Below, piece after piece: positions 1 to 64,000 of a DNA stretch of 64,000 nt. Origin of the DNA: Chondrosia reniformis (taxonomy: Eukaryota; Porifera; Demospongiae; Chondrillida; Chondrillidae); NCBI GenBank assembly GCA_947172415.1, contig OX359199.1, positions 6,587,884 to 6,651,883 on the forward strand. Direction: 5' to 3'. The translations under genes were made by a program, and so were the position numbers. How positions within the stretch are numbered: position 1 is the stretch's first letter; each line of letters starts with the position of its first letter. The notes under the pieces were generated by a model that saw only the letters and a program-made list of their open reading frames with translations, was not told where the DNA came from and made no database searches.

Positions 1-355
1 ACCAAGGTTACCACCACTATAGACTCTCTATAGGACATATAGAGGCTGTTCCCACCACATGCTATTGAAGAGTCAGTTCTGTATTATATTCTTAATAAGC
101 CACACACTATACATATATACTAGACATTGGCAGATTTAGGGGGTTGGTGCTCTGGGTTCTAAAGCACCCCCTGTGAATTTGATTTTGTATTTACAGTACT
201 CCGAATTTTATCCTTTCTGTCTCCTAGATACCTTAGCACCCTCCTTTACAAATTTCTAGATTCAACCCTTAAATGGTTAAAATATTTTCAAAATTATTTG
301 TGAACAATGAATATGTATATTTAGTTTGTTTACAAGCTCTTTCTTCATCTTACAG
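1..355. other. Intronic or upstream sequence, no exon seen
   Basis: I see no coding exon here. The stretch ends in a pyrimidine-rich acceptor (ag at 354-355) for the first visible FRAS1/FREM exon, so it is probably the 3' part of an intron of that gene. Confidence 0.5.
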
Positions 356-3300
356 ACGAATGGGAGATTTAACTGTTGATGCATCCATCCACGTATCAGT
401 GCTTGGTGGTACAATAGAGAATAACTGCTTTGAAGAAGTGGATTCATGTGTTCAGAATTCTACCCTTTATTTCAAACCAGATCAGGACCAGCTGTATTAT
501 AATTTTACAGTTTTTGATGACACATTTATTGAAGAAGATGAATCATTGACTCTTAGTCTGTCTGAAGGACACAACGTCATTCCAATGAGCAATAAATCCA
601 GAATAACCATTGTCATCACAGATAACGAACCACCCAGTAAGGTTGCCATAGTTTGAAATTCTACACACATATTTAGTAGAGTCAATTGTTAGATTTGTTA
701 GCTTCTACAAATGCATGTATACAAATGTCCATGTTCCAATCTCTTATGACTATAACATGACTATCACATTAATATCACACATATAAATACATAAGTTTTA
801 TATTAACATTTAAATTACCATAGAATTATTCTGGACTAATATTTTTTAGTTAACTGGATACGGTTTTCACCTAAAACCTCTCAGAGTTCAAAGGTTTCAC
901 AAAAGTGTGATTTTGAGATTGATGTTCCAGAAAACATAGGGACTATTTCAATACCAGTGACCAGAACTGGTAACCTAAGAGAGGAGGTTGGTGTTATCTG
1001 CTATACTAGCTATAACGTCTCCTTAGTAACTGCAGGCAGAGATTTTGTTCACCGACCAGACAGCCCAGAATCTGTTGTTCTGTTCAGAAGTAATTTAAAC
1101 CATACCAGTTGTGAGGTTGAGATCATTGATGATAACATGCATGAACCCAGGGAGCCATTTTATGTGCTATTGGGCGTGGCCATTGGTGGAGGTGTGGTTG
1201 ACCGGACAGCAGACAGAGTTTGTGTCAATATTGTCAACAGCATTGATCAAGGTTTGTATAGAGTCTTCAAAATATATTTCTTTTTTGTATAACATTATTG
1301 GAATAAATGTATCTGGATGGAGACAATGTTGACCCATAGTCTGAGAGTGTGGTGATCTAGGAATTCACAGGATTTGCTTCAAATCACCCATATCACATGT
1401 TTCAGACTTAAGTACATTACAGGCATACCTCGTTTGCTTTATCCAAGGTGTAAACACTCAACCGAACGCTGATTGTTTGAAGTAATTTCATTTCTGTTTC
1501 CAAACAAACCACTTCCAGACTCATCAACCAATTAAAGCCAGTTTATTAAATTTTTATTGCAAATGCCTACGTATATATATAGAGTGTTTGAGCGGTGGTC
1601 AATCCATGTTATAACATACACAGTACTTTCTCTCTATCTCAATCCTATAGTCAACCTGTGAAGGATATACTACAACACACTGTTAGCCTAAGACTTTATT
1701 AAGTTAGTACTGTACTGGGTTTAGCAAAGATTTTGATGGAGAATCTTTGATTTAGTAGTCCACAGAGTTTACCACCTATTTATTATCTTTGGCGGTTCAT
1801 CAAATCTTGTCATTAGCAGAAATCAACAGCCAAAATAATAATCTACTAACTGCCCAAATTTGTGTTCACCACCAAGTATTATTCCTACTTATATTATTAG
1901 TTGTATATTTGTTGCTAAATTAGTGTGTATATATATTCTTCACTTATAGCATTCACTAACAAGTATAAGATAGATATAACTCCTTTTGATTTGACCTTAC
2001 CATTTAATGATTCAATAGCTTCCTTTATGTGCATGTTTGTTAACAGATAATAAACACTTCTATTTAAGGAGTTTAACTTCAATGATCTCAGAGAAGCTCT
2101 TTGAAGCATCCTCATTTACTGATAAATTCTTAAACACAAGTTGTCATGAAATCAAAGGAAGACGTACCCATATGCATCAAGCTAAATGCTGTCACCTGTG
2201 ACCCAGACAAGTGACTCTGCAGTTCTCTTGTGTCACTAAATTGAATGCCTATATGTTCATCCTCTCTGGCTTTCCAACACGTGTGGGTAGTACCCACAGA
2301 AGTCTTACAAGCTAGGTTCATGTATCCATGACAATAACTGACATACCTACTGTATAACCTTTCCTATAAGGACACTTGTTGGTGTTCACTGTGTTGGTAG
2401 ATACAAAAAGTATTCACATAGATCTCAGAATGTTCTATATTCATCTCCTAGCTACTTATACAGTATAATGAATGGAGAAACTCTAGTTTGCCACTCTATA
2501 ACATTATTTTACCATTTTAAAACTAAGAAATCATGTTAATATGCTTGCCTCATTTAGTGTTTTTAACATTACTTGCTGTGATTATTTGCTAAGTTTACAA
2601 AAGGTGGATAATCACAACGTCTGTGCAAACAAGCACAAAGAGAAAGATAATCACAACTTGTGTGTAAACAAACAAAAAGAGAAAGATACACAACGTCTGT
2701 GTAAACAAACAAAAAGAGAAAGATAATCACAACTTGTGTGTAAACAAACACAAAGAGAAAGATACACAACGTCTGTGTAAACAAACACAAAGAGAAAGAT
2801 ACACAACTTGTGTGTAAACAAACACAAGCATCCATTTCAGTGCTTGACCAATTTAACAATTTCCCTCCCACAAATTAGTTGCATTACTTACCTGAAGCAA
2901 AACATGCTAATTCATAGCACATGAATTAGCATGGATTCACATGAAATATCTAACGTACCCTTTTACAACATGCTCAACCTACTTTAGAGTAAAACGCCTT
3001 TAGGAAACTAAACCTAGTGAGAGCTTTGAATGAGTTTTCTCCTTCTTCTCCACTGGGCTGGTGTATATGTTATAAAAACTAATTTTTTTATTTTTTGTAT
3101 AGTTCCAGTGATTGGCTTTGTCAACAAAATACAAATAATGACGAGACCATCACCAAATAATACATTACTTGGCTTTGTGTTACTTCGTACCGGACCACCT
3201 GAATCTTTGAATCAGTCAACTACTGTAACTCTCCGATTCTTTTCAAAACCGCCAAATGACACAGCCATAGAAGGAATTGACTATGTGGTTATCTCAAATT

Positions 3301-6300
3301 CAGTAACTTTCTTAACTCAACAATCAGTGGCTATTGGTCACATGGAAATTATCTCTAAGGAGATGGATAATTTAGTTAAAACACTTCATATTCAAATAGC
3401 TGAAGTGACCAATGGATTCATAGCTGAGGATGGTCAGGATCTACTTGTTCAAATAATACCAAAACCAAGTAAGCAATAACCAGAGCCTATCTGACTAAAG
3501 TAATTTGTAGGATTTACAAAGAGAAATATGTCTCCGTGACAACCTGAAATTTATTTGTATTTTTTGTTTCAACTTGCAGGGACCATTGTGCAATTTCAGT
3601 ACTCCAGTGGTGAGTATAATGAGGATAGTGGACAGATAATTAGAATTCCAATTGTTCGTGTGGGTGACTTGGATTATGAGAGTCGTTTGTTATGTGTGTT
3701 ACAATACCAAGGTAGTGCAAAGGCAGAGGAAGACTATCACACTGGACTGAGCCACGAGATTGTGCACATGGAACCCAATCAAAAAAGAGCGTATTGTCAT
3801 CTCTCTTTGATAGATGACAGCAAGTGGGAACAATCAGAGTTTTTGGTAGTCCTATTGAGAGTTTTCAGATACCAAGACATGCATACTGAAGAAGGAGCAC
3901 ACACCACATTTGATGTCATTATCAATGACTCCGAAGACAGTTAGTTCCAGTAGTATGAATTTATTATACGTATATACAGTATGCACATCTAACAAGTTAT
4001 TATCTTTCAATATTACTAGTTCTTATATTTTAGTTGTTGCCGTATTTTTGCATATTCAAAACGACCCACTATGGGACACTAATATATGGGGAAATCCCCC
4101 AGCAACTGCTGTCTGGCCCAGGTTTTTGTCTATTCTATTTATATACATAATGATCATAGGTTTAGGAAAATGGTGTTTGCATTATAAATGCATATGTATC
4201 TGTACACTTACAAACAATAAATAATTAAAGATATGCATTGTATACCTGTCCATACAGTTCCTAAAGTTGGATTTGAGAGCATTTTGTACCAATTTGAGGA
4301 GCCTCTCTCCAATTTCCCGGTGGATGAGATATATGCAGTAACTAAAATTCGCAGACATGGAGACCCCAGCCAGACACTGCTACTAAAATATACTACAGAG
4401 CTTGGTGACGAAGAGAGCAGGGGTGTACCTGGTATTGATTATATCAGCAAGACAGGTATTGTTAAACTACCGCCAAATGTGGAAACAGCCAACATTTCCG
4501 TAAAGTTGTTATCTAACCACAATCGTGTGTCTAATTTCAACTTCTATGTGAGAATATGGAAACCAGAAAATGCAACACTGCCTCTTCTAGGACGCATACC
4601 AAGAAGTGAAGTCTTTGTACACAACCATCAACTCAGAGGAGCGTATTTTCCCAGTGCACCAAAAATCTATTCCAGTGATGTTACTGATGCTCCCCTTGGC
4701 CTAGTATACCATGACGTTGTTTCAGCTCACAAGGCATTACTGTGTTTATCAGTGGGTTATGTAAAGATATATAATGCCCTTGCATATCAACTCCCTGGCA
4801 GATAAATTATTTTACTTTTCTTCAATATTGTTAGATAGAAGTTTCTTTTACTGCTGTCACATACATATAGTATATAGCTTCCTAATAAATAAGGGCATTT
4901 GGTTATTTTGAGTTTAATTAACATAATATATAGGGTTTGCATGAGCCTTGTATACTATAGAACCAAATATGATTATCTCTAATTGCAAGTTACATAATGC
5001 ATACATGTCAATACACTTCTCATGTTTGTCTTTAGCCATGTGACAGTGACTGGATAGATGATACATCTGAGTATGAAAGGCACTGTGAAATCCAGCAGAT
5101 TGATCCGAAACTAACCATTTATACATGGGAAATGAGCACCATATTCTATAACTACTCTCATGCATTTCTACCTGTAAACTTTACCAATGTCTTAGCAACC
5201 CCAAAGGAGAGGTATCTGGATCCAGTGTACATGTTCAAAAATCGTCGTGTTAGATGTCGTGCGACTGCCGTTGACAGGAATGGTCAGGCAGGGTACAGTC
5301 GAGTTAGCCAACCAATCAGACTGCAGTTTGATGAAAGGGAAGCTTGTTTGGCTTCGGAGGAGAAGACAGAAATGATTGAATTTGAAGCCAAGATGGAACC
5401 AACAGCACGCAACCCATCAGTTTCACTTGATGTGAGATTACTTAATTAGCCTCATAATGTGCAATCACAGTATACATATAATGATTATTAGTATGGATAC
5501 ATATACAATATATTACTATTATAATAGGATATATTTCAATCTGCCATTATAGGATATTGTAAAGCTGACTTTACTTAAAATCCCTCATTTTGATAACCAT
5601 TTACCTGTGGTATCAACCAGGCCATTACCAGAAGACATCACGCCACTTCTAGGGCACATTCCTACAAGAAGGAATTACCCATGCTCTAGTTTCGCAGTCG
5701 GAGAGCTGCATTCACTTAGGGGTGTGAAGGGTGGATGGGACAGTGGTCCTCCCAGTACCTCAGAAGACTTCAGCCGACTGCATTGTTGGTGGACATTTGA
5801 AAGCTACCACAGTATCAGAGACCTAGTTGAGGTGTGTGGAGGAAGCCTGGTTGAGTCTGATGGTATGTTTACCCTCAAATTGCCTCTCTACCTCACCTAC
5901 GTGATGTTTACGCAATTCACCGCTAACCAAGTTGGTGTTCTCAGTGCTGAAGCAACAGCTGACATCAAATTTGTAATGCCAACCATCAAGAGATTAACAA
6001 GCCCAGTCCAGTACATCAGGGACACTGAAAAAAATGTGACAATAGAAATGGTTTCCATCAGTTCCAACTATAACTTGCTTGAGGTGATATTTAGAGTTTC
6101 AATGAATGTTACAGATTCAAGACTTGTAGAAAACCTTCAAGCTGAAAAATCTCAGGCTTTTCATGAGCTTAATCTTAGTATAATTGACTTGGAACTATTA
6201 CAGACTTCACCTGTGACAAATCCATTTATTCAGCTGTGGAAAATGTCCTCTAGACAGTTAAAGGATTACAGTGGGCTGTATAACATTCAACTACTGGAGT

Positions 6301-8257
6301 GCAAATTGTGGTATCAAAGTAGCAGGTCGTTCTGCCTTCCAAATGGTAAAGTTTCATTCCAATTCCAACTGGAGAAAAATGAAACCCAAGATGGGTATAT
6401 GGTTGCCATAGTGCCCAGGGTGATCTTGACAGGTATCAAAGGAGAAAGCACTGAGTTTAGAAGAGGTATGTTTTAGTCTTAAATAGGGTGCAACTAACAT
6501 GGATATGAGTGTCATTGTGAACTGTTTTCAGGTGATGATATTACATTAAGCATCGAGCCATCTAAAGAACAAGTTATACTGGATGATGCTGAACTACAGA
6601 TTGACAGGATTGAGATTTGTCCTAGTGATACTGAAGACCACAACTGCTTTCAGCCTGATATAATTTCAGTAAGAATGTATGCATGTCACCTAGAGTCGTA
6701 TATTCTTTGCAACATCCACATATCCTCCACAGCACCCACATGCCCTCCACAGCACCCACATGCCCTCCACAGCACCCACATGCCCTCCACAGCACCCACA
6801 TGCCCTCCACAGCACCCACATGCCCTCTACAGCACCCACATGCCCTCCATAGCACCCACATGCCCTCCATAGCACCCACATGCCCTCCACAGCACCCACA
6901 TGTCCTCCACAGCAACCACATGCCCTCCACAGTACCCACATGCCCTCCACAGTACCCATATTCCCACTGTGATACCCGTATTCTCATTAGGGTACCCATA
7001 TTCCCACTGTGATACCCGTATTCTCATTAGGGTACCCATATAATCTCAAACAGTTACGATTGTAATATTCATTTTAGACAACAAAAAGAAGAGCCGAAAG
7101 ATCAGCTGTTACATTCACTACTAAAGACCTGAGAGAGGTTAATATTCTAAGCCATGTACTGTATATTTGCATAGTATTCCATACAAAAATAAGTATTTCT
7201 CCCTTTGAAATTAAAACCTTAATATTATGACCTTGTAGAACTGTAATCATTCAGCTATTCCTCCATATTTCTGTTGCTCCACTGACTTTACAGCAAGCCT
7301 AGCTGGATATGTATACCAGGATTGGCTGGATTGTTAAGGCTTCAGGAGTAGACACCATTCCTGCTGCTAATGTATCTATTTCCTTAAGGTTAATTGAAAA
7401 GTTGACCAATATGCTTACTTTCCTATATATAGCCATGTATGGCTTACCATAATAATATTAGGGAACTATATATACACATGTACCTCCATTTGTACATAGT
7501 ACTGTCTTATATAGTTTAATACACCGATAGCGACTGACTAAATAAATTTATTCTTATACAGGGTAACTGGCTGTTGAAATTGGACTACTTTGTTGTCAAT
7601 GGTTCAACAGTCTTATTTCCTGGGCCTGCTGCTTCTGGTTTCCTGGTTACCAAGATGCTGCACATATATGCGGAAGAGGCTCCATCTAAGGAGCCAGTGA
7701 CTTCCAAACCTGAAGAGTCACTCAGTTTCATAGCTATCATCTCATTCAGTATCAGTGCATTCATTGCAGTTGTCTTGCTCCTATTTTGTTGCATAATTAT
7801 CGTCATCTGCTTCAGACTTAAGAGAGTGCACTCAGCGCCTGCTATCAGACCAGTCAATGTCAGGAATAGAGGCAACGTAAGGATACATTTTCAGAGTCTA
7901 GCAGCAGGAAATACACGAATTGATGAAACCAAAAATTTTGTCTGTGAAATTGAAGTGTTGCAAGAGACCACGAGAGAGACACAGAGCTTACCAGAGGTGA
8001 TGTCAGCCAGGAGGACTGGTAATAGCATGCATTCAGAAAGTTCTGGAACATCACCAACAACCATTTCTAACAAAAGCCTCCCAGCCAACCTGCCATCACA
8101 AAGCAGTCCTTCAAAAACACAACACAGTAGAAATAGTCAAGTTGTAGTCATAAAAGATAATTCAGAAACAGGGAGGCAGTTAATGGAATATGCAGAGGGG
8201 TTTCTAGCAGTAATGGGAGATTCTCCAAAAGACATTCAAACCAAAAGTAATCTTTAA
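356..8257 (+). CDS. FRAS1/FREM-like extracellular matrix protein, 3' part (5' end outside window)
   Basis: Cell-surface matrix protein of the FRAS1/FREM family, which in animals links epithelium to basement membrane. Exons by splice signals: 356-636, 850-1251, 3103-3468, 3580-3939, 4258-4751, 5036-5431, 5553-6465, 6532-6668, 7078-7137, 7239-7310, 7562-8257; phases agree and give about 1391 residues. The first five exons each carry a Calx-beta-type module (for example ITIVITDNE, then DVPENIGTISIPVTRTG). Exons from 5036 match the unique FRAS1 C-terminal ectodomain: a PCD start, then WTFESYHSIRDLVEVCGGS and LKDYSGLYNIQLLECK, which resemble human FRAS1 in the same order. A transmembrane helix is encoded near 7725-7815 and is followed by basic residues and a tail of about 145 residues. 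The small exons 7078-7137 and 7239-7310 are the least certain part. FRAS1 and FREM2 cannot be told apart here. Confidence 0.85.
1252..3102 (+). other. Large intron of the FRAS1/FREM-like gene
   Basis: An 1851-bp intron, far longer than its neighbours. Apart from the short tandem repeat at about 2606-2825 I see no exon, RNA gene or recognisable transposon in it. Confidence 0.7.
2606..2825. repeat. 37-39 bp tandem repeat, about six copies
   Basis: Alternating units share the core aaacaaacacaaagagaaag and differ in the linker (cacaacgtctgtgt or cacaacttgtgtgt). It lies inside the large intron and opens spurious reading frames on both strands. Confidence 0.85.
6715..6958. repeat. 20-bp minisatellite in an intron, about 12 copies
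   Basis: The unit is tgccctccacagcacccaca with few substitutions. It sits in the 6669-7077 intron of the FRAS1/FREM-like gene. Because 20 is not a multiple of 3 but the unit lacks stops, it opens frames on both strands; none is a gene. Confidence 0.95.
6957..7040. repeat. 40-bp tandem repeat, two copies
   Basis: Two copies of a unit beginning ttcccactgtgatacccgta follow directly on the 20-bp minisatellite in the same intron. Confidence 0.9.
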
Positions 8258-8719
8258 ACCAATTGACATCAAAGTATAGGACAAGAGTCGACTATTTTGT
8301 GTAATGATCATACAAAATTAATATTATGTTATTGTGTCATAAATGTTATTTTACCGTCTTTGTATTTTGTATCATTTTTAAACCAGAACCAGTTCTTATT
8401 ATCAGTAAACTTGTACCCAAGACTTTGGTTCATGATTTCCAAATATTCACAAGAGTATAATTCATATAGCATGTATGTTGTATATTATACACAAATGGCA
8501 GAATATAATTAGCTTATAAATGAATATGAGGCATATTAATATAATCAACAGTGAATTAGTTTCATTCCATCTATCATAATTTCAACAAACAAGTGAGATT
8601 ATTATACTATGAACTCTTTTCATACTCACAAATGAATAACTATATATAGGCCAAGTACTTGAAATTTTATAATTAGTGTCAGTATTTAGCTATTTGACAG
8701 ACTTACAGCCCGACTTACT
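8258..8719. other. 3' flank of the FRAS1/FREM-like gene
   Basis: AT-rich sequence after the stop codon, presumably 3' UTR and spacer. No canonical AATAAA, RNA gene or further ORF is apparent before the repeat block begins. Confidence 0.5.
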
Positions 8720-8900
8720 ATATGGTGATCAGATGCATAACTACTTGCCCTATCTCTCACCATACGTTAAGTTGGTATACCAGAATTTGATGTACAATTG
8801 AGGCTGTAACTCTGTCAAATGGAAAGAGCTGCAACTTCTTGACTGCATGCTCAAATACCCATACAGTATATATATACTGTGAGTTTTAAAAATATGATAT
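8720..8900 (-). repeat. Diverged satellite monomer, inverted, left edge
   Basis: The stretch containing ccctatctctcaccatacgt, ttggtataccagaatt and ctgtcaaatggaaagag is the reverse complement of the 169-bp satellite with many substitutions. It marks the left boundary of the repeat block. Confidence 0.7.
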
Positions 8901-8918
8901 GAGTTACAGTAGATTGAA

Positions 8919-9560
8919 AATGCCAACCACAAACGTTTTCTTAGGCAATTAAATAGAAGATTAAAACCTTACATATAGTATATATAGTAGGCCTAACTGG
9001 ACACATCTCTATGGTGATAGCGGTTCCCATAGAGGTTGGTAGTGCTTAGACTCTGAAGCTGTCTCCTAATCGGTTGGTGCCATAGAGACGTGCTCACCAA
9101 TAATCCGGATTTCGGGGGGGTTCCACGTAATGTGGGATTGGCATCTGATATCTTAGGATTTATATGAGTCGGCCATATCGAGAAGAACTGGTTCTTCTCA
9201 CGCAAGTGACACCCAAAGCTCAACTCGGCAGTAATTTGCTTCGGCAGATTCGATAAGCTGAACGTTACCACGTTACCACCGATCCCGGCCTCAGAGCGTC
9301 GTGGATGGTAGCGTTCGGTATGGTCCAACTTTTTTTCTTTGAAGTTTCGTTGACTGTCGATTGAAGAAATTTCACTTTAACGAGATCCATGTATTATATA
9401 CGGATAGATAGTAGGCCTACGTCAATAACAATCAAGTACTACACAGTGCATATCTCTGTGTATAAAAAAACCTTGTAAAGTGTTCCAGTTTTTCAGATAT
9501 ATAGTATACATATCGAATTTTGTCTTTATACCCTCTTACGGTCGGCCATATATAGTATTA
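8919..9560 (-). repeat. Inverted, truncated older copy of the 1.05-kb unit
   Basis: This segment is the reverse complement of the first ~610 bp of the unit seen at 10542, 12498, 24101 and 28425. It lacks the two ~170-bp sub-repeats at the far end. It holds about 35 bp (near 9220-9270) that the four forward copies lack, next to their gccgagttgag, so it represents an older variant. The 111-codon minus frame inside it has no recognisable domain. Confidence 0.8.
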
Positions 9561-9902
9561 CGCAATTTTCTCTCATCATACATTAGTTGGTATACACCAT
9601 ATTAATTTTGTAACTATAATATAATTGAAAGATATGTAACTAAGATTTAGTGTCAACATTCACAGGCATCTATTAAGCATTATCAACGAGTTTTGAAAAT
9701 TTTGATTTCTACTCATATTTGCCCTATCTCTACCCATACATTAACTTTGTATACTAGGATTTTTGTCCATTTACTTCTGTAACTCTACCAAATGGAAAGA
9801 TAGGAAGCTGTGACTTGGTGTCAGCATTCACAGGCATCTATTAAGCATTAACAGTGAGCTTTCGAAAATTTCATTTCTACTCATATTTGCCCTATCCACA
9901 AA
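9561..9902 (-). repeat. Inverted diverged satellite monomers, about two copies
   Basis: Two monomers read on the minus strand (tgccctatctctacccatac, ttactictgtaactctacc-like blocks, cagcattcacaggcatctat). Orientation flips at about 9903, where the forward array starts, giving a head-to-head inverted junction. Confidence 0.8.
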
Positions 9903-10541
9903 GTTAATGTATGGGGAGAGATAGAGCAAATATGAGTAGAAATCAAAATATCCAAAGCATATTGATAATGCTTAATAGATGTCTACGAATGCTGACACTT
10001 AGTCACAGCTTCATATCTTTCCATTTGGTGGAGTTACAGAAGTAAATGTACAAAAATTCTAGTATACAAAGTTAATGTATTGTGAGAGATAGGGCAAATT
10101 TTAAGTTTCATCAAAATTTCAAAAACCCATTGGCCAAGTTCTATAGATGTCTGTGAATGCTGACACAAAGGTGTAGCTTCATATCTCTCCATTTGATAGA
10201 GTGACAGCCCTCAATGTACATTTAATTCTGGTATACAAAGTAAATGTATGGTGAGAGATAGGGCAAATTTTAAGTTTCATCAAAATTTCAAAAACCCATT
10301 GGCCAGGTTCTACAGATGTCTGTGAATGCTGACAAAAAGGTTTAGCTTCATATCTCTCCATTTGATAGAGTGACAGCCCTCAATGTACATTTAATTCTGG
10401 TATACAAAGTTAATGTATGGTGAGAGATAGGGCAAATTTTAAGTTTCATCAAAATTTCAAAAACCCATTGGACATGTTCTACAGATGTCTGTGAATGCTG
10501 ACACAAAGGTTTAGCTTCATATCTCTCCATTTGATAGAGTT
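9903..10541 (+). repeat. Satellite array segment 1 (169-bp monomer, about 4 copies)
   Basis: Forward monomers recognised by gagagatagggcaaatttta and tttcatcaaaatttcaaaaa at 169-bp spacing. The first one, next to the inverted junction, is the most diverged; the next three are close to the consensus of the main array. Confidence 0.93.
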
Positions 10542-11592
10542 ACAGAACTCCAGTTAATGTATTGTTTTGTTAGAGAAAATTGCGTAATACTATATGGCCG
10601 ACCGTTAGAAGGTATAATATTATAATAAAGACAAAATTCCATACTATATCTGAAAATCTAGAATACTTTCCAATTTTTATACATAGGGATATGCACTGTG
10701 TAGTACTTGATTGTTATTGAAGTACTTTCTATCCATATATTTTATATGGATCTCGTTAAAGTGAAATTTTGTCAATCGACAGCCAACGAAACTCCAAAGA
10801 AAAAAAGTTGGACCATACCGAACGCTACCATCCACGACGCTCATAGGCCGGGATCGGTGGTAACGCTCTGCCGAGTTGAGCTTTGGGTGTCACTTGCGTG
10901 AGAAGAACCAGTTCTTCTCGATATGGCCGACTCATATGAATCCTAAGATATCAGATGCCAATCCCACATTACGTGGAACCCCCCCGAAATCCGGATTATT
11001 GGTGAGCACGTCTCTATGGCACCAACCGATTAGGAGACAGCTTCAGAGTCTAAGCGCTACCAACCTCTATGGGAACCGCAACCACCATAGAGATGTGTCC
11101 AGGTAGGCCTACTATATAAGGTTTTTCGCTTCTATTTATATGAAGTTTTGTCCAAAGAAAACGGTTGTGGTTGGGACCTTTTTTAATATATTTCTCGTTA
11201 TTTCCAGATCAGTGAATTGTTTCAAGCAAGTTTAAAGACATAGGCAGTATTAGTGGTTCACCTGAAAACTGGGAAAAGCGAATAAATCCTGTAAGTGTCT
11301 TGATGGGCCGAGGAGAACGACTTTTCTGATCCCAATTATTTTCGAGAAATCGTCAATTTATTCCACTTTAATTCCAGACCAGTGAATCGTTCCAAGCAAT
11401 TTTACACACATACGCAGTATTTCCAATACATCTCAAAACTGTGGCATATGGATAAAAGCCTGTATGTGTCTTGGTGGAGGGAGGAGAGCGACTTTTCATG
11501 ATACAGAAAACTAGATATAGTGAGAGGTCCGATATTTATCGCTTATACGATATTAATGCCTATGATCGATATTTCAACTAGGCCGATTTTAT
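10542..11592 (+). repeat. 1.05-kb interspersed unit, copy 1
   Basis: A non-satellite block that interrupts the array. It starts at acagaactccagttaatgta and ends at aggccgattttattag, where a satellite monomer resumes mid-unit. It contains a conserved GC-richer core (about 10770-11110) and two diverged ~170-bp sub-repeats at about 11195 and 11365. It carries no transposase, reverse transcriptase or other recognisable coding domain; the 64- and 76-codon frames in the core are not supported as genes. Confidence 0.92.
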
Positions 11593-12497
11593 TAGATGTC
11601 TGTCAATGCTGACACGAAGATTTAGCTTCATATCTCTCCATTTGATAGAGTGACAGCCCTCAATGTACATTTAATTCTGGTATACAAAGTTAATGTATGG
11701 TGAGAGATAGGGCAAATTTTAAGTTTCATCAAAATTTCAAAAATCCATTGGCCAAGTTCTATAGATGTCTGTGAATGCTGACACAAAGGTTTAGCTTCAT
11801 ATCTCTCCATTTGATAGAGTGACAGTCCTCAATGTACATTTAATTTTGGTATACAAAGTTAATGTATTGTGAGAGATAGGGCAAATTTTAAGTTTCATCA
11901 AAATTTCAAAAACCCATTGGCCAAGTTCTATAGATGTCTGTGAATGCTGACACAGAGGTTTAGCTTCATATCTCTCCATTTGATAGAGCGACAGCCCTCA
12001 ATGTACCATAAATTCTGGTATACAAAGTTAATGTATGGTGAGAGATAGGGCAAATTTTAAGTTTCATCAAAATTTCAAAAACCCATTGGACATGTTCTAC
12101 AGATGTCTGTGGATGCTGACACAAAGGTTTAGTTTCATTTCTCGTCATTTGATAGAGTTACAGCCCTCAATATACAATAAATTCTGGTATACAAAGTTAA
12201 TGTATTGTGAGAGATAGGGCAAATTTTAAGTTTCATCAAAATTTCAAAAATCCATTGGACATGTTCTATAGATGTCTGTGAATGTTGACACAAAGGTTTA
12301 GCTTCATATCTCTCCATTTGATAGAGTGACAGCCCTCAATGTACAATAAATTCTGGTATACATAGTTAATGTATGGTGAGTGATAGGGCAAATTTTAAGT
12401 TTCATCAAAATTTCAAAAACCCATTGGCCAAGTTCTATAGATGTCTGTGAATGCTGACACAGAGGTTTAGCTTCATATCTCTCCATTTGATAGAGTT
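11593..12497 (+). repeat. Satellite array segment 2 (about 5.4 monomers)
   Basis: Forward 169-bp monomers between unit copies 1 and 2. The start variant (gatgtctgtcaatgctgaca) and the end variant (ttctatagatgtctg then the unit) recur around other copies of the unit. Confidence 0.95.
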
Positions 12498-13550
12498 ACA
12501 GAACTCCAGTTAATGTACTGTTTTGTTAGAGAAAATTGCGTAATACTATATATGGCCGACCGTTAGAAGGTATAATATTATAATAAAGACAAAATTCCAT
12601 ACTATATCTGAAAATCTAGAATACTTTCCAATTTTTATACATAGGGATATGCACTGTGTAGTACTTGATTGTTATTGAAGTACTTTCTATCCATATATTT
12701 TATATGGATCTCGTTAAAGTGAAATTTCGTCAATCGACAGCCAACGAAACTCCAAAGAAAAAAAGTTGGACCATACCGAACGCTACCATCCACGACGCTC
12801 ATAGGCCGGGATCGGTGGTAACGCTCTGCCGAGTTGAGCTTTGGGTGTCACTTGCGTGAGAAGAACCAGTTCTTCTCGATATGGCCGACTCATATGAATC
12901 CTAAGATATCAGATGCCAATCCCACATTACGTGGAACCCCCCCGAAATCCGGATTATTGGTGAGCACGTCTCTATGGCACCAACCGATTAGGAGACAGCT
13001 TCAGAGTCTAAGCGCTACCAACCTCTATGGGAACCGCAACCACCATAGAGATGTGTCCAGGTAGGCCTACTATATAAGGTTTTTCGCTTCTATTTATATG
13101 AAGTTTTGTCCAAAGAAAACGGTTGTGGTTGGGACCTTTTTTAATATATTTCTCGTTATTTCCAGATCAGTGAATTGTTTCAAGCAAGTTTAAAGACATA
13201 GGCAGTATTAGTGGTTCACCTGAAAACTGGGAAAAGCGAATAAATCCTGTAAGTGTCTTGATGGGCCGAGGAGAACGACTTTTCTGATCCCAATTATTTT
13301 CGAGAAATCGTCAATTTATTCCACTTTAATTCCAGACCAGTGAATCGTTCCAAGCAATTTTACACACATACGCAGTATTTCCAATACATCTCAAAACTGT
13401 GGCATATGGATAAAAGCCTGTATGTGTCTTGGTGGAGGGAGGAGAGCGACTTTTCATGATACAGAAAACTAGATATAGTGAGAGGTCCGATATTTATCGC
13501 TTATACGATATTAATGCCTATGATCGATATTTCAACTAGGCCGATTTTAT
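12498..13550 (+). repeat. 1.05-kb interspersed unit, copy 2
   Basis: Near-identical to copy 1. Differences seen include an extra 'at' in tatatatggccgacc and attt-c-gtc in place of attt-t-gtc. It shares with copy 1 the block caaagaaaacggttgtgg, unlike copies 3 and 4. Confidence 0.92.
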
Positions 13551-16500
13551 TAGATGTCTGTCAATGCTGACACGAAGATTTAGCTTCATATCTCTCCATT
13601 TGATAGAGTGACAGCCCTCAATGTACATTTAATTCTGGTATACAAAGTTAATGTATGGTGAGAGATAGGGCAAATTTTAAGTTTCATCAAAATTTCAAAA
13701 ATCCATTGGCCAAGTTCTATAGATGTCTGTGAATGCTGACACAAAGGTTTAGCTTCATATCTCTCCATTTGATAGAGTGACAGCCCTCAATGTACAATAA
13801 ATTCTGGTATACAAAGTGTATGGTGAGAGATAGGGCAAATTTTAAGTTTCATCAAAATTTCAAAAACCCATTGGACATATTCTATAGATGTCTGTGGATG
13901 CTGACACAAAGATTTAGTTTCATTTCTCTCCATTTGATAGAGTGACAGCCCTCAATGTACAATAAATTCTGGTATACAAAGTTAATGTATAGTGAGAGAT
14001 AGGGCAAATTTTAAGTTTCATCAAAATTTCAAAAATCCATTGGACATGTTCTATAGATGTCTGTGAATGCTGACACAAAGGTTTAGCTTCATATCTCTCC
14101 ATTTGATAGAGTGACAGCCCTCAATGTACATTTAATTCTGGTATACAAAGTTAATGTATAGTGAGAGATAGGGCAAATTTTAAGTTTCATCAAAATTTCA
14201 AAAACCCATTGGACATGTTCTATAGATGTCTGTGGATGCTGACACAAAGATTTAGTTTCATTTCTCGTCATTTGATAGAGTTACAGCCATCAATGTACAA
14301 TAAATTCTGGTATACAAAGTTAATGTATTGTGAGAGATAGGGCAAATTTTAAGTTTCATCAAAATTTCAAAAACCCATTGGACATGTTCTATAGATGTCT
14401 GTGGATGCTGACACAAAGATTTAGTTTCATTTCTTGTCATTTGATAGAGTTGAGAGATAGGGCAAATTTTAAGTTTCATCAAAATTTCAAAAACCCATTG
14501 GCCAAGTTCTATAGATGTCTGTGAATGCTGACACAAAGGATTAGCTTCATATCTCTCCATTTGATAGAGTGACAGTCCTCAATGTACAATAAATTCTGGT
14601 ATACAAAGTTAATGTATGGTGAGAGATAGGGCAAATTTTAAGTTTCATTAAATTTCAAAAATCCATTGGACATGTTCTATAGATGTCTGTGAATGCTGAC
14701 ACAAAGGTTTAGCTTCATATCTCTCCATTTGATAGAGTGACAGCCCTCAATGTACAATAAATTCTGGTATACAAAGTTAATGTATAGTGAGAGATAGGGC
14801 AAATTTTAAGTTTCATCAAAATTTCAAAAACCCATTGGACATGTTCTATAGATGTCTGTGGATGCTGACACAAAGATTTAGTTTCATTTCTCTCCATTTG
14901 ATAGAGTGACAGCCCTCAATGTACAATAAATTCTGGTATACAAAGTTAATGTATTGTGAGAGATAGGGCAAATTTTAAGTTTCATTAAATTTCAAAAATC
15001 CATTGGACATGTTCTATAGATGTCTGTGAATGCTGACACAAAGGTTTAGCTTCATATCTCTCCATTTGATAGAGTGACAGCCCTCAATGTACAATAAATT
15101 CTAGTATACAAAGTTAATGTATAGTGAGAGATAGGGCAAATTTTAAGTTTCATCAAAATTTCAAAAACCCATTGGACATGTTCTATAGATGTCTGTGGAT
15201 GCTGACACAAAGATTTAGTTTCATTTCTCTCCATTTGATAGAGTGACAGCCCTCAATGTACAATAAATTCTGGTGTACAAAGTTAATGTATGGTGAGAGA
15301 TAGGGCAAATTTTAAGTTTCATCAAAATTTCAAAAATCCATTGGACATGTTCTATAGATGTCTGTGAATGCTGACACAAAGGTTTAGCTTCATATCTCTC
15401 CATTTGATAGAGTGACAGCCCTCAATGTACATTTAATTCTGGTATACAAAGTTAATGTATAGTGAGAGATAGGGCAAATTTTAAGTTTCATCAAAATTTC
15501 AAAAATCCATTGGCCAAGTTCTATAGATGTCTGTGAATGCTGACACAAAGGTTTAGCTTCATATCTCTCCATTTGATAGAGTGACAGCCCTCAATGTACA
15601 ATAAATTCTGGTATACAAAGTGTATGGTGAGAGATAGGGCAAATTTTAAGTTTCATCAAAATTTCAAAAACCCATTGGACATATTCTATAGATGTCTGTG
15701 GATGCTGACACAAAGATTTAGTTTCATTTCTCTCCATTTGATAGAGTGACAGCCCTCAATGTACAATAAATTCTGGTATACAAAGTTAATGTATAGTGAG
15801 AGATAGGGCAAATTTTAAGTTTCATCAAAATTTCAAAAATCCATTGGACATGTTCTATAGATGTCTGTGAATGCTGACACAAAGGTTTAGCTTCATATCT
15901 CTCCATTTGATAGAGTGACAGCCCTCAATGTACATTTAATTCTGGTATACAAAGTTAATGTATGGTGAGAGATAGGGCAAATTTTAAGTTTCATCAAAAT
16001 TTCAAAAACCCATTGGACATGTTCTATAGATGTCTGTGGATGCTGACACAAAGATTTAGTTTCATTTCTCGTCATTTGATAGAGTTACAGCCATCAATGT
16101 ACAATAAATTCTGGTATACAAAGTTAATGTATTGTGAGAGATAGGGCAAATTTTAAGTTTCATCAAAATTTCAAAAACCCATTGGACATGTTCTATAGAT
16201 GTCTGTGGATGCTGACACAAAGATTTAGTTTCATTTCTTGTCATTTGATAGAGTTGAGAGATAGGGCAAATTTTAAGTTTCATCAAAATTTCAAAAACCC
16301 ATTGGCCAAGTTCTATAGATGTCTGTGAATGCTGACACAAAGGATTAGCTTCATATCTCTCCATTTGATAGAGTGACAGTCCTCAATGTACAATAAATTC
16401 TGGTATACAAAGTTAATGTATGGTGAGAGATAGGGCAAATTTTAAGTTTCATTAAATTTCAAAAATCCATTGGACATGTTCTATAGATGTCTGTGAATGC

Positions 16501-19500
16501 TGACACAAAGGTTTAGCTTCATATCTCTCCATTTGATAGAGTGACAGCCCTCAATGTACAATAAATTCTGGTATACAAAGTTAATGTATAGTGAGAGATA
16601 GGGCAAATTTTAAGTTTCATCAAAATTTCAAAAACCCATTGGACATGTTCTATAGATGTCTGTGGATGCTGACACAAAGATTTAGTTTCATTTCTCTCCA
16701 TTTGATAGAGTGACAGCCCTCAATGTACAATAAATTCTGGTATACAAAGTTAATGTATGGTGAGAGATAGGGCAAATTTTAAGTTTCATCAAAATTTCAA
16801 AAATCCATTGGACATGTTCTATAGATGTCTGTGAATGCTGACACAAAGGTTTAGCTTCATATCTCTCCATTTGATAGAGTGACAGCCCTCAATGTACATT
16901 TAATTCTGGTATACAAAGTTAATGTATAGTGAGAGATAGGGCAAATTTTAAGTTTCATCAAAATTTCAAAAAACCCATTGGACATGTTCTATAGATGTCT
17001 GTGGATGCTGACACAAAGATTTAGTTTCATTTCTCGTCATTTGATAGAGTTACAGCCATCAATGTACAATAAATTCTGGTATACAAAGTTAATGTATTGT
17101 GAGAGATAGGGCAAATTTTAAGTTTCATCAAAATTTCAAAAACCCATTGGACATGTTCTATAGATGTCTGTGGATGCTGACACAAAGATTTAGTTTCATT
17201 TCTTGTCATTTGATAGAGTTGAGAGATAGGGCAAATTTTAAGTTTCATCAAAATTTCAAAAACCCATTGGCCAAGTTCTATAGATGTCTGTGAATGCTGA
17301 CACAAAGGTTTAGCTTTATATCTCTCCATTTGATAGAGTGACAGCCCTCAATGTACAATAAATTCTGGTATACAAAGTTAATGTATGGTGAGAGATAGGG
17401 CAAATTTTAAGTTTCATCAAAATTTCAAAAACCCATTGGACATGTTCTATAGATGTCTGTGGATGCTGACACAAAGATTTAGTTTCATTTCTCGTCATTT
17501 GATAGAGTGACAGCCCTCAATGTACATTTAATTCTGGTATACAAAGTTAATGTATGGTGAGAGATAGGGCAAATTTTAAGTTTCATCAAAATTTCAAAAA
17601 CCCATTGGACATGTTCTATAGATGTCTGTGAATGCTGACACAAAGGTTTAGCTTCATATCTCTCCATTTGATAGAGTGACAGCCCTCAATGTACATTTAA
17701 TTCTGGTATACAAAGTTAATGTATGGTGAGAGATAGGGCAAATTTTAAGTTTCATCAAAATTTCAAAAATCCATTGGCCAAGTTCTATAGATGTCTGTGA
17801 ATGCTGACACAAAGGTTTAGCTTCATATCTCTCCATTTGATAAAGTGACATCCCAAAATGCACATTTTATTCTGGTATACAAAGTTAATGTATAGTGAGT
17901 GATAGGGCAAATTTTAAGTTTCATCAAAATTTCAAAAACCCATTGTCCAAGTTCTATAGATGTCTGTGAATGCTGACACAAAGGATTAGCTTCATATCTC
18001 TCCATTTGATAGAGTGACAGTCCTCAATGTACAATAAATTCTGGTATACAAAGTTAATGTATGGTGAGAGATAGGGCAAATTTTAAGTTTCATCAAAATT
18101 TCAAAAATCCATTGGACATGTTCTATAGATGTCTGTGAATGCTGACACAAAGGTTTAGCTTCATATCTCTCCATTTGATAGAGTGACAGCCCTCAATGTA
18201 CAATAAATTCTGGTATACAAAGTTAATGTATAGTGAGAGATAGGGCAAATTTTAAGTTTCATCAAAATTTCAAAAACCCATTGGACATGTTCTATAGATG
18301 TCTGTGCATGCTGACACAAAGATTTAGTTTCATTTCTAGTCATTTGATAGAGTTACAGCCCTCAATGTACCATAAATTCTGGTATACAAAGTTAATGTAT
18401 GGTGAGAGATAGGGCAAATTTTAAGTTTCATCAAAATTTCAAAAACCCATTGGACATGTTCTATAGATGTCTGTGCATGCTGACACAAAGATTTAGTTTC
18501 ATTTCTAGTCATTTGATAGAGTTACAGCCCTCAATGTACCATAAATTCTGGTATACAAAGTTAATGTATGGTGAGAGATAGGGCAAATTTTAAGTTTCAT
18601 CAAAATTTCAAAAACCCATTGGACATGTTCTATAGATGTCTGTGAATGCTGACACAAAGGTTTAGCTTCATATCTCTCCATTTGATAGAGTTACAGCCCT
18701 CAATGTACAATAAATTCTGGTATACAAAGTTAATGTATAGTGAGAGATAGGGCAAATTTTAAGTTTCATCAAAATTTCAAAAACTCATTGGACATGTTCT
18801 ATAGATGTCTGTGCATGCTGACACAAAGATTTAGTTTCATTTCTAGTCATTTGATAGAGTTACAGCCCTCAATTTACCATAAATTCTGGTATACAAAGTT
18901 AATGTATTGTGAGAGATAGGGCAAATTTTAAGTTTCATCAAAATTTCAAAAACCCATTGGACATGTTCTATAGATGTCTGTGAATACTGACACAAAGGTT
19001 TAGCTTCATATCTCTCCCTTTGATAGAGTGACAGCCCTCAATGTACATTTAATTCTGGTATACAAAGTTAATGTATGGTGAGAGATAGGGCAAATTTTAA
19101 GTTTCATCAAAATTTCAAAAACCCATTGGACATGTTCTATAGATGTCTGTGAATACTGACACAAAGGTTTAGTTTCATATCTCTCCCTTTGATAGGGTGA
19201 CAGCCCTCAATGTACATTTAATTCTGGTATACAAAGTTAATGTATTGTGAGAGATAGGGCAAATTTTAAGTTTCATCAAAATTTCAAAAACCCATTGGAC
19301 ATGTTCTATAGATGTCTGTGCATGCTGACACAAAGATTTAGTTTCATTTCTAGTCATTTGATAGAGTTACAGCCCTCAATGTACCATAAATTCTGGTATA
19401 CAAAGTTAATGTATGGTGAGAGATAGGGCAAATTTTAAGTTTCATCAAAATTTCAAAAACCCATTGGACATGTTCTATAGATGTCTGTGAATGCTGACAC

Positions 19501-22500
19501 AAAGGTTTAGCTTCATATCTCTCCATTTGATAGAGTTACAGCCCTCAATGTACAATAAATTCTGGTATACAAAGTTAATGTATAGTGAGAGATAGGGCAA
19601 ATTTTAAGTTTCATCAAAATTTCAAAAACTCATTGGACATGTTCTATAGATGTCTGTGCATGCTGACACAAAGATTTAGTTTCATTTCTAGTCATTTGAT
19701 AGAGTTACAGCCCTCAATTTACCATAAATTCTGGTATACAAAGTTAATGTATTGTGAGAGATAGGGCAAATTTTAAGTTTCATCAAAATTTCAAAAACCC
19801 ATTGGACATGTTCTATAGATGTCTGTGAATACTGACACAAAGGTTTAGCTTCATATCTCTCCCTTTGATAGAGTGACAGCCCTCAATGTACATTTAATTC
19901 TGGTATACAAAGTTAATGTATGGTGAGAGATAGGGCAAATTTTAAGTTTCATCAAAATTTCAAAAACCCATTGGACATGTTCTATAGATGTCTGTGCATG
20001 CTGACACAAAGATTTAGTTTCATTTCTCGTCATTTGATAGAGTTACAGCCCTCAATGTACCATAAATTCTGGTATACAAAGTTAATGTATGGTGAGAGAT
20101 AGGGCAAATTTTAAGTTGCATCAAAATTTCAAAAACCCATTGGACATGTTCTATAGATGTCTGTGAATACTGACACAAAGGTTTAGCTTCATATCTCTCC
20201 CTTTGATAGAGTGACAGCCCTCAATGTACATTTAATTCTGGTATACAAAGTTAATGTATTGTGAGAGATAGGGCAAATTTTAAGTTTCATCAAAATTTCA
20301 AAAACCCATTGGACATGTTCTATAGATGTCTGTGCATGCTGACACAAAGATTTAGTTTCATTTCTCGTCATTTGATAGAGTTACAGCCCTCAATGTACCA
20401 TAAATTCTGGTATACAAAGTTAATGTATGGTGAGAGATAGGGCAAATTTTAAGTTTCATCAAAATTTCAAAAACCCATTGGACATGTTCTATAGATGTCT
20501 GTGAATACTGACACAAAGGTTTAGCTTCATATCTCTCCCTTTGATAGAGTGACAGCCCTCAATGTACATTTAATTCTGGTATACAAAGTTAATGTATTGT
20601 GAGAGATAGGGCAAATTTTAAGTTTCATCAAAATTTCAAAAACCCATTGGACATGTTCTATAGATGTCTGTGGATGCTGACACAAAGATTTAGTTTCATT
20701 TCTCGTCATTTGATAGAGTGACAGCCCTCAATGTACATTTAATTCTGGTATACAAAGTTAATGTATGGTGAGAGATAGGGCAAATTTTAAGTTTCATCAA
20801 AATTTCAAAAACCCATTGGACATGTTCTATAGATGTCTGTGCATGCTGACACAAAGATTTAGTTTCATTTCTCGTCATTTGATAGAGTTACAGCCCTCAA
20901 TGTACAATAAATTCTGGTATACAAAGTTAATGTATTGTGAGAGATAGGGCAAATTTTAAGTTCCTTCAAAAGTTCAAAAATCCATTGGACATGTTCTATA
21001 GATGTCTGTGAATGCTGACACAAAGGTTTAGCTTCATATCTCTCCATTTGATAGAGAGATAGCCCTCAATGTACATTTAATTCTGGTAAACAAAGTTAAT
21101 GTATGGTGAGAGATAGGGCAAATTTTAAGTTTCATCAAAATTTCAAAAACCCATTGGACATGTTCTATAGATGTCTGTGAATACTGACACAAAGGTTTAG
21201 CTTCATATCTCTCCATTTGATAGAGTGACAGCCCTCAATGTACATTTAATTCTGGTGTACAAAGTTAATGTATGGTGAGAGATAGGGCAAATTTTAAGTT
21301 TCATCAAAATTTCAAAAACCCATTGGACATGTTCTATAGATGTCTGTGAATACTGACACAAAGGTTTAGCTTCATATCTCTCCATTTGATAGAGTGACAG
21401 CCCTCAATGTACATTTAATTCTGGTATACAAAGTTAATGTATGGTGAGAGATAGGGCAAATTTTAAGTTTCATCAAAATTTCAAAAACCCATTGGACATG
21501 TTCTATAGATGTCTGTGGATGCTGACACAAAGATTTAGTTTCATTTCTCGTCATTTGATAGAGTTACAGCCCTCAATGTACAATAAATTCTGGTATACAA
21601 AGTTAATGTATAGTGAGAGATAGGGCAAATTTTAAGTTTCATAAAAATTTCAAAAACCCATTGGACATGTTCTATAGATGTCTGTGGATGCTGACACAAA
21701 GATTTAGTTTCATTTCTCGTCATTTGATAGAGTTACAGCCCTCAATGTACCATAAATTCTGGTATACAAAGTTAATGTATGGTGAGAGATAGGGCAAATT
21801 TTAAGTTTCATCAAAATTTCAAAAACCTATTGGACATGTTCTATAGATGTCTGTGGATGCTGACACAAAGATTTAGTTTCATTTCTCGTCATTTGATAGA
21901 GTTACAGCCCTCAATGTACCATAAATTCTGGTATACAAAGTTAATGTATGGTGAGAGATAGGGCAAATTTTAAGTTTCATCAAAATTTCAAAAACCCATT
22001 GGACATGTTCTATAGATGTCTGTGGATGCTGACACAAAGATTTAGTTTCATTTCTCGTCATTTGATAGAGTTACAGCCCTCAATGTACCATAAATTCTGG
22101 TATACAAAGTTAATGTATTGTGAGAGATAGGGCAAATTTTAAGTTTCATCAAAAGTTCAAAAATCCATTGGACATGTTCTATAGATGTCTGTGAATGCTG
22201 ACACAAAGGTTTAGCTTCATATCTCTCCATTTGATAGAGTGACAGCCCTCAATGTACATTAAATTCTGGTAAACAAAGTTAATGTATTGTGAGAGATAGG
22301 GCAAATTTTAAGTTTCATCAAAATTTCAAAAACCCATTGGACATGTTCTATAGATGTCTGTGAATACTGACACAAAGGTTTAGCTTCATATCTCTCCATT
22401 TGATAGAGTGACAGCCCTCAATGTACATTTAATTCTGGTATACAAAGTTAATGTATGGTGAGAGATAGGGCAAATTTTAAGTTTCATCAAAATTTCAAAA

Positions 22501-24100
22501 ACCCATTGGACATGTTCTATAGATGTCTGTGAATCCTGACTCAAAGATTTAGTTTCATTTCTCGTCATTTGATAGAGTTACAGCCCTCAATGTACCATAA
22601 ATTCTGGTATACAAAGTTAATGTATTGTGAGAGATAGGGCAAATTTTAAGTTTCATCAAAATTTCAAAAACCCATTGGACATGTTCTATAGATGTCTGTG
22701 GATGCTGACACAAAGATTTAGTTTCATTTCTCGTCATTTGATAGAGTTACAGCCCTCAATGTACAATAAATTCTGGTATACAAAGTTAATGTATGGTGAG
22801 AGATAGGGCAAATTTTAAGTTTCATCAAAATTTCAAAAACCCATTGGACATGTTCTATAGATGTCTGTGAATGCTGACTCAAAGATTTAGTTTCATTTCT
22901 AGTCATTTGATAGAGTTACAGCCCTCAATGTACCATAAATTCTGGTATACAAAGTTAATGTATTGTGAGAGATAGGGCAAATTTTAAGTTTCATCAAAAT
23001 TTCAAAAACCCATTGGACATGTTCTATAGATGTCTGTGGATGCTGACACAAAGATTTAGTTTCATTTCTCGTCATTTGATAGAGTTACAGCCCTCAATGT
23101 ACAATAAATTCTGGTATACAAAGTTAATGTATGGTGAGAGATAGGGCAAATTTTAAGTTTCATCAAAATTTCAAAAACCCATTGGACATGTTCTATAGAT
23201 GTCTGTGGATGCTGACACAAAGATTTAGTTTCATTTCTCGGCATTTGATAGAGTTACAGCCCTCAATGTACATTTAATTTTGGTATACAAAGTTAATGTA
23301 TTGTGAGAGATAGGGCAAATTTTAAGTTTCATCAAAATTTCAAAAACCCATTGGACATGTTCTATAGATGTCTATGAATGCTGACACAAAGGTTTAGCTT
23401 CATATCTCTCCATTTGATAGAGTGACAGCCCTCAATGTACATTTAATTCTGGTATACAAAGTTAATGTATAATGAGAGATAGGGCAAATTTTAAGTTTCA
23501 TCAAAATTTCAAAAACCCATTGGACATGTTCTACAGATGTCTGTGAACGCTGACACAAAGATTTAGCTTCATATCTCTCCATTTGATAGAGGGACAGCCC
23601 AAAATGTACATTGAATTCTGGTATACAACGTTAATGTATGGTGAGAGATAGGGCAAATTTTAAGTTTCATCAAAATTTCAAAAACCCATTGTCCAAGTTC
23701 TATAGATGTCTGTGAATGCTGACACAAAGGATTAGCTTCATATCTCTCCATTTGATAGAGTGACAGTCCTCAATGTACAATAAATTCTGGTATACAAAGT
23801 TAATGTATGGTGAGAGATAGGGCAAATTTTAAGTTTCATCAAAATTTCAAAAACCCATTGGACATGTTCTATAGATGTCTGTGAATGCTGACACAAAGGT
23901 TTAGCTTCATATCTCTCCATTTGATAGAGTTACAGCCCTCAATGTACAATAAATTCTGGTATACAAAGTTAATGTATAGTGAGAGATAGGGCAAATTTTA
24001 AGTTTCATCAAAATTTCAAAAACCCATTGGACATGTTCTACAGATGTCTGTGAATGCTGACACAAAGGTTTAGCTTCATATCTCTCCATTTGATAGAGTT
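13551..24100 (+). repeat. Main satellite array (about 62 monomers of 169 bp)
   Basis: 10.5 kb of uninterrupted forward monomers. Higher-order structure is visible. A 1804-bp duplication places the same shortened monomers at 13815/15619 and the same truncated-monomer junction (gatagagttgagagataggg) at about 14450, 16254 and 17219. An 845-bp (five-monomer) duplication places a private variant (aaaactcattgg) at 18781 and 19626. Monomers fall into subtypes by ggacatg or ggccaag, tgtggatgc or tgtgaatgc, and catttaattc or caataaattc. 169 is not a multiple of 3, so open frames shift with each monomer and are not genes. Confidence 0.97.
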
Positions 24101-25152
24101 ACAGAACTCCAGTTAATGTACTGTTTTGTTAGAGAAAATTGCGTAATACTATATATGGCCGACCGTTAGAAGGTATAATATTATAATAAAGACAAAATTC
24201 CATACTATATCTGAAAATCTAGAATACTTTCCAATTTTTATACATAGGGATATGCACTGTGTAGTACTTGATTGTTATTGAAGTACTTTCTATCCATATA
24301 TTTTATATGGATCTCGTTAAAGTGAAATTTCGTCAATCGACAGCCAACGAAACCCCAAAGAAAAAAAGTTGGACCATACCGAACGCTACCATCCACGACG
24401 CTCATAGGCCGGGATCGGTGGTAACGCTCTGCCGAGTTGAGCTTTGGGTGTCACTTGCGTGAGAAGAACCAGTTCTTCTCGATATGGCCGACTCATATGA
24501 ATCCTAAGATATCAGATGCCAATCCCACATTACGTGGAACCCCCCCGAAATCCGGATTATTGGTGAGCACGTCTCTATGGCACCAACCGATTAGGAGACA
24601 GCTTCAGAGTCTAAGCGCTACCAACCTCTATGGGAACCGCAACCACCATAGAGATGTGTCCAGGTAGGCCTACTATATAAGGTTTTTCGCTTCTATTTAT
24701 ATGAAGTTTTGTCCAAAAAAAAGGGTTGTGGTTGGGACCTTTTTTAATATATTTCTCGTTATTTCCAGATCAGTGAATTGTTTCAAGCAAGTTTAAAGAC
24801 ATAGGCAGTATTAGTGGTTCACCTGAAAACTGGGAAAAGCGAATAAATCCTGTAAGTGTCTTGATGGGCCGAGGAGAACGACTTTTCTGATCCCAATTAT
24901 TTTCGAGAAATCGTCAATTTATTCCACTTTAATTCCAGACCAGTGAATCGTTCCAAGCAATTTTACACACATACGCAGTATTTCCAATACATCTCAAAAC
25001 TGTGGCATATGGATAAAAGCCTGTATGTGTCTTGGTGGAGGGAGGAGAGCGACTTTTCATGATACAGAAAACTAGATATAGTGAGAGGTCCGATATTTAT
25101 CGCTTATACGATATTAATGCCTATGATCGATATTTCAACTAGGCCGGTTTTA
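24101..25152 (+). repeat. 1.05-kb interspersed unit, copy 3
   Basis: Near-identical to copy 4 and slightly different from copies 1-2: it has accccaaag in place of actccaaag, a run of A followed by gggttgtgg, and ggccggttttatt at its right end. Confidence 0.92.
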
Positions 25153-28100
25153 TTAGATGTCTGTCAATGCTGACACGAAGATTTAGCTTCATATCTCTCC
25201 ATTTGATAGAGTGACAGCCCTCAATGTACATTTAATTCTGGTATACAAAGTTAATGTATGGTGAGAGATAGGGCAAATTTTAAGTTTCATCAAAATTTCA
25301 AAAATCCATTGGCCAAGTTCTATAGATGTCTGTGGATGCTGACACAAAGGTTTAGCTTCATATCTCTCCATTTGATAAAGTGACATCCCAAAATGCACAT
25401 TTAATTCTGGTATACAAAGTTAATGTATAGTGAGTGATAGGGCAAATTTTAAGTTTAATCAAAATTTCAAAAACCCATTGTCCAAGTTCTATAGATGTCT
25501 GTGAATGCTGACACAAAGGTTTAGCATCATATCTCTCCATTTGATAGAGCGACAGCCCTCAATGTACAATAAATTCTGGTATACAAAGTTAATGTATTGT
25601 GAAAGATAGGGCAAATTTTAAGTTTCATCAAAATTTCAATAACCCATTGGACATGTTCTATAGATGTCTGTGGATGCTGACACAAAGATTTAGTTTCATT
25701 TCTCGCCATTTGATAGAGTTACAGCCCTCAATGTACAATAAATTCTGGTATACAAAGTTAATGTATTGTGAGAGATAGGGCAAATTTTAAGTTTCATCAA
25801 AATTTCAAAAATCCATTGGACATGTTCTATAGATGTCTGTGAATGCTGACACAAAGGTTTAGCTTCATATCTCTCCATTTGATAGAGTGACAGCCCTCAA
25901 TGTACATTTAATTCTGGTATACAAAGTTAATGTATGGTGAGAGATAGGGCAAATTTTAAGTTTCATCAAAATTTCAAAAATCCATTGGCCAAGTTCTATA
26001 GATGTCTGTGGATGCTGACACAAAGGTTTAGCTTCATATCTCTCCATTTGATAAAGTGACATCCCAAAATGCACATTTAATTCTGGTATACAAAGTTAAT
26101 GTATAGTGAGTGATAGGGCAAATTTTAAGTTTAATCAAAATTTCAAAAACCCATTGTCCAAGTTCTATAGATGTCTGTGAATGCTGACAGAAAGGTTTAG
26201 CTTCATATCTCTCCATTTGATAGAGTGACAGCCCAAAATGTACATTGATTTCTGGTATACAAAATTAATGTATGGTGAGAGATAGGGCAAATTTTAAGTT
26301 TCATCAAAATTTCAAAAACCCATTGGACATGTTCTATAGATGTCTGTGGATGCTGACACAAAGATTTAGTTTCATTTCTCGTCATTTGATAGAGTTACAG
26401 CCCTCAATGTACAATAAATTCTGGTATACAAAGTTAATGTATGGTGAGAGATAGGGCAAATTTTAAGTTTCATCAAAATTTCAAAAATCCATTGGACATG
26501 TTCTATAGATGTCTGGGAATGCTGACACAAAGGTTTAGCTTCATATCTCTCCATTTGATAGAGTGACAGTCCTCAATGTACATTTAATTTTTGTATACAA
26601 AGTTAATGTATTGTGAGAGATAGGGCAAATTTTAAGTTTCATCAAAATTTCAATAACCCATTGGACATGTTCTATAGATGTCTGTGGATGCTGACACAAA
26701 GATTTAGTTTCATTTCTCGCCATTTGATAGAGTTACAGCCCTCAATGTACAATAAATTCTGGTATACAAAGTTAATGTATTGTGAGAGATAGGGCAAATT
26801 TTAAGTTTCATCAAAATTTCAAAAACCCATTGGCCATTTTCTATAGATGTCTGTGAATGCTGACACAAAGGTTTAGCTTCATATCTCTCCATTTGATAGA
26901 GCGACAGCCCTCAATGTACAATAAATTCTGGTATACAAAGTTAATGTATGGTGAGAGATAGGGCAAATTTTAAGTTTCATCAAAATTTCAAAAACCCATT
27001 GGACATGTTCTATAGATGTCTGTGAATGCTGACACAAAGGTTTAGCTTCATATCTCTCCATTTGATAGAGTGACAGTCCTCAATGTACATTTAATTTTGG
27101 TATACAAAGTTAATGTATGGTGAGAGATAGGGCAAATTTTAAGTTGCATCAAAATTTCAAAAACCCATTGGCCAAGTTCTATAGATGTCTGTGAATGCTG
27201 ACACAGAGGTTTAGCTTCATATCTCTCCATTTAATAGAGTGACAGTCCTCAATGTACATTTAATTTTGGTATACAAAGTTAATGTATTGTGAGAGATAGG
27301 GCAAATTTTAAGTTTCATCAAAATTTCAAAAACCCATTGGCCAAGTTCTATAGATGTCTGTGAATGCTGACACAGAGGTTTAGCTTCATATCTCTCCATT
27401 TGATAGAGTGACAGCCCTCAATGTACATTTAATTCTGGTATACAAAGTTAATGTATGGTGAGAGATAGGGCAAATTTTAAGTTTCATCAAAATTTCAAAA
27501 ATCCATTGGCCAAGTTCTATAGATGTCTGTGAATGCTGACACAAAGGTTTAGCTTCATATCTCTCCATTTGATAAAGTGACATCCCAAAATGCACATTTA
27601 ATTCTGGTATACAAAGTTAATGTATGGTGAGAGATAGGGCAAATTTTAAGTTTCATCAAAATTTCAAAAACCCATTGGACATGTTCTATAGATGTCTGTG
27701 AATGCTGACACAAAGGTTTAGCTTCATATCTCTCCATTTGATAGAGTTACAGCCCTCAATGTACAATAAATTCTGGTATACAAAGTTAATGTATGGTGAG
27801 AGATAGGGCAAATTTTAAGTTTCATCAAAATTTCAAAAACCCATTGGCCAAGTTCTATAGATGTCTGTGAATGCTGACACAGAGGTTTAGCTTCATATCT
27901 CTCCATTTGATAGAGTGACAGCCCTCAATGTACATTTAATTCTGGTATACAAAGTTAATGTATGGTGAGAGATAGGGCAAATTTTAAGTTTCATCAAAAT
28001 TTCAAAAATCCATTGGCCAAGTTCTATAGATGTCTGTGAATGCTGACACAAAGGTTTAGCTTCATATCTCTCCCTTTGATAGAGTGACAGCCCTCAATGT

Positions 28101-28424
28101 ACATTTAATTCTGGTATACAAAGTTAATGTATGGTGAGAGATAGGGCAAATTTTAAGTTTCATCAAAATTTCAAAAACCCATTGGACATGTTCTATAGAT
28201 GTCTGTGAATGCTGACACAAAGGTTTAGCTTCATATCTCTCCATTTGATAGAGTTACAGCCCTCAATGTACAATAAATTCTGGTATACAAAGTTAATGTA
28301 TGGTGAGAGATAGGGCAAATTTTAAGTTTCATCAAAATTTCAAAAACCCATTGGACATGTTCTACAGATGTCTGTGAATGCTGACACAAAGGTTTAGCTT
28401 CATATCTCTCCATTTGATAGAGTT
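25153..28424 (+). repeat. Satellite array segment 4 (about 19.4 monomers)
   Basis: Forward 169-bp monomers between unit copies 3 and 4. A four-monomer (676-bp) duplication is visible: the same unusual monomer, with ataaagtgacatcccaaaat, recurs at about 25374 and 26050. Confidence 0.96.
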
Positions 28425-29478
28425 ACAGAACTCCAGTTAATGTACTGTTTTGTTAGAGAAAATTGCGTAATACTATATATGGCCGACCGTTAGAAGGTAT
28501 AATATTATAATAAAGACAAAATTCCATACTATATCTGAAAATCTAGAATACTTTCCAATTTTTATACATAGGGATATGCACTGTGTAGTACTTGATTGTT
28601 ATTGAAGTACTTTCTATCCATATATTTTATATGGATCTCGTTAAAGTGAAATTTCGTCAATCGACAGCCAACGAAACCCCAAAGAAAAAAAGTTGGACCA
28701 TACCGAACGCTACCATCCACGACGCTCATAGGCCGGGATCGGTGGTAACGCTCTGCCGAGTTGAGCTTTGGGTGTCACTTGCGTGAGAAGAACCAGTTCT
28801 TCTCGATATGGCCGACTCATATGAATCCTAAGATATCAGATGCCAATCCCACATTACGTGGAACCCCCCCGAAATCCGGATTATTGGTGAGCACGTCTCT
28901 ATGGCACCAACCGATTAGGAGACAGCTTCAGAGTCTAAGCGCTACCAACCTCTATGGGAACCGCAACCACCATAGAGATGTGTCCAGGTAGGCCTACTAT
29001 ATAAGGTTTTTCGCTTCTATTTATATGAAGTTTTGTCCAAAAAAAAGGGTTGTGGTTGGGACCTTTTTTAATATATTTCTCGTTATTTCCAGATCAGTGA
29101 ATTGTTTCAAGCAAGTTTAAAGACATAGGCAGTATTAGTGGTTCACCTGAAAACTGGGAAAAGCGAATAAATCCTGTAAGTGTCTTGATGGGCCGAGGAG
29201 AACGACTTTTCTGATCCCAATTATTTTCGAGAAATCGTCAATTTATTCCACTTTAATTCCAGACCAGTGAATCGTTCCAAGCAATTTTACACACATACGC
29301 AGTATTTCCAATACATCTCAAAACTGTGGCATATGGATAAAAGCCTGTATGTGTCTTGGTGGAGGGAGGAGAGCGACTTTTCATGATACAGAAAACTAGA
29401 TATAGTGAGAGGTCCGATATTTATCGCTTATACGATATTAATGCCTATGATCGATATTTCAACTAGGCTGGTTTTATT
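28425..29478 (+). repeat. 1.05-kb interspersed unit, copy 4
   Basis: The last copy, with the same private variants as copy 3 plus aggctggttttatt at its right end. After it the satellite monomers become strongly diverged. Confidence 0.92.
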
Positions 29479-29985
29479 AGATGTCTGTAAATGCTGACAG
29501 CAAGTCACAGCTTCATATCTTTCCATTTGGTAGAGTTTTAGAACTAAATGTACAAAAATCCTAGTATATATACCAAGTTAATATATGGGGAGAGGAAAGG
29601 TAACTTGGCATGCCAGATTTAAATGTACATTTAGGGCTGTAACTCTGTCAAATGGAAAGATATCAAGCTAATACCTGGTGTCAGCATTTGCAGACAACTA
29701 TAAAGCATGCCCAACGAGTTTTAGAAATTTTGAAGTATATCAAAATTTGCCCTATTTCTAAACATACATATATGTGCATTAAGTTGGGGTATATGTATGT
29801 TAAGAAATGAGGCAAATATTGACATACAGTAATGTACTTCAGAATGTTTTATAACTCATGATCATTGGGAACGCATTATAGTTATCTGTAATTAAATGCT
29901 GACACCAAGTTATTTTCATATATATAGTTTTCCATTTAACAGAGTTACTGGCCTAAATGTACATTAAATTATGGTATGTATACTT
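29479..29985. repeat. Diverged satellite monomers in mixed orientation, right edge
   Basis: One diverged forward monomer (about 29479-29600), then one inverted (about 29610-29770, containing ctgtaactctgtcaaatgga), then another forward (about 29790-29985). An inverted junction lies near 29780. This mirrors the left edge and marks the right boundary of the block. Confidence 0.75.
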
Positions 29986-30170
29986 GTTGGGTAATGGTGC
30001 TAATTACTGCACAAGAATAGCTAGCATGCGCAGTTATGTATAATCAATCCATCACACATGCTTGGTATCTTAATTTAATGAATACAAACTATGATTGACA
30101 CAATATATTGTAATATTACACCTCTATACAATTTTTGATATCAAGCTAAGAAAAACATCCAAAAAAGTCA

Positions 30171-33100
30171 CTATTTCTTGGCTGCAAGTCTTGTTGCCAC
30201 AGCTGCAACCATAGCTGCCCCCTTTCCAGACCCATCTTGGGACTCCTTCATAGTGATTCCATTTCCAGGTTCCATTTCCTCCATGGATGCCTTCATGATG
30301 AATTTGAAATGGGGATGACACTTGTAGAGGGAACCATCAACAGCAACTGTACACTTCTTCACTTTGCCGATCTTCCTCACTAGTGAAACTACACCAGCTG
30401 AAAATGGGCAAAATGAAGACTTATATTCCATCCATTATATATGTAGTGTAGTTACACTACCAATTAACTAAGATAATTATATCACATGGCAATATGTTGG
30501 CACCAATTATTGAGTGATTAGTACCACAGTCCAGGTGCCATAGTTCCACAACTGTACCCCTGACATGTAGTACATTAGCACTGTATCATCATTTGAACTA
30601 TTTCTACAACTAAAAGGACTTGTGTTAGTACCAGCTGCCAGTCTTGCCGCTCTGATGGATACTGCAGTACAGACTTCCCTAATGGTCCTACAGTCCTCTT
30701 CAGTTGGGTTATCAATACCCATCTCATCCTTCAAGACTCTCTTTGCATCCAACAGATTACTCTCCTCACTGCATTACAAGGAAACATTACACTTGTACAT
30801 TTCTTCAGATGTCAGGATGTATTTATAACTAGGATAATAACTTATGAAAAGTTACAATAACTTATCTTTTGAAAGGATCATCTTTCGACTTTTTAGAGTA
30901 TCTAAAGACGCAGTTTTACTTACGAAATATTACTATGTTCAATAAGTACATTATTATTGAACATCTTTACAAGCAGTTCTTGGTCAACAAACATGAATAT
31001 CATACCATACACTACCTATGTTCATGTATACCTATGTATACCTATGCATGAATACCTATGTATATATATACCTACATGTATCTCTCTCAACATTCTAAGT
31101 ATTTTGCATGGCTATATCTTACACTAGTCAGTCCCTTACTTTATTTACTAATTATAATCTTACCCATTTTCAATGTCAGACACATAGCTAGTTTTGAATG
31201 CCTCCTGCTTCTTGAAGTTTCCCGAAGGCTGTCCTTCAAGGAAAAGACCACTGTCAATAAGCTTAAGACAGACTTGGCGTACAATTTCTCCTAGATATTT
31301 TCCAGATATCATTTTCTCATATCTAATATACAGAAAGGCACTTGACCATTAAACACAACAAAATAAATTGAAATCAGCAATCACACTACAAAACCACTGA
31401 CTGCTGTTGTTTCTTGTTCTCGGAAAATGCATTCAAGGCCTCATCAAACGGAGTGATGTATTCATCGATGGATCCATCTTCCCCAAAGGCTCCCCACTCT
31501 GTGTTGATAATAACCTCTTTGTGGTCACCGCTGTTGCCAGGAAATTTCTTTACATTGTCCAGCTGCTCAAGATAGCAAGCGTTTGTCCCAGTGCCTAACC
31601 AAGTGGACAGTATTAGGTGATCATCAAGAGTAGAAATATCAGCACCTTTCACAGGTAAATGTTATGCACATAGTGAGTAATGTTAGCAGTGGGGTCAGTA
31701 CAGAGAGTCCATACTGCCCGTTAACTGTCAGAAATTTCTGTTTAAATGCATATCTCTTGATAACAGCAAGTCCTTACACTACACACAATTTCAAAAATTA
31801 CATATATATATATGTACAGTGCTACACTGCTAAGTATTATTACAATGCCATGCCAACCTAATATAAGTCCAATATAGCATTCGGGGTCATCTATTCCAAG
31901 AGCCATCTGTGTTCCTGTGGTGTCATTCACCAAGGCTACCACATCAATGTCAACATCCTGAAAACATAACAAGCTGTTTGTAAGACTTACACACACTGGA
32001 CAGAGTATTGACAGACTACAAGGAGGCAGATGGTTCATTCCATATAGGTGTGTATGGCCGTATGATAACATGGAAAGAGAGTAAAATTGTTTCAATTTGA
32101 AGTACTACACTGAATCTAGTTAACAAACACATTTTCACATTGATGGCACCAGCTACAGTTGGGCTGTAATAGTACTCTACCATATACACACAAACTAATA
32201 TAAATACATTATTAACTCATGACAGCCTATCCTCCATTTACACATATATGTACATATATGCTAAACATTTTTAACATACAGAACGTTATACTATGGAAAA
32301 TCAAAAGGAATATATAATTATGCAAGCTGGGTGCTGTACCAATGTATCTTGAAGCCAATTAATCAATAAAATACTTCCAAGCACAGAAGCTTCACTTTCA
32401 CCATTTGTAATGTAATTGTCGAATCCCTTAAAATACATCACATTTTAGACATGCTATTTCTCTCCCTCAAACGATGCATGATCCAGCCAGTAAACGAATT
32501 TATCAGGTTACAGAGCAAAACCTAACTTATGTATGCATGTTGTGCAGAAAATGTGTACTATATTAATACATAATGAGACCATTGAATATCCGACACTTAA
32601 TATGACAGAAACACTTCAACTAGAGGTTGTTGACATTAGTATGAGATAACAGCCGGATAACAAAGGTTTATAATATTAAGGTGGTCAAACTGCATGTACA
32701 CATACATTTGGTCTTCTTTGAATAGCTTCTCTAAGCAGTTGGCAGACATCTTCCCCTACTGCCCCAGTGGACTTAAAATCCTTGGTCCAATGAAGGAGAA
32801 CCCCTACAAGGATAGGGCACTGAACAATTAGATTATAAAGTCTTCTTGGTAAAGCCGATGTGACTGTGTATTGAACTGAAAACATATGAACAGATTATTA
32901 TAGCTCATCTTATTGATGTGTAACCTTTGTATAGTGCTAAATGGGGCAAGATATAGCCCTAGTGTACTTTGCACTGAGCACTTAAATAACAATAATAATA
33001 ATATTCCCAATTGGATGCTGAAATGGTTGTGGTGTGGTTATCACAGTAATTGTACACACAGTAACCTGAGGTAAGGCTGTTCTGCTTGACAGGAAAAGAG

Positions 33101-33971
33101 AAGGTAAAACCAAGAGGAAGTGTCTCCTGAATTTTCTTTTCTTTCACAAAGGTAGCCACTTCGGATGCAATATGATCAAAGAGCACCTCTTGAGTTTGGG
33201 TAATCAAATCCTTCGTTAGCTGAGATTTTTTCACTTCTTGTGTAATCTGTCTGTCTTTAATATTAATGAGAAGTACCCTAAAGTTGCTTCCACCCAGATC
33301 CAGAGCCAAAAAGTCACCTTCCTCAGACCCATCTGGGAGAGAATGGACAAATGTTATCAACATCTTTACACAACTCTTGTGGTCATCCTTTGAAAGTCCT
33401 TCTTCGAAATCCTTCCTCAGTCTATTGGAAACCTTCTCCATGTCATCTTTGGTGATGACAAACTTTCTTAAAATGCTCTCCTACAAGAAGCAGATAGCAA
33501 AAAGGTTGATAATCGTAGTAACTACGTACGCAATCAAGATTATCAAATCGTGTACCTAGCTCATTAATACAGTGCTTAAAATAAGAATTAGGATTTGCTT
33601 GGACATTTGCTTTTTTGGTGGACATTATTGTCAGCCTATCATCTAATTTACTGGTGCTTAAAATAGATACTATACCCTGTCGAGGCACTCGCTAAAATCC
33701 CTCGACTTTTCCTCGCCTCGAATACCACTCCACTCTTCTCGCCGATCGAGTAGGCGTTTCTTTTAGCGCGACCGTACTTCCTAATATTTCACAAAAGTGT
33801 CTGGACACAATGACCGACTGAAGGTCTATTTGACTGCACCTAGCATGATGGACATTGTCCGATGTCCGCCTGTTATTTTAAGCACTGTTAATATAAATAG
33901 TCAACTTAGAATACCTTAGTTACTCTTGCCATTTCCTCTCTCCTCGGCCTCTGCTGTTTAATGACATTCAT
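30171..33971 (-). CDS. Hexokinase, single catalytic unit, 8 exons
   Basis: Phosphorylates glucose with ATP at the first step of glycolysis in the cytosol. Exons on the minus strand: 33971-33915, 33480-33066, 32803-32706, 31957-31858, 31594-31402, 31322-31164, 30768-30632, 30397-30171. Phases agree and give 461 residues, the length of a 50-kDa single-unit hexokinase such as glucokinase rather than the 100-kDa duplicated form. Visible motifs in order: phosphate-1 loop LALDLGGSNFRVLL; sugar-binding LPLGFTFSFP and HWTKDFKS; catalytic aspartate in VALVNDTTGT; GTGTNACYLEQ; adenosine/phosphate-2 region VAVDGSLYKCHPHF and DGSGKGAA. It ends LAAKK. There is no hydrophobic mitochondrial-anchor N terminus. 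A MITE lies in intron 1, and a possible poly(A) signal (ATTAAA) is at 30079-30074. It is head-to-head with the TCERG1 gene. Confidence 0.95.
32930..33003. repeat. Dispersed repeat 3' end with (AAT)n tail
   Basis: tatagtgctaaatggggcaa, then gccctagtgtactttgca and gcacttaa, followed by aataataata. A related sequence with a different simple tail occurs at about 57252-57345. A shared 3' end followed by a simple tail is typical of non-LTR elements or SINEs, but no coding part is seen here. It lies in a hexokinase intron. Confidence 0.5.
33564..33893. mobile_element. MITE-like DNA element with 15-bp perfect TIRs
   Basis: Termini cagtgcttaaaataa (33570-33584) and its exact reverse complement (33873-33887) enclose 318 bp. 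They are flanked by a direct repeat ttaata (33564-33569 and 33888-33893). The similarity of the ends continues imperfectly inward (ggacat blocks on both sides). There is no transposase inside, so it is non-autonomous. The CAGTG start recalls hAT ends, but a 6-bp duplication is not the hAT 8 bp, so the superfamily stays open. It sits in hexokinase intron 1. Confidence 0.85.
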
Positions 33972-34006
33972 AGAGTACAAGCTCCAGACCTACGTATCTC
34001 CGCCAT
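33968..34006 (-). other. Possible 12-codon uORF of the hexokinase mRNA
   Basis: On the minus strand an ATG at 34006 opens MAEIRRSGACTL and stops at a TGA that overlaps the hexokinase ATG in an ATGA configuration. It matters only if transcription starts upstream of 34006, which the sequence alone does not show. Confidence 0.4.
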
Positions 34007-34036
34007 TTTTAATTAAGAAGCAGCTAACAGCTTAAA
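33972..34036. promoter_or_regulatory. Head-to-head promoter of hexokinase and TCERG1
   Basis: Only 65 bp separate the two start codons. The segment holds two inverted copies of AAAATGGCGG: one on the minus strand at about 34009-34000 and one on the plus strand at 34034-34043 that includes the TCERG1 start codon. This resembles the YY1 consensus (AAnATGGCGGC), often found at animal promoters and 5' UTRs. There is no obvious TATA box. Confidence 0.6.
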
Positions 34037-37000
34037 ATGGCGGAACAAGGCATCCTGGCTAACCAAAGCTCTCTTGCTGAGACCCAAGCTCCAGCAATGC
34101 CACCAGGTCCTGGACCAACTTCAAGTCCTCTTTTGTGAGTTTAATTGAAGAGAGAAGAGCGCTGTCAAAGCCTGTATGAGGATCTTAACAATTCTAATTA
34201 GTGCACACCCTTTAGCTTTATACTTATTACTCTTGATTCATCTGTAGACCGCGTCCCAATGTTGGTAATACAGGTAAAGTGCCGTTCATGGGAGCCAATC
34301 CGCCGCCCTTTCTGCAAGCCCCAACTGCAGGTGCCTTGTCTCGACCCTCCTGTAACACACTTAACAGTACTGCCTAGGATATAGCTGTGCTATGGTAGGG
34401 AACGACTTGTGTGTGATCTTTAGACAGTCAACCTTGTCTTTTGGAGCCCTCCTTGCATATCAATACTGAACCTACTGTCGTGGTATATGATACGCTTATT
34501 TGTATGGGAATGTATGTCTATGATTGCAGTAGTTATCTGATCTGTAGCATGTGTACATACATGGTTACATATATATCAATGTAACTTGTTCTGCATAATA
34601 AATATGTATGTTAAATATCCATATTAATGCACCTTAGTACAGTTTTCATATAATTATATATATATATACCCTTACATATAGACGTATAGCATATACCCTT
34701 ACGTATAGATGTATAGCATATACCCTTACGTATAGCGTATACCCTTACATATAGCGTATACCCTTACGTATAGCATATACCCTTACGTATAGCATATACC
34801 CTTACATATAACGTATACCCTTACATATAGCATATACCCTTACATATAGTATATACCCTTACGTATAGCGTATACCCTTACATATAGTATATACCCTTAA
34901 GTATAGCATATACCCTTAAGTATAGTATATACCCTTAAGTATAGCATATACCCTTAAGTATAGTATATACCCTTAAGTATAGCATATACCCTTAAGTATA
35001 GCATATACCCTTAAGTATAGCATATACCCTTACATATAGTATATACCCTTAAGTATAGCATATACCCTTAAGTATAGCATATACCCTTACATATAGTATA
35101 TACCCTTAAGTATAGCATATACCCTTAAGTATAGTATATACCCTTAAGTATAGCAGATACCCTTAAGTATAGTAGATACCCTTAAGTACATTCCTAAACA
35201 TAGTAGTCCATTAAAGTTGTGCTGTCTCATATTAGTAGCTTGTTACCATCGTTGCTACTCGTATTATTAACATACCTAGGTATGCCTCCAGGACCAGTAC
35301 AAGCTGGCATTATGTTGCCTCCGGGTGCTGGAAGACCTGGTCCCCCACCTGGGATGCCTCCCAGACCCATGGGAATGCCTCCTGGGATTCCCCCAAGAGG
35401 AATGCCAGCCCCTATGTCAGGCCCTGGGGATGTCCCTCCTCCGTTCATGCACCAGAAGGACGTCTGGCTGGAACACAGAATGCCGGATGGGAAGGTGTAC
35501 TTTTCCAATCCGGTGACACGGAAGACACAGTGGGAGAGACCTGTGGATGCCATCGTTCAGCCTGGACCACCTGCCCCACCTACCCAGCCAGTAGCTCCAG
35601 AGGACACGCCTTCCAAAACATTACTAGTCCCAGCTCCAGTATGGAGTGAGCACAAGACAGGAGATGGAAAGGTCTATTACTACAATAAGATCACAATGGC
35701 CTCAGTCTGGGAGAAACCAAAGGATTTTGATCTGGTGGTTCCAATGCCACCTTCTCTTGCTGGAGGCAGAGAAACGGCTGAGCCAAACAAGGCAGGTACG
35801 CCTGATGCATCAAAGGAGAAGAATGAAGTTGGCAATCAAGAAGTTGTGACTTCTTCAGTGATTCAACCTACTCCAGTAGCTATGACAACGGTAAGAATCT
35901 CAAACTAGTTGGTCACAAGGGGTTTCCCCCTTACATGCTGCACTGTAGTTTTTATGAATGTTTTCTTGTAGACTGTGTCTAGTGATACAACTTTGAAGAG
36001 TCACTCAGAAGTTAGAATGATGCCAGCCAAGGATGAAGGAGCTACTAAGCCGGTGGCCACGCAGCCTGTCAGTGGAACACCGTGGTCAGTGGTCTGGACC
36101 AACGATGACAAGTACTTCTTCTTCAATGCAACCACAAAGCAGTCCATTTGGAGCATCCCTGAAGACATTCAGCGTCTGCCCATCCTGAAGGTGCTGTTGG
36201 CAGCTCCTCCTGGGAAGAGGAGGATGGATGGTCCTAGTCAGAGGGGTGATGCTGGGAGTGATCTACCAAACCCCAAGAGAGTCAAGTGTGTGATGTAGCC
36301 GCTCATGTATTCTTATACTTATAAATAGAATGGCTGTACAATGAGTTGGAGGGTCTGGTTGTACGTACATGACAATTGTTATTCAGGAGTGTTGATGGTG
36401 ATGATGCCATGGAGACAGCCACCAATAATGAACCCATGGATACAAGTAATCAGGGTGGTAGTAACGAGGACCCAGAGATGGCAGAAAAGAGGAATTCAAT
36501 GTCTACTGAAGAGAGGACAAGAGACTTTAGAGAAATGCTTTTAGAGAGAGGTGTAAGTCTGACTGTTAATACATTGGAGGAACTTTAATACAGTACGTAT
36601 TTGTGTCCACTTGTCCACTTATTTATTAATGTTTGTGAGGTTATATGTAGTTTAGTGATAATGTGTTATTTCTCATCTGAGCAGGTCTCCGCCTTTTCAA
36701 CTTGGGACAAAGAATTACCTAAATTCTGTTTTGATGAACGCTATCGCCTACTTGCAGCCAAGGAGAGAAGAACAGCATTTGAAGAGTTTATTAGAGATAG
36801 AGCAGACGAGGAGATGAGAGAAAAGAAAAATAAGTTGAAAGAAGTCAAGGACAACTTTAGGAAGCTGCTGGATAGTGCCAAGCTAACACAGAGGTATGTG
36901 TGACACACGGGACTGTGTAAATAGTGTTGGCACGTCAGGTCTGTCAGGTTATCCTTTGTCTAATGTTAATTTGGACTGTTAGTTCTTTTAATGTTGAAGT

Positions 37001-38687
37001 ACGTAGCTGTGATAGTCACAAGTGTCTCGTATATCATCTGGTGATAGAGAGTAAACTTGCTCTGAGTGTGTCGTGGTGCATATGTAGGTCAACATTCACA
37101 GAATTTAGTAGCAAGTTTGGTAAAAATGAACGTTTCAAAGCTGTTGACCGACTGAAGGAGAGAGAAGCATTGTTTAATGAGTACATAACTGAGCTTAAGA
37201 AGAGCAAGAAGGATGCAGAAAAAGCTGTAAAGCACAAGGAAGACAAGGTTAGTTCAAGTCATTTGCTATCATCAATATCATTGAATAACAGTTAGAATGT
37301 AGAGGGTGACTTTTCTTATTTGTAGATTCGAGAAGACTTCTTTGCAATGCTCTCTGAAGGAAAGCCTGCCAGTCTGGGCTCACCGTGGAAAGTTGTGAAG
37401 AAGGACTTTCATCATGACCCAAGATACAAAGCTGTGGAAGGATCCAAGCATAGGGAAGAGCTCTTTAGGCAGTACCTGGAATCCCTGGTGAGGGAGAAGG
37501 TTTGTTCCTTATCTCTTGTAATCTTGCTTCAAATTGTACCTGCACATCAGTGGTACATCAGCAAAGGATTGGTTGTACCTTCCTTATTAGAACTCCAGAG
37601 GAGATAAAGTTCAGGCTAGTTTGAGGGAAAGGGAGAAAGAAGTTCAAATGAGCCGGACAGCTCAGGTAAGGGAATGGGACAGGGAGAGGGAGTTTCTCAG
37701 GAAGACCGAGGCGACTGAAACACTCAAGACAATGCTTCGAGATTTGGTAAGTACAGTAGTACCCTAACCCTATCCACTGATTCAAAAAGGATCCCTACTG
37801 TGAAGGAGTGGCACAAAGATAATGCTGTACAAAGATGTTTAGTAACTGTACATGATTTTAGGTAAAGAAGTCAGACCTCACTTGGCATGATTCCAAGAAA
37901 TTGTTGAAGAAGGATTCCAGGTGGGAGTTCACTTCAGTTTTGGAGGCTGGGGAGAGGGAGAGACTGTTTAAGGATCACATCAAAGAAATGAATGAGAGAA
38001 AGAGATTGGCTTTTAGAAGGTTACTAAGTGACACAAAGGAGGTAGGCTGGTGGGTTGGGAGGCATCTTAAATAACACCCAATGGCCTTATGTATTCAATG
38101 AGTGGTATTAGCATGCAAAATGTACCAGTATTTACATGGCTGTCTCTCAGATTACACTCACATTATCATGGAGGAAGGCTCGCAAACTAATTAAACAAGA
38201 CCCAAGATATGAGAAGTTTGCAGAAGATGATGAAGTTTGTTGAATGACATTTTGTGCAAGGAAATGGTTGTGGTTATGTCATCTGATTATATGTATGCGT
38301 GTAGGAGAGGGAAAGGGAATATGATCAGTTTCTTTATGAGAAGAAGCAAACAGCAATTAAAGACTTTAAACAATTACTGAAGGAAACTAAAATTATAACT
38401 TATAAGTCGAAAAATCAAATTGAGGAAGCCGACAGACATTACAAGGATATTGTTGAAGTTCTAAAGGTTCAGACCACTTATTGCACCCTTGCTGGTCTCT
38501 ATGTTTTGCTTTATTAATATAGTACAATCCCATATCCATTTAGAATGACCAGCGGTATCTGGTTTTGGATTGTGTCCAAAAAGAGAGAACAGAAATATTA
38601 GATGAATACATTAACGAACTTGATCACAGAGGACCCCCGCCCCCACCAACGGCAACTGCGCGTTCTGAACGCCCCAGAAGACTTTAA
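34037..38687 (+). CDS. TCERG1: Transcription elongation regulator 1 (CA150-like), 3 WW and 6 FF domains
   Basis: Nuclear protein that couples RNA polymerase II elongation with splicing; WW domains bind proline-rich splicing factors and FF domains bind the phosphorylated CTD. Exons: 34037-34134, 34248-34330, 35280-35890, 35972-36285, 36387-36552, 36685-36893, 37088-37247, 37326-37499, 37591-37746, 37862-38041, 38151-38234, 38305-38466, 38544-38687; 846 residues, phases closed. Features in order: Pro/Met/Gly-rich N terminus; WW1 ([16 protein letters not shown]), WW2 ([16 protein letters not shown]) and WW3 ([15 protein letters not shown]); the conserved linker [19 protein letters not shown] into FF1; five more FF repeats; and the family C terminus with RGPPPPPTA. 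Human TCERG1 matches throughout but is longer, because of its Gln/Ala-rich part, which is missing here. A 19-bp minisatellite fills intron 2. Confidence 0.95.
34660..35195. repeat. 19-bp minisatellite in TCERG1 intron 2, about 28 copies
   Basis: The unit is tatacccttaagtatagca. Variants acgtatag and acatatag dominate the first half and aagtatag the second half, so spread was local. It ends about 85 bp before the exon at 35280. Confidence 0.93.
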
Positions 38688-38843
38688 ACCTTTTTTATCT
38701 ACTGAGTTTTAGTTAAAATTTGAGTGTATAAAGAAATGGCTCCCATTTTGTGATTGCACAATATTTACCAATGTGTTTAGAGTAACAATTTGAAATCTGC
38801 AGGTAGCCAGTGGATATAGCATATAGAAGGCTTGAAGACGGTT

Positions 38844-40910
38844 ATGGCAGGTAAAATATCATCGTTAGATGATGTCTTTGTGAGAAACGTGGAAGGCGAG
38901 CATCAAATGAGGATTTCCTTGATCCTCAATGATCATAAATATGACATGTTACGTTCGAAGGACGAGCTATTGAAAAGTACCTTACGTCGAATTAAAATTA
39001 GAGTCAACCAGATTACGCTAGACGAAGGGAATACAAAGAAGAAGAGGAAAAAGAGCCAAATAAACTCTTCAGATTTGGAAGGCGTGGATGTTAGTCTCCT
39101 AATCAATGGCCGATCCGTTGATGGGAGCGCATCTAACAATGCTTCCTGGGTGGATGGTGCGTTGCTCCAGATTGGTTCCTTCAAGGGAGTTGTGCGAGTC
39201 AATCCGCCTCGGGTAATTAGCTTGGAAGTTCCCGGCTGTTGCATGGGAGGATACGCGGTGGTGCCCAGAGTTGAAATGGAGTTTGTCGATCCAGAGAGAT
39301 GCACCTGGAAGTGGCGAAGACACTTGAAAAGTGAAAGTTCAGCAAGTGTCAATCTTCTCACCAACCAGTCACCCCAGTCTCACTGGCCGACCATCAGTAC
39401 CGACTTTGTGTACTGGCCGACTCTGTCAGATATAGGGCACACACTACTCGTGGAATGCATACCAGTAAACTATGAAGGCATAGAAGGTCTACCGGCTGCT
39501 TCACCCTCAAAGTCTGTCGCTCCAGGCGTGGAAGGTTGTCCGTTTGAAAAGTCTCACCTTCTCACACCACATTTCACTTCAGAAGAGAATATCAGAGTGG
39601 TATCTTACAATGTACTCGCAGATGTATACGCAAGTAGTGAGTTTGCTAAGGAGAAACTCTACCCCTACTGCCCACCCCAGTACTTGGATATTGACTATAG
39701 GCAGAGTCTGATTGAAAAGGAGCTGCTTGGTTACCATGGTGATGTGATATGTCTGCAGGAGCTTGGAGATCGCTGTTTCCATCACTACCTGAAACCAGTA
39801 ATGGAACAGAAAGGGTATTCTGCTCATTTGAAGATGAAAGAAGGACAAGTGAGCACATACGTATATACTATACACTGTACTTCTTCAGCAATTTGTCCAT
39901 TTCACATCTGCACATGTACATCTATTTTATATGTAGCCACTCCCCTGTATTACAGTACTATTGTATCTTTGGTATATTATATTATAAAAACTCATCTCTA
40001 CATGTAGATTTTAGAGGGAGAAAGCATTTTCCTCAGAAAGGCTCGTTTAAGGGCAGTTGCAGAATATAGCACCTCTTTAACTAAATTTTTACTCAAGCAT
40101 GACCATGCAGCCAAGTTATTTGATCATCTGAAGGTATACCCCAGGCTGCTGAGTTTCCTGGCGGGCAAACACAGTGTAGTACAGATCATCATTGCTCAGG
40201 TTTTGGACAAGAAATCGCCTCCCTTTTATCTTGCCATTGGCAACACTCACTTGTATTACAGGCCCACTGGAGATCACATTCGCCTCCTGCAAGCTTACAT
40301 TGGACTTCTTGCCTTGTCTTCTGCCATTGAAGAGTTCAAGGAAAAAATGAAAACTGACACTAACCAAGACGTGACTGTGGCAGCTTTGTTCTGTGGAGAC
40401 TTTAACAGTAGCCCAGAGAATGGTGTTAGGGAGCTCTTTGTGAATGGGAGAGTGAGTGCTAGCCACAAGGACTGGTCCATGTCTGCTGTGTACGAGCGTG
40501 AGAAACATCAGAAACACTTGCAGTACATTCGGGAGAAAGCGAAGGAGAAGAACCAAGTGAAAGAGGAGAGGAATGACCCATTAATTGATATACTAAATGA
40601 GATGGGGATAGCACAGCCAAGAGAGATATTTAATAAGACTGCTGATCAACCAGTACCAGAAGTGTTTCTTGGTCTGGACCTGTCTCACAGCTTCTCCTTC
40701 ACCAGTGCCTGCGGAGAGCCTCGCTATACCAACTTCACCCGCGACTTCCAGGATACCTTGGATTACATGTTCATGGACAATGCCTACTTTTCCGGAGCTA
40801 GCATGATGCCACTTCCATCTCATGAAGATGTCACCAAAAATGGTTATCTACCGTCACCAAACTTTCCTTCCGACCACCTTCCTCTGGTTTGTGACTTAAA
40901 ATGGAAGTAA
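38844..40910 (+). CDS. PDE12: 2',5'-phosphodiesterase 12-like exonuclease/deadenylase, 2 exons
   Basis: EEP-superfamily nuclease that degrades 2',5'-oligoadenylate and, in human mitochondria, removes poly(A) tails. Exons 38844-39848 and 40008-40910 give 635 residues. I chose the ATG at 38844, the first in-frame one. The N-terminal half (about residues 1-245) has the PDE12-specific region. The catalytic half starts at RVVSYNVLADVYASSEFAKE and shows the metal-binding glutamate in VICLQELGDR, the NTHLYYRP block, GDFNSSPENG, and the C-terminal SACGEPRYTNF and SDHLPLVCDLKWK, all in the PDE12 order. The N terminus is not obviously a mitochondrial presequence, so its location is uncertain. It lies 156 bp after the TCERG1 stop on the same strand. 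A poly(A) signal at 41098 falls close to the end of the convergent FLAD1-like gene. Confidence 0.92.
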
Positions 40911-41097
40911 CTGGTTGTACTATGCCTGTATGTACATTTTAAAGTAGATTTTTATATACTCACTTATATACATACATATTTATGTGTGTGATTGTCAGTA
41001 CTTAATTGTTTAATCATCGATTGAGTGTGTTAAGTGTACAATTGGACAAAGAAACGGGTTATTATAATATTCTGATTACATTCATGTGTTATATTGC

Positions 41098-41103
41098 AAT
41101 AAA
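41098..41103 (+). terminator. Poly(A) signal AATAAA for PDE12
   Basis: AATAAA lies 188 bp after the PDE12 stop and 4 bp from the FLAD1-like stop codon on the other strand, so the two transcripts probably overlap at their 3' ends. Confidence 0.55.
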
Positions 41104-41106
41104 TAA

Positions 41107-44100
41107 TTATAAAGTTTGATTTCTACCAGCTCTTTCCATTGTGTCATCTGTCAGTGTGTAGGCTGGATGGTAAAACCCTTTAATTCCATTAGAGGTGTGG
41201 TCCTCATTCTTGAGTAGTGGGTTGGGTACAGTGTCTGTTGTGCTACCTAGTGACGTGTACCCCTGATCATACAGTGCACAATAAGGAACATCCAGGAGCC
41301 TCAAATACTCCCACACTTCTCCATAGGACCATTCCTAGATACACACATGGAACATACAGAACATATCAGTTACTTCAAGAATTATTAAAGAGATAATCAA
41401 ACCACAAGTGTTAAATCCTATGTCATCTTTGCTGGGAAGTGAACCTATTTGACCAGAAGTGTACGACATACTAAGATAGGTAGTATTCTCATGTATTGGG
41501 GCCAACTGGGTCCGTCTGGTGAATGTGTACGACATACTAAGATAGGTAGTATTCTCATGTATTGGGGCCAACTGGGTCCGTCTGGGTGAATGTGTACGAC
41601 ATACTAAGATAGGTAGTATTCTCATGTATTGGGGCCAACTGGGGTCCGTCTGGGTGAATGTGGTCAGGCTGTCAGAGTGTGGATCAGTGAACCTTGTTCC
41701 CATGAGGACGGCCTTGATATCCGGATCAGTCTACAACAGATGTCAACAACAAAACAAAACAAATACCTTATGGATGCATCTTCCTGTATATACATACCTT
41801 CTTCATATTTTCTAGTGCATTTTTAATACTTCCTTGAAAGTAGACCAAATCTAGGCTATACCTACATATACGTATTAGGAATACAAGCGAATACGATAAA
41901 CAGGTCATGCACCATCCACATGACAGTCATGTGACCAGACCTTTCAATAGAATCTTGAACAGTTGCCTCTACTTCCTTAAAGGGATTCAAAGAACACACA
42001 TAGAGTGCTTTTATCTTCCTCTGAATACAATGTCTGTGTGAAGAGAACCACATTAGCAAATGAAGTTGAATTGAAGTTTAACAGCTATTCATCACCCAAG
42101 GACACCATGTTGCTATGACAACCTTGTTAACAAGCAACAAAGAAATAAGTTGGTACAAAGAGACAACAGATTTTGTGGTAGAGACAGTACAGCCAAATGT
42201 GAGCTTTGTGTCAGCAGACAAGTGTAGGTAATACAGATACTGTACCTAGTCCAGCAGGCATGAACCAAATGTAGAAGAACAGTGCAATCCTTCCCTCCGT
42301 TATAAGCAAGACATAATTCATGAGGTTTGTACTTCTTGAACGTTTCTTCAATTACTTGAACGGCATTTGAAATAAGTTGCAGTAAACCTTCACTGCACTG
42401 CTCCAGTTTAGCCCTTATTAGCCAACCAAGATGGTCTCTGTAGATGGAGTAGTCACATATCAACCATACACCAGCAGTCAGTGTCCCTTATCCCAATATA
42501 CTACCCACCCAGCCCACATTTCCTATAAGTCTAGCCAACCTTACATATCCTAGTAATCCTTCCACTTGAAGGCTGTATCAGTTCAACTAAACCATAAAGA
42601 CACTCTCTGCTTTATTTACTTTTCAGAATCTTCACCACTTTCATCCACTGAAGTTGAAGAGGATGATATAGCTCTACTTCTCCTTACTGTTGCCTGCAGC
42701 ACCTTACTATCCGGCAAGAGGGACCTTAGAAAAACACAGGCCTAATGGTGGGAAGAACTTCAGCATTTAATCAACATGTACATAGGATTCACAAAAGATC
42801 AGATAAAGCTAAAGACATGCACACATCTGACATTATACGTAATTCAAGTGGCTATTCTTTAAAGTATGTCCATTAGAGGACACCAAGGTGAGTAAGCAGT
42901 ACTGTAGTGTACGTCTGCAGTGTAAGGAGATGGAAGTGGCAGAATTCACTATATTACTGTATATATCGAAGGTTAAGTAATATCCTCTTGGATTGCGTTC
43001 TAGCTAACTAGTAATTACTAACCTTGTCTGCATCAGACTTGCATTCAGCTTCCAAGGTTACTCGCAATGAATACCTTTTTGGGAAAATAAAAATATCTAT
43101 GTTATTAGAAAATATCAAATCTACGTTTTTAGGACCATTCTAAAGTAAAAACATGGCAATTTCATTATAAAACTACACAATGAACAATCTCAGCTTAGGA
43201 AGACCTCTGTAATAAATAAGAACTTCAACTGGACAGCTCTCCACCAGTAGTTAACACAGTTGAGACCTACTTGTTAGGATATGATCCAATTTTCACACAG
43301 CCATCATACTGCTTCTGTACCTGGTGCAAGACATCAGCCACTTCAAACTCGGAAGCTTGCAGCAATATCTCTGTCATGTAAAACTTGCCACAACTCTCAC
43401 CAAATACACTCTAAAATACAAGAAAAAGGCGACACATTCTGCAATACAGCTAATATAAACGCATTGAACTAATATAACGTATAACACACGGAAAAACAAA
43501 ATTTATGATTCCTTAAAGATATCGCACAGAGTATTAACTAGTTAAAATAGACTGGCTGATGGTAGCTATGTAGATAAGGATTTGATATCATTGCTGAATA
43601 TCTATAGTGGATATGTTTGTATAAATATCATTATGTTTCAATTAATGATGGTTATAGTGTAATATCTACAGGGGTGCACATGCACCCTACCCTGGTCCCC
43701 AGGGGTAGGTTCAGGAGCTAGTAGCTAACATCTCATTACCTGGGTCCTCTCGAACAGAGCCTGCAGGTAGCGTGGCACGCCTGGATAGATGTAGACATTG
43801 TGCAAAATGATCAGAGGAAAGGTCCAGTCTGGATCACTGCCAAACTCCAACCGTGCTGACCTCGGCACCTACGTACATGAAGAAGACTCTTATATATATA
43901 AATAAATTTAAATGGAGCACTTCAGTACCTTTGTCATTTTGGAGAGTGACTTTTTGTGATTTGGTGTCGTGCCTCCCTCCTTCCACATCTGCTCCAGTTT
44001 TAGTGACGTTACTAGCTCTTCATTGAATGCAGCAGCAACACCTACACAGTCAGGTCACATGACTGTCACATGATAAGCTGGTTGTGATTCTAGTTGTAGG

Positions 44101-44621
44101 TATGGGAAGGCAATTTAAGGGTCAGAAAGGCAAGTATAGTCTCCCCGAGTACCATATACATGATAGTCTGTCATGAGCCAAGGATTCACAGAAGATCAAG
44201 ATAAAGTTAAGATAAGATAATTAGTTCCCCTATAATATGCCACTTACCATCCAAGGTGACGTCATCATGCGTTGGTCCAATGCCTCCAGTAGTCAGCACA
44301 AATTGGTAGCACTTTGAAAACCTCTTCACTTCTTCTGCTATCGAAACAACATTATCCGGAATCGTACATATCTGTGTGCGCAGCTAGCATCAACCACAAT
44401 TGGATTTGTCGGCTAAATAGGTAACCTACTTTTGAAACCTTCATTCCGAGCTGCCAAAATTTATTGCACAAGTACTGAGAATTTGCGTCTCTGACAGTTC
44501 CATTTAAAATTTCATCTCCAATTACTGTTAAATTCAATGAATATTGATTTTACGCTCTATGGATTACGTCTAAGCTATTACCAATCGACTTACTAATAAT
44601 TCCTACGGTGTTTGCAGCCAT
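41107..44621 (-). CDS. FLAD1: FAD synthase (MoCF-like domain plus FMN adenylyltransferase), 13 exons
   Basis: Makes FAD from FMN and ATP. Minus-strand exons: 44621-44594, 44524-44430, 44371-44248, 44041-43929, 43868-43740, 43410-43271, 43074-43023, 42741-42620, 42437-42246, 42033-41941, 41861-41798, 41730-41605, 41334-41107; 501 residues, phases closed. The N-terminal half is a MoCF/CinA-type domain ([43 protein letters not shown]). A Ser-rich linker ([19 protein letters not shown]) follows. The C-terminal half is the PAPS-reductase-like FAD synthase domain: [39 protein letters not shown], then [14 protein letters not shown] and NPLL. Order and length fit animal FLAD1. The exon ending at 41605 has its 3' end and splice donor copied twice more in the following intron. 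The gene is head-to-head with the RasGEF gene (289 bp between starts). Confidence 0.93.
41459..41660. repeat. 66-67 bp tandem triplication across a FLAD1 exon end and 5' splice site
   Basis: Copies start at 41459, 41525 and 41592 (gtgtacgacatactaagata). The rightmost is the true exon end, since it joins unique coding sequence; the other two lie in the intron. Each holds the coding end (minus strand, IL-P-I-L) and a GTATGT donor. Confidence 0.92.
42781..42815. repeat. Dispersed repeat fragment (family also at 44180 and 55920)
   Basis: The text ataggattcacaaaagatca followed by gataaagctaaag resembles caaggattcacagaagatca at 44179 and the start of 55924. It lies in a FLAD1 intron; the class is unknown. 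Confidence 0.45.
44179..44245. repeat. Dispersed repeat fragment
   Basis: aaggattcacagaagatcaa, then gataaag, then ttagttcccctataatatgc. The same two blocks flank about 110 bp at 55924-56035, suggesting a short dispersed element with internal deletions. Confidence 0.45.
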
Positions 44622-44910
44622 GCTTTGGGGGTAAAACCCATTAATTAAAATTCAACCTGCTGTTGTTTACCAATTACAATTCCAGGTTAGCTTAAACGTA
44701 TTCATGGTCACTTTAAACATATTCATGATGTATAAATTTCGGGGGTTGTACAGGGCGTGTTAGCTTGCTTGCTCTGTAAGCGTAGATTACTGAAGTAGCA
44801 ATAGTTCGCCTAAATTAGCAGTCTGGCTTTTAGATGATTGATTACTGGCCCGATTCTTTGAAGGAAGGTGTCTTTAATTAAATTTAATATCCCAGGAAAA
44901 TCTTGAGAAG

Positions 44911-47900
44911 ATGGACTATGCTTTTATGTCAGAAAGGGATCGCTCGGCCCATCGCCAGACCCTAATTAAGAGGATGCAAACGATGAGCAACATGAGACCA
45001 AAGTCGAGTAGCAAGGAGCAAAGGAAGAGCTTAACTAGATCTATAACAGCTCCTTCTCCTGCAGCTGTAAGTTCAGGCCACGTCACTGGCTGCTTGGTAA
45101 TGGAACCGAATATCGCTAGAATACGAACAATACACATATAAAACCTTGCTTCTGTTCAGCTGCTGATCGTTATTTATACCACTAATTATGTCTTTAGTAC
45201 ACACTAGTAGATTTAATGCGATAGTTTTTAAATATAAAGTCGATAGAGTAAGTATATCACGTCTTCTGCCTATATATTATCTTTAGGACCTAATTCATAG
45301 AGGTATAATAAAGATTAGCTTTGACAGAGGATATGCGACCCAAACTAAGAGCATTCTGGTTGAAGGGAAAACTACTGCAGCTGAAGTTGTGGATCAGTTG
45401 TTTGACCAGCTAAATCTTACTGGCAACCCGCAGGAATTTTGTATAGAGGAACGAAATCATATGTCAGGAGGTATGAAATTAATCATAAAACCTTAGAATG
45501 ATATATATATCTTAGAGCCATCTTAAAAATCATTCTTTTTAGGAGAGTCCTGAGTGTGTGTGGAGTGTGTGTATATGTACTTAAGATGGTTCTGCTATAA
45601 ATAAACATTTGTTTATAGTATTCTCTATAAATATATTATTATTATTATACCAATGCTCAAATGCTGTAATTAATCTTCATGAAATTTTTCAACATGAACA
45701 GATAGTAAGATGCAGTTACAACCTTCCATTTGTAGAAACAAGGTATTTAAACAGATTTGAGACACCCCTTGCCAACCAGCACAGGCATGGAGCTGAGGAG
45801 AGGTTTGTAGAGCTCTGGCTGGTTCAAACTCGTGACCACTCCTCCTCTAGAGGGTCTGGTGGCACCATGAAGAGCAGACTATCCAGTGAGTTGGATGATT
45901 CTGATAGCGATCTGGATGATGGAGAAACTAATGTTTCACCAAAAGAGGAAGGTTAGATATTATGTAACTTTTAAACTGGTAGCTCAGAGGTTAAAGGTTA
46001 ACATATACTGGGAATGGGAGGTAACATATAACCCTTATGCATGTATTAAGAGTTAGTTACAAATTGCATGTTCCAGTATTTAGGAAATCATATTTTGAAG
46101 TCTATCCTAATTCCCTGTTATGTCTAATTCTACACTTTTCACTTTACAATCAAAGTCCAGGATGGATGGTGACATGTGTATGATATGTTCCTGCCTTATT
46201 ATTCTAAAAGAATGTTAATTGCATGCCTTGTGGTTACCCTGTTTACATAAACTTTTTGTTGTTTTGTTGTTGACTGTGCATTCCCCTTCTCCTTTTGCAA
46301 ACAGTCAGTGATCATGGTCTAGCTAAACTTGAAGGAGTATTGGAGGAAGCACTGCAAGATCTTCCATCTCTAATTCATGAAATCCAAGAAAGACTACGAG
46401 GTTGGCATTGCTGCTGTGATAATTTACAATTGCTTTTCTGTGTAAATCAACAAGGCCTCCTATATACTGTATATATGGAGATTACAGATTATGGATTTTT
46501 TTATATATTATTACAACAAATGAGTTTGTCTCTTTTGTAGTTTTATCTACTTCTGTGGCAGATGAGGATGGGAAACCTAAACCTGGTTTACCACCAAGAA
46601 GGATGCTATGGGACCAACTGAAACCCCAAGCTGCACAGGTTGCCTATTATAGCACAAATATTTCTGTGAAGCTTAAATAAGTTTAGTAATTTCTTATTAT
46701 TTATCAGCTTGTAAGAGAAATTCGAAGATTAGTTGATAGCTGTGAATTCCTAGCTAACAGACATTGTCCTTCAAGTGTGTGTCAGAAGATTGTATCACTG
46801 CTAGTGGAACTGATAACTGATCACAGCAGAGAGGTAACCCTAAAGACGCTAGATTAACTTTATGACTTTACTTATTCAATAGAGACAAATTAAGTTACAT
46901 AGTATTCTATTAATGTTTGTATTGCAAACTTATATTTGGATAAATTACTTCTGTTTTATCCTATGCTCTTAGCTTGTGTCAGTAACAAAGGAGATGTGTG
47001 CACTACGAGGAGCAGCTCAAACAGAATTTGATTCTTCTGTGACTGCTTTTGCTAATCAGGTTAGGCACCCTAGGTTTATATATGTCACATTATTTGTTAA
47101 ACAGCCATTTCTGTTTGCCAGCCAATAAATATACCTATGAATATTGTAATATACCATCTTTGGGATGGTACATCCTTCGACTTTTGAGCATTTAAAAAAT
47201 GCAGTTTGGTTTCGTTTCTTGGTCAAACATTTCGACCCTGGGGATCTTCTTCAGTGACCCTCTAATCTAATCTAATACACCACTTTCCTACATGCAAGCC
47301 TATTCGGTAATAAATTAAAAACCCTAATAAAACTAACTTAACCTGTTGAGAGCATTGGATGAGGATACAGAACTCTCTTCTTTGTATTTTTGTATTTTCT
47401 TTCTTTCCATGTATGATTGGATGTGTATGTGTATTACAAATTAGATTGAATATATCTCCAATTTGATTGGTAAAAGTCACAATGCAATCAGAGCAGCTGC
47501 AATATCAGGACACCTACTCCAATCAACTGATATACATCACATTGAAGGAGAGAGAATGCAAGTGAGTTACATATGGAATACAGCTGCACTGTGCCAGTCA
47601 TTCACAAGTGTGTATACACACATGTGTAGGTGTCAGGTGGAGTATGCTTCACTGGATCCAAGCACGTTGCTGGAGTCCTTATATTTGCAGAGGTGTCTGC
47701 TCTCTTGGGGTAGGAATAAGATAGTACACCTTTGCTGATTGTTGATGGTAGCATTATTGACTATTTCTGCCAACTTAGTCTTGTGAGAGCTGGCTACGAT
47801 GATAAGAGAGAGTATTTTGCCAAGCTTGCAGCCAATCTCCTTAGGACTGCCAACTGGGCAATGAACACAGTCAGAGAAACAACAGAGTATGTCTTGCTAC

Positions 47901-50900
47901 ATTCAGTAAACTTTGAGATTTTCAAGATGCATTCCTTGTATTAGGTACTCACTACTGCATCTTCATCCACTGAGAAGTCGAGTACATGACATGGAGCAGA
48001 AACTGAAAGTGTCGATGGATAGCTTGGTAATTGCTGTTAGAAAAGCTGCTAGCTACAAGTCCCCTCCAGGTACAGGCAGCCATCTTGCAAGTGGTATTGT
48101 AGAGCTATTTATAAACCTCTGATAGTTTCTGTTCCGGAGATGCTCTTGGCAGCTCATGATGTGGTGATGTCATCCTTGGACTATCTGGTGGTGGCCCAAT
48201 GTGCGTCCCTCCTCCATCAGGTGTTCATCCCCAGAGAGGACGTACTGCAGATGCCTTGGGTCCAGGGTGCTTTGGCCTCCAAAGGTAGCCTGCAATACAT
48301 GATACATCGTACCATTTGCCATGAAAATACCTTTCTCTACCTTACTCTTCTTTCACTATCCCTGTATAGGGAATACAACTACAAATGGATGTGACAGCAA
48401 AGTATCATTGCATTCCTCCAAATCACCCTCAATCAACAATCAATCCCTTAGCTCAATCACTACATCTACTACAGATACTGCCTCCTCTACCACCACCAGT
48501 GACGCAGCAAGCAGCCGCCATTCACCCTCAGGCAAGAAAAACAGAAGATCCCGTCTTGTTTATCCATCAACAGAAAGCAGACAAAGTAGGTACCCAATTG
48601 CAACATCCTTATCATGTTTCTCACCAGTACCATCAACCACAAGTGGATCTATTTATGGTTGAATATGAGCATGAAATGTTGCTAAATTATTAATATAATT
48701 TTTAAATATATATACGTATATATATCAATTTACTGTGTTTATATTATGAATATATTAGATTCAGTTCCAATGATTGATGATAACGAATTGTCAGTTAGTT
48801 TTTCTAAGCTTGGAATGGGTGCCAGCAGATTACAGCTCACAGGTGAAATGATTGGAAAGGAAGATACTGCAGCTGTGCTTGGGACTAGTAGTTATGATGA
48901 AGTTAGCCAGTATCTTGCCAGTGGCCATACCAGTCCCACAGACGTGTGGTCCTCTAGCAGTGGAAGGAAGAAAAAGAGGCCAAAAAAGCAAAAAGCTAGG
49001 CCTAAACTAGAGAGGGATTCAAGCAGAAAGGAGAGTTCTGATGGTGGAGATTTGGAAGTGAGAACAGAGGCCAGTCCTCCGAAAACCTCGGTAGCTGAAA
49101 GCCAATCAGAGGATTCAGAAGTAATCATCAAATTCAGCAGTAACACACAATACTCTTAGAAGGGCCAAAACCCAAAGTTTCTTAACCGCATTAGAATTCC
49201 TATCATTATATTGGTAACAGAAAACTATCACTGATATAAATATCTGTATTATCTAGGTATTTTAACAGTAGCATATATATATCTGTCTTCTATCCTCTTA
49301 ATCCTCATCATGAATTTTGTCTCGCTTTAGGGAGGAGGTAGTATTGAAGCAATACAGCGCATCAGGCGAATCTACAATATCAACAAGGCAATTGCAAGAG
49401 TTGCAGAAGCACTTCTATTAACTGTTGCAAGAAAGGTTTGTAGTAATAACTGCATATGTAATGTATCAAGGCTTTTTATTTATCTATACATAATCTACAC
49501 AATTCTGTCAGGATAACTTTTCTTATAGAGTTAGTTGGCTTTCTTGTCCAATATAATAGTAAAGAATTTAATTGTACCTTTAACCTAAAAGATGAATAAT
49601 ATTTTATGCATACATATTGTATACTATCTCTCCTGTGTATAGATTACTATGCTAAATGCCCTCATGAATGAAGGTAATAAGGAAAGGTGTGGACAAGAGG
49701 TGGAACTTGTAGTTTCTGCAGCCAAGCAGATAAGGGAGGAGGTTAGATAATGATAATCATAGAAGGTTAATTATATTCATATAGGTGCCTGTAATTTGCA
49801 GCTGTTTGTAGGCACATAGAATTTGTATATATATATAATGCTGACATGCATGATACAGATATATTATCTGAACCCCCTTGAAGTTTTAGGCTTTTTATAG
49901 CAACAAATGTAACACAAATAAGGCTGTCACGCAAATAATATAAATGGTCTCCAAAGTAATACCTATTTATATGATAGAATACAGATTCAGAATACAGACT
50001 AGACCTATTTATATGTATTTTATACTGTGTCTAGATAAGTGTAATGGATGTTGATTTGCTGGTTGCTAGTAATGTCACAGACACACTCCAACAATTTCGC
50101 CCCCAATTGGAGGCAGCCATCAGAGATGTAACATTCGCCTCTAAAGTGTCGTTTAGTAAGTTAGTTAATGAGGAATGTACATATAGTCCACTGGTATCTT
50201 TTCTGTTTTTATAGTTGTTACATATGTATGTATAGGAACATCATTTTTGACCTATGAATGGCATATAAATGTGTTCTGATTGGCCAGCTGTACGTATGTT
50301 ATGTGATTTACTTGTAGGTCCAAATGCCCCAGATGGACTATCAGCAAAAGTAGTGTCTACTTTAAAAGTACTTCAAGAAATGTGTTCTAAGATGGCAAGT
50401 CTACCAATTTATTATCATGCATTTAGTTTAGCATAGAATTTCACCGTGTTCTTCTGCAGATTAGTGAAGCATTGAAGATTGCAAATGAACACAAGAAAGC
50501 ACTAGACAAAGCTGAGGAAATTGAAAAGGTATGATGTACACTGAGTGTACTAGTGATGTTTACAATCAGTCTTTCTCTTCCATTATCTCACTGTTTGTAG
50601 GAGTTTATAGGCTTAATGACCGGGCATACACATATTAACACAAGGCATTCTCTGACTGGTTCAAAAGAGGTATAAAATGCTTATAAATAAAACAATACTG
50701 ACCGTTGAATATTTTTTCATTTAATCTAATAGTCTGAAATGAATAACAGCGGCGTCAATGGAGGTAGAAAAATGCAGTCCAAATATATGGTATGTTGCAA
50801 TATGTCAGGAACGATGGGATGGATGGCTATTATATTAATTTGCAGTGCATATAGTGTTATAACAAATATGCTATAATGTTGCCTTGTCTTTATATTTCAC

Positions 50901-52890
50901 AGGCCACTGATAGTGAAGCTGAAAAGGTCATTTTTGAAGACAGAGCAATTGAAGGATTTTTGGTACATTTTTGTCTTTCTTGTGCAATAGCCCCATCATG
51001 TGATTGTCATGTGATTTATTTAGCCTGCCACCAAATCGTGGTCAACAAGAACAGCTCCTCTTGTCATTGGTGGGACCCTAAAGCAATTGATTGACAGGTT
51101 GACTTATCCGAGAAGTGTTGGTATGTAAATATAGTCTATTTGATTGTCTCATTCTAAGTATACTACAACCATCCATTTTTCTCTTCCTGATAGACGTTGA
51201 ATTTGCTGAAGTCTTTCTACATACATTTCATTCCTTCATTACTCCACTGGATCTTCTAGATGCTTTAATTCTTAGGTACTGTAAGGCACAGATTCATATA
51301 TCACTTTTTAATAGATGCAGCCATGGGAATACACCTTTTTGTTAGATTCAAAATTCGCTTACCTGAAGGATTGAGTCAAGCTGAAGAAGAGAACATGGAG
51401 AGTGAAGCTGTTATTCCAACAAGATTGAGGTTAGTTCATCAGTCATGCATCGCAATTACTCCTCTATCTTATTACCATCAACCAAACCATTTACAATCAA
51501 TATCAGTTATCCTGGAATAAACATACTGACATATTTTCTGTTAAATATATTTAGAGTAGTCAGTGTTCTAAGAAACTGGTTGTACATGAGTTATGATGAT
51601 TTCAGATCTAGAGAAATGCAACAAAAGTTAAGAGGGCTTTGTGAATTTATGGAAAGGTATCTATATATGAGTAATAGTGCATCACTTAATTACTTCCACT
51701 GTTTCTGCATTAAACATTTAAACGAGACTGCAGCTCAATCCATACATATTGTACTTATTTGTATATAGTACAATGCCAGCTTGTTCAAAGCAGCTGCAAG
51801 GATTATTAAAGGAAAATTTGGAGGATGGTCCAATTCAGGTACGGCAAAAACCCCAACAACAAGCCCCTCCCCCTATAGTTCCACAAGGTCTAACGCCAGG
51901 AGGAGACTTTAAATTGCAGGAGGTCAACACTTTGGAGCTAGCAAGACAGCTAACTCTTATTTGTTCGCAAAAGTTTAGAGACATTCGAGTAAGACTGCAG
52001 ATTGAGGAGACTGAGAAGAAATAGCATGTAATCCTAGTCACACTGCTAGCACTATCTTCCTGTAGTGTCATGACCTCATACCAAGACATGTGCAAACAGA
52101 CACTGCCATTTATATTAGAGAGATGCTGGATTTCTCAAAGAAGGTTAAACCGGACATCACTGTGTGATATTATTGTTTTTATTACATTATTGTATATTCC
52201 ATCATGCTAGGTGTCCCATTGGGTCATAGATTCGGTATCTTCACAGGATTCTAAGGACTCACAAGCCTCTCTCATCTCCTATTTTATACAAATGGCAAAG
52301 GTAACAAGATTGATGCTGTATACTCTATAAACAACATTTACATTACTATTGTCACATTCCTTCTGTAGAATTGCCATGATCTGAAAAACTTTGAGGGATT
52401 TTGCAGCATAATGAGAGGATTACGAATCAAGCATCAGGAAAGCAGTCCAATCTGGCAGCTGGTGTCATCGCATATAACGTCCGTTTATTACAGCCTGTTA
52501 GAAGTCATTTCTAAGGACAATGATTATGCACGATACAGGCAGGAGCTGAGGATGGTCAGTAGAGTTCCCTGCGTTCCCAGTCTTAGTGAGTGGTACCTGA
52601 TATGGGAAGCATTGTGCTTGCACTGTGATACTTATTTTGACCTCTTCCATTTTCAAGGCATATTAATGGATGATATCACTAGGGTTGATAAGGAATTTCC
52701 TGATGTCATTCCAGGACTTCAAGATGTCATCAATTTCCAAAAGCATCGATGTTTTGCTCGCATATTTTATGAGATTATCCGATTTCAGAGTACGGCCTAT
52801 GCTTTGCTGCCTGTAAAGCCAATGCAAGCGTATTTCTCTATGCTTTCTGGACCTTCAACTAGTAATCCTGAAGACAATTCAACATATTGA
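44911..52890 (+). CDS. RasGEF with N-terminal RA domain, 31 exons
   Basis: Likely guanine-nucleotide exchange factor for a Ras/Rap-family GTPase at membranes. The 31 exons run from 44911-45066 and 45287-45470 to 52369-52585 and 52658-52890, and give 1321 residues with all phases closed. Order: a basic N terminus (about 1-52); an RA/ubiquitin-like domain (about 53-150; GIIKISFDRGYATQTKSILV to ERFVELWLVQTRD); an acidic Ser/Asp stretch; a long helical region (about 180-500); Ser/Thr-rich and Lys-rich linkers (about 510-700); more helices; RasGEF_N (LKQLIDRLTYPRSVDVEFAE, HTFHSFITPLDLLDALILRF); then the CDC25 catalytic domain (NTLELARQLTLICSQKFRDI; ISYFIQMAKNCHDLKNFEGF; VPCVPSLSILMDDITRVD). I do not recognise a human orthologue: known RapGEFs and RalGDS place RA elsewhere. 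It has a GC-AG intron at 50395 and an in-frame 72-bp intron at 52586. Confidence 0.85.
50395..50459 (+). other. GC-AG intron in the RasGEF gene
   Basis: The donor reads ATG|GCAAGT and the acceptor ctgcag|ATT. GT is absent, and GCAAGT matches the usual GC-donor consensus. Joining at this point keeps the reading frame. Confidence 0.75.
52586..52657 (+). other. 72-bp stop-free intron inside the RasGEF catalytic domain
   Basis: The donor GTGAGT follows CCCAGTCTTA and the acceptor tttcaag precedes GCATATT. Removal yields VPSLSILMDDIT, which fits the family (CVPxLGxYLxDLT). The intron is 24 codons without a stop, so retention would insert 24 residues. Confidence 0.7.
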
Positions 52891-52981
52891 TTTTTAAACT
52901 GTCTTTCTCCTTTTTAAAAATTTCAAACCACCTTTTGTTGAAATGGTCACTCCCATTTCATGTTTCTTTGTTTGCTTTGTG

Positions 52982-52987
52982 AATAAA
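52982..52987 (+). terminator. Poly(A) signal AATAAA for the RasGEF gene
   Basis: AATAAA lies 92 bp after the stop codon, in AT-rich sequence. Confidence 0.55.
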
Positions 52988-53027
52988 AAAACTCTTAAAC
53001 CTTTTGAGTGGATACTCGATTGTTGCT

Positions 53028-53067
53028 ACAGTATTTCGTTTCGCATCACAGTATTTCGTATCGCATC
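53028..53067. promoter_or_regulatory. 20-bp tandem motif upstream of the coiled-coil gene
   Basis: acagtatttcgtttcgcatc is followed directly by a copy with one change. It lies 55 bp before the ATG at 53122, so it could be a promoter element or 5' UTR; nothing more is visible. Confidence 0.4.
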
Positions 53068-53121
53068 ACTTTTACTGAGAGGGATACGTATATGCAGGCA
53101 ATACATTACGTCATAGCAAAC

Positions 53122-53892
53122 ATGGCCGGCGTCGCATTGGATGAATGCGGGGATGTATTGCTACTGCAATCTGAGATCATTTCAAGACTCTTTTATCAGG
53201 TACTTTTGAGACAAATATATAGAGGATATAGCGTTAATAGTAGCAAATGCACTCTCTGCCCTATATATAGTTGAAGAGTAGTACAATAGCATTCACACAA
53301 ACGGATCAGACCTCTCTCTTGAAAAGATGCGATTCGCTGAGAGAAGAAAATATTTTGCTTAAAGGGCAGCTGGATGCAGCTGAACAACGAATGCTACTAG
53401 CAGAGGGAGAAGTTGAACTCTTAAAAAAGCAACTGCAGGCTGAGAAAGTCACGTTCGAGAATGCGTATGTCGCACCTTCGTTTTCATCTTTTTTATTTAT
53501 TAGATGGCATTTAAATTTTTCTATTTAGATTTAGCATCTTAAAGTCTAAAGCAGTGACACACTCAACACAATCTGAAGATTTATTGGCCAAATGTGCAGG
53601 TAGATAGACCAGTTGTCTAGAATTCTTTATTTTTTTGTGACTTTGTATACTTCTCTCCCTATGAAGTATTTATCTATTGAAATGGGTTGCTTTATTTTAA
53701 GCTTTAGAGGCGCTGTTACAGCAAAAGGAGAATACGATAGCAGCTAGAGATGATGAGATTAAAAGCCTTGATCGCAAGTTGGCTCTCCTGAAAAGCAGTC
53801 ATAAGAAGGAGATGGAAGAGTTATCCATTCAACTGCAGCAGGAAGTGTACATTGCAAAACTTAGGGACAAGAAATGTTTTATACAGAAATAG
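53122..53892 (+). CDS. Small coiled-coil protein, 4 exons
   Basis: Not recognised. Exons 53122-53199, 53271-53464, 53529-53599 and 53702-53892 give 177 residues with closed phases. Start MAGVALDECG. Most of the protein predicts as coiled coil: about residues 40-90 (LREENILLKGQLDAAEQRML) and 115-165 (ARDDEIKSLDRKLALLK, then HKKEMEELSIQLQQEVYIAK). No enzyme motif, signal peptide or membrane segment. The size and heptad pattern fit a small centrosomal, ciliary or trafficking adaptor, but that is a guess. It lies close behind the RasGEF gene and its 3' end converges on the LRR gene; AATAAA at 54005-54010 is a candidate poly(A) signal. Confidence 0.75.
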
Positions 53893-54004
53893 GAATCCCT
53901 TAACAACAAAAACTTTACCATCTTCTATTATTTATTGTACTTAATGGCAGTTAGTAATTACTTAATGCTCTCTGTAAATCAATTCATAATAATATTATTA
54001 TAAA

Positions 54005-54010
54005 AATAAA
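54005..54010 (+). terminator. Poly(A) signal AATAAA for the coiled-coil gene
   Basis: AATAAA lies 112 bp after the stop and 73 bp before the end of the convergent LRR gene, so the 3' UTRs probably overlap. Confidence 0.5.
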
Positions 54011-54082
54011 CTTTGAAGGAAGGGTTTAAAATTTCCTGCATGCATGCCAATGAAGTTGCCAGAGAGAATCAGATGTGCAATA

Positions 54083-57000
54083 TCATCTCTTGTTGAACCA
54101 TTGGTCCACTCGGACGTAGCTCCCTGAATCCAGGTTCTTGGCCATCAACAGCCCATTGGGGGCATTAGGTACTTTGTGCTCATAGTACAGCGGATTGGTA
54201 CAGTTGTCCTATAGCCCAATTAACAGAAAATATAGTAATATATATATATATATATATACATACAATTAATGCTTTTATGATGAGTGGTCTCTTGATATAC
54301 TGCTACGTATGTGGAATTGATTCTTGAAAGATTAGTGAACTTATCACTATACGTTACTATATGTAATTTATTCAGCTGATAAAGTATTTTCCTCTATTGT
54401 ACAGATTACACATTGGGCTTCACATAACCACACTATATAACATTTGGAAGTATACATATATACAGTGCAAGTTACAATATACTAAGGTAATCTAATATAA
54501 ATAAATAAATAAATAAATAATATAAATAATCAAATAATTCATATGGCTCCAAGAAAGATATATACAGGGAACGTATGTATGTAGAGTTCTCACTGAGAGG
54601 TACTGTAGAGCTGCCTTTGTAACCTTTGCACAACCAGAGAGGTAAAATTCTTCAAGTTTAGTGCAATTTTCAGCTAGGGAGAACACTGATCTGTCAGTTA
54701 GCTTATGATTTCCAGCTACATTCAGCAATTGTAGTTCATTGCAGTATGCAGCAATCTCACAAATTCCACAATCTGAAAAGTTTCCATTTTTTATATTAAG
54801 AATGCGAATATTTGGTAAATTCCTAGCTATGCTGAAAGCAACATCATCATCCAAACCCTTTAATGCAGCTAAGCAAAGAACCTCCAAATTCTGACACTCA
54901 CTGATAGCAACCCTCACAACGTCAATTTGAAACTAGAAAGTAGTTAACATGGATACACTTTAAAATAAACTAAAAGTATATACGTACGTATATTGTCAAT
55001 CTAACACTTTATATTAAAACAAGTTATAGATACACCTTACATTTTTGCTTCCAGAGAGCAATAATTCTTTGAGTTTCAAAGCTCTACTTTTATCTTTTAA
55101 CAAAGGCAAAATGGTAACTCCAGTTATATTAAAGAGATTCATGAGCGACAGATGACTAACTGCAGTGCAGTAGGTAGTGATAGATTGACATGCTTTATCT
55201 GTCAGATCTGTACAGTTTGACACTTGAAGTTCCTTCACTCGGAATCCTGCCGTCATACAAATCTATTATTCCAAATCAATATATCAATCAAAATATATAT
55301 CATAAGCTTATGTGAGTGTGTGAGGGTGTGTATTTATGTGAGTGTGTGAGGGTGTGTCTTTATGTGAGTGTGTGAGGGTGTGTCTTTATGTGAGTGTGTG
55401 AGGGTGTGTATTTATGTGAGTGTGTGAGGGTGTGTCTTTATGTGAGTGTGTGAGGGTGTGTATTTATGTGAGTGTGTGAGGGTGTGTATTTATGTGAGTG
55501 TGTGAGGGTGTGTCTTTATGTGAGTGTGTGAGGGTGTGTCTTTATGTGAGTGTGTGAGGGTGTGTATTTATGTGAGTGTGTGAGGGTGTGTCTTTATGTG
55601 AGTGTGTGAGGGTGTGTGTATGTGAGTGTGTGAGGGTGTGAAGTCTTACTCTGTCAAAGTTGCTGTCGTTGAGGCTGGCTATTCCGCAGAGGGAGAGAGT
55701 TGTAAGGTGCTGGAGTGTGGCTGCCATATCTAGAGACTCTTGCTCTAAAGGGAGTCCATTAATGTGCAAACACTGCAAACTGTTTCTCAGTAAAGACTGT
55801 GACAATATTTCCTGCATAGCAGTATCCTCAATCTCCTTACATATAGATATATTCAGTTCTTCAACCTTACAACAACTAGCCATCTACAACACACAGCACA
55901 GAGACACACTCACTACACATGTATAGGATTCACAGAAGATCAAGAGAAGATGAAAGAAAGGAAAAGACAAAAGAAAAGACTCCTGTATCTTCATCCAAAG
56001 CTCTCTTCAGGTTTAATTCCCCTATAGGCTTTTTACAGAATAGGCATAGCATGTAGGCTAATGGTATATTAGATTTTCATATGTACCAGACAAAGATACA
56101 TATGAGTTGAATTTATATGCAACTGTATACAGTGATCATTCTTACACCTCTCTACTTACAGTAGGACTTAAAAAAAATGAATGATAGGCAGTCTATTTTA
56201 ATTTACATAATAACCATACGTATCATGTAAGGGTAATAGATTATCGTGAGGAGGGATTAAAAGGTGTGCTGCATACAGTAATATTTGTACTTCACTGTTC
56301 TTATGTTATGACAGTTAACCCAGGTGCATGTGTGCAGTCTAAGTGCAATGCAATGCATGATCATTCATAAACTTTAGCTAACAAGTTGTGAGTATGTAAC
56401 TTATATATATATATATATAACACCATACCTCAGTTAGACCAACACCATTGAGCTTAACACAGTCTTCAAAATTAGCTCTGCAATGAAACAGAGATTAGAG
56501 ATCCTGACTGCACTTATTTTGTCTATAGGCCATATTTCCACTACATTCACATGTAATATTTCCACTACATATAACAATGAAGTTATATAGTGCCAAGTTG
56601 AATTGACTTTGAAATCATAAACCTCATTGTTTCAACATCTAAGATAATTACATGCTATTGTATTTATGTTAATGATAGCTCAATTAGAAGAGATCAAGGA
56701 ATGCAATATCCAAGTATAAACTGACCTTCTCAGATTAGGACAATAGCTAGCTAGAGCTAGAGTGGATAAGGATGTCAGCTGATTTAGTCCAGCAGCATCT
56801 AACTCCTCCTACATAATTTTGTAACAAATTAATAAAGTACTAAAAATCTCTATAGTTAATATATACAGGTATAAATACAACTTGCTGTATACTAATTGAA
56901 AGAATCAATACATTCAGTTATACTAATTGACTTGAAATCAAATAATTACCAATGTGAATACAACTTCATTCAAACACTGTATAATATGTGTAAATTAATT

Positions 57001-58545
57001 GAAAACCATACATACACATAAATAGTATATAATACATGTATACAACTATATATTATTACTTTCATTATATACAGGAGTATATATGGCAGCGAAAGAGGAA
57101 GGAGTTGCGAGAATAATAGAAAAGATGTGGATCAAGAGGTTCTGGTGTCAGACATAAGTACTGTCATTTTGTACTAAATTGATTTATTAATGTGTTTGTC
57201 TGTTTTGCAACAATGTTCTTTTATGACATTTTCAACTTTTTGCTTTCTTTATAGTGCTGCATGGGGCATACTCTCGCCCTAGTGTGCAATGCACATGGTG
57301 CACTTAAAAATTATATTGAATATTGAATATTGAATATATAGCTTACCAACTTAGGTCCAAGGGTCTTTGCTATCTCAATGACTGATCTATCAGTTAGAAG
57401 GTGCAACCAGGATATATCAACAGATTTCAGGTTTCTGTTGTTCTTTATGATTGACATTATACCCAGATCTGTTATTTTAACACAACCACAAAGGCTGATT
57501 CTGGCCAGGAAAGGTGAACCAATCTCAAACAAACAATTGTCATCAATTCCAGGTAGTTTTCTGAGAATTATTTCCTCAGTTCTCTTTGTAATTTTAGCCA
57601 CTTTTGCTATACCTTTACCTAAAAGATGAATGGCCAACAAGAATAAGACTCCATTCCCCAACATGAAACACTATTCTATACACTCCTTATTGTGAGGATA
57701 TACAGATTTCAAATACTAGAGGTTAAGGTGGAGTAGGAACTACATAGTTTTGCACTAGATATGCATTACTATAACAGCAAAGAAAATTGTAAACCTACAA
57801 AGTAATAACGCTAGATTATAAATGATGTCATTAAAGACAAGGTGACAGTGTTAGAACACTTTGTCAGATAGTCATTAAGGATAAATGCTATTAATTGCAT
57901 ACATTAAATATTGTATGGCTAATAGACCATACATTGTATGTGTGCCTTCATAATGTTAATAGGTCACAATAGACAGACATTGTAGCACTATTGGAGAAGA
58001 ATACACTCAAAGTCTTGGACAGATGTTTCCAATGAATAGATAACATAACAGATTGTTCGCAATGTAATCCGAATTAATAATATTCCCTCTTTAATCTAAT
58101 AATGGCTGGTGTGTTTAGAAGTTGCGCAGCCGACTCCTTTGTTCCCAGTATTCCCTCTCCTCCGCATACCTTGACAATGGCAACCAGGCCGAAAGGAATT
58201 TGTACATAAACATGCGTAACGGTTAGTGGGCGCTTAATGCTCACTTGTGATCTTCGGGCATCTGCTGATTGTAATGTATTCAGGATAACACCTCGAATTG
58301 GTGAGCAGTTCAAGAAACATGTCATCAACTCGGTCAGAGTAGCATATATTTATTCTCATCAAATTTGGTGTAAACAAACTTGTGGCTAATTTTGCGAGGT
58401 CCCTTGAGGTAAATCGATTGTGCCAACACAGCCTTTCAATTAGAATTTCCCTGCATTTTCTGTTAAGATTCTTTCCGAGTTGTAAGTGCGAGCAGAGAGA
58501 ATTTTCGATCTTAGAGAGACAAATATTAACTAGTGTTTTCACCAT
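54083..58545 (-). CDS. Leucine-rich-repeat protein, AMN1/FBXL type, 8 exons
   Basis: Minus-strand exons: 58545-58245, 57618-57347, 56808-56726, 56477-56429, 55883-55650, 55262-55041, 54932-54594, 54208-54083; 541 residues, all phases closed. From about residue 60 it is built of cysteine-containing LRRs with the pattern LxxLxLxxCxxITDxG, for example LARISLCGCVKITDLGIMSI, LQLLNVAGNHKLTDRSVF and LEEFYLSGCAKVTKAALQYL. These occur in FBXL ubiquitin-ligase adaptors and in AMN1. No clear F-box is visible in the N-terminal 60 residues (SKIENSLCSHLQLGKNLNR), so ligase function is not shown. After the last LRR comes a short non-LRR tail (CTNPLYYEHKVPNAPNGLL to QWFNKR) that I do not recognise. A 26-bp minisatellite lies in the intron 55263-55649. 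It is head-to-head with the Kelch gene. Confidence 0.82.
55305..55640. repeat. 26-bp minisatellite, about 13 copies, in an LRR-gene intron
   Basis: The unit is tttatgtgagtgtgtgaggg plus tgtgta or tgtgtc. It starts about 42 bp from one exon and ends about 10 bp from the other, almost filling the intron and touching the 5' splice-site region at 55649. Confidence 0.93.
55921..56040. repeat. Dispersed repeat copy (family at 42781 and 44179)
   Basis: It contains ataggattcacagaagatca near 55924 and ttaattcccctataggcttt near 56017, the same two blocks as at 44179. No coding sequence or terminal repeats can be assigned. Confidence 0.45.
57070..57345. repeat. Candidate non-LTR element 3' end with (ATTGAAT)n tail
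   Basis: The block tatagtgctgcatggggcat ... gccctagtgtgcaatgcaca ... gcacttaaaaatt matches the sequence at 32930-33003, and both end in simple repeats of different sequence. A short frame upstream on the plus strand (ending KRFWCQT) might be the end of an element ORF; this is weak. It lies in an LRR-gene intron. Confidence 0.4.
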
Positions 58546-58935
58546 CTCGCCCCAGCCTGTGATTATCGGGATTTCCCGTAATCGTAACTAAATATAGAAA
58601 GTTGCTCCCACGCACCACCTACTGACATTGACACGAGATCTCCTGACCCGACAGACGATTACTTGAGAGGATTCCGACGTTATAGACCCATCAAATCGCT
58701 TCAAGAATAAAATCAGGTAATAATTAGTAGTCGTATGCTATAACGATAGTCTAGGTTATTGATCAATGGGATATATCGTTTAATGAAGTTATAGAATGAA
58801 GCCAATCAGTGGGTACTCTTTTATCACATTCTTTCCTGCAAAAGTCAATATTAGTCAATAACTAGAGTGCAATTATTTATTTAACATAATAATTCCGTAT
58901 TGGCGTCATTGTACTCTCTTATATAATGTAGTGAC
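58546..58935. promoter_or_regulatory. Divergent promoter region of LRR and Kelch genes
   Basis: 390 bp between two head-to-head start codons. A likely 5' UTR intron of the Kelch gene runs from a donor at about 58717 (ctcag|gtaata-like) to the acceptor atgtag at 58931, just before the ATG. No TATA box or other clear element. Confidence 0.45.
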
Positions 58936-60732
58936 ATGTCGAGGAAAATGTCACATATACCTGTTCAGAGCTTGCATGAGAAAGGCAAGGTCAAAGAGGG
59001 TGCCTCAGGCAGCAAAGTGTCAGAGGAAGGTGGCACCATCTACGTGCAGGACTACCACGACCAACTCTGCATGAATGCAGTGTACGAGATGTGGCAGAAG
59101 AAACAGCTATGCGATATTACAATAGTGGCAGAGGATAAGGATATATTGGCACACAAGTTGATATTGGTGGCTAGAATTCCTTATTTTCAAGCCATGCTTA
59201 CTAAAGAGTGGATGGATAATGGCAGTGAGATAGTGCTGAAGGATGTCAACCATGAGGCTTTGAAGAAAATAGTAGAATTTGTTTATACTGGTGAGATTGA
59301 GATATGTCCACAGACGGCCGAGGCTATTCTAACTACTTCTAGCTACCTGGAACTCCCAACAATAGTTGAAGCATGTGAGAGATACATAGCCAACCACCTT
59401 ACCTTCGATAACTGCATTGGCATCTACAGCTTTGCAAGGCTGCATAATCTCAAGGATTTATTCAACAATGTTGAGGTCTATATCACAAAGAATTTCAGCA
59501 GCGTCACTGAATCTGAAGATTTTGTCAACATGAAACAGGAAGACCTGCTTAAGTTTGTTGCTATGGATCAAATTGCCGTTCGTTCGGAGGAAGAAGTTTT
59601 CCATGCCGTAGCCAAATGGTTGGAGCATGACCCTGCCAACCGCTCAGAGTATGTTCTTTTGCTCTTTGACCATATCAGATTTCCCATTATGTCACTTAAG
59701 TTTTTAAGGGATGTGGTCAGTCGTAACATCATGGTCTCCATCTCCCAACCTTGTCAGGCAATGCTCAAGCAAGCAATGGAGTACCACCAGAACCCCAGTG
59801 TGACCTCCTTCACAAGTCCCAGGAAGACCCTTGCAAGAAAATCCTTTCTTGGTCACATTTGCCTTATAGGGGGTGTCAATAATGATGGCGATACCCTGAA
59901 TAATGTTGATTTCTTCATCCCTCACGAGGACCAGTGGAGAGAGGGTACAAAGATGAACTGCCACCGTGGACGTCTGGCAGTAGCACTGTGTAATGGCCAC
60001 CTCTATGCCATCGGAGGATCCCAAGCCAGCATGTGCCTGGAGACTGTCGAGAGATACAGCCCAAAGTTTGATATCTGGGAGATGGTTTCTCCCATGAACA
60101 CACCAAGGCGCAATTGTACTGCAGTTGTAGTTGGCAATCTTATATTTGTGCTTGGGGGGTATAACGGCTCTGTGTTTCTGCGCTCTGTCGAAGTGTTCTC
60201 CCAGAATGCCAACAGTTGGACCTATCAACCGGCCATGATTGAGGCGCGCAGTGAATTGACTGCAGTCTTCCATGAGCAGCATATTTATGCAATGGGGGGA
60301 TTCAATTCAAAAGAGCGTCTGAAGTCAGTGGAGAGATTTGATATCGTGAATCGTCAGTGGACCATGGTAGCCAATATGACAGTTCCAAGATCCAATTTTG
60401 GGGCTGCGCTCTTGGGACAAGAGATCTTTGTGTGTGGTGGCCAAAGCACCAGTGACGTCCTTGCTACTTCAGAGATATACAATGTAGAAGAAAACCTTTG
60501 GGAGTCCATCAGTGCTGAAATGTCCACCCCTCGAGTGGGACTGGCCTACGTAGCTCTAGGAAACAAAATTTATGCATTGGGTGGGTCAAATGGTTCAGAG
60601 TACCTTGAGAGTGCAGAGTGCTATGATCCAAGCAAAAAGGAGTGGATTCTAATGTCTCCATTGCGTGATAAGCGTTTTTCAGCTAGTGCTATTGTATTGT
60701 CAAAGCAGCTTATTGAGGACAAATTAAATTGA
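58936..60732 (+). CDS. BTB-BACK-Kelch protein (KLHL family), single coding exon
   Basis: Likely substrate adaptor of a Cullin-3 ubiquitin ligase. It has 598 residues, the typical KLHL length. The BTB domain at about 45-150 contains LCDITIVAEDKDILAHKLIL and FVYTGEIEI. The BACK domain at about 155-260 contains NCIGIYSFARLHNLKDL and SEEEVFHAVAKWLEHD. Six Kelch repeats follow from about 307 to 590, each with paired glycines and spaced Y/W (LCNGHLYAIGGSQAS, IFVLGGYNGSVFL, IYAMGGFNSKERL, IFVCGGQS, IYALGGSNGSEYL). The N-terminal 40 residues are Lys/Gly/Ser-rich. The coding region has no intron, unlike all its neighbours, which could reflect an old retroposition, although a 5' UTR intron seems present. 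The human orthologue is not assigned. Poly(A) signal at 60868-60873. Confidence 0.93.
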   Translation: MSRKMSHIPVQSLHEKGKVKEGASGSKVSEEGGTIYVQDYHDQLCMNAVYEMWQKKQLCDITIVAEDKDILAHKLILVARIPYFQAMLTKEWMDNGSEIVLKDVNHEALKKIVEFVYTGEIEICPQTAEAILTTSSYLELPTIVEACERYIANHLTFDNCIGIYSFARLHNLKDLFNNVEVYITKNFSSVTESEDFVNMKQEDLLKFVAMDQIAVRSEEEVFHAVAKWLEHDPANRSEYVLLLFDHIRFPIMSLKFLRDVVSRNIMVSISQPCQAMLKQAMEYHQNPSVTSFTSPRKTLARKSFLGHICLIGGVNNDGDTLNNVDFFIPHEDQWREGTKMNCHRGRLAVALCNGHLYAIGGSQASMCLETVERYSPKFDIWEMVSPMNTPRRNCTAVVVGNLIFVLGGYNGSVFLRSVEVFSQNANSWTYQPAMIEARSELTAVFHEQHIYAMGGFNSKERLKSVERFDIVNRQWTMVANMTVPRSNFGAALLGQEIFVCGGQSTSDVLATSEIYNVEENLWESISAEMSTPRVGLAYVALGNKIYALGGSNGSEYLESAECYDPSKKEWILMSPLRDKRFSASAIVLSKQLIEDKLN

Positions 60733-61102
60733 AGTGTACTATGTTTTCCAAGGAACGTTTGCTAAAATAAGAGTGTGTACTTTTTGCATGGAATGTTTTA
60801 TAACTTTAAAGAATTTACTGCATTTTTGTTTAATCATTATAACTGAGTAACCCGAGTAGATTGAACCAATAAAATTTAAATCTTTGGGACTAACTTTCGA
60901 TAAGGGTTAGTCTAAGCTTAGATAGAGTAAAGACAGGAATTTGGATTGTGTAATTTGATATGCCATGCTTGAAGCTGTATCCAAATAGTTACAGCTCATA
61001 TCGACATTTGGATTCTCTTCAGCACAGTGATTCTTTAACCTTTCAGCTATATGTGTATATATAGGATATATATATTACGTCATTGAGCAGGGAGTTACCC
61101 TA
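60733..61102. other. Spacer between Kelch and PSTK genes
   Basis: Contains AATAAA at 60868-60873 for the Kelch gene, then about 230 bp of AT-rich sequence that must hold the PSTK promoter. No other feature is seen. Confidence 0.6.
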
Positions 61103-62375
61103 ATGTCGACGAAAATGGCTGCTAGATCGTCCGTATGTTTGTTATTGCTTTGTGGTCCACCGTCTTGCGGTAAAACTCTCTTAGTAAACCACTTGACAAC
61201 CTCTGGGAAACTTGATAAATACAACTTAATTTCACTGTCATGCGACAAATATTATCCGCCGCATCCATCTTGTCCGCTGCAAGACACTGGCATTCCGTTT
61301 TCTCTAAGAGCAGAGAGACGAAAATTGAATTTATGCATATACAAATTTTTAAGTATAAATGGCTTCATAACAGAATATTTAGATCATGAGAAACAAGCTG
61401 TGTTAAGTAAAGGGGAATTTCAGGAGTTCCTAGATGTGCTCTCCTTCGGGCCATTACTCGAGGTATCTCGTGATGGCAGGTAAGACGTTCATTGGTCAAT
61501 ATATGTAGGTATCATTCTGCTATATCTCACCTAATTGAACCTAGGATTCGTATGGAACTGGACTTCATAACATTTGTGATAGATGACAATATGATCTACA
61601 ATAGCATCAGACATGAATATTATCAGATGGCAAGAGATGGTAGGACAAATAAAATAGCAACTAATAAATTGTATTGTTTATAATACTGTTCTATGGAGGA
61701 TATAAAAATATGTAACTTTGACTTTATGTAGCCAAGCTAAAAAAGAGTTTCAGTATAAATAATGATACCTTATAGAACGGTATAATGTATTGATATAGTA
61801 TACTGGTAGAGTACTGTATAATGTACTAATAATATAGCACTGTGTAATATACTACTGAATAATAATACTGTATAATGTACTTTTGTTATAGTATTATATA
61901 AACTACATTGCCTATGTTCAGGTATGCTGGGGTTAGGTATCTTATATATAACATGCGATGTCAAGGAGGCCATTGAAAGAAATATAAAACGTGGTTGTCC
62001 TATTCCTGAAGTGACCCTAATTAAAGTGCACCATGATGCTGAACAGCCTGACATGGTAACAGGGTCACTATGGGAGAAAAATTGCTGCATCTTGAAAAAT
62101 AGCAATATCAGTGAAGAAGTGTTTTTAGAAAAGGGACTGTAAGTTTCTTGTAAATGTGAATCCTGAAATTATTAAATTTTATTCTAGTAATTGAAATACT
62201 AACTTATCTTTTGTAGTACATCTGTGATGGCACTGTTGGACTATGCAGGCAGTAACCCATGGCAACCTCTTTCCACTGGGGATAGCGAGGCAAAGGTAAC
62301 ATTTTCATGCACTAGTTATGTGTTCAATCATTCATTTTGTTATTGATTTATTAACAGCAAAAATTACTGTCCTAA
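61103..62375 (+). CDS. PSTK: L-seryl-tRNA(Sec) kinase, 5 exons
   Basis: Phosphorylates seryl-tRNA(Sec), the step before SepSecS makes selenocysteinyl-tRNA. Exons 61103-61479, 61545-61639, 61922-62138, 62217-62295 and 62358-62375 give 261 residues with closed phases. The N terminus has a P-loop (LLCGPPSCGKTLL) and then ISLSCDKYYPP. The second exon carries FVIDDNMIYNSIRHEYYQMA, very close to the PSTK motif VLDDNxxYxSMRYEVYQLA. Later, GLGILYITCDVKEAIERN matches the LFLDCPLETCLQRN region, and SLWEKNCCIL corresponds to the NAWEHNSL region. It is shorter than human PSTK (about 348 residues) at the C terminus. The last exon is only six codons and is the least certain. The second ATG (codon 5) has a better context. 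The stop lies 61 bp from the stop of the convergent next gene. Confidence 0.82.
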
Positions 62376-62436
62376 ATGAAATTATTAAATTTAAATGAAA
62401 CAAAGTCAAATTTAAATGAAACATTTTTTTGGAGTT

Positions 62437-64000
62437 TTAATCAAATCCATTGACTTTAAACAAAAAGTCTCCACTGTGTCTATCATAGGAGATGAACAGC
62501 AAATCTTTGTCAGTGCAATTTTTTCTTAATCTTCTTTCCATCTTCTCATAGCCCTCTTTGTTCTTCTTGCGTGGCTGAAGTCCATAAAAGGTGACCAGTG
62601 ATGGCTTGTTGAGACCTTCCCCAGATTTGGGGACAGGGATACCAGCTGGGTATACAGTCACTTCACCAGGCTCAATTATGACAGTCGCATCCAAATCAAT
62701 AGCTGTTACATCTGTATAGCCCAAAAATTGAACACTTCCTACTGTTTTATGTATCACTGTAAAATTGCGAACTTGCTTAAGACTGTCTTCCCCAAGTGTA
62801 ACAATCTCATCCATTGAGGGTAGGGTAGCATAATCCATATTAGTAAGCCTTGGATGGTAAGGATTAATCCCCTGTTTGACCTCCTCCGCCAGAAACTCAG
62901 CCAATTTTTCAATAGTTCCAAGCTCGACCAGTTTACTAAACTTCATTTGAATGGCATACTTTTCATCCAGCATCATCAACACTTCCGTTAGGGTGAGTGA
63001 TGAGATTCCCAGGGCAAAGAAGTTCATAGTAGCAACATCTTCCAGAGGTGATAATTCTGGTTGAGACATTTTAATCTTTTCAAAAAGAACCTTTAAGATG
63101 TCATCTTTTGAAGTTGTTAATTGTGTCATGATTTTCCTATCAGATATACCAGGGTACAGTTGCTTGAGTAGGTTCTGTGCAATCATGTGGGGAGTAACAT
63201 CTTCCAGTTGGGCCACAGTCATAGTTATTCCCGTTCTTAATTTTATCATTTTGATAAAGTCTTCTTTCTGAGCTTCTGTCATACCAAGTTCAGCCAAATC
63301 CTGATGTTCAGATATGGATTTGTTCATAATGTCCAAATCCAAAACTTCCTGAGTTGTTAGACAGACTAATTCACTCAAAAACAGTAATCTTTCTTCACTG
63401 GTCATCTCCAGTGTTGCCACGGTAATGCTGTTGTTAGATTCAGCAGAGACTGAGGATGCCACTCTTACAACCAAATCACTGTATACACTAGAGGATCTTC
63501 TTCGTTGGGATGGAATGTTGTCTGGAGACCTGGGACTAGTGGCGGTATGACCAGACAGGATGGCCTCAACTTTGGCTCTGAAAGGACATCTCTCAAGGAT
63601 GCTGGGGTGCTTGGCTGAATCCAGCGGGTGTCTCTGCCTCAGATACACCTGGGTATCATAATCACTTCGCAGTTCCATAAAGGCCTTCCGGACATTATGC
63701 ACTGTGGACAAGGAGTGTTTAGTGAAGGGATGAACCCCATTGCTTTTATCCAGAGTAAAGCCATTGCCAATGCTGGCAAATGTGTGTACGTGAAGTTGAA
63801 GTATGCCGTTCATGATATCATCCATACCACTGGTGAATGTAGGCTGTTCCTGTAGCATTCTCATAAAGTTTGGTAGGTAATCCAGTGGTACATCTCCAGG
63901 AAGATATAGTTTACCGCTACTGTGGGAATAGAATGGAACTTTTGGTGGTCGAGCAGTGATAGCCCTATTTATGGACACTGAATCAGGAACTATGTGACTG
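62437..64000 (-). CDS. PKS/FAS-like protein, C-terminal part: AT tail, two carrier-like domains, NUP98-type domain
   Basis: The frame is open to the window edge; 520 residues are visible with no intron. Residues 1-90 look like the end of an acyltransferase domain (PPKVPFYSHSSGKLY, then VHTFASIGNGFTL). A Ser/Arg-rich linker follows. Residues about 195-285 are carrier-protein-like, but the phosphopantetheine serine position is not serine (LAELGMTEAQ). Residues about 300-378 form a second carrier-like domain with a usable serine (FFALGISSLTLTEVLMML). Residues about 382-520 resemble the NUP98 autoproteolytic domain along their whole length: LPSMDEI, VRNFTVIHKTVGSVQFLG, EVTVYP, SGEGLNKPSLVTFYG and SGDFLFKVNGFD, where NUP98 has IPSMEEL, ENFTV, EVIVYP, GEGLN and WVFKVSHF. 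The protein ends where NUP98 is cut, and the His-Phe-Ser cleavage site is absent. The substrate and product are unknown. Confidence 0.72.
   Translation of the reverse strand, partial: SHIVPDSVSINRAITARPPKVPFYSHSSGKLYLPGDVPLDYLPNFMRMLQEQPTFTSGMDDIMNGILQLHVHTFASIGNGFTLDKSNGVHPFTKHSLSTVHNVRKAFMELRSDYDTQVYLRQRHPLDSAKHPSILERCPFRAKVEAILSGHTATSPRSPDNIPSQRRRSSSVYSDLVVRVASSVSAESNNSITVATLEMTSEERLLFLSELVCLTTQEVLDLDIMNKSISEHQDLAELGMTEAQKEDFIKMIKLRTGITMTVAQLEDVTPHMIAQNLLKQLYPGISDRKIMTQLTTSKDDILKVLFEKIKMSQPELSPLEDVATMNFFALGISSLTLTEVLMMLDEKYAIQMKFSKLVELGTIEKLAEFLAEEVKQGINPYHPRLTNMDYATLPSMDEIVTLGEDSLKQVRNFTVIHKTVGSVQFLGYTDVTAIDLDATVIIEPGEVTVYPAGIPVPKSGEGLNKPSLVTFYGLQPRKKNKEGYEKMERRLRKNCTDKDLLFISYDRHSGDFLFKVNGFD

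Follow-up and report, generated by a model that had tools for sequence, protein, structure and literature searches.

Background

To our knowledge, the autopeptidase domain of NUP98 is known from nucleoporins only. According to the accessible part of PMC1560137, the catalytic dyad of the autopeptidase consists of the His and the Ser of a HisPheSer motif, and in Arabidopsis Nup98 and Nup96 are encoded at separate loci. The domain has a second function, the binding of either the N-terminus of Nup96 or the propeller of Nup88 (PMC11148069, accessible part), and in the fungal counterpart the NUP98-type domain binds the propeller of Nup82 (PMC5653651, accessible part). Type I FAS and PKS have been reported to be absent from sponges and ctenophores (PMC10764717, accessible part), and no type I FAS/PKS is listed for Amphimedon in a table of the accessible part of PMC4604110.

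Here we describe a locus in which a carrier and a NUP98-type domain are fused within one frame of the DNA. All positions refer to the window, the whole stretch of DNA that was analysed (64,000 nucleotides).

Results

The minus-strand frame at 62437-63999 enters across the window end, its 5' end lying beyond the window, and runs uninterrupted through 520 codons to a TAA stop codon (62437-62439), as had been claimed in the initial annotation. At the base composition found here, the chance of 520 open codons is approximately 5e-15. An AATAAA polyadenylation signal was found by pattern scan 84 nt 3' of the stop codon (62347-62352, minus strand). The Pfam matches to PF04096 (E=4e-27) and to PF00550 (E=5.1e-11) are both within this single frame, and the 45 distinct PDB sequences listed for it at E<=1 comprise 23 nucleoporins, 21 carriers or carrier-bearing synthetases and one unrelated sequence. 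Since both domain types are matched in Pfam as well as in the PDB, the central observation is not due to chance.

An apparent fusion could also be produced by two genes, if a separate NUP98-like gene started at Met388, or by a misjoin in the assembly. The initiation context of Met388 is good (A at -3, G at +4) and in keeping with a separate gene; a shorter product may also be initiated there inside the fused gene. However, the frame continues without a stop from the carrier into the NUP98 domain, and no donor or acceptor pattern was detected at their junction when splice patterns were scanned (the whole ORF has one strong donor-like GTAAGA, at offset 531, and no strong acceptor). Moreover, the upstream frame would have to enter the Met388 gene by accident. 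The GC3 values of four segments of the ORF were 0.36-0.43, and the junction showed no jump outside this range, which argues against both alternatives. Taking these observations together, we regard two genes or an assembly artefact as most improbable.

The NUP98-type domain, delimited by the PF04096 match and by alignment, comprises residues 379-520 (62440-62865, minus strand). The Pfam match to Nucleoporin2 extends over residues 388-519 with a score of 95.6 bits (cut-off 28.4), covers positions 2-143 of the 148 of the profile and has the same C-terminal end point as known members; the best nucleoporin match of the ORF in the PDB had E=4.8e-19. The domain was 38, 35 and 34% identical to three nucleoporin domains from the PDB matches, 9hcj_U0, 5cww_A and 5e0q_B, respectively, and the alignment of all four domains contained 24 invariant columns. 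Expressed differently, 24 of the 34 aligned positions that are invariant among the three nucleoporins are kept, and ten are changed (G412N, R417H, L431V, I439T, K456V, A467S, L471F, W475Q, W512F and H518G). In a held-out control, the positions shared by two of the nucleoporins were checked in the third nucleoporin and in the window domain; the window domain keeps 25/43, 35/59 and 29/41 of them, the third nucleoporin 34/43, 34/59 and 34/41. Judged from these comparisons, the C-terminal domain is a member of the NUP98 autopeptidase family that has diverged and is not eroded, with a well-preserved core. The assignment made in the initial annotation thus passed the HMM check, and the five motifs on which it was based (LPSMDEI, NFTV, EVTVYP, GEGLN and FKVNGFD) are all present in the translation. 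Alignment-free AlphaFold models had a mean pLDDT of 40.3 (NUP98 domain) and 43.1 (the carrier pair) and were too poor for fold searches. Because ten nucleoporin-invariant positions have been lost, the surface that binds Nup88 or Nup96 may no longer be intact.

At the position of the cleavage site, where the three nucleoporins have KHF, EHF and NHF, the window domain reads NGFD and is followed by the stop codon; the equivalent of the His-Phe|Ser site is G518-F519-D520 (62440-62448, minus strand). Gly518 stands in place of the catalytic His, the Ser of the dyad is also absent, and no HFS motif occurs anywhere in the 520-aa ORF. Inspection by eye of the frames past the stop codon offered no downstream exon that would restore HFS, and no Nup96-like frame was apparent when 61901-62439 was inspected in three frames. 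With neither dyad residue left and a chain that terminates just past the old cleavage point, the domain, as predicted from its residues, is unable to perform the known self-cleavage. It had been proposed that the protein ends exactly where cleavage would occur, as if fixed in the cleaved state. The end is indeed at the site, but it lies one residue beyond the equivalent of the scissile bond (F519, D520, stop), with the His replaced. The phrase is an apt description, but a domain without Nup96 is already known from Arabidopsis (PMC1560137, accessible part), and since Nup98 and Nup96 are apart in that plant, termination at the cleavage point would not in itself be unique.

The loss of the catalytic residues and of ten invariant positions would also be compatible with a non-adaptive origin, in which a NUP98 exon or retrocopy was captured at the 3' end of the gene and has been tolerated as an inert cap without a specific job. 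The intact frame and the well-preserved core are at odds with such a remnant, and we consider this explanation doubtful, if deserving of serious attention.

The initial annotation recognized two carrier-like domains ahead of the NUP98 domain. The second one (residues 318-370; 62890-63048, minus strand) is clear: it was matched by PF00550 (PP-binding) and by PDB carriers, and it retains the phosphopantetheine Ser as S334 (62998-63000) in the sequence LGISSL, which makes its identity firm at the level of sequence. The first one (residues 199-285; 63145-63405, minus strand) is weak. It was delimited by alignment with its single PDB match, 6h0j, the carrier of a type I modular PKS (E=0.015); it had no Pfam match at E<=10, and Glu242 stands opposite the phosphopantetheine Ser. 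It is probably a silent carrier.

An acyltransferase-like C-terminal tail had also been proposed. The corresponding segment (residues 9-84; 63748-63975, minus strand) was matched neither in Pfam nor, at E<=10, in the PDB. It was compared by hhalign with a profile made of the C-terminal parts of nine bacterial AT domains from one actinobacterial (Embleya) record. The score was 24.0 over 69 columns with E=0.0049, but with a probability of only 7-10%. This score was reached by none of 500 shuffles (maximum 21.3) and by none of 91 control stretches of 110 residues each, taken from neighbouring ORFs and from the rest of the ORF (maximum 18.4). A plain HMM built from these ATs gave only 5.8 bits, a value matched by 2 of the 1454 scoring shuffles (2000 made), and phmmer comparison of the tail with the frames of 10 AT loci yielded nothing convincing. 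The AT identity of the tail is thus likely but unproven. Approximately 115 residues separate the tail from the first carrier, a distance that leaves no room there for DH, KR or ER domains. Between the two lies a Ser/Arg-rich linker (residues 151-190; 63430-63549, minus strand), in which the sequence SQRRRSSSVYS presumably resembles a site for basophilic kinases. The carriers, together with the AT-like tail, lead us to place the enzyme tentatively in the PKS/FAS class; a ketosynthase, if present, would be located beyond the window.

Ten neighbouring ORFs were scanned with Pfam: six had a match above cut-off, one had only weak AAA-type matches below the cut-offs, and three had none. Apart from the two genes described below, ORFs of the window match hexokinase, WW (TCERG1-type), PDE12-like, RasGEF and Calx-beta sequences. 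The hexokinase exon matched PDB chains of hexokinase type I/II, which we take to be vertebrate, with E values down to 6e-59, rice hexokinase with 4.7e-21 and 1bdg, presumably a flatworm (animal) hexokinase, with 1.4e-18. The neighbouring gene set is animal-like by these matches, and the host is likely an animal, although the lower score of 1bdg does not fit a simple reading. A kelch/BTB/BACK (KLHL-type) protein is encoded at 58927-60732 on the strand opposite to the carrier gene, in a single frame of 601 codons. The gene at 61104-62300, also on the opposite strand and arranged tail to tail with the carrier-NUP98 gene, has a P-loop motif and short introns; Pfam gave only weak AAA-type matches, and we assume it to be seryl-tRNA(Sec) kinase-like. 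Satellite-like arrays, built of a 169-bp unit whose copies are at least about 90% alike and with G+C near 0.33, occupy several blocks at 9898-28428, the largest of which is at 17220-24104 (40.7 copies). A 19-bp tandem array (34664-35188, with 25 copies at 34711-35188) immediately precedes the WW-domain ORF at 35207, and a 26-bp tandem array (55308-55640, 12.9 copies, 96% matches) overlaps the minus-strand open frame 55542-55883. Rfam and tRNA scans of the whole window gave no hits.

Relatives were searched in prokaryotic, viral, phage and plasmid collections, so that the negative results say nothing about animals. With the whole ORF, 26 pattern matches were obtained in bacterial/archaeal contigs and two in viral contigs; with the alignment of the NUP98 domain as query the numbers were 93 and 15, and with the NUP98 domain alone 10 matches were found in viral contigs. 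None of these was confirmed. In tblastn searches the NUP98 domain found three phage records (best E=2) and one plasmid record (E=6), and the first 375 residues found eight plasmid records (E 2 to 10), with matches reported only over 291-375, the region of the second carrier. No report of a NUP98 domain joined to an acyl-carrier enzyme was found among the literature matches listed, subscription papers and genome annotations being outside the scope; the six papers naming both 'nup98' and 'polyketide synthase' concern rice blast, as judged by title. It is quite possible that a gene model of the fusion is present, unremarked, in a database.

Discussion

The locus carries a real and surprising combination of domains, in which the NUP98 part and the second carrier are firm; the mechanism is what we infer from them. 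The visible part would be the 3'-terminal portion of an acyl-carrier enzyme of type-I-like build, composed of an AT-like tail, a carrier that has no Ser and an intact carrier. In such enzymes the terminal position is often occupied by a thioesterase. Here the place usual for a thioesterase or release domain would be taken by a paralogous NUP98 autopeptidase domain that is joined to the carriers with almost no linker. As self-cutting has been lost, anchoring of a partner, or a derived form of anchoring, is the natural proposal: the property that would remain to the domain is that of holding a partner, either an N-terminal tail or a beta-propeller. Docking would fix the loaded carrier beside the partner, which might be a release enzyme, a tailoring enzyme or a scaffold, with the nuclear pore as one candidate. 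We find it somewhat probable that this is a genuine in-frame fusion in which the non-cleaving NUP98 domain terminates the acyl-carrier enzyme as a non-covalent docking module. The recruitment of the fold for binding or docking, suggested in the initial annotation, is consistent with the loss of the dyad and with the retention of 24/34 core positions, but docking itself is deduced from these features.

Tethering to the nuclear pore would be a special case of docking, and the likelihoods of the two overlap, the pore case being nested within the docking module. The enzyme would be placed at the pore by putative binding to the N-terminus of Nup96 or the propeller of Nup88. Both are known ligands of the domain (PMC11148069, accessible part), and the same 24 family-invariant positions count in favour of this possibility, but ten others are lost and no FG occurs in the visible part (0 in 520 residues), so that we consider a pore tether unlikely.

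The NUP98 domain could alternatively act itself as a catalytic substitute for the thioesterase and release the product. Its location at the usual place of release domains fits such a role, and FAS-like PKSs that have no thioesterase exist in molluscs, with release mostly unknown (PMC10764717, accessible part). Release through HFS chemistry is, however, disfavoured because the domain has neither the His nor the Ser needed for the known acyl shift, and catalysis by the domain appears very unlikely.

In combination with docking, a wider picture can be drawn, to which we attach rather low confidence. The host would be an animal, perhaps a non-bilaterian from groups such as sponges or ctenophores, for which an absence of type I condensing enzymes has been reported, with its own PKS/FAS-like megasynthase whose product would be a polyketide or fatty acid; the dead NUP98 fold would replace the release domain and serve as a socket for the N-terminal tail of a partner, possibly tying the assembly line to the pore. 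If the fusion is real and expressed, a domain of pore assembly has found a second use at the end of a carrier-protein enzyme, as its terminal module, and a natural cleavage-dead version is available for testing what the NUP98 fold does besides cutting. Should the gene moreover come from a sponge or ctenophore and have a ketosynthase upstream, it would contradict the absence of type I FAS/PKS reported in the accessible parts of PMC10764717 and PMC4604110.

Comparison with known systems

The closest described domain is the C-terminal domain of NUP98/Nup145N/Nup116 (PF04096, MEROPS S59). The window domain is 34-38% identical to three members and shares their C-terminal end point, and plants, too, have Nup98 without Nup96 behind it (PMC1560137, accessible part). 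In contrast to these proteins, the window domain has neither the His nor the Ser of the dyad and is placed behind acyl carriers. Active S59 autopeptidases have HFS, whereas the window protein has G518-F519-D520 and a stop. In nucleoporin Nup98 FG/GLFG repeats precede the domain, whereas there is no FG in the 520 visible residues; in the Nup98-Nup96 precursor Nup96 follows the cleavage site, whereas the window protein stops after D520 and has no Nup96 part.

The FAS-like PKSs of molluscs (mo-clades 1-3, PMC10764717) likewise have no terminal thioesterase, and for most of them the release route is unknown according to the accessible part of that paper, in whose main text, as far as accessible, the word 'nucleoporin' is absent. 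With animal type I PKS/FAS in general the window protein shares a carrier with Ser (PF00550, E=5.1e-11; S334), carriers in tandem and, weakly, an AT-like tail. It differs from them in that no ketosynthase is found in the part within the window, the first carrier follows the AT-like tail after only about 115 residues and has no Ser, and the protein ends in a NUP98 domain.
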